Assembly (NCBI RefSeq): GCF_045679555.1 | Contig: NC_092091.1 | Coordinates: 91,530,190 to 91,594,189 of the forward strand | Reading direction: 5' to 3' | DNA: 64,000 nt | Source: Salvelinus alpinus | Lineage: Eukaryota; Chordata; Actinopteri; Salmoniformes; Salmonidae | In this document: positions 1 to 64,000 of the stretch, piece after piece | Layout of the letters: every line of letters begins with the position of its first letter | Position numbering within the stretch: the stretch's first letter is position 1 | Notes under the pieces: generated by a model | What the model saw: the letters and a program-made list of their open reading frames with translations, nothing else | Databases searched by the model: none | What the model was told of the DNA's origin: nothing | Position numbers and translations under genes: made by a program

Positions 1-647
1 CTGCTCTAACCCCTTATCTACTGCTCTAACCCTATCTCCTGCTCTAACCCCTTATCTCCTGCTCTAACCCCTTATCTCCTGCTCTAACCCCCTATCTCCT
101 GCTCTAACCCCCTATCTCCTGCTCTAACCCTATCTCCTCCTCTAACCCCCTATCTCCTGCTCTAACCTTATCTACTGCTCTAACCCCCTATCTCCTGCTC
201 TAACCCCTTATCTACTGCTCTAACCCCTTATCTCCTGCTCTAACCCCCTAGCTCTTGCTCTAACCCCTTATCTCCTGCTCTAACCGTATCTCCTGCTCTA
301 ACCCCTTATCTCCTGCTCTAACCCCTTATCTCCTGCTCTAACCCCCTATCTCCTGCTCTAACCCCCTATCTCCTGCTCTAACCCGTATCTCCTGCTCTAA
401 CCCTTATCTCCTGCTCTAACCCCTTATCTCCTGCTCTAACCCCTTATCTCCTGCTCTAACCCCCTATCTCCTGCTCTAACCCCTTATCTCCTGCTCCTGC
501 TCTAACCCCCTATCTCCTGCTCTAACCCCTTATCTCCTGCTCTAACCTTATCTCCTGCTCTAACCCTTATCTCCTGCTCTAACCCTTATCTCCTGCTCTA
601 ACCCGTATCTCCTGCTCTAACCCTTATCTCCTGCTCTAACCCCCTAT
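1..647. repeat. Minisatellite, 20-bp unit
   Basis: About 32 head-to-tail copies of a roughly 20-bp unit, ctgctctaaccccttatctc, with small length variants (17-21 bp) and point changes. It runs off the left edge of the window, so its true length is unknown. It lies upstream of the first ankyrin exon seen here, probably in an intron. The unit contains CTAACCC, which resembles a telomere C-strand heptamer, but only once per unit. Confidence 0.95.
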
Positions 648-780
648 AACGATACAAAACAAGAGAAACATCTGACAAGGAAACAGAACCAATACTGCCT
701 GAAGAGTGATGCTAGGGAGTGCTGGATAAAGGGGGAGTAATCAGGGTAGTGATGGAGTCCAGGTTTTCCTCATGATGGGG

Positions 781-898
781 TGCAGGTGTGCGTAATGAGG
801 GTTGCCAGGTGTGCGTAATGAGGGTTGCCAGGTGTGCGTAATGAGGGTTGCTAGGTGTGCGTAATGAGGGTTGCCAGGTGTGCGTAATAATGGGTTGT
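781..898. repeat. Minisatellite, 23-bp unit, about 5 copies
   Basis: Five copies of a unit beginning gttgccaggtgtgcgtaatg. The spacing is regular and the last copy is degenerate. Short ORFs here are periodic products of the repeat. Confidence 0.9.
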
Positions 899-956
899 CA
901 GGACCGGTGGTAAGTAGACCGGCGACATCGAGCACCGGAGAGCGGGAGTAGATGTG

Positions 957-1046
957 ACAGTTACATTGTGTTGTTCTTGTTGCCCTGAAGAAGGCACAGT
1001 GATGCCCACACGGTGGTGGGTTTACCCAATAAATGACTGGGAGCTT
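957..1046 (+). repeat. Dispersed salmonid repeat fragment
   Basis: I recognise the stretch reading gaagaaggcacagtgatgcc, followed by a TTTACCCAATAAAT segment and ending CTTATATAGAG, as part of a dispersed salmonid repeat. Its last bases are the start of the 33-bp minisatellite that follows, so that minisatellite seems to have grown from the edge of this element. The family name is not certain. Confidence 0.5.
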
Positions 1047-2186
1047 ATATAGAGAGAGTTCTACTGTCTTTATCTATTTATATAGAGAGTGTTCTACGGT
1101 CTTTATTTATTTATATAGAGAGTGTTCTACGGTCTTTATCTATTTATATAGAGAGTGTTCTACGGTCTTTATTTATTTATCTAGAGAGTGTTCTACTGTC
1201 TTTATTTATTTATATAGAGAGTGTTCTACGGTCTTTATTTATTTATATAGAGAGTGTTCTACGGTCTTTATTTATTTATATAGAGTGTTCTATGGTCTTT
1301 ATTTATTTTATTTATTTATATAGAGGGTGTTCTACAGTCTTTATTTATTTATATAGAGAGTGTTCTACTGTCTTTATCTATTTATATAGAGTGTTCTACG
1401 GTCTTTATTTATTTATATAGAGTGTTCTATGGTCTTTATTTATTTTATTTATTTATATAGAGGGTGTTCTACAGTCTTTATTTATTTATATAGAGAGTGT
1501 TCTACGGTCTTTATTTATTTATATAGAGAGTGTTCTACTGTCTTTATTTATTTATATAGAGAGTGTTCTACGGTCTTTATTTATTTATATAGAGAGTGTT
1601 CTACTGTCTTTATTTATTTATATAGAGAGTGTTCTACTGTCTTTATTTATTTATATAGAGAGTGTTCTACGGTCTTTATTTATTTATATAGAGAGGGTTC
1701 TACAGTCTTTATTTATTTATATAGAGAGTGTTCTACAGTCTTTATTTATTTATATAGAGAGTGTTCTACGGTCTTTATCTATTTATATAGAGAGTGTTCT
1801 ACGGTCTTTATTTATTTATATAGAGAGTGTTCTACGGTCTTTATTTATTTATATAGAGAGTGTTCTACGGTCTTTATCTATTTATATAGAGAGTGTTCTA
1901 CAGTCTTTATTTATTTATATAGAGAGTGTTCTACGGTCTTTATTTATTTATATAGAGAGTGTTCTACGGTCTTTATTTATTTATATAGAGAGTGTTCTAC
2001 GGTCTTTATTTATTTATATAGAGAGTGTTCTACGGTCTTTATTTATTTATATAGAGAGTGTTCTACGGTCTTTATATATTTATATAGAGAGTGTTCTACG
2101 GTCTTTATTTATTTATATAGAGAGTGTTCTACGGTCTTTATTTATTTATATAGAGAGTATTCTACAGTCTTTATTTATTTGTATAT
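1041..2186. repeat. Minisatellite, 33-bp unit
   Basis: About 34 copies of a 33-bp unit built on TTTATTTATATAGAGAGTG and TTCTACGGTC. Because 33 is a multiple of 3, one + frame stays open for 279 codons with an 11-residue period (RECSTVFIYLY). There is no protein family match, and this is not read as a gene. A few units are shorter (about 28 bp) or carry an extra TTTAT. Confidence 0.95.
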
Positions 2187-2529
2187 CCTTACGGTTCTGG
2201 TTGTCTTTCCATCTGCTTCACTTATCTTGATGCTTTCCTCATATTTTGTCAGCTGTGTGCTTTACTGAGAATAGACCAAAACCACATTCTGTTGCTCTTT
2301 AGCCAATCAAAAACTAATTTTCTACACTATGTTGCTTTGCATGATATGGAGTGGTGTGAAGCTCCCAGTTTCAGCACGTTTTGTTGTACTTTATAGATTT
2401 GAAAAATAAAACACAATCAAAGCTTCCTTCAACCACTTCATTCAAATAAGGAAACTAAAGGAAGGCACAGCATGACATCATCAACACTTCCCTCTTGCTT
2501 TGCTCACCAACAAAACAAAATGTCGGCAT
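2187..2529. other. Unique intron sequence
   Basis: Non-repetitive AT-rich DNA between the 33-bp array and a MITE. I see no exon, RNA gene or recognisable element in it. Confidence 0.5.
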
Positions 2530-2657
2530 CCCAAAGAGCACCTTATTCACCATATAGTGCACCGCTTATGACCGAGGCCCAAAAGGACATAGAAAATAGG
2601 GACCTCAAAAGTATTGCACTATATAGGGAACAGGAAGCCATTTTAGACCCATCCAAT
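2530..2657. mobile_element. Palindromic MITE, copy 1
   Basis: Imperfect palindrome. The left half reads GCACCTTATTCACCATATAGTGCA and the right half TGCACTATATAGGGAACAG. This is the well-known salmonid short element whose ends read roughly TGGCACCCTATTCCCTAT and its complement. Two more copies lie in the same ankyrin gene (about 5487 and 13481). It ends only about 40 bp before an ankyrin exon. Confidence 0.6.
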
Positions 2658-2699
2658 GGTATGTCATGACCCACAATGCACCTGTGCTGCCCCGACCAG

Positions 2700-2786
2700 G
2701 AGGTAGCTGTGGAGGTGGGTGAGATGACTTCTGATGAGGAGGAGTTTCTGACCCCCAGAGTAGTACGGAGGAGGGTTATCATCCAG
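2700..2786 (+). CDS. ank3-like: Ankyrin C-terminal exon a
   Basis: Exon of 29 codons, phase 0 at both ends, encoding a peptide that begins EVAVEVGEMTSDEEEF and ends RVVRRRVIIQ. RVVRRRVIIQ is the segment that precedes the TVTEE block in the regulatory tails of vertebrate ankyrins 2 and 3 (recalled family knowledge). The acceptor is ccccgaccag at 2691-2699 and the donor CAG|GTACCT at 2787. An in-frame TGA at 2667-2669 rules out a longer exon. Ankyrins tether membrane proteins to spectrin. This acidic then basic segment lies in the unstructured C-terminal domain, after the ZU5 and death domains, which would be encoded upstream of the window. I cannot fix which paralogue this is. Confidence 0.8.
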
Positions 2787-2802
2787 GTACCTTCCCCACA
2801 GA

Positions 2803-2915
2803 GAGGAAGCTCTCCCTGGGGGGACGTGTGGTTTTACTTGGTGCTTCAGCATGTAGGCATGTAGAGGAAGGCCTCCCTGGGGGGACGTGTGGTTTTACTT
2901 GGTGCTTCAACATGT
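2803..2915. repeat. Two-copy 61-bp direct duplication
   Basis: Two adjacent copies of a segment containing GGGGGGACGTGTGGTTTTAC followed by TTGGTGCTTCA, offset by 61 bp, just inside the intron after exon a. It looks like an early-stage tandem duplication. Confidence 0.85.
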
Positions 2916-3067
2916 GGACCCCAGAGTCTCTGTGGCTTGAGGAGAAAGTTCGAAAGTTATTTTGCGGATGGTGATTGTTTAAAACAAACAGCATGATGGG
3001 ATTTCCTCTCTTTCGTGTGATGAATGGGAGACCTTTGTCTGATCCAGTGGTTGTTTGTCCAGTTTGC

Positions 3068-4905
3068 AATGTGTGTATTCTGTACTGACCGACAGCATTA
3101 TCATATCTGACCCAGTGATGTGTGTATTCCGTACTGACCGACAGCATTATCATATCTGACCCAGTGATGTGTGTATTCCGTACTGACCGACAGCATTATC
3201 ATATCTGACTCAGTGATGTGTGTATTCCGTACTGACCGACAGCATTATCATATCTGACCCAGTGATGTGTGTTTTCTGTACTGACCGACAGCATTATCAT
3301 ATCTGACCCAGTGATGTGTGTATTCTGTACTGACCGACAGCATTATCATATCTGACCCAGTGATGTGTGTATTCTGTACTGACCCAACAGCATTATCATA
3401 TCTGACCCAGTGATGTGTGTGTTCTGTACCGACCGACAGCATTATCATATCTGACCCAGTGATGTGTGTATTCTGTACTGACCGACAGCATTATCATATC
3501 TGACCCAGTGATGTGTGTATTCTGTACTGACCGACAGCATTATCATATCTGACCCAGTGATGTGTGTGTTCTGTACTGACCCGACAGCATTATCATATCT
3601 GACCCAGTGATGTGTGTATTCTGTACCGACCGACAGCATTATCATATCTGACCCAGTGATGTGTGTATTCTGTACTGACCCGACAGCATTATCATATCTG
3701 ACCCAGTGATGTGTGTATTCTGTACTGACTGACAGCATCATCATATCAGCCCCAGTGATGTGTGTATTCTGTACTGACCGACAGCATTATCATATCTGAC
3801 CCAGTGATGTGTGTATTCTGTACTGACCCGACAGCATTATCATATCTGACCCAGTGATGTGTGTGTTCTGTACTGACCCGACAGCATTATCATATCTGAC
3901 CCAGTGATGTGTGTATTCTGTACTGACCAACAGCATTATCATATCTGACCCAGTGATGTGTGTATTCTGTACTGACCGACAGCATTATCATATCTGACCC
4001 AGTGATGTGTGTATTCTGTACTGACCCGACAGCATTATCATATCTGACCCAGTGATGTGTGTATTCTGTACTGACCGACAGCATTATCATATCTGACCCA
4101 GTGATGTGTGTATTCTGTACTGACCCAACAGCATTATCATATCTGACCCAGTGATGTGTGTGTTCTGTACTGACCGACAGCATTATCATATCTGACCCAG
4201 TGATGTGTGTATTCCTTACTGACCGACAGCATTATCATATCTGACCCAGTGATGTGTGTATTCTGTACTGACCAACAGCATTATCATATCTGACCCAGTG
4301 ATGTGTGTATTCTGTACTGACCGACAGCATTATCATATCTGACCCAGTGATGTGTGTATTCTGTACTGACCGACAGCATTATCATATCTGACCCAGTGAT
4401 GTGTGTATTCTGTACTGACCGACAGCATTATCATATCTGACCCAGTGATGTGTGTATTCTGTACTGACCCAACAGCATTATCATATCTGACCCAGTGATG
4501 TGTGTGTTCTGTACTGACCGACAGCATTATCATATCTGACCCAGTGATGTGTGTATTCCTTACTGACCGACAGCATTATCATATCTGACCCAGTGATGTG
4601 TGTATTCTGTACTGACCGACAGCATTATCATATCTGACCCAGTGATGTGTGTATTCTGTACTGACCGACAGCATTATCATATCTGACCCAGTGATGTGTG
4701 TATTCTGTACTGACCGACAGCATTATCATATCTGACCCAGTGATGTGTGTATTCTGTACTGACCCGACAGCATTATCATATCTGACCTAGTGATGTGTGT
4801 ATTCTGTACTGACCGACAGCATTATCATATCTGACCCAGTGATGTGTGTATTCTGTACTGACCGACAGCATTATCATATCAGACCCAGTGATGTGTGTAT
4901 TCTGT
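3068..4905. repeat. Minisatellite, 49-bp unit
   Basis: About 37 copies of a unit running cattatcatatctgaccca, gtgatgtgtgtattctgta, ctgaccgacag. Copies with an extra C (ctgacccgacag) are 50 bp. It lies in the intron between ankyrin exons a and b. Confidence 0.95.
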
Positions 4906-4976
4906 GTATATTTAACTTTTTCACGCTTTTTCACGCTTACTTGTGTTGTAACAATCTCTTTGTTTCGTTTTTTTGC

Positions 4977-5390
4977 TGTGTTGGGATGCCGTGTTGGGAT
5001 GCTGTGTTGGGATGCTGGGTTGAGATGCTGTGTTGGGATGCCGTGTTGGGATGCTGTGTTGGGATGCTGTGTTGAGATGCTGTGTTGGGATGCTGTGTTG
5101 AGATGCTGTGTTGGGATGCTGTGTTGAGATGCTGTGTTGAGATGCTGTGTTGGGATGCTGTGTTGAGATGCTGTGTTGGGATGCTGGGTTGAGATGCTGG
5201 GTTGAGATGCTGTACTGAGATGCTGTGTTGGGATGCTGTGCTGAGATGCTGTGCTGTGATGCTGTGTTGAGATGCTGTGTTGAGATGCTGTGTTGGGATG
5301 CTGTGTTGAGATGCTGTGTTGAGATGCTGTGTTGGGATGCTGTGTTGAGATGCTGTGTTGGGATGCTGTGTTGGGTTGGGTTGCTGTGTT
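4977..5390. repeat. Minisatellite, 13-bp unit
   Basis: About 31 copies of gatgctgtgttgg or gatgctgtgttga. The G/A difference at the last base alternates irregularly. The - strand stays open for many codons through this array and gives a Q/H/S/T-rich low-complexity peptide, which I do not consider a gene. Confidence 0.95.
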
Positions 5391-5486
5391 GAAATGGAAA
5401 AAAAACCCGCTCATTTTCATTTTCCGTTGCAAAACATTTTAAAATGTTTTCCTGTTGTGTTTCCTCATGAATGTGTCCCGTGCAGT

Positions 5487-5592
5487 CTCAAGTGGCTCCC
5501 AAATGGAACCCTATGCCCTATGTAGGGTACTACTTTAGACTAGGGCCTATAGGAGACACCTATTGGTGTCATATACACTATATAGGGAACAG
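5487..5592. mobile_element. Palindromic MITE, copy 2
   Basis: The left part reads CAAATGGAACCCTATGCCCT and the right end CACTATATAGGGAACAG, the same family as the copies at 2530 and 13481. The middle is rearranged. The 38-bp minisatellite starts directly at its right end. Confidence 0.6.
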
Positions 5593-5790
5593 CGCCCCCT
5601 GTGGTGAATCAGTGTAATAACAGGCCTCAGTGCCCCCTGTGGTGAATCAGTGTAATAACAGGCCTCAGTGCCCCCTGTGGTGAATCAGTGTAATAACAGG
5701 CCTCAGTGCCCCCTGTGGTGAATCAGTGTAATAACAGGCCTCAGTGCCCCCTGTGGTGAATCAGTGTAATGACAGGACTCAGTGCTGACT
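5591..5790. repeat. Minisatellite, 38-bp unit, 5 copies
   Basis: Five nearly perfect copies of gccccctgtggtgaatcagt followed by gtaataacaggcctcagt. It ends about 20 bp before the acceptor of ankyrin exon b, so the branch-point region of that intron lies at the array edge. Confidence 0.95.
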
Positions 5791-5810
5791 GTGTCTGTCT
5801 CCCTCTGCAG

Positions 5811-5894
5811 CAGGAAGAGATGACAGACATCTCTCCTCAGACTGTGACAGAGGAGCAGTACACAGATCAACATGGACACACGGTGGTCAGAAAG
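5811..5894 (+). CDS. ank3-like: Ankyrin C-terminal exon b
   Basis: Exon of 28 codons, phase 0-0, encoding QEEMTDISPQTVTEEQYT then DQHGHTVVRK. The TVTEEQ-x-DxHGHTVV pattern is the hallmark block of ankyrin C-terminal tails (TVTEEEYIDEHGHTVVKK is my recollection of ANK2). The polypyrimidine tract gtctgtctccctctgcag is strong, and the donor is AAG|GTAAGC. The acceptor is a NAGNAG (gcagcag), so the first codon CAG may be included or skipped; skipping gives ...VIIQ-EEMTDI, which fits the family better. The exon joins the preceding and following exons without a frame change. Confidence 0.88.
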
Positions 5895-5976
5895 GTAAGC
5901 ATACGTGGAAATTAAGACAAAGTTCGGTTCCTGTCATTCATTCATTATATCAGTGTTTCCCAATCCTATTCCTGGG

Positions 5977-7466
5977 CAGTGGTGTAAAGTACTCAAGTAA
6001 AAATATTTGAAAGTACTATTTAAGTAGTTTTTTTGCGGTATCTGTACTTTACTTTACTATTTATATTTTTGATAACTTTTACTTAATAATGTACTTTTAA
6101 CTCCATCCATTTTTCCTGACACCCAAAAGTACTAGTTACATTTTGAATGCTTAGCAGGACAGAACAATGGTCCTATTCACACACTTATCAAGGGAACACC
6201 CCTGGTCATCCCTACTGCCTCTGATCTAGACGGTCTCAATAAACAGAGAACATCCCTGGTCATCCCTACTGCCTCTGATCTGACGGACTCTCTAAACAAA
6301 CATGCTTAGTTTGAAAATGATGTCTGAGTGTTGGAGTGTTCCCCTGGCTGTAATGATGTCTGAGTGTGGAGTGTTCCCCTGGCTATCTGTAATGATGTCT
6401 GAGTGTTGGAGTGTTCCCCTGGCTATCTGTAATGATGTCTGAGTGTTGGAGTGTTCCCCTGGCTATCTGTAATGATGTCTGAGTGTTGGAGTGTTCCCCT
6501 GGCTATCTGTAATGATGTCTGAGTGTTGGAGTGTTCCCCTGGCTATCTGTAATGATGTCTGAGTGTTGGAGTGTTCCCCTGGCTATCTGTAATGATGTCT
6601 GAGTGTTGGAGTGTTCCCCTGGCTATCTGTAATGATGTCTGAGTGTTGAAGCGTTCCCCTGGCTCATCCGTACTGCCGTCTGAGTGCTGGAGTGTTCCCC
6701 TGGCTATCTGTAATGATGTCTGAGTGTTGGAGCGTTCCCCTGGTCTATCCCTACTGCCGTCTGAGTGCTGGAGTGGTCCCACTAGGCTATCTGTAATGAT
6801 GTCTGAGTCGTCTGGAGTGTTCCCCTGGCTATCTGTAATGATGTCTGAGTAGTTGGAGTGTTCACCCTGGCTCATCTGTAATGATGTCTGAGTGTTGGAG
6901 TGATTCCCCTGGCTATCTGTAATGATGTCTGAGTGCTGGAGTGCTCCCTACTGGCCATCTGTATCTGGTGGTCTGAGTAAGCTGAGAGCGTTCCCCTGGC
7001 TCATCCGTACTGCCGTCTGAGTGCTGGAGTGTTCCCCTGGCTATCTGTAATGATGTCTGAGTGTTGAAGTGTTCCCCTGGTCTATCCCTACTGCCGTCTG
7101 AGTGCTGGACGTGACTCACCTAGACTAGATGTAATGATGCCTGAGTCGTCCCTACTGTTCCTCTGGCTATCTGTAAGGACTGTCTGAGTGTTGGAGTGCT
7201 CCCCTGGCTATCTGATAATGATGTCTGAGTGTTGGAGTGCGCCCCTGGCTATCCGTAAATGAAAAAAAACAAGATTTTTATGGTTTGCTTAATATAAGGA
7301 ATTTGAAATGACTTTTGATACCTAAGTGTTATTAAAACCAAAAACTTTTAGACTTTTACTCAAGTAGTATTTTACTGGGTGACTTTCACTTTTACTTGAG
7401 TCATTTTTTATTAGGGTATTTTTACTTTTATTCAAGTATGAAAATAGGGGACTTTTTCCACCACTG
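5977..7466. mobile_element. Non-autonomous hAT element with internal minisatellite
   Basis: The left end is CAGTGGTGTAAAGTACTCAA and the right end ACTTTTTCCACCACTG. These are complementary CAGTGGTG ends, with the AAGTACT-rich subterminal repeats typical of Tol2-type hAT elements. The flanking 8-mers (TTCCTGGG and GTTCTGTG) match at 5 of 8 positions, which fits an old 8-bp target duplication. There is no transposase. The family is normally much shorter; most of this copy is an internal tandem array (see 6318-7255). It lies in the intron between ankyrin exons b and c. Confidence 0.8.
6318..7255. repeat. Minisatellite, 40-bp unit, inside the hAT element
   Basis: About 22 copies of a unit reading aatgatgtctgagtgttgga then gtgttcccctggctatctgt. 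The left half is regular and the right half (from about 6650) carries many substitutions and short insertions. The unit is the internal sequence that occurs once in ordinary copies of this hAT family, so the array arose inside the transposon. Confidence 0.9.
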
Positions 7467-7485
7467 GTTCTGTGGACCCAAAGTG

Positions 7486-7580
7486 TTACACACCTGATCA
7501 CACACACCTGATCACACACACCTGATCACACACACCTGATCACACACACCTGATCACACCCCTGATCACACACCTGTCAT
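7486..7580. repeat. Minisatellite, 14-bp unit
   Basis: About six copies of cacctgatcacaca between the hAT right end and the Tc1 fragment. Confidence 0.9.
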
Positions 7581-8032
7581 TTCAAGGTCCTGGAGTGGCC
7601 TAGCCAGTCTTCAGATCTCAACCCCATAGAAAATCTTTGGAGGGAGTTGAAAGTCCATGTTGCCCAGCAACAGCCCCAAAACATCACTGCTCTAGAGGAG
7701 ATCTGCATGGAGGAATGGGCCAAAATACCAGCAACAGTGTGTGAAAACCTTGTGAAGACTTACAGAAAACGTTTGACCTCTGTCATTGCCAACAAAGGGT
7801 ATATAACAAAGTATTGAGATAAACTTTTGTTATTGAGCAAATACTTATTTTCCACCATAATTTGCAAATAAATTCATTAAAAATCCTACAATGTGATTTT
7901 CTGGATTTTTTTTCGCATTTTGTCTGTCATAGTTGAAGTGTACCTATGATGAAAATTACAGGCCTCTCTCATCTTTTTAAGTGGGAGAACTTGCACAATT
8001 GGTGGCTGACTAAATACTTTTTTGCCCCACTG
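7577..8032 (+). mobile_element. Tc1-like transposon, 3' fragment
   Basis: The end of a Tc1-like transposase reads through 7577-7817, with [20 protein letters not shown] early and ANKGYITKY before a TGA at 7815-7817. The last catalytic acid of the DD34E triad (E of PIENLW) is present. It is followed by the 3' terminal inverted repeat, ending TTTTTTGCCCCACTG, and a TA at 8033-8034. About two thirds of the element, including the 5' end and the DNA-binding domain, is missing. It cannot move by itself. It lies in the intron before ankyrin exon c. Confidence 0.9.
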
Positions 8033-8098
8033 TATGTGTGTGTGTGTGACTTACCCTAACCCGTTCTGTGACCTTTGCCCTCTGCCCTCTCCATCCAG

Positions 8099-8242
8099 AC
8101 TACTCGTAAGGTGAACCGCCAGGTGATGTCGAGTGAGGGGTCGCAGAGGGAGGAGGGGGGTGCCCCCCCTGCGGAGGAGGGAGACGGATACTCCAGAGTG
8201 GTCGAGAGGACCGCGCTGAGGAGCCACAGAGATCTCTCAGAG
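8099..8242 (+). CDS. ank3-like: Ankyrin C-terminal exon c
   Basis: Exon of 48 codons, phase 0-0. It begins TTRKVNRQVMSSEGSQREEG and ends EEGDGYSRVVERTALRSHRD plus LSE. It matches the ankyrin pattern K(V/I)TRK..RR..SSEGTEKEE ... EEGDGYSKV(I/V)KRVVLKSD.EQSE recalled for ANK2/ANK3. Relative to those it lacks about a dozen residues around the MPQEPV segment. The acceptor is ccatccag at 8091-8098 and the donor GAG|GTGAGG. The RRTAL-type basic stretch is less conserved (ERTAL here), so this paralogue is diverging. A start at the upstream ATG (8075) would be intronic and is not used. Confidence 0.88.
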
Positions 8243-8685
8243 GTGAGGGTGTGTATATGTGTTTGGCAGGGTCGGGGTCAATACCAGATCAATAGCGGAT
8301 AAAGGTGGATAAAGATGACAGCCCCCATTTATTACAGCTACAGTTCTCTGTGTTGATTCTCTTTTCCTGTATAAGCAACAACATGATCCCACTTTTAGTT
8401 TCAACATGCTGGAAATGTGAAGGGGAATAAAACGATCGTACTGCTTTATTGGCACATTGAACCATATCGCGCACCGTAGTTTCAAAACAAATTGGACAGT
8501 ACTAAAACAATGACGTCATATCTGAACTCTACTTATCTTTATGGATGTTCGCCATTCCACGCAATACAGGAAGTACACTGTAATTCCATTTCCATTTCCT
8601 GTTCTTTTCAATGCTTTTCAATGAGGACAATGTGGGAATTAGTTTTCCTTTCTGAACAGACTGGAATTGAAGTAGAATTGTGCCC
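8243..8685. other. Intron sequence without recognised element
   Basis: Unique-looking DNA between ankyrin exons c and d. I see no exon, RNA gene or clear repeat boundary here. Confidence 0.5.
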
Positions 8686-8689
8686 AAAT

Positions 8690-8835
8690 CAAATCAAAGT
8701 TTATTTGTCACGTGCGCTGAATACAACAGGTGTTGTAGACCTTGCAGTGAAATGCTTACTTATAGGCTCTAACCAATAGTGTAAATAAGGTATTAGGTGA
8801 ACAATAGGTAAGTAAAGAAATAAAACAACAGTAGA
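8690..8835 (-). mobile_element. LINE/SINE 3' tail fragment
   Basis: Starts CAAATCAAATCAAAGTTTAT, then a GTCACGTGCGCTGAATACAA stretch and an AGTGAAATGCTTACTTA segment, which is a very common salmonid repeat. Its first bases are the reverse complement of the 3' tail of the full-length LINE at 62,170-62,215 (AATAAAATTTGATTTGATTT). It is therefore a - strand copy of an element sharing that LINE tail. A related copy sits at 36,041. Confidence 0.65.
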
Positions 8836-8937
8836 AAGACAGTGAAAACCCCTGGTGTGTTTGAATTGTTCAAAACAGACTATACCTGATGTATCTTTTC
8901 AAAGTAATAATATATTCTGTTTAACAGACACTTACGG

Positions 8938-9078
<141 letters not shown>

Positions 9079-9176
9079 CATACATTTTAATGATGTGCTG
9101 CCCCAGTGGGACTTAACCACACAACAACAATTACATGTTGTATTTTATGTTATTGCAATCTTTCCTTCCTGTCTAG

Positions 9177-9356
9177 GTGACGTTTTCTGAGCGTGACTCT
9201 GACTCAGTGTGGGGTGAGGAGGACTCAGATGAAGGTCGCGAGGTCAGCCGTGTGGAGCGGAACACGGTGGTGGTGGAGGGGGATTGGACCGAGACGCAGC
9301 ACGGTGACCCCACCCTGACCTCTGACCTCCCAACGGCCCGGGACGACTTCACACAG
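9177..9356 (+). CDS. ank3-like: Ankyrin C-terminal exon d
   Basis: Exon of 60 codons, phase 0-0, from VTFSERDSDSVWGEEDSDEG to HGDPTLTSDLPTARDDFTQ. It matches the ankyrin-3 tail pattern I recall (EQSE-VTLSE...RVSKVVKTTVVHGE...LGDSSLATDLPSAKDDFEEA). The block GDP(T/S)L.SDLP.A.DDF is unmistakable. The acceptor is ttccttcctgtctag and the donor CAG|GTCAGC. The exon is acidic and serine-rich, as expected for the unstructured regulatory tail. It sits between a 137-bp TG run and a CCATCTCTCC array, both in flanking intron. Confidence 0.88.
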
Positions 9357-9389
9357 GTCAGCCTCCAACCAGCCAATCAGAATAGCCAT

Positions 9390-9613
9390 CTCTCCACTCC
9401 ATATCTTCCCTCCATCTCTCCCCTCCATCTCTCCCTCAATCTCTCCCCTCCATCTCTCCCCTCCATTTTTCCCTCCATCTCTACCTCCATCTCTCCCCTC
9501 CATCTCTCCCTCTATCTCTACCTCCATCTCTCCCCTCCATCTCCCCCTCCATCTCTCCCTCCATCTCCCCTCCATCTCCCCTCCATCTCTCCTCCATCTC
9601 TCCTCCATCTCTC
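9390..9613. repeat. Pyrimidine-rich tandem repeat (CCATCTCTCC-like)
   Basis: Decamer-like units such as CCATCTCTCCCCT and CCATCTCTACCT fill the 260-bp intron between ankyrin exons d and e, up to the acceptor. The whole repeat acts as an extended polypyrimidine tract on the + strand. Confidence 0.9.
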
Positions 9614-9617
9614 TCAG

Positions 9618-9709
9618 TCTCTGGGGTACATAGGGGGGGGGGGTTATCAGAGCAGATCTCTAGTGGAGGAGAGAGAGACGGTCAAGGACGACGGATCTGT
9701 CATCAGGAG
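9618..9709 (+). CDS. ank3-like: Ankyrin C-terminal exon e
   Basis: Exon of 30 codons plus 2 bases (phase 0 in, phase 2 out), encoding SLGYIGGGGYQSRSLVEERE then TVKDDGSVIRR. It aligns with ALSYTGNH...LPSLVEKEVMKEDGSIIKR, recalled from the ANK3 tail. The acceptor is ccatctctctcag. The donor is AG|GTGTGT and opens directly into a GT-rich run. The four consecutive glycines are encoded by an 11-G homopolymer, unusual inside a coding exon and prone to length error. The phase fits the next exon exactly. Confidence 0.85.
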
Positions 9710-9765
9710 GTGTGTGTGTGTGTTGGTGTTTATGTTGCAAGTGTATATGTGTGTGTGTGTTTTGT

Positions 9766-11503
<1,738 letters not shown>

Positions 11504-11624
11504 TCTCTTTCCTTCTAACATTCTCTTTTTACTTCCTACATTGTCGTCCGTTTCTGCCTTTCTTCCCTTTGCTGTTGTTTACTATCCATGCTTTTAGTTT
11601 GACTATCAGAGGTACTAATCACCC

Positions 11625-11862
11625 TGTCTCTCCTCTCTCTCTCTCTGTCTCCCCTCTCTCTACCTTCTACTCTACGCTCTCTCTCTGTCCTCCTTTTTCT
11701 CTCCATCTTTCTCTCTCTCTACTCTCTTCTCCTCCCACTCCCTCTCCTCCCCCTCTTCTCCCTCTCTCTACCTCTCCTCTCTTCTCCCTCTCTCCTCCCT
11801 CCACCTCTTCTCCCACTCTTCTCCCTCTCTCTACCTCTCCTCTTCTCCCCCCCTCCTCCCTC
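11625..11862. repeat. CT-rich simple repeat
   Basis: CTCTCTCT/CTCCTCCC low-complexity tract of about 240 bp on the + strand, ending at the acceptor ctcccccc...ctccctcag of the last ankyrin exon. It is an exceptionally long polypyrimidine tract. Confidence 0.95.
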
Positions 11863-11864
11863 AG

Positions 11865-12032
11865 GGCCAAGATGTGTAAGGGGCGTACCCAGAGACGGAC
11901 AGTAGTGAGGGGGGAGGAGCCTGTGGTAACTGGAAGCAGGTTCTCCTGGAGCGACTAGACGACCCCTCTGAGGGGTCACGACTCCACGTCCTCCAGCAGC
12001 ACCTTCATCACCTCATCCACCTCTACTGTTAG
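11865..12032 (+). CDS. ank3-like: Ankyrin last coding exon f (apparent frame shift)
   Basis: The first part continues the phase-2 junction from exon e and reads RAKMCKGRTQRRTVVR, matching TMSKAITQKRTVVKD of the ANK3 tail. In that frame it then reads GEEPVVTGSRFSWSD and stops at 11956-11958. In the frame two bases along, the sequence from about 11,925 reads GNWKQVLLERLDDPSEG then SRLHVLQQHLHHLIHLYC and stops TAG at 12030-12032. This strongly resembles the family ending (DLEHLEDVPEALDQDDLQRDLQQLL, recalled). The switch falls just after RTVVR, at a run of six G (around 11,911-11,916). One G may be missing from the assembly, or the gene may carry a real frame shift that replaces the conserved end with nine unrelated residues. 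The end coordinate given is the conserved-frame stop. Confidence 0.75.
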
Positions 12033-12467
12033 GAGGAAGAGGAGGAGGAAGGGGAGGAGGGGATGAGGAGGAAGAGGGGAGAAAAAGGAATAACAGGCCT
12101 CCTTTATCGCTTCGCTAGTTTCCTGTTCGGCCTCTGACCCCGCCCCTTTCCCTGAAGATCCACCAATCCTATGCATCAGGCACATGCAATCCCAGAGTGC
12201 ACCTCAGTCCTACCACTGTCTTCCTGTTTCAACAGCCACTACTGTTTGGTCTTAACCTGCTTATTCACTTATTATCTTTCTTTCTTTTTTGTTTTCTTCT
12301 TTGTGTGTTTTTTCCGTTTGCCTTTTTTTTGTGACCAAAGAGAGTTTTTCCATGTTTGTTTTCTGTATGTATTGGATCTTGATGCTGTGGTAGAACACAG
12401 ACAGACATTAGGCATATATGTGTTGTACTGCTAGAGTAGGTGGTTGGACTAACAGACACTATGATGT

Positions 12468-12650
12468 ACACCTCACAGCACTACCTGTCACTGGTACTAC
12501 AGTAACACCTCACAGCACTACCTGTCACTGGTACTACAGTAACACCTCACAGCACTACCTGTCACTGGTACTACAGTAACACCTCACAGCACTACCTGTC
12601 ACTGGTACTACAGTAACACCTCACAGCACTACCTGTCACTGGTACTACAG
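12468..12650. repeat. Minisatellite, 37-bp unit, 5 copies
   Basis: Five almost perfect copies of acacctcacagcactacctg then tcactggtactacagta, inside the presumed ankyrin 3' UTR. Confidence 0.97.
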
Positions 12651-13121
12651 TTCTTAGTTATTCTACGACATGAAAACTATAGCACTTCCTCTTCCTCATA
12701 TTGACCTTTCTTTAAAAAAGGTCAGATATCACGATGTCACCTGTAGCAACCCTTAACCCCAATCCCTGCTTCCTGCTTCCTGCTTCCTGCTGCTGGAGTT
12801 TTTAGTGTTCTTGTTCTACCTGTCTTCAGAAAGTAGCTATATCTAAATATGTGGTTAAAAAAAAACGTTTGTCATCTGTAACCTAGGCAACCTTATTAGT
12901 CCCCTCCATTACCAGGTAGAGTAGGCATGATTGGTTGGTTAGCTGGTGACGATCATAGCTGAGATATGGTTAATAATATATATAGCCTTGATCCTTTTCT
13001 CTCTCCCTCTCTCTTTCTGTCTCTATCTATCTATCTTTCTTCCTGTCTTTTAAACTCTCTCTATGGTTTGTAACATTTCCAACCTCCTCTCATTGTTTGA
13101 CGTGTGTGCATGTGAATTAGT

Positions 13122-13124
13122 GCA

Positions 13125-13173
<49 letters not shown>
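13122..13173. repeat. (GT)n microsatellite
   Basis: About 24 GT units, preceded by CTCTCT-rich DNA at 12,995-13,060. Confidence 0.97.
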
Positions 13174-13174
<1 letters not shown>

Positions 13175-13480
13175 AGACCTGAATTGCTGCTATGACGGGA
13201 GTGGTTGGTAAAAACAGCAATCTTCTCTGTTATTGGTTCAATTATTTCCTTGTTTTTGAACTTCTTCTTCTGTAGTTTTGGTTCAGTTCACTATCTAGAT
13301 AAGGAACTGGTTTTGGTTTGTTGGTTTGTTATGGAGACTTGGCGTTTCCTTTTATTAGGAAATTCAATTATTTATTTATTTTTTCCCAATGGTGAATACG
13401 CTGTGAATAAGTTGATAAGGTGTGATCATGACTGTCTCGTTTAGAAGCAGTCCTCTGATATGAAGGTTTCTGTGTCACTA

Positions 13481-13857
13481 ATGGCATCCTATTCCCTATG
13501 CAGAACCCATCGGGCCCTGGTCACTAGTAGTGCACTAAATAGGGAATAGGGCTCTGGTCACTAGTAGTTCAATATATAGGGAATAGGGCTCTGGTCACTA
13601 GTAGTGCACTATATAGGGAATAGGGCCCTGGTCACTAGTAGTTCACTATATAGGGAATAGGGCCCTGGTCATAAGTAGTGCACTACATGGGGAATAGGGT
13701 CCTGGTCACTAGTGGTTCACTATATAGGGAATAGGGCTCTGATCACTAGTAGTTCACTATATAGGGAATAGGGCTCTGGTCACTAGTAGTTCACTATATA
13801 GGGAATAGGGCTCTGGTCACTAGTAGTTCACTATATAGGGAATAGGGAGCCATTTGT
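13481..13857. mobile_element. Palindromic MITE, copy 3, right half amplified
   Basis: The left end is ATGGCATCCTATTCCCTATG and the right end CTATATAGGGAATAGGGAGC-CATTTG, complementary ends of the same family as 2530 and 5487. Between them the right half is repeated about nine times as a 37-bp unit (gggaatagggctctggtcac then tagtagttcactatata). The tandem array is thus bounded by the element's own ends. Confidence 0.75.
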
Positions 13858-14100
13858 GCCACAGACCCGAGGTTGGTACGAGAGCTTCTCGGATGGTTCT
13901 TCGTTTGATTTATCAATGTGATTATTGATTACTTATCGGCCCTTGAGAGTGTGGGACCAGGTGTTAGTGGTTGTGTGTGTTTGTGTGTGAATTTGACGAC
14001 AAGAGAAAAAGGAACTTTATTTCACAACAACCACGTTGCACTCCTGACTGTCAGGGGGGGCGCACCTCCGCGCTTTGGGCACAAGGACACAGGAAATGGT

Positions 14101-14335
14101 ATGTTTAGCCAATGGGAAAGGCCCATCTAGGCAGAATACAGTATTTGTAGCCAATCAGACAGCCCCATGTAGGCTAGGTTCTGTATGTCCAGCCAATGGG
14201 AAAGGCCCATCTAGGCAGAATACAGTATTTGTAGCCAATCAGATAGCCCCATGTAGGCTGGGTTCTGTATGTCTAGCCAATGGGAAAGGCCCGTGTAGAA
14301 AGTATATGAGGGCAGGTACAGGACAGAGACACACC
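14101..14335. repeat. 84-bp tandem repeat, about 2.7 copies
   Basis: AGCCAATGGGAAAGGCCC recurs at 14107, 14191 and 14275, exactly 84 bp apart. Each unit also holds a second AGCCAATCAG. The CCAAT-box look is probably incidental, since the repeat lies in a 3' UTR. Confidence 0.92.
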
Positions 14336-14396
14336 TGACTAGAGGTGTGGTCAAGCAGGTTGAAAGTATGTATACACAGCATCATTCACAGCTCAG

Positions 14397-14513
14397 AGCG
14401 TTAGCTACTGTATGTATTTACCACATTCATTAGCTACTGTATGTATTTACCACATTCATTAGCTACTGTATGTATTTACCACATTCATTAGCTACTGTAT
14501 GTATTTACCACAT
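14397..14513. repeat. Minisatellite, 30-bp unit, 4 copies
   Basis: Four copies of ttagctactgtatgtattta then ccacattca near the end of the presumed ankyrin 3' UTR. Confidence 0.95.
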
Positions 14514-14794
14514 GTCATGTATGTACTTCACTGATATCACTGCTTACTGTGAGTGATGTTTAAAAATAATTTAAAAAAAACAAAACAAAGTGATACAAAT
14601 GCAAAACGAGTGGAAGTTCACTGTGACTGGTCGGTCCGACTTTTAATTTAACCAATCAGCATTCTGTTTCCTTGGTGACGGCATTTATATACATATATGA
14701 TATTATACATATATAAATATTTACGGAGGGCATGTGTTAGTTTATTAAAACGGTATAATAATCAAATGCTGCAGTGTGTTTATGGCTGATAGAG

Positions 14795-14800
14795 AATAAA
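14795..14800 (+). terminator. ank3-like: Poly(A) signal AATAAA
   Basis: Canonical AATAAA in AGAGAATAAAATGTAC, followed within 50 bp by T/GT-rich DNA (tttcctgttgtgtttttattgtg), as expected downstream of a cleavage site. It is the best candidate end for the ankyrin transcript. Confidence 0.55.
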
Positions 14801-14902
14801 ATGTACAAGTAAATGTCCTGTTTCCTGTTGTGTTTTTATTGTGATGAGAAGTACTGTTGATGAAAACCTTTCAACTTCTCTCTTCTTTAAGTGACTACAA
14901 TA

Positions 14903-16594
14903 TAACTTATTACAGGACAGAACTTGTTCATTACAGGACAGAACTTTTTCATTATAGTACAGAACTTATTCATTACAGTACAGAACTTATTCATTATAGT
15001 ACAGAACTTATTCATTATAGTACATAACTTATTCATTATAGTACAGAACTTATTCATTATAGTACAGAACTTATTCATTATAGTACATAACTTATTCATT
15101 ACAGGACAGAACTTATTCATTATAGTACAGAACTTATTCATTATAGTACAGAACTTATTCATTACAGGACAGAACTTATTCATTATAGTACAGAACGTAT
15201 TAATTACAGTACAGAACTTATTCATTATAGTACAGAACTTATTCATTATAGTACAGAACTTATTAATTACAGGACAGAACTTATTCATTATAGTACAGAA
15301 CTTATTCATTACAGGACAGAACTTATTCATTATAGTACAGAACTTATTCATTATAGTACAGAACTTATTCATTACAGGACAGAACTTATTCATTATAGTA
15401 CAGAACTTATTCATTACAGGACAGAACTTATTCATTATAGTACAGAACTTATTCATTATAGTACAGAACTTATTCATTATAGTACAGAACTTATTCATTA
15501 CAGGACAGAACTTATTCATTATAGTACAGAACTTATTCATTACAGGACAGACCTTATTCATTATAGTACAGAACTTATTCATTATAGTACAGAACTTATT
15601 CATTACAGGACAGAACTTATTCATTATAGGACAGAACTTATTCATTATAGTACAGAACTTATTCATTACAGGACAGAACTTATTCATTACAGGACAGGAC
15701 TTATTCATTATAGTACAGAACTTATTCATTATAGTACAGAACTTATTCATTACAGGACAGAACTTATTCATTATAGGACAGAACTTATTCATTATAGGAC
15801 AGAACTTATTCATTATAGTACAGAACTTATTCATTATAGTACAGAACTTATTCATTACAGGACAGAACTTATTCATTATAGGACAGAACTTATTCATTAT
15901 AGGACAGAACTTATTCATTATAGTACAGAACTTATTCATTATAGTACAGAACTTATTCATTATAGTACAGAACTTAGTCATTACAGTACAGAACGTATTC
16001 ATTATAGTACAGAACTTATTAATTATAGTACAGAACTTATTCATTACAGGACAGAACTTATTCATTATAGGACAGAACTTATTCATTATAGTACATAACT
16101 TATTCATTACAGTACAGAACTTATTCATTATAGTACAGAACTTATTCATTATAGTACAGAACTTATTCATTACAGGACAGAACTTATTCATTATAGTACA
16201 TAACTTATTCGTTACAGTACAGAACTTATTCATTATAGGACAGAACTTATTCATTATAGGACAGAACTTATTCATTATAGGACAGAACTTATTCATTATA
16301 GTACAGAACTTATTCATTACAGTACAGAACTTATTCATTATAGGACAGAACTTATTCATTATAGTACAGAACTTATTCATTATAGTACATAACTTATTCA
16401 TTATAGTACATAACTTATTCATTATAGGACAGAACTTATTCATTATAGGACATAACTTATTCATTATAGTACAGAACTTATTCATTACAGGATAGAACTT
16501 ATTCATTACAGGACAGAACTTATTCATTATAGTACAGAACTTAGTCATTATAGTACAGAACTTATTAATTACAGGACATAACTTATTAATGGGT
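14903..16594. repeat. Minisatellite, 21-bp unit, about 80 copies
   Basis: Units of gaacttattcattatagtac-a, with a second common form in which TATAGTAC is replaced by TACAGGAC. Since 21 is a multiple of 3, long frames are open on both strands: 570 codons on - with period MNKFCTI, and 523 codons on + with period LFIIVQN. Neither shows a protein domain or any non-repeat part, so I treat both as by-products. Confidence 0.97.
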
Positions 16595-17244
16595 TCCATG
16601 TTTCATCACAATATTGTTTAGAACGTTTGTTTTGGACCGATGCCTGACTGAGCATTCTACTCAATACATCGTCAATAAGCGCTGATGAAGATCTTCATCA
16701 AAAGTCCATTACAGTGTCTTGGAAATAAAATGACATTCAACAGGAGGCAAATAATTAGTAGGAAAATCTTTTGTTATCATTTTGATGTCACCAGATTGAC
16801 TTCAGATGCAGTTAGCTAGCTAGATAAGCTTGAGGGGACGTCACCGGATTTCAGCTAGCTAACGTTAGCATTGCTAGCTATTTTTGGACAGAAACTTTGT
16901 TAGCTAATGACAACATTGACGTCTGTTTAAAGTAAATCTGACAACATGATAATTCTGGGAAAGTTGTTTCCTACTAAATATTTGACTACTTTAGCAATGT
17001 CATGGTATTTCCAGGTCACTTTAGTGTAATTTAGACTAAACAGTAGTTAGCCTCCGTCCAGAACGACTGGGCTTCTCACCACTTTAGGGCTCTACTATGC
17101 CCCTTCAATAGAGGACGGCTTGAGAACGTTCATAACAATGAATCCAGAATTCGAAATAATGTCACGGGTCTGGCTCGGATCTGATTGTCAGGGGTATGTG
17201 TCATTTTAACTGACTTGTCTGGAAGGGCCCATAACGAACGTGAC

Positions 17245-17248
<4 letters not shown>
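16595..17248. other. Intergenic DNA without recognised feature
   Basis: Includes several GCTAGCTAACGTTAGC-type stretches common in salmonid DNA (16,811-16,880). I see no gene or clear element. Confidence 0.45.
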
Positions 17249-17313
<65 letters not shown>

Positions 17314-17337
17314 CGCGAGAGAGAGAGAGAGAGAGAA
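17249..17337. repeat. (GA)n microsatellite
   Basis: GA run of about 88 bp with a few interruptions (GGAG, GCGC). Confidence 0.97.
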
Positions 17338-17398
17338 ATTGTATAATTTATGCCGCTGCTCTTGCTTTTCATGAGAGTGGCGCGTGCAGCTTGTAGAA

Positions 17399-18118
17399 GT
17401 TAGGAGATATCTAATCAGAAGATATCTAATCAGAAGATATCTAATCAGAAGATATCTAATCAGAAGATATCTAATCAGAAGATATCTAATCAGAAGATAT
17501 CTAATCAGAAGTTAGGAGATATCTAATGAGACGTTAGGAGATATCTAATGAGACGTTAGGAGATATCTAATGAGACGTTAGGAGATATCTAATGAGACGT
17601 TAGGAGATATCTAATCAGAAGTTAGGAGATATCTAATGAGAAGTTAGGAGATATCTAATCAGAAGTTAGGAGATATCTAATCAGAAGATATCTAATCAGA
17701 ATATATCTAATCAGAAGTTAGGAGATATCTAATCAGAATATATCTAATCAGAAGTTAGGAGATATCTAATCAGAAGTTAGGAGATATCTAATCAGAAGTT
17801 AGGAGATATCTAATCAGAAGTTAGGAGATATCTAATGAGAAGTTAGGAGATATCTAATGAGAAGTTAGGAGATATCTAATGAGAAGTTAGGAGATATCTA
17901 ATGAGAAGTTAGGAGATATCTAATCAGAAGTTAGGAGATATCTAATGAGAAGTTAGTAGATATCTAATCAGAAGTTAGTAGATATCTAATCAGAAGTTAG
18001 GAGATATCTACTGAGAAGTTAGGAGATATCTAATGAGAAGTTAGGAGATATCTAATCAGAAGTTAGGAGGTATCTAATCAGAAGATATCTAATCAGAAGA
18101 TAGGAGATATCTAATCAA
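17399..18118. repeat. Minisatellite with 22-bp and 15-bp units
   Basis: Two related units alternate: ctaatcagaagttaggagat-at (22 bp) and ctaatcagaagatat (15 bp, lacking GTTAGGA). CAG/GAG variants (aatcagaag, aatgagaag, aatgagacg) occur in runs of neighbouring units, so local duplication of blocks is recent. Confidence 0.96.
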
Positions 18119-18289
18119 AGGAAGATGGCGAAGGATAGGCTACAACGACCAAGAGCAAACAGGCAGGCCGGCTACTACTTAATATTATGAATGGAGTTAT
18201 GTGTTACTGTAGGGTGAGAAAGTGCATGCACTGCAGCATAGTTAGCCTAGCTAGCTAACGGTAGCTAGCTTAACTAGCTTATCTTCCCG

Positions 18290-18898
18290 GTTTGATCCAG
18301 TCCAAGACAGGTACTATGCAATCATATTTGATCCAGTCCAAGACAGGTACTATGTAATCATATTTGATCCAGTCCAAGACAGGTACTATGTAATCATATT
18401 TGATCCAGTCCAAGACAGGTACTATGTAATCATATGTGATCCAGTCCAAGACAGGTACTATGTAATCATATTTGATCCAGTCCAAGACAGGTACTATGTA
18501 ATCATATGTGATCCAGTCCAAGACAGGTACTATGTAATCATATCTGATCCAGTCCAAGACTGGTACTATGTAATTATATTTGATCCAGTCCAAGACAGGT
18601 ACTATGTAATCATATTTGATCCAGTCCAAGACAGGTACTATGTAATCATATTTGATCCAGTCCAAGACAGGTACTATGTAATCATATTTGATCCAGTCCA
18701 AGACAGGTACTATGTAATCATATTTGATCCAGTCCAAGACAGGTACTATGTAATCATATGTGATCCAGTCCAAGACAGGTACTATGTAATCATATCTGAT
18801 CCAGTCCAAGACTGGTACTATGTAATTATATTTGATCCAGTCCAAGTTACAGGTACTATGTAATCATATCTGATCCAGTCCAAGGTACAGGTACTATG
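18290..18898. repeat. Minisatellite, 36-bp unit, about 17 copies
   Basis: Copies of tttgatccagtccaagacag then gtactatgtaatcata. A six-unit block with the same order of variants (CATATGTG, CATATCTG, ACTGGTAC, ATTATATT) occurs twice (ending near 18,580 and 18,830). The 188-codon - strand frame, period LDWIKYDYIVPV, is a repeat artefact. Confidence 0.96.
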
Positions 18899-19058
18899 CA
18901 GAATAATATAAAATGGTCTGAGACCAGGCTGGGGAGCAGGGAGGAGTATTTGATGATAAATAACCTAGCTATGGCAGCTATTATAGCAGGAGTCTGCTTG
19001 GTTAGTTGATGTCTCTCCATCACTCCTCCCTGGTCTCAGACTATTTCATGTTATTCTG
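18899..19058. repeat. Inverted repeat, arms about 40-49 bp
   Basis: The left arm (18899-18947) contains ATGGTCTGAGACCAGG and GCAGGGAGGAGT. The right arm (19020-19058) contains ACTCCTCCCTGGTCTCAGAC and TTATTCTG, its near-complement. The left arm has a 10-12 bp insertion. The loop is about 70 bp. It could be a MITE or a foldback fragment. No target duplication is clear because its left end abuts the 36-bp array. Confidence 0.7.
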
Positions 19059-19785
19059 TATGTAAATCCGATAGACTCCATTTAGTATGATAGGTTACGT
19101 TTGGTATGGTTACATAAGACAGGTGGTTAATGAAGGCAAAAACGAGAGGGCAAGAGTTTCTACTGTTAGACAATACCAGAGTTTCTACTGTTAAGTCAAA
19201 GATTTGTCTAATTAATCCAAGATGGACCACAGCCTGTTGTTTCCAATGGAAGCATATTAATCTTAGTGAGCAGAGCCAAACACGAGCTTGAGATCAAACG
19301 TTTCATAGATAAGAAAAATGAGCAGAATGTCGTCCAAAATCCATCTCGCTCCATCTTCTCCCACTGCTGGGCACTGGGCTTCGAGTGGAAACGTCAACCC
19401 GGATGCTTCACATTTATACATCCTGTGAAATATCTGTCTCATTGTTCAATCTGTGGTTTAGTTAGACACCACCATGGAAAATGTACAAAGATTTCCAAAC
19501 TGTGGCGTGGTAGCATTTCACAGCGTCTGAACACGCAACAGTGAAACATATTTTTTTTTATTAAATCGTAAGACCAAGAAACAACAACAAAGAAATCTAA
19601 AACAGAAAAACAGCAAACATTAAAAACTGTAGCCTACATTGAAACAAAGACATGAGGCAAACACAAGGATAGTAGAAAATAACACGGAAAACGTTCGCTT
19701 TCAAATATAACTGATCAAATGTGGATTTACATACTCTTTTGTAACATTTAAAATATAAGCGTTATTTTAATATAAAAAAAAAAAG
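19059..19785. other. Intergenic, one unassigned 92-codon frame
   Basis: Begins with TATGTAAATCCGATAGACTC, a dispersed salmonid sequence. A + strand frame of 92 codons at 19266-19544 (contains SHCWALGFEWKRQPGC) has no family I recognise and no splice or promoter support. The rest is AT-rich. Confidence 0.4.
19774..19784 (-). terminator. Pol III terminator, T11
   Basis: Eleven A on the + strand, so T11 on the - strand, beginning 5 bp after the 3' end of the tRNA gene. A run of four or more T is the standard RNA polymerase III stop. Confidence 0.85.
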
Positions 19786-19789
19786 TGTG

Positions 19790-19861
19790 TTCCCTGACCG
19801 GGAATCGAACCCGGGCCGCGGCGGTGAGAGCGCCGAATCCTAACCACTAGACCACCAGGGA
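19790..19861 (-). tRNA. tRNA-Glu (anticodon CTC)
   Basis: On the - strand the gene begins TCCCTGGTGGTCTAGTGGTT and ends GGTTCGATTCCCGGTCAGGG-AA. It has 72 bases and no intron. Acceptor arm (TCCCTGG/TCAGGGA), D arm, anticodon arm (GGCG-CTCTCAC-CGCC) and T arm (CCGGG/CCCGG, loop TTCGATT) all pair. Box A (TGGTCTAGTGG) and box B (GGTTCGATTCC) are intact. The sequence appears identical to the vertebrate consensus for tRNA-Glu-CTC as I recall it. It lies alone, with a T11 terminator, between two minisatellite-rich regions. It is a likely functional gene and not a SINE head, because no SINE body follows. Confidence 0.96.
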
Positions 19862-20094
19862 AAGCTACTTATACCAGGACAGTATGACTTTTCACTTGGT
19901 TACTCAGCGCTGGTTTACAGCTGGAAGTTCAACTTGTCGCTCTTTCTTTGAAAGAAACAATAACCACATATAAAAGTTATCAGTATCTTTGCAATGACAC
20001 ATTCAAAAGCTGTGTGCACGGTTTCCACCTTTCAGCACTGTAGGCTTTCTGTCTGGTAAACAAGCAAACTTTAGTGGAAGTCGGGTGACGCTTG

Positions 20095-20542
20095 TGGAGA
20101 CTTTAACGTTAGCTATATGGTTTACAGCTAGCTAACGTTAGCTATATGGTTTACAGCTAGGTAGCTAGCTAACGTTGGCTATATGGTTTACAGCTAGGTA
20201 GCTAGCTAACGTTGGCTATATGGTTTACAGCTAGCTAACGTTAGCTATATGGTTTACAGCTAGGTAGCTAGCTAACGTTGGCTATATGGTTTACAGCTAG
20301 CCAGCTAGCTAACGTTGGCTATATGGTTTACAGCTAGGTAGCTAGCTAACGTTGGCTATATGGTTTACAGCTAGGTAGCTAGCCTTGTGAAGACTTTAAC
20401 GTTAGCTATATGGTTTACAGCTAGGCTAGCCTTGTGAAGACTTTAACGTTAGCTATATGGTTTACAGCTAGGTAGCTAGCCTTGTGAAGACTTTAACGTT
20501 AGCTATATGGTTTACAGCTAGTCAGCTAGCTAGCTAGCTCTG
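20095..20542. repeat. Minisatellite, about 37-bp unit
   Basis: About 12 copies of acgttagctatatggtttac followed by agctaggtagctagcta. Some units are shortened (30 bp) and three carry CCTTGTGAAGACTTTA in place of part of the spacer. The AGCTAGCTAACGTTAGC core is self-complementary. Confidence 0.92.
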
Positions 20543-21138
20543 GCCTTTAATCAAGCTGTTCCACTCTGATGTTGATGAAAGCCCGACTGTCTAGCAGAAC
20601 CAGCGGCAGGAGAGGCCCGGGCGGGTGGAACAACGGATAAAAGTCGCCGAAAACAGCAAACTCTGAAGGTGGGTCTTCGATGACGAGTAGGGTTGACAGG
20701 AGGAGCCAAGGACAACGTGTTGCATCAACAACCAGGTATGTACAGCAAACATCAACCAAATATTACAGGGTCACTACGGTCATACAGAAGCCACATCTAT
20801 ATCTATCTATAGTATCTATCTATATAGTGCACTCAGGGCTGCCAACTTTTGAAGAAAGCTTTGAGTGAGATTTTGGCGTGCTGCCCAAGGAAAATTGTAG
20901 TTTTAAAGCGAATTTCCTGCTGTTCTACTTATTTTGACATGGAAACAAATCACAGGTCATGTGTATTCAGAATGTTTTGAATATTAAATTAACACTCAAA
21001 ATTCGACAACTTTGTTACTTTGAGATTTTGGGGGGGGATGAAATTTAAAGTATGTAAATAAAAAATAAAAAAATAAATGTTTAGGTGGTTTTACACTTTA
21101 TTCAGACATTAAATGAAATCAGATTACAAGACAGGTGA
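20543..21138. other. Intergenic; possible short first exon
   Basis: An ATG at 20680 opens MTSRVDRRSQGQRVASTT and meets a good donor, CAACCAG|GTATGTA, at 20735/20736 (phase 2). There is no recognisable partner exon, and the upstream sequence has no clear promoter. The remainder is AT-rich. It is recorded only as a weak candidate. Confidence 0.2.
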
Positions 21139-21139
21139 A

Positions 21140-22265
21140 TGGGGAACACAGTAGGAAGGTCAGTGGGTTGATTCCTGCTCTCTAGAAACAGTAGGAATGT
21201 CAATGGGATGATTCTTGTTCTCTAGAAACAGTAGGAAGGTCAGTATGTTGATTACTGTTCTCTAGGAACAGTGGGAAGGTCAATGGGATGATTCCTGTTC
21301 TCTAGAAACAGTAGGAAGATCAGTATGTTGATTCCTGTTCTCTAGGAACAGTAGGAAGGTCCGTGGATTGATTCCTGTTCTCTAGAAACAGTGGGAAGGT
21401 CCGTATGTTGATTCCTGTTCTCTAGGAACAGTGGGAAGGTCCGTATGTTGATTCCTGTTCTCTAGGAACAGTGGGAAGGTCCGTGGATTGATTCCTGTTC
21501 TCTAGGAACAGTGGGAAGGTCCGTGGATTGATTCCTGTTCTCTAGAAACAGTAGGAAGGTCCGTGGATTGATTCCTGTTCTCTAGGAACAGTGGGAAGGT
21601 CCGTGGATTGATTCCTGTTCTCTAGGAACAGTGGGAAGGTCCGTGGATTGATTCCTGTTCTCTAGAAACAGTGGGAAGGTCCGTATGTTGATTCCTGTTC
21701 TCTAGGAACAGTGGGAAGGTCCGTGGATTGATTCCTGTTCTCTAGGAACAGTGGGAAGGTCCGTGGATTGATTCCTGTTCTCTAGAAACAGTGGGAAGGT
21801 CCGTATGTTGATTCCTGTTCTCTAGGAACAGTGGGAAGGTACGTGGATTGATTCCTGTTCTCTAGGAACAGTGGGAAGGTCCGTGGATTGATTCCTGTTC
21901 TCTAGGAACAGTGGGAAGGTCCGTGGATTGATTCCTGTTCTCTAGGAACAGTGGGAAGGTCCGTGGATTGATTCCTGTTCTCTAGGAACAGTGGGAAGGT
22001 CCGTGGATTGATTCCTGTTCTCTAGAAACAGTGGGAAGGTCCGTATGTTGATTCCTGTTCTCTAGGAACAGTGGGAAGGTACGTGGATTGATTCCTGTTC
22101 TCTAGGAACAGTGGGAAGGTCCGTGGATTGATTCCTGTTCTCTAGGAACAGTGGGAAGGTCCGTGGATTGATTCCTGTTCTCTAGGAACAGTGGGAAGGT
22201 CCGTGGATTGATTCCTGTTCTCTAGGAACAGTGGGAAGGTCCGTGGATTGATTCCTGTTCTCTAG
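21140..22265. repeat. Minisatellite, 40-bp unit, about 28 copies
   Basis: Copies of tccgtggattgattcctgtt then ctctaggaacagtgggaagg. The left edge (before about 21,360) is diverged, and the centre is nearly uniform. A block with markers CCGTATG and ACGTGG recurs at 280-bp spacing, which points to block duplication. A short element insertion splits the right end. Confidence 0.97.
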
Positions 22266-22322
22266 AAGTCGCTCTGGATAAGAGCGTCTGCTAAATGACT
22301 TAAATGTAAATGTAAAATGTAG
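22266..22322 (+). mobile_element. L2/V-SINE-type 3' tail inserted in the array
   Basis: GTCGCTCTGGATAAGAGCGT then CTGCTAAATGACTTAAATG and an (AAATGT)n-like end. This is the conserved 3' tail of fish L2-clade LINEs and V-SINEs. The flanks are TCTCTAGAA on the left and TGTAGAAACAG on the right, so TAGAA is repeated as a target duplication. Only about 50 bp of the element was copied. Repeat units resume directly after it. Confidence 0.75.
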
Positions 22323-22906
22323 AAACAGTAGGGAGGTCAATGGGATGATTCCTGTTCTCTAGGAACAGTAGGAAGGTCAATGGGAACGCTCTGCACAGGA
22401 AATACTTATATTAATGGTTGATGGCAGTGGGTGACCAAATCATAGATTGCAGTCTCCTTGTCCATAGACTGCTTTCAAGGTAAGGACACAAACATTTAGA
22501 TTGTAGTACATTTTAGGTGAGTTATCTCTTTAAAATAGGTCTGGAACAAAATCCTGCTTGCTCTCCAGGAAATATCACGACGGACGCGGTGCAATTTAGA
22601 AGCAGCCCAAAACCCCGCAACGCGCGACCAAGAGTATGTGAGCGAACCAGAGCTGGAGTGGAGCCAGAATCGGAGCAGTTTACTGCAGCTCGGAGCTCAG
22701 GGCGAAGAAGCATAGTAAGATAATCAGAAGCTGATAAGCTTCTATGTTGTTCACCACAGTCGTCGTATTAGGGATATCTAGGTGAAGTGTCCAACGTTTT
22801 ACTGAAAATTCGGAACATTCTTACTCTGGGAAATCTATGTGAAATATCTATTTCTCTTTAAACCAGGAAATGTTACTTTCATTTTTTTTTGTTTCCTTCG
22901 TTACAG

Positions 22907-23029
22907 GTTATGATAATCTACAGTCTGAAGCTGAGGCAATATCCCTTGACCCAAGGACTGTACCTGAAACGATACAAGATCACCGGTGAAGTGTTCATTA
23001 GAGACATCCTTATCAACCAGTGGAACTGA
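22907..23029 (+). CDS. Possible terminal exon, unknown gene
   Basis: A strong acceptor (cattttttttttgtttccttcgttacag, ending at 22906) is followed by a frame of 40 codons. It starts VMIIYSLKLRQYPLTQGLYL and ends RDILINQWN with TGA at 23027-23029. The 49-bp minisatellite begins shortly after. I recognise no family. No upstream exon with matching phase is evident, and the short length means chance is a real possibility. Confidence 0.25.
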   Translation, partial: VMIIYSLKLRQYPLTQGLYLKRYKITGEVFIRDILINQWN

Positions 23030-23074
23030 AGAAGAATTCCTCACTACCAGGCAGACTGTCAGAACATAATTTAT

Positions 23075-25800
23075 AATAGTTATCTGTGGGACTGATACCA
23101 GTGTAGAAGAGCTGGTCATGTCTAATAGTTATCTATGGGACTGATACCAGTATGAAGAGCTGGTCATGTCTAATAGTTATCTATGGGACTGATACCAGTG
23201 TAGAAGAGCTGGTCATGTCTAATAGTTATCTATGGGACTGATACCAGTGTAGAAGAGCTGGTCATGTCTAATAGTTATCTATGGGACTGATACCAGTATG
23301 AAGAGCTGGTCATGTCTAATAGTTATCTATGGAGGACTGATACCAGGGTAGAAGAGCTGGTCATGTCTAATAGTTATCTATGGGACTGATACCAGTGTAG
23401 AAGAGCTGGTCATGTCTAATAGTTATCTATGGGACTGATACCAGTGTAGAAGAGCTGGTCATGTCTAATAGTTATCTATGGGACTGATACCAGTGTAGAA
23501 GAGCTGGTCATGTCTAATAGTTATCTATGGGACTGATACCAGTGTAGAAGAGCTGGTCATGTATAATAGTTATCTATGGGACTGATACCAGTATGAAGAG
23601 CTGGTCATGTCTAATAGTTATCTATGGGACTGATACCAGTGTAGAAGAGCTGGTCATGTCTAATAGTTATCTATGGGACTGATACCAATGTAGAAGAGTT
23701 GGTCATGTCTAATAGTTATCTATGGGACTGATACCAGTGTAGAAGAGCTGGTCATGTCTAATAGTTATCTATGGGACTGATACCAGTGTAGAAGAGCTGG
23801 TCATGTCTAATAGTTATCTATGGGACTGATACCAGTGTAGAAGAGCTGGTCATGTCTAATAGTTATCTATGGGACTGATACCAGTGTAGAAGAGCTGGTC
23901 ATGTATAATAGTTATCTATGGGACTGATACCAGTATGAAGAGCTGGTCATGTCTAATAGTTATCTATGGGACTGATACCAGTGTAGAAGAGCTGGTCATG
24001 TCTAATAGTTATCTATGGGACTGATACCAATGTAGAAGAGTTGGTCATGTCTAATAGTTATCTATGGGACTGATACCAGTGTAGAAGAGCTGGTCATGTC
24101 TAATAGTTATCTATGGGACTGATACCAGTGTAGAAGAGCTGGTCATGTCTAATAGTTATCTATGGGACTGATACCAGTGTAGAAGAGCTGGTCATGTCTA
24201 ATAGTTATCTATGGGACTGATACCAGTATGAAGAGCTGGTCATGTCTAATAGTTATCTATGGGACTGATACCAGTGTAGAAGAGCTGGTCATGTCTAATA
24301 GTTATCTATGTGACTGATACCAGTGTAGAAGAGCTGGTCATGTCTAATAGTTATCTATGGGACTGATACCAGTGTGAAGAGCTGGTCATGTCTAATAGTT
24401 ATCTATGGGACTGATACCAGTGTAGAAGAGCTGGTCATGTCTAATAGTTATATATGGGACTGATACCAGTGTAGAAGAGCTGGTCATGTCTAATAGTTAT
24501 CTATGGGACTGATACCAGTATGAAGAGCTGGTCATGTCTAATAGTTATCTATGGGACTGATACCAGTATGAAGAGCTGGTCATGTCTAATAGTTATCTAT
24601 GGGACTGATACCAGTGTAGAAGAGCTGGTCATGTCTAATAGTTATCTATGGGACTGATACCAGTATGAAGAGCTGGTCATGTCTAATAGTTATCTATGGG
24701 ACTGATACCAGTGTAGAAGAGCTGGTCATGTCTAATAGTTATCTATGGGACTGATACCAGTGTAGAAGAGCTGGTCATGTCTAATAGTTATCTATGGGAC
24801 TGATACCAGTGTGAAGAGCTGTTCATGTCTTATAGTTATCTATGAGACTGATACCAGTGTAGAAGAGCTGGTCATGTCTAATAGTTATCTATGGGACTGA
24901 TACCAGTGTAGAAGAGCTGGTCATGTCTAATAGTTATCTATGGGACTGATACCAGTGTAGAAGAGCTGGTCATGTCTAATAGTTATCTATGGGACTGATA
25001 CCAGTGTAGAAGAGCTGGTCATGTCTAATAGTTATCTATGGGACTGATACCAGTGTAGAAGAGCTGGTCATGTCTAATAGTTATCTATGGGACTGATACC
25101 AGTGTAGAAGAGCTGGTCATGTCTAATAGTTATCTATGGGACTGATACCAGTGTAGAAGAGCTGGTCATGTCTAATAGTTATCTATGGGACTGATACCAG
25201 TGTAGAAGAGCTGGTCATGTCTAATAGTTATCTATGGGACTGATACCAGTATGAAGAGTTGGTCATGTCTAATAGTTATCTATGGGACTGATACCAGTAT
25301 GAAGAGCTGGTCATGTCTAATAGTTATCTATGGGACTGATACCAGTATGAAGAGCTGGTCATGTCTAATAGTTATCTATGGGACTGATACCAGTGTAGAA
25401 GAGCTGGTCATGTCTAATAGTTATCTATGGGACTGATACCAGTGTAGAAGAGCTGGTCATGTCTAATAGTTATCTATGGGACTGATACCAGTGTAGAAGA
25501 GCTGGTCATGTCTAATAGTTATCTATGGGACTGATACCAGTGTTGAAGAGCTGGTCATGTCTAATAGTTATCTATGGGACTGATACCAGTGTAGAAGAGC
25601 TGGTCATGTCTAATAGTTATCTATGGGACTGATACCAGTGTGAAGAGCTGGTCATGTCTAATAGTTATCTATGGGACTGATACCAGTGTAGAAGAGCTGG
25701 TCATGTCTAATAGTTATCTATGGGACTGATACCAGTATGAAGAGCTGGTCATGTCTAATAGTTATCTATGGGACTGATACCAATGTGAAGAGCTGGTCAC
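23075..25800. repeat. Minisatellite, 49-bp unit, about 55 copies
   Basis: Units of taatagttatctatgggact, gataccagtgtagaagagct, ggtcatgtc. A 48-bp variant has GTATGAAG for GTGTAGAAG. A seven-unit block marked by catgTATAATAG, GTATGAAG and CCAATG...GAGTTGG occurs at 23,561 and again at 23,903 (342 bp apart), a higher-order repeat. Frames are closed across most of it because 49 is not a multiple of 3. Confidence 0.97.
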
Positions 25801-26262
25801 TTTTAAAGGACTTGGTGAATGATTACCTTGTCAATAGGACGATTGAATATTATTGTCTTGTAGACAACAATTTATTTATTTTTGTGTTTCCTCCTAATAC
25901 AGGATGTGGTAGGAATCGTAAGGGACATCATCATTACACCTGTTAATACTTATTTTCTATAACTTTGTGTGAAATCAATTTCTTATTGTAACAGCATGTA
26001 CAATATGCCCTTTTGTGTTTTATAGAAATTCAAGGTGTTTCATGTGAATGATTTTATGCTTATTGCTAATGTTTTTTATAATGCCTATTTTTTCATGTTT
26101 TCTATTATTTTCTAAAAATATATTTTTAGGTGTAAGAATATTTAGAAGATAAATACACAATCCAGAGACAGAGTACAAGAGGTCAAAGGATGAGAGTCAA
26201 TAGAGGACTAACGATCAAGGGAAATAGTGTTTTTTCTGTAATAGGGAATTATTGATCAACGT
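25801..26262. other. AT-rich DNA, no feature seen
   Basis: No repeat, exon or RNA gene recognised here. Confidence 0.4.
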
Positions 26263-26263
26263 T

Positions 26264-27164
26264 TCAGAGACATGGGAGGAATATGTCTTCTGAAATAGGA
26301 TACTTGTTATTTGGCCATTGGCTAGTTTTATTGGAAGGATCTAATTTGTCAACCACAAGTTCCTTATCTTCTCCCCCTTCCACTTGCCTCTTCCATTTTT
26401 GTGGTAATGCTGCAATTAGTTGGTTGTAATTGTGGGTAGAGCAGATATTTCTATATATTTGTGTTAGCTGCATGTGTGACATAACTCCACCAGTCCTATT
26501 TAGGATATCATTTACACAGATTATACCATTCTTTCCATAAAGATTTTTTTTTATTATCAATTAGTATATTTGAGATTAACCATAATATTTGTTGTAATAT
26601 TTGTTCTGTATTTTCTGGTGGATTTAAATGAAATAGCGAAACTACTTTCTATGGATTGTTTTAAAAATAGCTATTTTTTGAGGGGAGATGAAAAGTTGTA
26701 ATCTAAATAAAGGGAAAAGGCCGTTCTAGAACATGTTTTTTTTTTAATATCAATTAGTATATTTGAGTTTAACTATAATATTTGTGGTAATATTTGTTCT
26801 GTATTTTCTGGTTGATTATAATGAAATTGGGAAACAACTTTCTATGGATTGTTTTAATAATAGCAATTTTTTTTGGGGGGGGGGGGTTAAACGTTGTAAT
26901 CTGATTAAAGGGGAAAAGGCCGTTCTAGAACATGGGGTGAGACATTCTTACTAATCGGCTAGAGAACCAGTTCGGATTTAAGTATAACCTTTCCATGACT
27001 GAAACCTTTAGTAAGGGGTCTTTAATATTTAATAGTTTCTGCCCTCCGAATTCATATTCATTATATGAATAGGCACGTTTAATTTTGTCTGACTTGCCGT
27101 TCCAAATAAAATTTAATATTATTTGCTCATATGATTTAAAAAACAAGCAAATTGTGGTTCCCAC
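26264..27164 (-). mobile_element. L1-type LINE, ORF2 C-terminal fragment
   Basis: On the - strand, 27164-26925 encodes a peptide with LNFIWNGKSDKIKR, EYEFGGQKLLNIKD and LYLNPNW. 26560-26264 encodes one with YGKNGIICVNDILNRTGG. Both are characteristic of the region after the reverse transcriptase in fish and amphibian L1/Tx1-type ORF2 (FIW.(N/G)K..RIKR, EYGGL.LLNI, GI..V.DL). The two pieces are separated by about 360 bp that includes a tandem duplication. It is a dead, 5'-truncated remnant. Confidence 0.7.
26555..26938. repeat. Two-copy duplication, about 195 bp, in the L1 remnant
   Basis: AATATCAATTAGTATATTTGAG occurs at about 26,555 and 26,746. Both copies go on to a TTTGTTCTGTATTTTCTGGT block and an AAAAGGCCGTTCTAGAACAT end. 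The second copy has a run of ten G. The copies differ at roughly one base in eight, so the duplication is not recent. Confidence 0.8.
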
Positions 27165-28345
27165 TATGTGAAATCAGTTAGCAATAACAAGTAGTCATTC
27201 TGTATGGTTATCATGTGTCATACATGTCATTTAGATGTTTATACTTTACAAACACACATTTTGTTTCTGTAGTTCTCAAAATCCATATATAGTAGACACA
27301 AATCTATAGGTTTACCAAACGGTTAAGTGGTTAACCATTAAGCGCAGTTGGATTAAGTGATGGTCAAATGTATTAAAACAGAATGAGAAGAGAATCATAT
27401 GAAACGTGTTGTGAGCGTTGCATTGTGAAAGGGAAGGTATTTCTAGATGAAACACTGACTAGGTTTTGGTGAAAAAGTTACTGTGGGATTTTGTGTCTTG
27501 TACTTTAGTCAATTGAAAATGTGCTTAAAGTAATACAAACAGCCTTTTGATGATCTGCTGTGAGTTTCATACTAAAGAGTTGTGGAATTTTACCACATAC
27601 TTGTGAAAATAGTACCAAAGCGGTAAGAAAACGAAATATACAAGCTTTTTAGGACGCGGTTTTATGGTATTTACTGTGTTTCAAATCATATTTAAATAAA
27701 GCTTTCTGAAATGTTACTGTTTCATCCACAAGTTACCAAGTGGTGCCTGGAGAAGTAGATATTCTCTAATTTTACAAACGACCTGCGAAGGAAAGGAGCC
27801 TGGTGTGAAAAGTTGTTTTCCTATAGTTTTGTGTGGGTTTTCCTACATCTTTTGGGGGCGGTTTCACTCTCAAATCACACGTCTTTATAAAAAATGACCA
27901 AAATTGATTGATTGACCTAAGTCCTTAACAATGCTTAAACCACATCAGGAGACCGTTTTTATAGGTCTGGGAAAAAATCTCAAAAATATATTTTTTGTGA
28001 GGCTGTCTATTAATTAACTTTTTGTTGAAAACAAATATTTGAATGGGAAGAGACTGTCACTGGTAACCATGGTTAAAAGGAGGCTATAATATAATATTGT
28101 TTGGTCTGTAACTTACCACCCTCCACATGGAGAAAATCACCTGAGATCATTATAACACGCAAAGTAAGAAAAACTATTAAATGTATCATTCTAACATTGC
28201 CTAAAATGATGAATAAGACACTAATGAGATAGACCTCCACTATAACAATGTAGATGTATAGTTTATGGCATATATGACGATAAACGGTTGAGGAAAACCC
28301 TCATTAACTTTTCCCAACTTTACGTAAATCACCAGCGGCGACCGC
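27165..28345. other. Intergenic DNA, no feature seen
   Basis: AT-rich, non-tandem sequence. I find no convincing exon, RNA gene or element end. Confidence 0.4.
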
Positions 28346-28347
28346 TG

Positions 28348-28672
28348 GGCGATGACCAATCATATCGAGTGGTTCCCGTGACGATGACCAATCATATCGA
28401 GTGGTTCCCGTGACGATGACCAATCATATCGAGTAGTTCCCGTGACGATGACCAATCATATCGAGTGGTTCCCGTGACGATGACCAATCATATCGAGTGG
28501 TTCCCGTGACGATGACCAATCATATCGAGTGGTTCCCGTGACGATGACCAATCATATCGAGTAGTTCCCGTGACGATGACCAATCATATCGAGTGGTTTC
28601 CGTGACGATGACCAATCATATCGAGGGGTTCCCGTGACGATGACCAATCATATCGAGTGGTTCCCATGACGA
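28348..28672. repeat. Minisatellite, 32-bp unit, 10 copies
   Basis: Copies of cgatgaccaatcatatcgag then tggttcccgtga. It contains CpG in each unit and a CCAAT sequence (GACCAATCA), and it ends 45 bp before a candidate start region (28,718). Confidence 0.96.
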
Positions 28673-30178
28673 ATCTGACGCGATGGGACCTACGGCTGGA
28701 GACTTTCTCCAGCAAAGATGGCTGACAGAAATACTAGGACGGATGCAAATGTAATTAATGATAAAGTCATAACGATTCATGCTAAAAAATTTACAGTTGA
28801 GAGGAATGTGTTAGCTAGATAGTGTAGAGACAAACGATTAGGCATTTTTTTGTTGTCATAAAGTTACTTACGAAATTCGCTATTCAGCAAGATAGCTGAC
28901 TAGCTAACATTAGCCAGCTAGCTGACTAGCTTTATTGGTGTTGTGACATGAGCATGCAATTGTAATTCTGGTTGTTTAATGTTTTAGGGACTCCTGAAAC
29001 AACCAGCAAACCAGACTGACGTCTTGTGAAACAGTGGATGTAAATAATCTAGCTAGCTAAAGCATTTACTACAAATTGAATGTACAATTTTGTAAGCTTG
29101 CCTTGCTGATATTTGCAATGCAGATGAAGTAACGTAGCTAGCTATTTTCTTGCTTATTGTGCAGTGCAAGATAGAAATATGCCTATAAGTTAGATGTGTA
29201 GCCGATCTGTGTATGGACCCTAAAACGTTTGGTATACATATTAGTTCAGAACCTAGCTATGAACCTCAGCTATCATAGCCAGTTGTATCAACTTCAAAAC
29301 AGTCTGAATGACATTAATGAAGCCTATGGATTGAGTAGAATATAATATAACTTTGTGCCAAGGATGCAAGTCGTATATACATGTAGTTATTGAGATCCCC
29401 ACATTGTAGCCTGTACATTTAATATATTCACTGATCATGTACTCTACCTTGGCAAATAAAGGTGCAGTTTAGGTATGAATGTCTTTGAGATTATTTTTCA
29501 GTCATATCCAATACCAGGAGTATCAAATTACAGTCTTTGAATGATGCTGTGTCTGCATGTATGTATTACAATTATACACTTCAACAGTGTTTACCAATCT
29601 TGGTCCTGGGACATCAATGGTTACACATTGTAACTAATAGACTAGAAACAGGATTTAACTAGTTTATTCATATATACAGAAATATATATATTTTTTAAAC
29701 AGTACACTACACTTCCTATATGTAAATACACTAAAACCAGTTCATCTCAATGTCTAATTTCCTTCATATGCATTGATCTGATAAACACAGGATAGTATTT
29801 CATCAAATGAGAGACTTAATGTCAACCAGTAGAGAATGTGAAACGCTTTATTGAAATAAGTTCATTATACAAGTGTTATAAATATTGTAATATTATAAAT
29901 ACAAGTTCAACCTGTACTTCAATGCACATCTGGTGTGCGTATAACAACAGAGGAAGGAGGTGGCGAGAGGTGTAAAAGACAGAAAGGTAAGAAAAGAGGA
30001 GCAGCATATGATTAATGAATCACAGTGCTACCCTAATATTATCTCAGGTCATCACAATGACATAATTGTGTCTAGTGGTGTCTCCTAACCAGCCTTGGGC
30101 TCCCAGTCGGCCTGACGGTTATCTTAAGAGCGGGTGAGGTGGCGATGACGGGACTGAGTGTTGGCATCCTCTCTCACA
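28673..30178. other. Intergenic DNA; one weak initiator-like site
   Basis: CAAAGATGGCTGACAG at 28714-28729 resembles a YY1-type initiator overlapping an ATG that opens a 34-codon frame (28718-28822). No partner exon is recognised. The rest (AT-rich, AATAAA at about 29,454) shows nothing I can name. Confidence 0.3.
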
Positions 30179-30179
30179 T

Positions 30180-30322
30180 CAAAACATACCTGTTTATTCC
30201 ATGAGTAACTCTGTTGTTGTTTGTGTCGCACTGCTTTGCTTTATCTTGGCCAGGTCACAGTTGTAAATGAGAGCGTGTTCTCAACTGGCCTACCTGGTTA
30301 AATAAAGGTGGAAAAAATTAAT
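30180..30322 (+). mobile_element. LINE 3' tail fragment
   Basis: Ends AGTTGTAAATGAGAGCGTGT then TCTCAACTGGCCTACCTGGT and TAAATAAAGGTGG. I recognise this as a very common salmonid LINE/SINE 3' end, usually followed by an (AAATAAA) tail. Only the last 140 bp are present. Confidence 0.65.
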
Positions 30323-31182
30323 TAAATTCCTGCATATGGAGAGACTGAATAAAAATACATTAAAAACAAACAAGGCTTAAACTAACAGTCTCAGTCATCA
30401 TAATCATCAAGAGGTGAAATGCAAAACTGACCTGGGATCATTAACTTTGGACTACTACATCTCTATTTCAATGTAAAGTATCTCTTGAATAATACTTCCT
30501 GTATAATATAAACTGACCTTGGATCATTAACTCTGGGACTACTGCATCTCTGTCTGTATTTCAATGTAAAGCATCTCTTTAATAATACTTCCTGTTGACC
30601 TGACCAAGTGACCTCTCACCTCTGATCATGCTGTGCCCTCTATGTAGCCAGTTCAGATGCAGGAGGGGTTCACCGACAGAGCTGATATAACCTAGAGGAT
30701 TTAGGGAGAAGGAGAGAGGGATGAAGTGAAGGAGAGAGACTGTTATTGAGAAAATAAGGTAGTTAAAGCGACAGTGTTCAACAGGAATCTGTGTGTGGCC
30801 TCACCTGGTGTCCACACCACACTAAGTGGCTGCAGAGTACTTCATGCTGAAAAACATGCACAGACACACAAGGACAAACAATATAGCGTAGTTATAGAAA
30901 TAATGAAGTGTCTTACTATTCTCCATGGTTGGCCCTCTTGCCTATTCTTTGAAGGTGGAAGGAGCCACAGTTATACACCTGAGCCTGCTTACTGCACAAC
31001 ACCATCCATCAATCAGATAGATACATGAGTGTGTAGGTGTGGGTTATAGGGTGTCTAATTGTTAATTTTTCAATATGGGTGATTTAAAACAGCCTGTTTT
31101 GTTTTTGTACAGACATCACACCCTTACCTAAACAGCACCCTCACCTGAGAAGTAGATATCAAAACGGAGAGAAACTGGGCAT
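30323..31182. other. Intergenic DNA, no feature seen
   Basis: Contains a weak 60-bp duplicated stretch (TGGATCATTAACT at 30,435 and 30,522). An 84-codon frame at 30774 has no support. Confidence 0.4.
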
Positions 31183-31705
31183 TTTATTTTTTATTTTTAT
31201 TTGCCAAGTCAGTTAACAAATTCTTATTCACAATGATGGCCTATCAAAAGGCAAAAGGCCTCCTGCGGGGGCAGGATTAAAATAAATTAAATAAAAATAG
31301 GACAAAACACACATCACGACAAGAGACAACAACACTACATAGAGAGACCTAAGACAACATGGCAGCAACACATGACAACACAGCATGGTAGAAACTCAAC
31401 ATGACAACATGGCATGGTAGCAACTCAACATGACAACATGGCAGCAACACATGACAACACAGCATGGTAGAAACTCAACATGACAACATGGTAGTAACAA
31501 CATGGTAGTACCACATGACAACACAGCATGGTAGCAACTCAACATGACAACATGGTAGTAACAATATGGCAGCAGAACAGGGTAAACATTATTGGGCCCA
31601 GACAACAGCACAAAGGTCAAGAAGGTAGAGACAACAATACATCACGCAAAGCAGCCACAACTGTCAGTAAGAGTGTCCATGAGTCTTTGAATGAAGAGAT
31701 GGAGA
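31183..31705 (-). mobile_element. Repeat element in - orientation (LINE 3' UTR type)
   Basis: Reads TTTGCCAAGTCAGTTAACAA, ACAATGATGGCCTATC, AAAGGCAAAAGGCCTCCTGC and CAACTGTCAGTAAGAGTGTC, which I recognise as a high-copy salmonid repeat usually seen in this orientation relative to its TTTATTT end. Between 31,355 and 31,565 an ACATGACAAC-AGCATGGTAG unit is repeated several times. Confidence 0.65.
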
Positions 31706-31734
31706 TAAAACTGATATAACTGCAGTTGACATGG

Positions 31735-32085
31735 CTAAGTAAATGGAAGAATATTCTTATTGCAATGTGAATGGCTCTTAAAAAAAGCCTTAGGTTGTGC
31801 ATAGTGTAGTCTCTGGTGTTGCCAGGGAACAGCACCCTCCTCAAAAAAGTATGTGGTGAAGAAATCCCGCACACAGATCCCCCTCCTGGTTCTTGTGTCC
31901 ATCCTCATGAAGTTATGCAGGACACAGGTAGCCTTCACATACCTGAATTCCTCCAGGAGGCAGTCCCAGATGGCCCTGGTCACCCAACCTTGCAGTGCCC
32001 TACACGTTAACTGTAGGCAATCGTTTTGAAGGAATCTCCAGTTACAAGGTATCCGTAAGAATTTGGAAGATAATGTCAATATCAA
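31735..32085 (-). pseudogene. Harbinger-like transposase fragment
   Basis: A - strand frame of 116 codons contains EEFRYVKATCVLHNFMRMDT then RTRRG, like the C-terminal end of PIF/Harbinger DDE nucleases and HARBI1-type proteins ((I/V)V(K/R)A.C.LHN(F/Y)(L/M)R). Only this end is visible; the catalytic part upstream is absent. It is probably a transposon remnant and not a host HARBI1 gene. Confidence 0.5.
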
Positions 32086-34290
32086 ACTTTTACATCACCA
32101 GTTCATTGTAGATTACTAACGTATATAATATCCCTTAAAACAAATCATGATAACATTGGATTGATAGATGTGCATGTGTAGCATGTGACAATAACAGGAT
32201 CACATCAAGGATAACATTACAAATTAATATATAAATACCACTTGAAGCCTGAGGAGTTGATCATTTGTATCAGCTGTGCAGTGCTAAGGCAACAACGTGC
32301 ACCCCTTTGAGTCCCCTTCCACAGCTCTCTGTATCTGAGGACAGAAAACCTCACAAGAAACAGACTTCATTATAGTCAAATTACACCACACTGAATATTA
32401 TGTTACTATTATCTCCGTCCTCACTTCTAGGGACTGGAACTACACAAGTACCTGCCCTATCCAGAATAGCCAACTCTCTCACTTTGACAGTCCTTTCACC
32501 CTCCTCCATGACTGTTAGCTAGCTACCTACAAATGCATTTGGAGTTTGTTTTTTTACAGGGATAACTACATCAAGATAGCTAGCTAATATGATGTTAGGT
32601 AGCTGGTGACATTTAATTCACTTAGCTAGCCATCTATACAGTATGTAAAGTTGGCCAGATAGGTAACTAGCTAGCTCATTTCAGTTAGCCTGCACTGTAG
32701 CTAACGTTAGTTAGCTAATAATACATGTTTTTATATATATATATATATATTTTTTTTTTTGAAATGTATTGACTTACTTGAATAGGTTCTCCCAGCCATG
32801 TGGACGATTGCGAGAGCGTTTTTAGAGCATATGACTATTGTAATGACCTGGCTAGATCATAAAGGAACAATTGTCCAGACAGAGGCTTGAGTTCCCGGTT
32901 TATTAACCCAACTCCACACAGGCTACTGTTTGGCTGTAGCCCACGACAAATAAATGAAAGATACTCGTATAAAACAACCCGTGACCTTCTCTTGTGAAGA
33001 CCAGACATAAGAGAGAGAACAATGGCTAAACATGGCCTTAAACTTGCAATGCTCCACACCGCTGCCAGCCGTGACCCTTTTAGGCGGTGAAAAACTTCAA
33101 TATTTCCACAAACACACTGGGGAGTTACCCAACAGTGTATATATACACTAGATGATTTTTGAGGGACCTGTATTGACGCCACACGCATCCATCTTGGGGC
33201 TCCCTCACCGGAGTAAAAAATATATTTGGAAGCTATTGAAATGCATTTCTTAATGTCTACATTCGTTTTTGCCACGTTTATTATATTAAAGACATCGTAA
33301 TGCATACATATTATATGTGAGCTGAACATACAAATAAATAAAAAATATACCAAAATATTTTCCTTAAAGTATAATTTTTTGAGATTACAAATGATACTGT
33401 CCCCATTACAACAACACAAATACTTAAATACATGCAATTTTGTCCTTGAAACATTTAATTGAAATACTGTAGAATTCTATTCATTCATATGAAGGACTGT
33501 TCCTACTGTGGAGTGACAATATGGCCGACTGGAGGGTTCAAATCCGCTCAATTGCCAATACATAGCAACAACAACCCAGGGTTTATATACAGCTTTGAGA
33601 CACCAAATAAGTTAAAAGTGAAAGTAAAAAGTACATATGTTGCTGCCATTTTGAAACAACTGCGCCATGAAGGTAACATTTTTGTTTTAATTTAAGATAG
33701 CAAATATTGTGGTTTATCACAGGTTTAGAGACCAATTGTTTTACATGAGCATTTTACATGAACAGGTTTACTTCTATGGACGTGTGTTAAGGACGACGTA
33801 ACGTTGGAAACAAAAGTCTGGGCGAGGCCGTAGGCTGCGGACTATATTGAATCAAGATAGTTATGTAAAGTTGTGTATAGGCTATCATATTACTAAAGTT
33901 ATGACACTGAATATAGCTTGTAACTCACAAAAGCAGTAGGTATTTAAGTAGTCTACATTTCGGTAAACCACTGTAGCCGAGTTTAGTCTACTATCTAATC
34001 TGCGGATGGGATGCCAGCGCATGGTTTTAGAAATAAACAGCTATAAACGATAGATTTCATACAATGTTAATTATTAACTTCCCTTTGGTATGTGAAATAA
34101 TGTCATGTTTGATCTTTGGTATCCTTTAGTCATGTATCCTATAGATTCTTTGTTTTTGTTTTTTGTCCCACTGAATTACATTTAGGAGGCCACATCCGAA
34201 CGTCAGCAACATCGTAGGATTCCTGCTATTTTATATTATTTTATTTAAATCGCTGTTTTTCCACAATAGGTCAACAATCTGTGGCTTTCT
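32086..34290. other. Intergenic DNA with an unassigned - strand frame
   Basis: A 200-codon - strand frame (33437-32835) is cysteine-rich and AT-biased and has no recognisable domain. Parts of the region (GAGGGACCTGTATTGACGCC near 33,160) look like dispersed repeat DNA. I would not call a gene. GCTAGCTAACGTTAG stretches occur at 32,510-32,720. Confidence 0.35.
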
Positions 34291-34397
34291 GTGAAATATG
34301 CTGAGCAACAGTAAACTGCCTTGGACTTTCATCAACGTCATTTCTGAGAAGGAGCGGATGGAAATCTCCTGACGGCTATGAGGAGAGTGAAGTAAAT

Positions 34398-34411
34398 ATG
34401 GAGGAAGACAG
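34398..34411 (+). CDS. Possible first coding exon of the NLR gene
   Basis: ATGGAGGAAGACAG followed by GTAAAT encodes MEED plus two bases of the next codon (phase 2). The repeated exons downstream all begin with G in the complementary phase, giving MEEDR-LLGAASPAPS. The upstream in-frame TAA (34393-34395) fixes the start. The region 34,300-34,397 would be 5' UTR. The support is phase match, donor quality and position only; no promoter element is clear, and nearly 6 kb of intron would separate it from the first repeated exon. Confidence 0.35.
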
Positions 34412-34566
34412 GTAAATTACCCTGTCATTAGGTTTATCTGTATTTTATTGGTTTATTCATAATCTCAAAAGCAAATGTTGATGATATGTGTCCAATTCAA
34501 ATGCAACTACGGGCTGTTGTTAATAATAAATAATAAATATAAAAAGCGCGAGGTGTGACACAGCTG

Positions 34567-34680
34567 GGGTGTATTCACTAGGAAGGAAACGGGAAGAGAT
34601 TTACATGAATTTGTCCAGTGAGAAACTGTCGTTTTCGTTGCAAAACGTTTTTCTACGGTGTGTTCTAATTAATACACCCC
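34567..34680. mobile_element. Short palindromic MITE
   Basis: The ends are GGGTGTATTCACTAG and CTAATTAATACACCC, with GTTTTCGTTGCAAAACGTTT near the middle. This is a common salmonid foldback family. A second, more degraded copy with CTCGTTTTTGTTGCAAAACG lies at about 34,880-34,990. Confidence 0.65.
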
Positions 34681-35496
34681 TGTCAGGTGCCGTTTTAGCA
34701 CACCTGCTGGTGTTTACTGCAACACTGTCCCGTTCTGTAGCCAAACGTTGCCTATGGAAATGCCAAGAGTAGCCTAGTCGACGCTATTCCACATGCTTAT
34801 TGCGTTTCAAAACGTTGCGTCTTGCTGAACGCGCCCCAGTAATGTTTTTTTATACACGGAAGTATAATTGAAATATATCTACACTCGAGCTAACGAGAGG
34901 GACCTACCTGCATTTGACCAATAGAAACTCTCGTTTTTGTTGCAAAACGTTGTTCTGTTGGTACTGTGTGCACTACTGAATACATCCCTGTTCAGTGTCA
35001 TTGATGCAAAGCGAGCTCAGCCCGTGGGTGGATGAGTTCAGGCTAGAAAATTGCCTAAACTGTCGGGTCCTTTATTTTAGAAAAGTTAGCTAAGCTAGCC
35101 AACACATTTCATATATTTTGTCAACATATTTTGTTCAGAAAAAAGAATTTGTATGTATACATCTACCTGGTTTATGGGTTGAAGTAGGGTCAATATATTG
35201 CCAGACATGTTGGTAATATGTCGAATGGCAATGGAAGAGTTGGTTAGAATATTCATGTAAGTTTATTTGAACAGAGACAATGTACAACAAAAACACAAGT
35301 CTCAATTTCACTTGAGAAATGATGGTTTGTCGCCTACCAGATTTAGCTAGCAGCTATTTCCATCTGCAGTCCCCAGGCAGGGGAACAACCAAGGCTGGTC
35401 CTACAGGGCTGGTGTTATGGGTGTAAGATGGCACAGTGATGCCATCTGTTGGTAAATGTTCATTACTGCAACTCATGTGTTTTACCGGGGTGCTTG
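34681..35496. other. Presumed NLR first intron, no gene seen
   Basis: Contains the degraded second MITE copy and, at 35,389, the motif GGCTGGTCCTACAGGGCTGG, which is amplified into an array 340 bp further on. Confidence 0.45.
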
Positions 35497-35642
35497 TGTA
35501 ACAGTATAACTTTAAACCGTCCCCTCGCCCCGACACGGGCGCGAACCTCTGCACACATCAACAACTGACACCCACGAAGCGTCGTATTGAAACGCTACTA
35601 GCGCGTACCCGCTAACTAGCTAGCCATTTCACATCCGTTACA
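35497..35642 (-). mobile_element. tRNA-like short element with TGTAAC/GTTACA ends, internally deleted
   Basis: Starts TGTAACAGTATAAC and ends CATCCGTTACA. Both flanks carry CTTG as a short target duplication. On the - strand it contains GGTTCGCGCCCGTGTCGGGG, a box-B-like region of a tRNA-type promoter, and a GCTAGTTAGCGGG box-A-like stretch. It looks like a known salmonid short element lacking about 100 bp of its middle. Confidence 0.6.
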
Positions 35643-35727
35643 CTTGAGATACCCGGATGTATTGTGATGTACTGAACAAGACTGGTTACTCGCATCAATG
35701 TCTCTGTCTCGTCATTTAACATTCAAA

Positions 35728-36040
35728 CAGCTGGTCCTACAGGGCTGGTCCTACAGGGCTGGTCCTACAGGGCTGGTCCTACAGGGCTGGTCCTACAGGG
35801 CTGGTCCTACAGGGCTGGTCCTACAGGGCTGGTCCTACAGGGCTGGTCCTACAGGGCTGGTCCTACAGGGCTGGTCCTACAGGGCTGGTCCTACATGGGC
35901 TGGTCCTACATGGGCTGGTCCTACATGGGCTGGTCCTACAGGGCTGGTCCTACAGGGCTGGTCCTACATGGGCTGGTCCTACAGGGCTGGTCCTACAGGG
36001 CTGGTCCTACAGGGCTGGTCCTACAGGGCTGGTCCTACAT
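35728..36040. repeat. Minisatellite, 15-bp unit, about 21 copies
   Basis: Uniform gggctggtcctacag, with five units reading catgggctggtccta (16 bp). Open frames (GWSYRAGPTGLVLQ) are artefacts. A single-copy precursor exists at 35,389. Confidence 0.97.
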
Positions 36041-36170
36041 TCAAATTACATTTTATTTGTCACATGCACAGAATACAACAGGTGTAGAAACTGTTAAGAG
36101 ATAAGAGATAAGAAAAACGAATAATTAAAGAGCAGCAGTAAATAACAATAATGGGGCAAAATACAGGGTG
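36041..36170 (-). mobile_element. LINE/SINE 3' tail fragment, edge of 39-bp array
   Basis: TCAAATTACATTTTATTTGT then CACATGCACAGAATACAACA-GGTGTAG and AGCAGCAGTAAATAACAATA. This is the same family as 8690-8835. In ordinary copies of this element the next sequence is a short stretch with TATATACAGGGGGTACCGGT; here that stretch is amplified into the following minisatellite. Confidence 0.65.
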
Positions 36171-38525
36171 TTCTGGTACAGACTCAATGTGGAGGTTATA
36201 TACAGGGGGTACCGGTACAGAGTCAATGTGGAGGCTATATACAGGGGGTACGGGTACAGAGTCAATGTGGAGGCTATATACAGGGGGTATCGGTACAGAG
36301 TCAATGTGGAGGCTCTATACAGGGGTTACCGGTACAGAGTCAATGTGGAGGCTATATAGAGGGGGTACCGGTACAGAGTCAATGTGGAGGCTATATACAG
36401 GGGGTACCGGTACAGAGTCAATGTGGAGGCTATATACAGGGGGTACCGGTACAGAGTCAATGTGGAGGCTATATACAGGGGGTATCGGTACAGAGTCAAT
36501 GTGGAGGCTCTATACAGGGGTTACCGGTACAGAGTCAATGTGGAGGCTATATACAGGGGGTACCGGTACAGAGTCAATGTGGAGGCTATATACAGGGGGT
36601 ACCGGTACAGAGTCAATGTGGAGGCTATATACAGGGGGTACCGGTACAGAGTCAATGTGGAGGCTATATACAGGGGGTACCGGTACAGAGTCAATGTGGA
36701 GGCTATATACAGGGGGTACTGGTACAGAGTCAATGTGGAGGCTATATAGAGGGGGTACTGGTACAGAGTCAATGTGGAGGCTATATACAGGGGGTACCGG
36801 AACAGAGTCAATGTGGAGACTATATACAGGGTGTACTGGTACAGAGTCAATGAGGAGGCTATATACAGGGGGTACCGGTACAGAGTCAATGTGGAGGCTA
36901 TATACAGGGGGTACCGGTACAGAGTCAATGAGGAGGCTATATACAGGGGGTACCGGTACAGAGTCAATGTGGAGGCTATATACAGGGGGTACTGGTACAG
37001 AGTCAATGTTGAGGCTATATACAGGGGGTACTGGTACAGAGTCAATGTGCAGGCTATATACAGGGGTACCGGTACAGAGTCAGTGTGGAGGCTATATACA
37101 GGGGGTACTGGTACAGAGTCAATGTGGAGGCTATATACAGGGGGTACTGGTACAGAGTCAATGTGGAGGCTATATACAGGGGGTACTGGTACAGAGTCAA
37201 TGTGGAGGCTATATACAGGCAGTACCGGTACAGAGTCAATGTGGAGACTATATACAGGGGGTACCGGTACAGAGTCAATGTGGAGGATATATACAGGGGG
37301 GTACCGGTACAGAGTCAATGTGGAGGCTATATACAGGGGGGGTACAGAGTCAATGTGGAGGCTATATACAGGGGGTACTGGTACAGAGTCAATGTGGAGG
37401 CTATATACAGGCAGTACCGGTACAGAGTCAATGTGGAGACTATATACAGGGGGTACCGGTACAGAGTCAATGTGGAGGATATATACAGGGGGTACCGGTA
37501 CAGAGTCAATGTGGAGACTATATACAGGGCTACTGGTACAGAGTCAATGAGGAGGCTATATACAGGGGGTACCTGTACAGAGTCAATGTGGAGGCTACAT
37601 ACAGGGGGTACCGGTACAGAGTCAATGTGGAGGCTATATACAGGGGGTACCGGTACAGAGTCAATGTGGAGGCTATATACAGGGGGTACCGGTACAGAGT
37701 CAATGTGGAGGCTATATACAGGGGGTACCGGTACAGAGTCAATGTGGAGGCTATATACAGGGGGTACTGGTACAGAGTCAATGTGGAGGCTATATAGAGG
37801 GGGTACTGGTACAGAGTCAATGTGGAGGCTATATACAGGGGGTACCGGAACAGAGTCAATGTGGAGACTATATACAGGGGGTACTGGTACAGAGTCAATG
37901 TGGAGGATATACACAGGGGGGTACCGGTACAGAGTCAATGTGGAGGCTATATACAGGGGTACTGGTACAGAGTCAATGTGGAGGCTATATACAGGGGTAC
38001 TGGTACAGAGTCAATGAGGAGGCTATATACAGGGGGTACCGGTACAGAGTCAATGTGGAGGCTATATACAGGGTGTTACGGTACAGAGTCAATGTGGAGG
38101 CTATATACAGGGGGTATCGGTACAGAGTCAATGTGGAAGCTATGTACAGGGGGTACTGGTACAGAGTCAATGTGGAGGCTATATACAGGGGGTACCGGTA
38201 CAGAGTCAATGTGGAGGCTATATACAGGGGGTACCGGTACAGAGTCAATGTGGAGGCTATATACAGGGGGTACCGGTACAGAGTCAATGTGGAGGCTATA
38301 TACAGGGGGTACTGGTACAGAGTCAATGTGGAGGCTATATACAGGGTGTTACGGTACAGAGTCAATGTGGAGGCTATATACAGGGGGTACCGGTACAGAG
38401 TCTATGTGGAGGCTATATACAGGGGGTACCGGTACAGAGTCAATGTGGAGGCTATATACAGGGGGTACCGGTACAGAGTCAATGTGCAGGCTATATAGAG
38501 GGGGCACCGGTACAGAGTCAATGTG
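36150..38525. repeat. Minisatellite, 39-bp unit, about 60 copies
   Basis: Copies of atacagggggtaccggtaca then gagtcaatgtggaggctat. The unit is the internal segment of the salmonid LINE/SINE element that flanks it on the left. Because 39 is a multiple of 3, several frames on both strands stay open for hundreds of codons (YTGGTGTESMWRL and others). A block including CAGGCAGTACCGG is duplicated (37,216 and 37,410). The right end runs directly into the 32-bp array through shared AATGTGGA. Confidence 0.96.
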
Positions 38526-39409
38526 GACTGGAATAGGACTATATTACTAGTGATATGGACTGGAATAGGACTATATATTACTAGTGATGTGGACTGGAAT
38601 AGGACTATATTACTAGTGATATGGACTGGAATAGAACTATATTACTTGTGATGTGGACTGGAATAGGACTATATTACTAGTGATGTGGACTGGAATAGGA
38701 CTATATTACTAGTGATATGGACTGGATTAGGTCTATATTACTTGTGATGTGGACTGGAATAGGACTATATTACTAGTGATGTGGACTGGAATAGGACTAT
38801 ATTACTAGTGATATGGACTGGAATAGGACTATATTACTTGTGATATGGACTGGAATAGGACTATATTACTTGTGATGTGGACTGGAATAGGACTATATTA
38901 CTAGTGATATGGACTGGAATAGAACTATATTACTTGTGATGTGGACTGGAATAGGACTGTATTACTAGTGATGTGGACTGGAATAGGACTATATTACTAG
39001 TGATATGGACTGGAATAGAACTATATTACTAGTGATGTGGACTGGAATAGGACTATATTACTCGTGATGTGGACTGGAATAGGACTATATTACTAGTAAT
39101 GTGGACTGGAATAGGACTATATTACTAGTGATATGGACTGGAATAGGACTATATTACTAGTGATATGGACTGGAATAGGACTATATTACTAGTGATATGG
39201 ACTGGAATAGGATTGTACGACTAGTAATGTGGACTGGAATAGGACTATATTACTAGTGATATGGACTGGAATAGGACTATATATTACTAGTGATATGGAC
39301 TGGAATAGGACTATATTACTAGTGATATGGACTGGAATAGGACTATATTACTAGTGATGTGGACTGGAATAGGACTATATTACTAGTGATATGGACTGGA
39401 ATAGGCCTA
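38526..39409. repeat. 32-bp minisatellite, unit 1
   Basis: About 27 copies of ggactatattactagtgata then tggactggaata, starting directly from the 39-bp array. Confidence 0.95.
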
Positions 39410-40270
39410 TATCTCTAACTGTTATTGGTTTACAGACCTATCATATGTAACTGTTATTAGTAGGTCTACAGACCTATCATATGTAACTGTTATTAGTAGG
39501 TCTACAGACCTATCATATGTAACTGTTATTAGTAGGTCTACAGACCTATCATATCTAACTGTTATTAGTAGGTCTATAGACCTATCATATCTAACTGTTA
39601 TTAGTAGGTCTATAGACCTATCATATCTAACTGTTATTAGTAGGTCTACAGACCTATCATATCTAACTGTTATTAGTAGGTCTACAGACCTATCATATCT
39701 AACTGTTATTGGTGTGACTACAGACCTATCATATCTAACTGTTATTGGTTGGACTACAGATCTATCATATCTAACTGTTATTTGTTGGTCTACAGACCTA
39801 TCATATCTAACTGTTATTAGTAGGTCTACAGACCTATCATATCTAACTGTTAATAATTGGTCTACAGACCTATCATATCTAACTGTTATTAGTAGGTCTA
39901 CAGACCTATCATATCTAACTGTTATTAGTAGGTCTACAGACCTATCATATCTAACTGTTATTAGTAGGTCTACAGACCTATCATATCTAACTGTTATTGG
40001 TGTGACTACAGACCTATCATATCTAACTGTTATTGGTTGGACTACAGACCTATCATATCTAACTGTTATTGGTTGGTCTACAGACCTATCATATCTAACT
40101 GTTATTAGTAGGTCTACAGACCTATCATATCTAACTGTTATTAGTAGGTCTAAAGACCTATCATATCTAACTGTTATTAGTAGGTCTAAAGACCTATCAT
40201 ATCTAACTGTTATTGGTTGGTCTACAGACCTATCATATCTAACTGTTATTGGTTGGATTACAGACCTATG
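39410..40270. repeat. 36-bp minisatellite, unit 1
   Basis: About 24 copies of acctatcatatctaactgtt then attagtaggtctacag. The open frame DLSYLTVISRST is periodic; the true exon lies downstream in a different context. Confidence 0.95.
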
Positions 40271-40350
40271 TCCTACTGGTTTTACTGTGTAAAGTTATTA
40301 ACTGGAATGATTTTAATATTTACCTGAATACTATTCTCTGTGTCTGAAAG

Positions 40351-40446
40351 GCTTTTGGGAGCAGCATCTCCTGCTCCAAGCCAACTCTCCTTGAAAAGTG
40401 ACAACTCCATGGATCGACTGATCTCATTTACAAATGGTGATCTCAG
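40351..40446 (+). CDS. NLR N-terminal repeat exon, copy 1
   Basis: Exon of 96 bp, phase 2 at both ends, encoding (R)LLGAASPAPSQLSLKSD then NSMDRLISFTNGDL(R). It resembles the roughly 30-residue N-terminal repeats of fish NACHT-LRR (NLRC3-like) proteins, of the form SPVPSCVSMKSDQSM..PI.F..GD, each encoded by its own exon (family knowledge, recalled). The acceptor is ctctgtgtctgaaag, with a plausible branch site TTATTAAC at about 40,299. The donor is CAG|GTACAG. The symmetric phase means any number of copies keeps the frame. The NACHT and LRR exons would lie beyond the window. The same motif also occurs in some fish TRIM proteins, so the NLR assignment is probable, not proven. Confidence 0.62.
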
Positions 40447-40449
40447 GTA

Positions 40450-40592
40450 CAGTACCAGTCAAAAGTTTGGACACACCTACTCATTCAAGGGTTTTTCTTT
40501 ATTTTTACTAATTTCTACATTGTAGAATAATAGTGAAGATACAACCATAAAATAACACGTGGAATCATGTACCAAAAAATGTTAAACAACTA
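40450..40592. mobile_element. Truncated Tc1-like end after exon copy 1
   Basis: CAGTACCAGTCAAAAGTTTG then GACACACCTACTCATTCAAG is the terminal inverted repeat of a common salmonid Tc1-like transposon. It starts right after a TA (40448-40449) that belongs to the exon's donor GTA. It is cut off after GTTAAACAA, where the 32-bp array resumes. Confidence 0.85.
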
Positions 40593-42263
40593 GGCCTGTA
40601 TTACTAGTGATATGGACTGGATTAGGACTATATTACTAGTAATGTGGACTGGAATAGGACTATATTACTAGTGATGTGGACTGGAATAGGACTATATTAC
40701 TAGTGATGTGGACTGGAATAGGACTATATTACTAGTGATGTGGACTGGAATAGGACTATATTACTAGTGATATGGACTGGAATAGGACTATATGACTAGT
40801 GATGTGGATTGGAATAGGACTATATTACTAGTGATATGGACTGGAATAGGACTATATTACTAGTGATATGGACTGGAATAGGACTATATTACTAGTGATG
40901 TGGATTGGAATAGGACTATATTACTAGTGATGTGGATTGGAATAGGACTATATTACTAGTGATGTGGATTGGAATAGGACTATATTACTAGTGATATGGA
41001 CTGGAATAGGACTATATGACTAGTGATGTGGATTGGAATAGGACTATATTACTAGTGATATGGACTGGAATAGGACTATATTACTAGTGATATGGACTGG
41101 AATAGGACTATATTACTAGTGATGTGGATTGGAATAGGACTATATTACTAGTGATGTGGATTGGAATAGGACTATATTACTAGTGATGTGGATTGGAATA
41201 GGACTATATTACTAGTGATATGGACTGGAATAGGACTATATTACTAGTGATATGGACTGGAATAGGACTATATTACTAGTGATATGGATTGGAATAGGAC
41301 TATATTACTAGTGATATGGACTGGAATAGGACTATATTACTACTAATGTGGACTGGAATAGGACTATATTACTAGTGATATGGACTGGAATAGACCTATA
41401 TTACTAGTGATGTGGATTGGAATAGGACTATATTACTAGTGATATGGACTGGAATAGGACTATATGACTAGTGATGTGGATTGGAATAGGACTATATTAC
41501 TAGTGATATGGACTGGAATAGGACTATATTACTAGTGATATGGACTGGAATAGGACTATATTACTAGTGATGTGGATTGGAATAGGACTATATTACTAGT
41601 GATGTGGATTGGAATAGGACTATATTACTAGTGATGTGGATTGGAATAGGACTATATTACTAGTGATATGGACTGGAATAGGACTATATTACTTGTGATA
41701 TGGACTGGAATAGGACTATATTACTTGTGATGTGGACTGGAATAGGACTATATTACTAGTGATATGGACTGGAATAGAACTATATTACTTGTGATGTGGA
41801 CTGGAATAGGACTGTATTACTAGTGATGTGGACTGGAATAGGACTATATTACTAGTGATATGGACTGGAATAGAACTATATTACTAGTGATGTGGACTGG
41901 AATAGGACTATATTACTCGTGATGTGGACTGGAATAGGACTATATTACTAGTAATGTGGACTGGAATAGGACTATATTACTAGTGATATGGACTGGAATA
42001 GGACTATATTACTAGTGATATGGACTGGAATAGGACTATATTACTAGTGATATGGACTGGAATAGGACTATATTACTAGTAATGTGGACTGGAATAGGAC
42101 TATATTACTAGTGATATGGACTGGAATAGGACTATATATTACTAGTGATATGGACTGGAATAGGACTATATTACTAGTGGTATGGACTGGAATAGGACTA
42201 TATTACTAGTGATGTGGACTGGAATAGGACTATATTACTAGCGATATGGACTGGAATAGGCCT
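40593..42263. repeat. 32-bp minisatellite, unit 2
   Basis: About 52 copies, with GGACTGG and GGATTGG variants arranged in repeated blocks of about eight units. Confidence 0.95.
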
Positions 42264-43160
42264 ATATCTCTAACTGTTATTGGTTTACAGACCTATCATA
42301 TGTAACTGTTATTAGTAGGTCTACAGACCTATCATATGTAACTGTTATTAGTAGGTCTACAGACCTATCATATGTAACTGTTATTAGTAGGTCTACAGAC
42401 CTATCATATCTAACTGTTATTAGTAGGTCTATAGACCTATCATATCTAACTGTTATTAGTAGGTCTATAGACCTATCATATCTAACTGTTATTAGTAGGT
42501 CTACAGACCTATCATATCTAACTGTTATTAGTAGGTCTACAGACCTATCATATCTAACTGTTATTGGTGTGACTACAGACCTATCATATCTAACTGTTAT
42601 TGGTTGGACTACAGATCTATCATATCTAACTGTTATTTGTTGGTCTACAGACCTATCATATCTAACTGTTATTAGTAGGTCTACAGACCTATCATATCTA
42701 ACTGTTATTAGTAGGTCTACAGACCTATCATATCTAACTGTTAATAATTGGTCTACAGACCTATCATATCTAACTGTTATTAGTAGGTCTACAGACCTAT
42801 CATATCTAACTGTTATTAGTAGGTCTACAGACCTATCATATCTAACTGTTATTAGTAGGTCTACAGACCTATCATATCTAACTGTTATTGGTGTGACTAC
42901 AGACCTATCATATCTAACTGTTATTGGTTGGACTACAGACCTATCATATCTAACTGTTATTGGTTGGTCTACAGACCTATCATATCTAACTGTTATTAGT
43001 AGGTCTACAGACCTATCATATCTAACTGTTATTAGTAGGTCTAAAGACCTATCATATCTAACTGTTATTAGTAGGTCTAAAGACCTATCATATCTAACTG
43101 TTATTGGTTGGTCTACAGACCTATCATATCTAACTGTTATTGGTTGGATTACAGACCTAT
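42264..43160. repeat. 36-bp minisatellite, unit 2
   Basis: About 25 copies, one more than unit 1, otherwise the same order of variants. Confidence 0.95.
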
Positions 43161-43241
43161 GTCCTACTGGTTTTACTGTGTAAAGTTATTAACTGGAATG
43201 ATTTTAATATTTACCTGAATACTATTCTCTGTGTCTGAAAG

Positions 43242-43337
43242 GCTTTTGGGAGCAGCATCTCCTGCTCCAAGCCAACTCTCCTTGAAAAGTGACAACTCCA
43301 TGGATCGACTGATCTCATTTACAAATGGTGATCTCAG
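43242..43337 (+). CDS. NLR N-terminal repeat exon, copy 2
   Basis: Same sequence as copy 1 (KSDNSMDR form) with the same splice sites. It is open and phase 2-2. If spliced in series with copy 1 it adds a second 32-residue repeat. Confidence 0.6.
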
Positions 43338-43340
43338 GTA

Positions 43341-43483
43341 CAGTACCAGTCAAAAGTTTGGACACACCTACTCATTCAAGGGTTTTTCTTTATTTTTACT
43401 AATTTCTACATTGTAGAATAATAGTGAAGATACAACCATAAAATAACACGTGGAATCATGTACCAAAAAATGTTAAACAACTA
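43341..43483. mobile_element. Truncated Tc1-like end after exon copy 2
   Basis: Same 143-bp fragment, same junctions as at 40450, so it was copied with the unit and did not insert independently. Confidence 0.85.
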
Positions 43484-45154
43484 GGCCTGTATTACTAGTG
43501 ATATGGACTGGATTAGGACTATATTACTAGTAATGTGGACTGGAATAGGACTATATTACTAGTGATGTGGACTGGAATAGGACTATATTACTAGTGATGT
43601 GGACTGGAATAGGACTATATTACTAGTGATGTGGACTGGAATAGGACTATATTACTAGTGATATGGACTGGAATAGGACTATATGACTAGTGATGTGGAT
43701 TGGAATAGGACTATATTACTAGTGATATGGACTGGAATAGGACTATATTACTAGTGATATGGACTGGAATAGGACTATATTACTAGTGATGTGGATTGGA
43801 ATAGGACTATATTACTAGTGATGTGGATTGGAATAGGACTATATTACTAGTGATGTGGATTGGAATAGGACTATATTACTAGTGATATGGACTGGAATAG
43901 GACTATATGACTAGTGATGTGGATTGGAATAGGACTATATTACTAGTGATATGGACTGGAATAGGACTATATTACTAGTGATATGGACTGGAATAGGACT
44001 ATATTACTAGTGATGTGGATTGGAATAGGACTATATTACTAGTGATGTGGATTGGAATAGGACTATATTACTAGTGATGTGGATTGGAATAGGACTATAT
44101 TACTAGTGATATGGACTGGAATAGGACTATATTACTAGTGATATGGACTGGAATAGGACTATATTACTAGTGATATGGATTGGAATAGGACTATATTACT
44201 AGTGATATGGACTGGAATAGGACTATATTACTAGTAATGTGGACTGGAATAGGACTATATTACTAGTGATATGGACTGGAATAGACCTATATTACTAGTG
44301 ATGTGGATTGGAATAGGACTATATTACTAGTGATATGGACTGGAATAGGACTATATGACTAGTGATGTGGATTGGAATAGGACTATATTACTAGTGATAT
44401 GGACTGGAATAGGACTATATTACTAGTGATATGGACTGGAATAGGACTATATTACTAGTGATGTGGATTGGAATAGGACTATATTACTAGTGATGTGGAT
44501 TGGAATAGGACTATATTACTAGTGATGTGGATTGGAATAGGACTATATTACTAGTGATATGGACTGGAATAGGACTATATTACTTGTGATATGGACTGGA
44601 ATAGGACTATATTACTTGTGATGTGGACTGGAATAGGACTATATTACTAGTGATATGGACTGGAATAGAACTATATTACTTGTGATGTGGACTGGAATAG
44701 GACTGTATTACTAGTGATGTGGACTGGAATGGGACTATATTACTAGTGATATGGACTGGAATAGGTCTATATTACTCTTGATATGTACTGGAATAGGACT
44801 ATATTACTCGTGATGTGGACTGGAATAGGACTATATTACTAGTAATGTGGACTGGAATAGGACTATATTACTAGTGATATGGACTGGAATAGGACTATAT
44901 TACTAGTGATATGGACTGGAATAGGACTATATTACTAGTGATATGGACTGGAATAGGACTATATTACTAGTAATGTGGACTGGAATAGGACTATATTACT
45001 AGTGATATGGACTGGAATAGGACTATATATTACTAGTGATATGGACTGGAATAGGACTATATTACTAGTGGTATGGACTGGAATAGGACTATATTACTAG
45101 TGATGTGGACTGGAATAGGACTATATTACTAGCGATATGGACTGGAATAGGCCT
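43484..45154. repeat. 32-bp minisatellite, unit 3
   Basis: Same length as unit 2 (1671 bp). It differs by a few substitutions, for example ACTCTTGATATGTACTGG near 44,771. Confidence 0.95.
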
Positions 45155-46051
45155 ATATCTCTAACTGTTATTGGTTTACAGACCTATCATATGTAACTGT
45201 TATTAGTAGGTCTACAGACCTATCATATGTAACTGTTATTAGTAGGTCTACAGACCTATCATATGTAACTGTTATTAGTAGGTCTACAGACCTATCATAT
45301 CTAACTGTTATTAGTAGGTCTATAGACCTATCATATCTAACTGTTATTAGTAGGTCTATAGACCTATCATATCTAACTGTTATTAGTAGGTCTACAGACC
45401 TATCATATCTAACTGTTATTAGTAGGTCTACAGACCTATCATATCTAACTGTTATTGGTGTGACTACAGACCTATCATATCTAACTGTTATTGGTTGGAC
45501 TACAGATCTATCATATCTAACTGTTATTTGTTGGTCTACAGACCTATCATATCTAACTGTTATTAGTAGGTCTACAGACCTATCATATCTAACTGTTATT
45601 AGTAGGTCTACAGACCTATCATATCTAACTGTTAATAATTGGTCTACAGACCTATCATATCTAACTGTTATTAGTAGGTCTACAGACCTATCATATCTAA
45701 CTGTTATTAGTAGGTCTACAGACCTATCATATCTAACTGTTATTAGTAGGTCTACAGACCTATCATATCTAACTGTTATTGGTGTGACTACAGACCTATC
45801 ATATCTAACTGTTATTGGTTGGACTACAGACCTATCATATCTAACTGTTATTGGTTGGTCTACAGACCTATCATATCTAACTGTTATTAGTAGGTCTACA
45901 GACCTATCATATCTAACTGTTATTAGTAGGTCTAAAGACCTATCATATCTAACTGTTATTAGTAGGTCTAAAGACCTATCATATCTAACTGTTATTGGTT
46001 GGTCTACAGACCTATCATATCTAACTGTTATTGGTTGGATTACAGACCTAT
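45155..46051. repeat. 36-bp minisatellite, unit 3
   Basis: About 25 copies, with the same variant order as unit 2. Confidence 0.95.
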
Positions 46052-46132
46052 GTCCTACTGGTTTTACTGTGTAAAGTTATTAACTGGAATGATTTTAATA
46101 TTTACCTGAATACTATTCTCTGTGTCTGAAAG

Positions 46133-46228
46133 GCTTTTGGGAGCAGCATCTCCTGCTCCAAGCCAACTCTCCTTGAAAAGTGACCACTCCATGGATCGAC
46201 TGATCTCATTTACAAATGGTGATCTCAG
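46133..46228 (+). CDS. NLR N-terminal repeat exon, copy 3
   Basis: As copy 1 except KSDHSMDR (AAC to CAC). Splice sites and phase are unchanged. The Asn-to-His change marks the lineage of copies 3-5. Confidence 0.6.
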
Positions 46229-46231
46229 GTA

Positions 46232-46374
46232 CAGTACCAGTCAAAAGTTTGGACACACCTACTCATTCAAGGGTTTTTCTTTATTTTTACTAATTTCTAC
46301 ATTGTAGAATAATAGTGAAGATACAACCATAAAATAACACGTGGAATCATGTACCAAAAAATGTTAAACAACTA
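46232..46374. mobile_element. Truncated Tc1-like end after exon copy 3
   Basis: Same fragment and junctions as in units 1 and 2. Confidence 0.85.
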
Positions 46375-48365
46375 GGCCTGTATTACTAGTGATATGGACT
46401 GGATTAGGACTATATTACTAGTAATGTGGACTGGAATAGGACTATATTACTAGTGATGTGGACTGGAATAGGACTATATTACTAGTGATGTGGACTGGAA
46501 TAGGACTATATTACTAGTGATGTGGACTGGAATAGGACTATATTACTAGTGATATGGACTGGAATAGGACTATATGACTAGTGATGTGGATTGGAATAGG
46601 ACTATATTACTAGTGATATGGACTGGAATAGGACTATATTACTAGTGATATGGACTGGAATAGGACTATATTACTAGTGATGTGGATTGGAATAGGACTA
46701 TATTACTAGTGATGTGGATTGGAATAGGACTATATTACTAGTGATGTGGATTGGAATAGGACTATATTACTAGTGATATGGACTGGAATAGGACTATATG
46801 ACTAGTGATGTGGATTGGAATAGGACTATATTACTAGTGATATGGACTGGAATAGGACTATATTACTAGTGATATGGACTGGAATAGGACTATATTACTA
46901 GTGATGTGGATTGGAATAGGACTATATTACTAGTGATGTGGATTGGAATAGGACTATATTACTAGTGATGTGGATTGGAATAGGACTATATTACTAGTGA
47001 TATGGACTGGAATAGGACTATATTACTAGTGATATGGACTGGAATAGGACTATATTACTAGTGATATGGATTGGAATAGGACTATATTACTAGTGATATG
47101 GACTGGAATAGGACTATATTACTAGTAATGTGGACTGGAATAGGACTATATTACTAGTGATATGGACTGGAATAGACCTATATTACTAGTGATGTGGATT
47201 GGAATAGGACTATATTACTAGTGATATGGACTGGAATAGGACTATATGACTAGTGATGTGGATTGGAATAGGACTATATTACTAGTGATATGGACTGGAA
47301 TAGGACTATATTACTAGTGATATGGACTGGAATAGGACTATATTACTAGTGATGTGGATTGGAATAGGACTATATTACTAGTGATGTGGATTGGAATAGG
47401 ACTATATTACTAGTGATGTGGATTGGAATAGGACTATATTACTAGTGATATGGACTGGAATAGGACTATATTACTAGTGATATGGACTGGAATAGGACTA
47501 TATTACTAGTGATATGGATTGGAATAGGACTATATTACTAGTGATATGGACTGGAATAGGACTATATTACTAGTGATATGGATTGGAATAGGACTATATT
47601 ACTAGTGATATGGATTGGAATAGGACTATATTACTAGTGATATGGATTGGAATAGGACTATATTACTAGTGATATGGACTGGAATAGGACTATATTACTA
47701 GTGATGTGGATTGGAATAGGACTATATTACTAGTGATGTGGATTGGAATAGGACTATATTACTAGTGATGTGGATTGGAATAGGACTATATTACTAGTGA
47801 TATGGACTGGAATAGGACTATATTACTAGTGATATGGACTGGAATAGGACTATATTACTAGTGATATGGGTTGGAATAGGACAATATGACTAGTGATGTG
47901 GATTGGAATAGGACTATATTACTAGTGATGTGGATTGGAATAGGACTATATTACTAGTGATGTGGATTGGAATAGGACTATATTACTAGTGATGTGGATT
48001 GGAATAGGACTATATTACTAGTGATGTGGATTGGAATAGGACTATATTACTAGTGATATGGACTGGAATAGGACTATATTACTAGTGATATGGACTGGAA
48101 TAGGACTATATTACTAGTGATGTGGATTGGAATAGGACTATATTACTAGTGATATGGACTGGAATAGGACTATATTACTAGTAATGTGGACTGGAATAGG
48201 ACTATATTACTAGTGATATGGACTGGAATAGGACTATATATTACTAGTGATATGGACTGGAATAGGACTATATTACTAGTGGTATGGACTGGAATAGGAC
48301 TATATTACTAGTGATGTGGACTGGAATAGGACTATATTACTAGTGATATGGACTGGAATAGGCCT
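46375..48365. repeat. 32-bp minisatellite, unit 4
   Basis: 1991 bp, ten 32-bp copies longer than in units 2 and 3. The extra copies are rich in the GGATTGG form. Confidence 0.95.
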
Positions 48366-49262
48366 ATATCTCTAACTGTTATTGGTTTACAGACCTATCA
48401 TATGTAACTGTTATTAGTAGGTCTACAGACCTATCATATGTAACTGTTATTAGTAGGTCTACAGACCTATCATATGTAACTGTTATTAGTAGGTCTACAG
48501 ACCTATCATATCTAACTGTTATTAGTAGGTCTATAGACCTATCATATCTAACTGTTATTAGTAGGTCTATAGACCTATCATATCTAACTGTTATTAGTAG
48601 GTCTACAGACCTATCATATCTAACTGTTATTAGTAGGTCTACAGACCTATCATATCTAACTGTTATTGGTGTGACTACAGACCTATCATATCTAACTGTT
48701 ATTGGTTGGACTACAGATCTATCATATCTAACTGTTATTTGTTGGTCTACAGACCTATCATATCTAACTGTTATTAGTAGGTCTACAGACCTATCATATC
48801 TAACTGTTATTAGTAGGTCTACAGACCTATCATATCTAACTGTTAATAATTGGTCTACAGACCTATCATATCTAACTGTTATTAGTAGGTCTACAGACCT
48901 ATCATATCTAACTGTTATTAGTAGGTCTACAGACCTATCATATCTAACTGTTATTAGTAGGTCTACAGACCTATCATATCTAACTGTTATTGGTGTGACT
49001 ACAGACCTATCATATCTAACTGTTATTGGTTGGACTACAGACCTATCATATCTAACTGTTATTGGTTGGTCTACAGACCTATCATATCTAACTGTTATTA
49101 GTAGGTCTACAGACCTATCATATCTAACTGTTATTAGTAGGTCTAAAGACCTATCATATCTAACTGTTATTAGTAGGTCTAAAGACCTATCATATCTAAC
49201 TGTTATTGGTTGGTCTACAGACCTATCATATCTAACTGTTATTGGTTGGATTACAGACCTAT
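48366..49262. repeat. 36-bp minisatellite, unit 4
   Basis: About 25 copies, same order as units 2 and 3. Confidence 0.95.
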
Positions 49263-49343
49263 GTCCTACTGGTTTTACTGTGTAAAGTTATTAACTGGAA
49301 TGATTTTAATATTTACCTGAATACTATTCTCTGTGTCTGAAAG

Positions 49344-49439
49344 GCTTTTGGGAGCAGCATCTCCTGCTCCAAGCCAACTCTCCTTGAAAAGTGACCACTC
49401 CATGGATCGACTGATCTCATTTACAAATGGTGATCTCAG
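49344..49439 (+). CDS. NLR N-terminal repeat exon, copy 4
   Basis: Identical by eye to copy 3 (KSDHSMDR form), with intact splice sites and phase 2-2. Confidence 0.6.
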
Positions 49440-49442
49440 GTA

Positions 49443-49585
49443 CAGTACCAGTCAAAAGTTTGGACACACCTACTCATTCAAGGGTTTTTCTTTATTTTTA
49501 CTAATTTCTACATTGTAGAATAATAGTGAAGATACAACCATAAAATAACACGTGGAATCATGTACCAAAAAATGTTAAACAACTA
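49443..49585. mobile_element. Truncated Tc1-like end after exon copy 4
   Basis: Same fragment and junctions as the other units. Confidence 0.85.
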
Positions 49586-51576
49586 GGCCTGTATTACTAG
49601 TGATATGGACTGGATTAGGACTATATTACTAGTAATGTGGACTGGAATAGGACTATATTACTAGTGATGTGGACTGGAATAGGACTATATTACTAGTGAT
49701 GTGGACTGGAATAGGACTATATTACTAGTGATGTGGACTGGAATAGGACTATATTACTAGTGATATGGACTGGAATAGGACTATATGACTAGTGATGTGG
49801 ATTGGAATAGGACTATATTACTAGTGATATGGACTGGAATAGGACTATATTACTAGTGATATGGACTGGAATAGGACTATATTACTAGTGATGTGGATTG
49901 GAATAGGACTATATTACTAGTGATGTGGATTGGAATAGGACTATATTACTAGTGATGTGGATTGGAATAGGACTATATTACTAGTGATATGGACTGGAAT
50001 AGGACTATATGACTAGTGATGTGGATTGGAATAGGACTATATTACTAGTGATATGGACTGGAATAGGACTATATTACTAGTGATATGGACTGGAATAGGA
50101 CTATATTACTAGTGATGTGGATTGGAATAGGACTATATTACTAGTGATGTGGATTGGAATAGGACTATATTACTAGTGATGTGGATTGGAATAGGACTAT
50201 ATTACTAGTGATATGGACTGGAATAGGACTATATTACTAGTGATATGGACTGGAATAGGACTATATTACTAGTGATATGGATTGGAATAGGACTATATTA
50301 CTAGTGATATGGACTGGAATAGGACTATATTACTAGTAATGTGGACTGGAATAGGACTATATTACTAGTGATATGGACTGGAATAGACCTATATTACTAG
50401 TGATGTGGATTGGAATAGGACTATATTACTAGTGATATGGACTGGAATAGGACTATATGACTAGTGATGTGGATTGGAATAGGACTATATTACTAGTGAT
50501 ATGGACTGGAATAGGACTATATTACTAGTGATATGGACTGGAATAGGACTATATTACTAGTGATGTGGATTGGAATAGGACTATATTACTAGTGATGTGG
50601 ATTGGAATAGGACTATATTACTAGTGATGTGGATTGGAATAGGACTATATTACTAGTGATATGGACTGGAATAGGACTATATTACTAGTGATATGGACTG
50701 GAATAGGACTATATTACTAGTGATATGGATTGGAATAGGACTATATTACTAGTGATATGGACTGGAATAGGACTATATTACTAGTGATATGGATTGGAAT
50801 AGGACTATATTACTAGTGATATGGATTGGAATAGGACTATATTACTAGTGATATGGATTGGAATAGGACTATATTACTAGTGATATGGACTGGAATAGGA
50901 CTATATTACTAGTGATGTGGATTGGAATAGGACTATATTACTAGTGATGTGGATTGGAATAGGACTATATTACTAGTGATGTGGATTGGAATAGGACTAT
51001 ATTACTAGTGATATGGACTGGAATAGGACTATATTACTAGTGATATGGACTGGAATAGGACTATATTACTAGTGATATGGGTTGGAATAGGACTATATGA
51101 CTAGTGATGTGGATTGGAATAGGACTATATTACTAGTGATGTGGATTGGAATAGGACTATATTACTAGTGATGTGGATTGGAATAGGACTATATTACTAG
51201 TGATGTGGATTGGAATAGGACTATATTACTAGTGATGTGGATTGGAATAGGACTATATTACTAGTGATATGGACTGGAATAGGACTATATTACTAGTGAT
51301 ATGGACTGGAATAGGACTATATTACTAGTGATGTGGATTGGAATAGGACTATATTACTAGTGATATGGACTGGAATAGGACTATATTACTAGTAATGTGG
51401 ACTGGAATAGGACTATATTACTAGTGATATGGACTGGAATAGGACTATATATTACTAGTGATATGGACTGGAATAGGACTATATTACTAGTGGTATGGAC
51501 TGGAATAGGACTATATTACTAGTGATGTGGACTGGAATAGGACTATATTACTAGTGATATGGACTGGAATAGGCCT
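49586..51576. repeat. 32-bp minisatellite, unit 5
   Basis: 1991 bp, near-identical to the array of unit 4. Confidence 0.95.
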
Positions 51577-52473
51577 ATATCTCTAACTGTTATTGGTTTA
51601 CAGACCTATCATATGTAACTGTTATTAGTAGGTCTACAGACCTATCATATGTAACTGTTATTAGTAGGTCTACAGACCTATCATATGTAACTGTTATTAG
51701 TAGGTCTACAGACCTATCATATCTAACTGTTATTAGTAGGTCTATAGACCTATCATATCTAACTGTTATTAGTAGGTCTATAGACCTATCATATCTAACT
51801 GTTATTAGTAGGTCTACAGACCTATCATATCTAACTGTTATTAGTAGGTCTACAGACCTATCATATCTAACTGTTATTGGTGTGACTACAGACCTATCAT
51901 ATCTAACTGTTATTGGTTGGACTACAGATCTATCATATCTAACTGTTATTTGTTGGTCTACAGACCTATCATATCTAACTGTTATTAGTAGGTCTACAGA
52001 CCTATCATATCTAACTGTTATTAGTAGGTCTACAGACCTATCATATCTAACTGTTATTAATTGGTCTACAGACCTATCATATCTAACTGTTATTAGTAGG
52101 TCTACAGACCTATCATATCTAACTGTTATTAGTAGGTCTACAGACCTATCATATCTAACTGTTATTAGTAGGTCTACAGACCTATCATATCTAACTGTTA
52201 TTGGTGTGACTACAGACCTATCATATCTAACTGTTATTGGTTGGACTACAGACCTATCATATCTAACTGTTATTGGTTGGTCTACAGACCTATCATATCT
52301 AACTGTTATTAGTAGGTCTACAGACCTATCATATCTAACTGTTATTAGTAGGTCTAAAGACCTATCATATCTAACTGTTATTAGTAGGTCTAAAGACCTA
52401 TCATATCTAACTGTTATTGGTTGGTCTACAGACCTATCATATCTAACTGTTATTGGTTGGATTACAGACCTAT
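51577..52473. repeat. 36-bp minisatellite, unit 5
   Basis: About 25 copies. It has GTTATTAATTGG at about 52,055 where the other units have GTTAATAATTGG. Confidence 0.95.
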
Positions 52474-52554
52474 GTCCTACTGGTTTTACTGTGTAAAGTT
52501 ATTAACTGGAATGATTTTAATATTTACCTGAATACTATTCTCTGTGTCTGAAAG

Positions 52555-52650
52555 GCTTTTGGGAGCAGCATCTCCTGCTCCAAGCCAACTCTCCTTGAAA
52601 AGTGACCACTCCATGGATCGACTGATCTCATTTACAAATGGTGATCTCAG
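52555..52650 (+). CDS. NLR N-terminal repeat exon, copy 5
   Basis: Same as copies 3 and 4 (KSDHSMDR form), the last copy in the window. The next coding exon must lie beyond 64,000, because only repeats and insertions follow. Confidence 0.6.
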
Positions 52651-52653
52651 GTA

Positions 52654-52796
52654 CAGTACCAGTCAAAAGTTTGGACACACCTACTCATTCAAGGGTTTTT
52701 CTTTATTTTTACTAATTTCTACATTGTAGAATAATAGTGAAGATACAACCATAAAATAACACGTGGAATCATGTACCAAAAAATGTTAAACAACTA
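52654..52796. mobile_element. Truncated Tc1-like end after exon copy 5
   Basis: Same fragment and junctions as the other units. Confidence 0.85.
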
Positions 52797-55700
52797 GGCC
52801 TGTATTACTAGTGATATGGACTGGATTAGGACTATATTACTAGTAATGTGGACTGGAATAGGACTATATTACTAGTGATGTGGACTGGAATAGGACTATA
52901 TTACTAGTGATGTGGACTGGAATAGGACTATATTACTAGTGATGTGGACTGGAATAGGACTATATTACTAGTGATATGGACTGGAATAGGACTATATGAC
53001 TAGTGATGTGGATTGGAATAGGACTATATTACTAGTGATATGGACTGGAATAGGACTATATTACTAGTGATATGGACTGGAATAGGACTATATTACTAGT
53101 GATGTGGATTGGAATAGGACTATATTACTAGTGATGTGGATTGGAATAGGACTATATTACTAGTGATGTGGATTGGAATAGGACTATATTACTAGTGATA
53201 TGGACTGGAATAGGACTATATTACTAGTGATATGGACTGGAATAGGACTATATGACTAGTGATGTGGATTGGAATAGGACTATATTACTAGTGATATGGA
53301 CTGGAATAGGACTATATTACTAGTGATATGGACTGGAATAGGACTATATTACTAGTGATGTGGATTGGAATAGGACTATATTACTAGTGATGTGGATTGG
53401 AATAGGACTATATTACTAGTGATGTGGATTGGAATAGGACTATATTACTAGTGATATGGACTGGAATAGGACTATATTACTAGTGATATGGACTGGAATA
53501 GGACTATATTACTAGTGATATGGATTGGAATAGGACTATATTACTAGTGATATGGACTGGAATAGGACTATATTACTAGTAATGTGGACTGGAATAGGAC
53601 TATATTACTAGTGATATGGACTGGAATAGACCTATATTACTAGTGATGTGGATTGGAATAGGACTATATTACTAGTGATATGGACTGGAATAGGACTATA
53701 TGACTAGTGATGTGGATTGGAATAGGACTATATTACTAGTGATATGGACTGGAATAGGACTATATTACTAGTGATATGGACTGGAATAGGACTATATTAC
53801 TAGTGATGTGGATTGGAATAGGACTATATTACTAGTGATGTGGATTGGAATAGGACTATATTACTAGTGATGTGGATTGGAATAGGACTATATTACTAGT
53901 GATATGGACTGGAATAGGACTATATTACTAGTGATATGGACTGGAATAGGACTATATTACTAGTGATATGGATTGGAATAGGACTATATTACTAGTGATA
54001 TGGACTGGAATAGGACTATATTACTAGTGATATGGATTGGAATAGGACTATATTACTAGTGATATGGATTGGAATAGGACTATATTACTAGTGATATGGA
54101 TTGGAATAGGACTATATTACTAGTGATGTGGATTGGAATAGGACTATATTACTAGTGATGTGGATTGGAATAGGACTATATTACTAGTGATGTGGATTGG
54201 AATAGGACTATATTACTAGTGATATGGACTGGAATAGGACTATATTACTAGTGATATGGACTGGAATAGGACTATATTACTAGTGATATGGATTGGAATA
54301 GGACTATATGACTAGTGATGTGGATTGGAATAGGACTATATTACTAGTGATGTGGATTGGAATAGGACTATATTACTAGTGATGTGGATTGGAATAGGAC
54401 TATATTACTAGTGATGTGGATTGGAATAGGACTATATTACTAGTGATGTGGATTGGAATAGGACTATATTACTAGTGATATGGACTGGAATAGGACTATA
54501 TTACTAGTGATATGGACTGGAATAGGACTATATTACTAGTGATGTGGATTGGAATAGGACTATATTACTAGTGATATGGACTGGAATAGGACTATATTAC
54601 TAGTGATGTGGATTGGAATAGGACTATATTACTAGTGATGTGGATTGGAATAGGACTATATTACTAGTGATATGGACTGGAATAGGACTATATTACTAGT
54701 GATATGGACTGGAATAGGACTATATTACTAGTGATATGGACTGGAATAGGACTATATTACTAGTGATGTGGATTGGAATAGGACTATATTACTAGTGATA
54801 TGGACTGGAATAGGACTATATTACTAGTGATGTGGACTGGAATAGGACTATATTACTAGTGATATGGACTGGAATAGGACTATATTACTAGTGATATGGA
54901 CTGGAATAGGACTATATTACTAGTGATATGGACTGGAATAGGACTATATTACTAGTGATGTGGACTGGAATAGGACTATATTACTAGTGATGTGGATTGG
55001 AATAGGACTATATTACTAGTGATATGGACTGGAATAGGACTATATTACTAGTGATATGGACTGGAATAGGACTATATTACTAGTGATATGGACTGGAATA
55101 GGACTATATTACTAGTGATATGGACTGGAATAGGACTATATTACTAGTGATATGGACTGGAATAGGACTATATTACTAGTGATATGGACTGGAATAGGAC
55201 TATATTACTAGTGATGTGGATTGGAATAGGACTATATTACTAGTGATATGGACTGGAATAGGACTATATTACTAGTGATGTGGACTGGAATAGGACTATA
55301 TTACTAGTGATATGGACTGGAATAGGACTATATTACTAGTGATATGGACTGGAATAGGACTATATTACTAGTGATGTGGATTGGAATAGGACTATATTAC
55401 TAGTGATGTGGACTGGAATAGGACTATATTACTAGTGATATGGACTGGAATAGGACTATATTACTAGTGATATGGACTGGAATAGGACTATATTACTAGT
55501 GATGTGGATTGGAATAGGACTATATTACTAGTATTGTGGATTGGAATAGGACTATATTACTAGTGATGTGGATTGGAATAGGACTATATTACTAGTGATA
55601 TGGACTGGAATAGGACTATATTACTAGTGATATGGACTGGAATAGGACTATATTACTAGTGATATGGACTGGAATAGGACTATATTACTAGTGATGTGGA

Positions 55701-58690
55701 TTGGAATAGGACTATATTACTAGTGATGTGGATTGGAATAGGACTATATTACTAGTGATATGGACTGGAATAGGACTATATTACTAGTGATATGGACTGG
55801 AATAGGACTATATTACTAGTGATATGGATTGGAATAGGACTATATTACTAGTGATGTGGATTGGAATAGGACTATATTACTAGTGATATGGACTGGAATA
55901 GGACTATATTACTAGTGATGTGGACTGGAATAGGACTATATTACTAGTGATATGGACTGGAATAGGACTATATTACTAGTGATATGGACTGGAATAGGAC
56001 TATATTACTAGTGATGTGGATTGGAATAGGACTATATTACTAGTGATGTGGATTGGAATAGGACTATATTACTAGTGATATGGACTGGAATAGGACTATA
56101 TTACTAGTGATATGGACTGGAATAGGACTATATTACTAGTGATATGGACTGGAATAGGACTATATTACTAGTGATGTGGATTGGAATAGGACTATATTAC
56201 TAGTGATATGGACTGGAATAGGACTATATTACTAGTGATGTGGACTGGAATAGGACTATATTACTAGTGATATGGACTGGAATAGGACTATATTACTAGT
56301 GATATGGACTGGAATAGGACTATATTACTAGTGATATGGACTGGAATAGGACTATATTACTAGTGATGTGGATTGGAATAGGACTATATTACTAGTGATG
56401 TGGATTGGAATAGGACTATATTACTAGTGATATGGACTGGAATAGGACTATATTACTAGTGATATGGACTGGAATAGGACTATATTACTAGTGATATGGA
56501 CTGGAATAGGACTATATTACTAGTGATGTGGATTGGAATAGGACTATATTACTAGTGATGTGGATTGGAATAGGACTATATTACTAGTGATATGGACTGG
56601 AATAGGACTATATTACTAGTGATATGGACTGGAATAGGACTATATTACTAGTGATATGGATTGGAATAGGACTATATTACTAGTGATATGGATTGGAATA
56701 GGACTATATTACTAGTGATATGGACTGGAATAGGACTATATTACTAGTGATATGGACTGGAATAGGACTATATTACTAGTGATGTGGATTGGAATAGGAC
56801 TATATTACTAGTGATGTGGATTGGAATAGGACTATATTACTAGTGATATGGACTGGAATAGGACTATATTACTAGTGATATGGACTGGAATAGGACTATA
56901 TTACTAGTGATGTGGATTGGAATAGGACTATATTACTAGTGATGTGGATTGGAATAGGACTATATTACTAGTGATATGGACTGGAATAGGACTATATTAC
57001 TAGTGATATGGACTGGAATAGGACTATATTACTAGTGATGTGGATTGGAATAGGACTATATTACTAGTGATATGGATTGGAATAGGACTATATTACTAGT
57101 GATATGGACTGGAATAGGACTATATTACTAGTGATATGGATTGGAATAGGACTATATTACTAGTGATATGGATTGGAATAGGACTATATTACTAGTGATA
57201 TGGATTGGAATAGGACTATATTACTAGTGATATGGACTGGAATAGGACTATATTACTAGTGATATGGATTGGAATATGACTATATTACTAGTGATATGGA
57301 CTGGAATAGGACTATATTACTAGTGATGTGGATTGGAATAGGACTATATTACTAGTGATATGGATTGGAATAGGACTATATTACTAGTGATATGGACTGG
57401 AATAGGACTATATTACTAGTGATATGGATTGGAATAGGACTATATTACTAGTGATATGGATTGGAATAGGACTATATTACTAGTGATATGGATTGGAATA
57501 GGACTATATTACTAGTGATATGGACTGGAATAGGACTATATTACTAGTGATGTGGATTGGAATAGGACTATATTACTAGTGATGTGGATTGGAATAGGAC
57601 TATATTACTAGTGATGTGGATTGGAATAGGACTATATTACTAGTGATGTGGATTGGAATAGGACTATATTACTAGTGATGTGGATTGGAATAGGACTATA
57701 TTACTAGTGATGTGGATTGGAATAGGACTATATTACTAGTGATGTGGATTGGAATAGGACTATATTACTAGTGATGTGGATTGGAATAGGACTATATTAC
57801 TAGTGATGTGGATTGGAATAGGACTATATTACTAGTGATATGGACTGGAATAGGACTATATTACTAGTAATGTGGACTGGAATAGGACTATATTACTAGT
57901 GATGTGGATTGGAATAGGACTATATTACTAGTGATATGGATTGGAATAGGACTATATTACTAGTGATATGGACTGGAATAGGACTATATTACTAGTGATA
58001 TGGATTGGAATAGGACTATATTACTAGTGATATGGACTGGAATAGGACTATATTACTAGTGATATGGACTGGAATAGGACTATATTACTAGTGATGTGGA
58101 CTGGAATAGGACTATATTACTAGTGATGTGGACTGGAATAGGACTATATTACTAGTGATATGGACTGGAATAGGACTATATTACTAGTGATATGGACTGG
58201 AATAGGACTATATTACTAGTGATATGGACTGGAATAGGACTATATTACTAGTGATGTGGACTGGAATAGGACTATATTACTAGTGATGTGGACTGGAATA
58301 GGACTATATTACTAGTGATATGGACTGGAATAGGACTATATTACTAGTGATGTGGACTGGAATAGGCCTTTATTACTATTGATATGGACTGGAATAGGAC
58401 TATATTACTAGTGATATGGACTGGAATAGGACTATATTACTAGTGATGTGGACTGGAATAGGCCTTTATTACTATTGATATGGACTGGAATAGGACTATA
58501 TTACTAGTGATATGGACTGGAATAGGACTATATTACTAGTGATATGGACTGGAATAGACCTATATTACTAGTGATGTTGACTGGAATAGGACTGTATATT
58601 ACTAGTGATGTGGACTGGAATAGAACTATATTACTAGTGATATGGACTGGAATAGGACTATATTACTAGTGATGTGGACTGGAATAGAAC
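52797..58690. repeat. 32-bp minisatellite, expanded sixth array (left part)
   Basis: About 184 copies of the 32-bp unit. The array continues after a LINE insertion (62,217-63,024) and after a second insertion (63,390-63,427). No 36-bp array or exon follows it in the window. Edge units beyond 62,280 are more variable (extra AT, GGTATGG, GATTTGG), while the centre is nearly uniform. Confidence 0.96.
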
Positions 58691-58704
58691 TAGTAATATA
58701 GTCC
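58691..58704. other. Inverted filler at the LINE 5' junction
   Basis: TAGTAATATAGTCC is the exact reverse complement of GGACTATATTACTA from the surrounding 32-bp repeat. It sits between the array (ending GGAATAGAAC) and the LINE start. The array resumes at the LINE 3' end with TATATTACTAGTG, the expected continuation of GAAC. The insertion thus has a short inverted target-derived filler instead of an ordinary target duplication. Confidence 0.75.
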
Positions 58705-58729
58705 TTTTGACTTCCGGCGCCGAAAAGAG

Positions 58730-61675
58730 ATGGCTGCCTCGCTTCGTGTTCCTTGGAAAATATGCAGTATTTTGTTTTTTTACGTGTTATTTCTTACATC
58801 GGTACCCCGGGTAATCTTAGGTTTCATTACATACAGTCGGGAGGAACTACTGAATATACGATTAACGTCAACTCATCATCGTTCCTACCAGGAATATGAC
58901 TTTCCCGAAACGGATCCAGTGTTTTGCCTTCCACACAATACAATGGATCTGATCCCAGCCGGCGACCCTGTGCGACGCCGAAAAAGGGGAAAACGTGGCG
59001 GTCTCGTGGTCAGGCTTCGGAGACGGGCACATCGCGCTCCACTCCCTAGCATACTACTCGCCAATGTCCAGTCTCTTGACAATAAGGTTGATGAAATCCG
59101 AGCACGGGTAGCATTCCAGAGAGACATCAGGGATTGCAACGTGCTCTGCTTCACGGAAACATGGCTAACTCAAGGGACGCTAACGGAGTCGGTGCAGCCA
59201 GCTGGTTTCTTCATGCATCGCGCCGACAGAAACAAACATCTTTCCGGTAAGAAGAGGGGCGGGGGGGTATGCCTTATGATTAACGAGAAGTGGTGTGATC
59301 ATCATAACAACACACAAGAACTCAAGTCGTTCTGTTCACCTGATCTAGAACTCCTCACAATCAAATGTCGACCGCATTATCTACCAAGGGAATTCTCGTC
59401 AATCATAATCACAGCCGTATACATTCCCCCCCAAGCAGACACATCGATGGCCCTGAACGAACTTTATCTGACTCTTTGTAAACTGGAAACCACACACCCT
59501 GAGGCTGCATTCATCGTAGCTGGGGATTTTAACAAGGCTAATCTAAAAACAAAACTCCCTAAATTCTATCAGCATATCGATTGTGCTACCAGGGCTGGAA
59601 AAACACTAGACCATTGTTATACTAATTTCCGCGACGCTTATAAGGCCCTCCCCCGCCCCCCTTTCGGAAAAGCTGACCACGACTCCATTTTGTTGATTCC
59701 AGCCTACAAACAAAAACTCAAACAACAAGCTCCCGCGCTCAGGTCTGTTCAACGCTGGTCCGACCAATCTGAATCCACGCTTCAAGACTGCTTCGATCAC
59801 GCGGATTGGAATATGTTCCGCATCGCGTCCAACAACAATATTGACGAATATGCTGATTCGGTGAGCGAGTTCATTAGGAAGTGCATTGACGATGTCGTAC
59901 CCACAGCAACGATAAAAACATTCCCAAACCAGAAACCGTGGATTGACGGCAGCATTCGCGTGAAACTGAAAGCGCGAACCACTGCTTTTAACCAGGGCAA
60001 GGTGACCGGAAGCATGACCGAATACAAACAGTGTAGCTATTCTCTCCGCAAGGCAATCAAACAGGCTAAGTCTCAGTACAGAGACAAAATCGAGTCGAAA
60101 TTCAACAGCTCAGACACAAGAGGTATGTGGCAGGGTCTACAGTCAATCACGGATTACAAAAAGAAAACCAGCCCCGTCGAGGACCAGGATGTCTTGCTCC
60201 CAGACAGGCTAAACAACTTTTTTGCCCGCTTTGAGGACAATACAGTGCCACTGACACGGCCCCCTACCAAAACCTGCGGGCTCTCCTTCACTGCAGCCGA
60301 GGTGAGTAAAACATTTAAACGTGTTAACCCTCGCAAGGCTGCAGGCCCAGACGGCATTCCCAGCCGCGTCCTCAGAGCATGCGCAGACCAGCTGGCTGGT
60401 GTGTTTACGGACATATTCAATCAATCCTTATCCCAGTCTGCTGTTCCCACATGCTTCAAGAGGGCCACCATTGTTCCTGTTCCCAAGAAAGCTAAGGTAA
60501 CTGAGCTAAACGACTACCGCCCCGTAGCACTCACTTCCGTCATCATGAAGTGCTTTGAGAGACTAGTCAAGGACCATATCACCTCCACCCTACCGGACAC
60601 CCTAGACCCACTCCAATTTGCTTACCGACCCAATAGGTCCACAGACGACGCAATCGCAACCACACTGCACACTGCCCTAACCCATCTGGACAAGAGGAAT
60701 ACCCATGTGAGAATGCTGTTCATCGATTACAGCTCAGCATTTAACACCATAGTACCCTCCAAACTCGTCATCAAGCTCGAGACCCTGGGTCTCGACCCCG
60801 CCCTGTGCAACTGGGTCCTGGACTTCCTGACGGGCCGCCCCCAGGTGGTGAGGGTAGGTAACAACATCTCCACCCCGCTGATCCTCAACACTGGGGCCCC
60901 ACAAGGGTGCGTTCTGAGCCCTCTCCTGTACTCCCTGTTCACCCACGACTGCGTGGCCATGCACGCCTCCAACTCAATCATCAAGTTTGCGGATGACACT
61001 ACAGTGGTAGGCTTGATCACCAACAACGACGAGACGGCCTACAGGGAGGAGGTGAGGGCCCTCGGAGTGTGGTGTCAGGAAAATAACCTCATACTCAACG
61101 TCAACAAAACAAAGGAGATGATTGTGGACTTCAGGAAACAGCAGAGGGAGCACCCCCCTATCCACATCGACGGGTCAGTAGTGGAGAAGGTGGAAAGTTT
61201 TAAGTTCCTCGGTGTACACATCACGGACAAACTGATCTGGTCCACCCACACAGACAGCGTTGTGAAGAAGGCGCAGCAGCGCCTCTTCAACCTCAGGAGG
61301 CTGAAGAAATTCGGCTTGTCACCAAAAGCACTCACAAACTTCTACAGATGCACAATCGAGAGCATCCTGTCGGGCTGTATCACCGCCTGGTACGGACACT
61401 GCTCCGCCCACAACCGTAAGGCTCTCCAGAGGGTAGTGAGGTCTGCAGAACGCATCACCAGGGGCAAACTACCTGCCCTCCAGGACACCTACACCACCCG
61501 ATGTCACAGGAAGGCCATAAAGATCATCAAGGACAACAACCACCCAAGCCACTGCCTGTTCACCCCGCTATCATCCAGAAGGCGAGGTCAGTACAGGTGC
61601 ATCAAAGCAGGGACCGAGAGACTGAAAAACAGCTTCTATCTCAAGGCCATCAGACTGTTAAACAGCCACCACTAA
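58730..61675 (+). CDS. LINE endonuclease-reverse transcriptase
   Basis: Uninterrupted ORF of 981 codons. An APE-like endonuclease occupies about residues 100-320: SILLANVQSLDNK near 103, the catalytic-acid motif FTETWL near 141, GDFNKANL near 264, and ADHDSILL near 315. The reverse transcriptase occupies about 530-800: KAAGPDGIPSRVL near 536, YRPVALTSVIMKCFERL near 598, FIDYSSAFNTI near 664, GAPQGCVLSPLLYSLF near 722, and the active-site FADD near 753. A C-terminal part with a C..(H/C)-rich end follows. The protein nicks the target and copies LINE RNA into DNA. The first 35 residues carry an unexpected hydrophobic stretch (ICSILFFYVLFLTSVPRVIL). The start is the ATG in AAAGAGATGGCTGC, 25 bp into the element. 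The ORF looks complete. Confidence 0.93.
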   Translation: MAASLRVPWKICSILFFYVLFLTSVPRVILGFITYSREELLNIRLTSTHHRSYQEYDFPETDPVFCLPHNTMDLIPAGDPVRRRKRGKRGGLVVRLRRRAHRAPLPSILLANVQSLDNKVDEIRARVAFQRDIRDCNVLCFTETWLTQGTLTESVQPAGFFMHRADRNKHLSGKKRGGGVCLMINEKWCDHHNNTQELKSFCSPDLELLTIKCRPHYLPREFSSIIITAVYIPPQADTSMALNELYLTLCKLETTHPEAAFIVAGDFNKANLKTKLPKFYQHIDCATRAGKTLDHCYTNFRDAYKALPRPPFGKADHDSILLIPAYKQKLKQQAPALRSVQRWSDQSESTLQDCFDHADWNMFRIASNNNIDEYADSVSEFIRKCIDDVVPTATIKTFPNQKPWIDGSIRVKLKARTTAFNQGKVTGSMTEYKQCSYSLRKAIKQAKSQYRDKIESKFNSSDTRGMWQGLQSITDYKKKTSPVEDQDVLLPDRLNNFFARFEDNTVPLTRPPTKTCGLSFTAAEVSKTFKRVNPRKAAGPDGIPSRVLRACADQLAGVFTDIFNQSLSQSAVPTCFKRATIVPVPKKAKVTELNDYRPVALTSVIMKCFERLVKDHITSTLPDTLDPLQFAYRPNRSTDDAIATTLHTALTHLDKRNTHVRMLFIDYSSAFNTIVPSKLVIKLETLGLDPALCNWVLDFLTGRPQVVRVGNNISTPLILNTGAPQGCVLSPLLYSLFTHDCVAMHASNSIIKFADDTTVVGLITNNDETAYREEVRALGVWCQENNLILNVNKTKEMIVDFRKQQREHPPIHIDGSVVEKVESFKFLGVHITDKLIWSTHTDSVVKKAQQRLFNLRRLKKFGLSPKALTNFYRCTIESILSGCITAWYGHCSAHNRKALQRVVRSAERITRGKLPALQDTYTTRCHRKAIKIIKDNNHPSHCLFTPLSSRRRGQYRCIKAGTERLKNSFYLKAIRLLNSHH

Positions 61676-61753
61676 CATTTAGCGGCCGCTGCCAACATAC
61701 TGACTCAACTCCAGCCACTTTAAAAATGGGAATTGATGGAAATTATGTAAAAA

Positions 61754-62010
61754 TGTACCACTAGCCACTTTAAGCAATGCCACTTAATACAATGTTTACA
61801 TCCCCTACATTACCCATCTCATATGTATATATACTGTACTCTATATCATCTACTGCATCTTGCCATCTTTATGCAATACATGTACCACTAGCCACTTTAA
61901 ACTATGCCACTTTATGTTTACATACCCTACAGTACTCATCTCATATGTATATACCGTACTCTATACCATCTACTGCATCTGCCATGCCGTTCTGTACCAC
62001 CACTCATTCA
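61754..62010. repeat. 127-bp tandem duplication in the LINE 3' UTR
   Basis: TGTACCACTAGCCACTTTAA-like sequence occurs at 61754 and 61881. Both copies continue through CATCTCATATGTATATA to CATCTACTGCATCT. It belongs to the element, not to the host array. Confidence 0.85.
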
Positions 62011-62216
62011 TATATCTTTATGTACATATTCTTTATCCCTTTACACTTGTGTGTGTGTGTAAGGTAGTAGTGTGGAATTGTTAGGTTAGATTACTGTTGG
62101 TTATTACTGCATTGTCGGAACTAGAAGCACAGGCATTTCGCTACACTCGCATTAACATCTGCTAACCATGTGTATGTGACTAATAAAATTTGATTTGATT
62201 TGATTTGATTTGATTT

Positions 62217-63024
62217 TATATTACTAGTGATATGGACTGGAATAGGACTATATTACTAGTGATGTGGACTGGAATAGGACTATATATTACTAGTGATATG
62301 GACTGGAATAGACCTATATTACTAGTGATATGGACTGGAATAGAACTATATTACTAGTGATATGGACTGGAATAGGACTATATTACTAGTGATATGGACT
62401 GGAATAGGACTATATTACTAGTGATATGGACTGGAATAGGACTATATTACTAGTGATATGGACTGGAATAGGACTATATTACTAGTGATATGGACTGGAA
62501 TAGGACTATATTACTAGTGATGTGGACTGGAATAGACCTATATTACTAGTGATGTGGACTGGAATAGGACTATATTACTAGTGATATGGACTGGAATAGG
62601 ACTATATATTACTAGTGATATGGACTGGAATAGGACTATATATTACTAGTGATATGGACTGGAATAGGACTATATATTACTAGTGATATGGACTGGAATA
62701 GGACTATATATTACTAGTGATATGGACTGGAATAGGACTATATTACTAGTGATATGGACTGGAATAGGACTATATTACTAGTGATATGGACTGGAATAGA
62801 CCTATAATACTAGTGATTTGGACTGGAATAGACCTATATTACTAGTGATGTAGACTGGAATAGGACTGTATTACTAGTGATGTTGACTGGAGTAGGACTA
62901 TATTACTAGTGATATGGGCTGTAATAGGACTATATTACTAGTGATATGGACTGGAATAGGACTATAGTACTAGTGGTATGGACTGGAATAGGACTATAGT
63001 ACTAGTGGTATGGACTGGAATAGG
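62217..63024. repeat. 32-bp minisatellite, right part of sixth array
   Basis: About 25 more units after the LINE, including several 34-bp units with ACTATATATTACTAG and degenerate units near the end. Confidence 0.95.
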
Positions 63025-63389
63025 TGTCACGGCATTTATCGGCAGAAGAAGAGGAATTTCAGACCAAAATGCAGCGTGGTACGTGTTCATCTTTATTAGC
63101 TTGTGAACACAGAATAACAAAAAAAAGAATAGCCGAAACAGTTCTGCAAGGTGCAACCAACACTAAACAGAAAATAACCACCCACAACTAACAGTGGGAA
63201 AACAAGCTACCTAAGTATGGTTCTCAATCAGAGAAAACGAAAGACAGCTGTCCCTGATTAAGAACCATACCCGGCCAAAACCTAGAATTACAAAACCTAA
63301 ACATACAAACATAGAATGCCCACCCACATCACACCCTGACCAAACAAAAAATAGAAACATACAAAGCAATCTACGGTCAGGGCGTGACA
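63025..63389 (-). mobile_element. Solo-LTR-like element
   Basis: A 365-bp insertion with ends TGTCACG and CGTGACA (5'-TG...CA-3'), flanked on both sides by ATAGG from the host repeat (63020-63024 and 63390-63394). That is a 5-bp target duplication, typical of LTR elements. On the - strand an AATAAA lies about 60 bp from the end. No internal coding part is present, so it fits a solo LTR fossil, fairly young because its target duplication is perfect. A non-LTR short element with similar ends cannot be excluded. Confidence 0.6.
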
Positions 63390-63427
63390 ATAGGACTATG
63401 TTACTAGTGATAAGGACTGGAATAGCT

Positions 63428-64000
63428 TGTAAATTCTTTATGAGCTCAGTTCAACTGTCGTACACTATGAGATCCCCGAATATATAAGCTTGTTTTACTC
63501 CAATGTTTGTTAACAACTGAATCGTCAACAAACAATGTATAGCTTCATAACATGGTTAAAACTTTCATTGTGATGTCATAGATGGTCAGTCCTGGCATCC
63601 ATAGCCCCATCCATGAATTTGAGAGTGCTCACTTTCCTCCAACCCCATCCCAAAATTGTTTGCCCAAAAACTGGGTGTCCGCTTTCTTGTTGTTTGAACT
63701 ACAGATTGTCCCTTTAAAAAGTGTTGGATTTCTCCTAATTTTAAAGAGGTGTGATCCTGTGAGGAATTGTGTTAAAAGCTGTTTTAAGACAAAAAAAACC
63801 CAAGGTTTTAGGATGATACTAAGACACTGCTCAGACAAACTGAGCCAGGAGTAAAATTAAATAAGAAACGTTTTTCTCAGCTGATAATCACAACAGTTTG
63901 AGGTACCGCAAAGGAAAGATGGTGATGACACTCATTGACATTGTTGCAAATGATGAGGAATAACCAATCACGATGAGGCATCGCCAACTGTGAACTCGAT
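63428..64000. other. Right flank, no gene recognised
   Basis: Single-copy-looking AT-rich sequence after the last degenerate 32-bp unit. A 90-codon frame at 63582-63854 has no recognisable family and no splice support. Confidence 0.4.

Follow-up and report, generated by a model that had tools for sequence, protein, structure and literature searches.

Five near-identical exon copies in a minisatellite array

The window, meaning the whole analysed stretch of 64,000 nucleotides, contains five copies of a 96 bp exon on the + strand, located at 40351-40446 (copy 1, LLGAASPAPSQLSLKSDNSMDRLISFTNGDL, identified by probe match and homology), 43242-43337 (copy 2), 46133-46228 (copy 3), 49344-49439 (copy 4) and 52555-52650 (copy 5; copies 2 to 5 by probe match). 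A 50 bp probe taken from the exon, allowing 3 mismatches at most, finds exactly these five matches, all on the + strand, whereas 100 shuffles of the sequence average 0.00 matches. Successive copies are 2891, 2891, 3211 and 3211 bp apart, and each is flanked by an acceptor-like and a donor-like site and separated by 2.8-3.1 kb from the next. All five are open, start one base before a codon and end two bases into a codon, so that the probe matches, frame and spacing confirm the original prediction of five open 96 bp copies in phase 2-2. A stretch of 590 bp around the exon differs by 0 or 1 base in 10 of the 10 pairs of copies, and its single variable base changes AAC to CAC, giving Asn in copies 1 and 2 and His in copies 3 to 5. 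The length of 96 bp combined with phase 2-2 means that any number of copies, or the skipping of any one of them, keeps the reading frame.

The exon copies are carried by tandem units of 2.9-3.2 kb which consist mostly of minisatellite, as had been claimed and as is borne out by tandem repeat finding (TRF) and the unit coordinates. A 39 bp minisatellite array occupies 36161-38527 in the presumed intron 1, and adjoins the 32-mer array in which the first, partial unit starts at 38524. This partial unit comprises a 32 bp minisatellite (38524-39412) and a 36 bp minisatellite (39406-40269) of 24.1 copies, compared with 25.1 copies in each of the other four 36 bp arrays (TRF). It is followed by four complete units, of which unit 1 (40591-43481, 2891 bp) is composed of a 32-mer array, a 36-mer array, exon copy 2 and a transposon-like piece. 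Unit 2 (43482-46372, 2891 bp) differs from unit 1 at 9 of 2891 bases, and unit 4 (49584-52794, 3211 bp) from unit 3 (46373-49583, 3211 bp, delimited by unit comparison) at 2 of 3211, both counts being ungapped comparisons of units of equal length. Length differences of 160, 128 and 32 bp, all multiples of 32, separate the two unit types, and an affine-gap alignment of their 32-mer parts gives 16-18 substitutions in addition to the indels. A MAFFT alignment of the four complete units returned 26-71 mismatches, which is above the ungapped and affine-gap results, and the latter two are relied on here. The unit spacers are made of the 32-mer and 36-mer minisatellites (TRF), and tandem repeats with a period of at least 10 cover 98.1% of positions 36001-58692 and 62.8% of the whole window. 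Beyond unit 4 lies a trailing 32 bp minisatellite array (52795-58692) in which the 50 bp probe, at up to 3 mismatches, detects no exon copy.

The encoded peptide and a candidate first coding exon

In protein searches the exon peptide matches the N-terminus of P0003, an LRR protein of Oncorhynchus clarkii lewisi, at 25 of 31 residues (81%), and a repeat of P0004, an NLRC3-like protein of the catfish Clarias gariepinus with FISNA and NACHT, at 16 of 27 (59%). It further shares 24 of 30 residues with P0001 from Coregonus suidteri. The peptide is present once in P0003, and P0004, with which the motif SPAPS..S.KSD.SMD...F..GD is shared, has three such repeats; when homologues of other genera are compared, both the frame and the key motif prove to be conserved. 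The residue preceding the homologous stretch in P0003 is R, the amino acid expected in the window from a split codon AG|G, and the residue following it is S, as would result from AG|C or AG|T, both of which fit phase 2 of the repeated exon. This exon type occurs in 2 of the 123 proteins retrieved, once in each and twice in none (120 of 382 matches listed). The 81% match to P0003 together with the 59% match to the NLRC3-like repeat identifies it, by homology, as an exon for a fish-NLR-type N-terminal repeat, and it is predicted to be coding on the basis of homology and phase. In the accessible parts of PMC4852459 and PMC11192531, the N-terminal peptide repeats of fish NLRs (NLR-C or NLR-B30.2) are described as about 30 amino acids long and variable in number, and those of zebrafish are placed on single exons in the portion of PMC4852459 available, which agrees with the earlier statement that fish NLR repeats are encoded by repeated exons.

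The assignment to an NLRC3-like protein stands in part only: the peptide repeat does resemble that of P0004, but P0003, the nearest full-length relative, has LRR matches and no NACHT match, and in its LRR part an alignment of 509 residues shows 93% identity with P0046, a salmonid CARD-NACHT protein. The LRR region of P0003 thus matches CARD-NACHT proteins and not a FISNA-NACHT one. Salmonid CARD-NACHT-LRR proteins (P0046 and P0107, the latter named NLRC5-like) share this LRR part but start with a CARD and have no such peptide repeat. Neither the repeat peptide nor P0001 has a Pfam match above the cut-offs, and the best hit of the joined exon peptide, an RFC1-like lid domain, scores 22.3 bits, under the cut-off of 34.9 for that domain. 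A two-copy peptide query matches none of the solved structures at E 10. On its reverse strand the 36 bp minisatellite has an open frame, YDRSVDLLITVR, which matches P0001 with an E value of 0.002 when composition is not corrected for, and its likeness to the exon at the DNA level is equalled by 7 of 500 shuffles; long open frames are expected in the 36-mer arrays because the period is divisible by three, and the idea that this minisatellite is an inverted degenerate exon copy, which arose post hoc, was put aside.

Upstream of the array and on the same strand, the short segment 34398-34411 (ATGGAGGAAGACAG, MEED + AG) is probably the first coding exon of the gene to which the repeated exon belongs, and was missed by the earlier reader. 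It was located by tblastn of P0003, GT-site ranking and donor score, and ends in phase 2, matching the repeated exon. The tblastn match has an E value of only 9.9 when taken alone, while among 8800 GT sites the segment ranks best for P0003 similarity with a score of 37 against 20 for the next, in a ranking designed after the tblastn match was known and with support spanning 14 codons. Its donor, CAG|GTAAAT, is strong (score 5.19, top 0.3% of + strand GT sites). The P0003-like reading frame begins at 34371. It lacks the P0003 start codon, and the first in-frame ATG, which is in good context, aligns with Met 12 of P0003. Two ISRE-like patterns are absent from the 1 kb upstream of this ATG. A GAS-like pattern (TTCNNNGAA) occurs twice upstream of it, at 34287 and 34342.

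Splice signals and rival readings

Splice sites were scored with matrices and ranked among + strand sites. The acceptor of the repeated exon is fair (top 4.6% of 4206 AG sites). The original prediction called the donor intact; its sequence, CAG|GTACAG, makes a weak site (score 0.83, top 6.8% of GT sites) and is common to all five copies. Bases +2 to +6 of this donor fall inside a transposon-like piece, which with its TA occupies 40448-40590 behind copy 1 and the first part of which is found 3' of all five copies. From the second base of the donor onward the piece resembles what we take to be the end of a fish Tc1-like transposon. It has no match in the literature searched by sequence, in viral contigs or in prokaryote genomes, which are poor places to look for it.

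The weak donor in all five copies makes frame-neutral exon skipping a real rival. The units may have been multiplied by minisatellite instability alone, the exon being mostly skipped at its transposon-weakened donor and the multiplication passing without consequence because skipping keeps the frame, and we regard this as a serious possibility that falls somewhat short of an even chance. It would agree with the contrast between the donor scores of the repeated exon and exon 1 (0.83 vs 5.19), with the lack of a multi-copy relative among the proteins retrieved (120 of 382 matches listed) and with tandem repeats filling 62.8% of the window, exon or not. However, the acceptor is fair, the donor agrees with the consensus over CAG|GTA, and frame and key motif are conserved in comparison with other genera, although none of these features is proof of use.

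It is less likely that the locus is dead and lacks an intact downstream gene, its exons being the leftover 5' end of a receptor gene that repeats and transposons have severed. No further receptor exon, FISNA-NACHT included, was detected downstream within the window, where the 11.3 kb after copy 5 hold minisatellite, LINE and other repeats, and the start codon of P0003 is lost. Yet exon 1 combines a strong donor with an ATG in good context, the exon copies are free of stops and frameshifts, and genes of this kind commonly have long introns, those for zebrafish NLRs having exons that may extend across tens of kilobases according to the part of PMC11192531 available. More improbable still is an expansion or collapse of near-identical units by the assembler: arrays of this kind are difficult to assemble and units 3 and 4 are identical but for 2 of 3211 bases, but the window contains no N anywhere, and the private differences between units, the two length classes and the exon variant make it very likely that more than one copy is real.

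A probable, recently multiplied receptor module

The preferred reading, to which we give a probability of about two in three, is that the window covers the 5' end of an innate-immune receptor gene of NLR/LRR type from a fish, probably a salmonid, with an N-terminal peptide-repeat exon that has recently been multiplied in 2.9-3.2 kb units. The exon and the transposon-like piece at its donor sit between two minisatellites, and misaligned exchange between homologous minisatellite tracts would duplicate or delete whole units, as well as gain or lose 32 bp and 36 bp repeats inside them. From exon 1, with its phase 2 end, the frame would run on unbroken into the exons predicted to lie outside the window. 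Pairing of the units and indels of whole repeats fit what unequal exchange would leave, in line with the original proposal, and the pairs suggest a recent change in copy number on the one haplotype examined. A bolder and rather doubtful extension is a hypervariable coding VNTR, in which minisatellite exchange would vary the number of receptor modules between individuals, the copies would be transcribed and spliced, and the strength of the transposon-made donor would set how many are used; individuals or haplotypes would then express receptors with differing repeat numbers.

Change in fish NLRs has been attributed to exon shuffling, gene conversion and gene duplication (PMC4852459, PMC11192531 and PMC2268669, in the parts available). 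The present exon resembles the N-terminal repeats of these proteins in its length of about 30 amino acids, in the motif shared with Clarias P0004 and in the predicted placement of the peptide on a single exon. It differs in that its copies are almost indistinguishable and are borne by minisatellite units, which the accessible text of PMC4852459 and PMC11192531 does not describe, and in that no FISNA-NACHT exon is seen within the window. No minisatellite-borne NLR exon array is named among the literature matches listed, which is not proof of its absence in print. The locus appears to catch a single N-terminal exon in the course of multiplying inside a gene and suggests a vehicle by which module number could change without breaking the protein.

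The closest known mechanism would be the coding VNTR of human LPA, kringle IV type 2 (KIV-2), whose units, according to the part of PMC11462820 available, measure 5.6 kb and hold two exons each, alleles carrying from 1 to about 40 of them. As in that portrayal, near-identical kilobase units lie in tandem, each with an exon and intron sequence, and copy number would change protein length by whole modules; the exon of the window is likewise frame-neutral, and coding as judged from homology and phase. Unlike the KIV-2 units so described, those of the window, read on one haplotype, carry one 96 bp exon and have spacers made almost wholly of minisatellite. The locus offers a test of whether minisatellite instability feeds variation in an immune-receptor protein, comparable to the effect of LPA KIV-2 on lipoprotein(a).

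Identity of the repeated exon and its probable receptor

The repeated exon, a 96-bp phase 2-2 exon on the + strand, starts at 40351, 43242, 46133, 49344 and 52555. A 50-bp exon probe matches these five sites and no other in the window (up to 3 mismatches; mean 0.00 in 100 shuffles), which places the copies where the original prediction had them. The exon peptide LLGAASPAPSQLSLKSDNSMDRLISFTNGDL matches P0001 of Coregonus suidteri (E 5.1e-12 with a joined query; 24/30 identical for the single peptide), P0003, an LRR protein of Oncorhynchus clarkii lewisi (E 1.3e-11 with the joined query; 25/31 identical), and P0004, an NLRC3-like protein of Clarias gariepinus (E 2.1e-8) with FISNA, NACHT, winged helix and HD2 domains and three such repeats, of which the closest is 16/27 identical; the fourth match is an unnamed 126-residue protein, P0002 (E 0.21). 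Howe et al. report that in zebrafish NLR groups 2-4 the N-terminal extension comprises several repeats, each about 30 residues long, and that the N-terminal peptides each occupy single exons (PMC4852459). The matches to P0001, P0003 and P0004, together with this description, therefore bear out the proposed resemblance to the N-terminal repeats of fish NLRC3-like proteins.

P0003 carries the exon once, flanked on one side by MENGSGESEENMNEDR and on the other by a second repeat of another kind (SMKSDSSMDRHIKF), beyond which lies a long part with LRR matches and no match to NACHT. P0003 residues 308-816 share 93% identity with the C-terminal region of P0046, a CARD-NACHT protein from Oncorhynchus masou masou, and another relative, P0107, carries the name NLRC5-like. 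P0003 could be complete, with a mixed composition, or it could come from a gene model in which neighbouring genes were joined. The gene in the window is therefore most safely described as a fish NLR/LRR receptor, with no narrower class, and the relatives found point to a salmonid host. About 145 residues (P0003 78-221) form a block that is repeated several times in P0005, P0006, P0009 and further salmonid relatives of P0003, apparently a second multiplying module in this receptor family.

Among 123 proteins from three protein searches (120 of 382 matches listed in the third), the exon type is carried by two, once each; six have any 31-residue window scoring at least 30 against the exon peptide (self-score 153), which in two of them (scores 38 and 31) lies well away from the N-terminus, at residues 601 and 623, and a simpler motif scan finds repeat motifs in four. 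None of the 123, with 120 of those 382 matches listed, shows a multiplied exon in use, and this absence of a multi-copy protein is weak evidence against such use because the search was limited by length range, by word sharing and by how many matches were listed.

Composition and history of the units

Successive exon copies are spaced 2891, 2891, 3211 and 3211 bp apart, and each unit combines two minisatellites, with periods of 32 and 36 bp, and an exon-bearing core of about 320 bp. Among the four complete units, 1 and 2 are separated by 9 differences in 2891 bases, and 3 and 4 by 2 in 3211. Alignments of unit pairs 1-3, 2-3 and 2-4, with gap costs chosen by the analyst, show that within the 32-mer part the two unit types are set apart by 16-18 substitutions and by insertions of 160, 128 and 32 bp, three in all and each made of whole 32-mers. 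Across 1330 bp that span the 36-mer array, the core and the exon, any two of copies 2-5 differ at 1 to 3 bases; copy 1 is excluded on account of its 36-mer array, which is shorter by 36 bp. All 10 copy pairs show 0 or 1 difference across 590 bp around the exon, and the sole variable base is an exon position at which copies 1-2 encode Asn and copies 3-5 encode His; because P0001 and P0003 carry His there, His is probably ancestral. Two adjacent pairs of near-identical units, combined with whole-repeat length change at two levels, are what unequal exchange leaves, although the units may instead have been made by replication slippage or other tandem duplication.

The mechanism closest in kind is that of the human LPA KIV-2 VNTR, which has 5.6-kb units with two short exons each, an allele carrying from 1 to about 40 of them (PMC11462820). 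In the literature searched, as far as its accessible text extends, no description of an array of near-identical N-terminal exons on minisatellite units was found.

Splice signals and a candidate first exon

Scored with vertebrate splice-site frequencies, the acceptor of the repeated exon ranks within the best 4.6% of the 4206 AG sites on the + strand, and the donor of that exon, CAG/GTACAG, reaches no higher than the top 6.8% of GT sites, so that the predicted intact splice signals hold for the acceptor and less well for the donor. The sequence after CAGG reads TA-CAGTACCAGTCAAAAGTTTGGACACACC, which resembles a TA target site with the terminus of a fish Tc1-like element behind it; sequence searches of papers, viral contigs and prokaryote genomes gave no match to this piece. 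If it is such a terminus, the element would have inserted into the donor before the units multiplied, leaving it weakened and not destroyed. Read-through past the exon would add 26 codons and then a stop in the window sequence. Skipping is also frame-neutral because the exon is symmetric, and the copies may be fully used or fully skipped.

A candidate first coding exon, absent from the original prediction, lies at 34398-34411 (+), with a donor in the top 0.3% of the window's + strand GT sites on the same frequencies. The surrounding stretch (34371-34412, +) matches P0003 residues 3-16 (9/14 identical; tblastn E alone 9.9) and ends at this donor in phase 2. Among 8800 GT sites on both strands ranked against the P0003 N-terminus, by a procedure devised after the tblastn match had been seen, the site scores 37 and the runner-up 20. 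The first in-frame ATG is at 34398, with A at -3 and G at +4; P0003's own ATG is not conserved in the window. The protein is predicted to start MEED-R-LLGAASPAPS..., the R codon spanning the junction.

Surroundings of the array

From copy 5 to the window end (11.3 kb), a motif scan and the best rows of tblastn with P0001-P0004 reveal no receptor exons. A LINE at 58697-62216, whose 3' end is placed from a reading of the sequence, is inserted in the 32-mer array; its open 992-codon frame (58697-61675) holds a reverse transcriptase and an endonuclease match just under the cut-off, and a short inverted 32-mer piece lies at its 5' end (about 58687-58704). Within the last 32-mer repeats, a stretch at 63024-63390 with inverted ends of the GTCACG / CGTGAC type looks like a short DNA transposon. 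The 36-mer arrays (39406-40269 and four others) read YDRSVDLLITVR on the reverse strand, where the frame stays open for about 300 codons; this peptide is faintly like the SIRSIDRPITF repeat of P0001, probably by chance. Tandem repeats of period at least 10, comprising over a dozen different minisatellites, occupy 62.8% of the window (1-64000), which is possibly subtelomeric, although this is a guess. A tRNA-Glu (CTC) gene is located at 19789-19861 on the minus strand.
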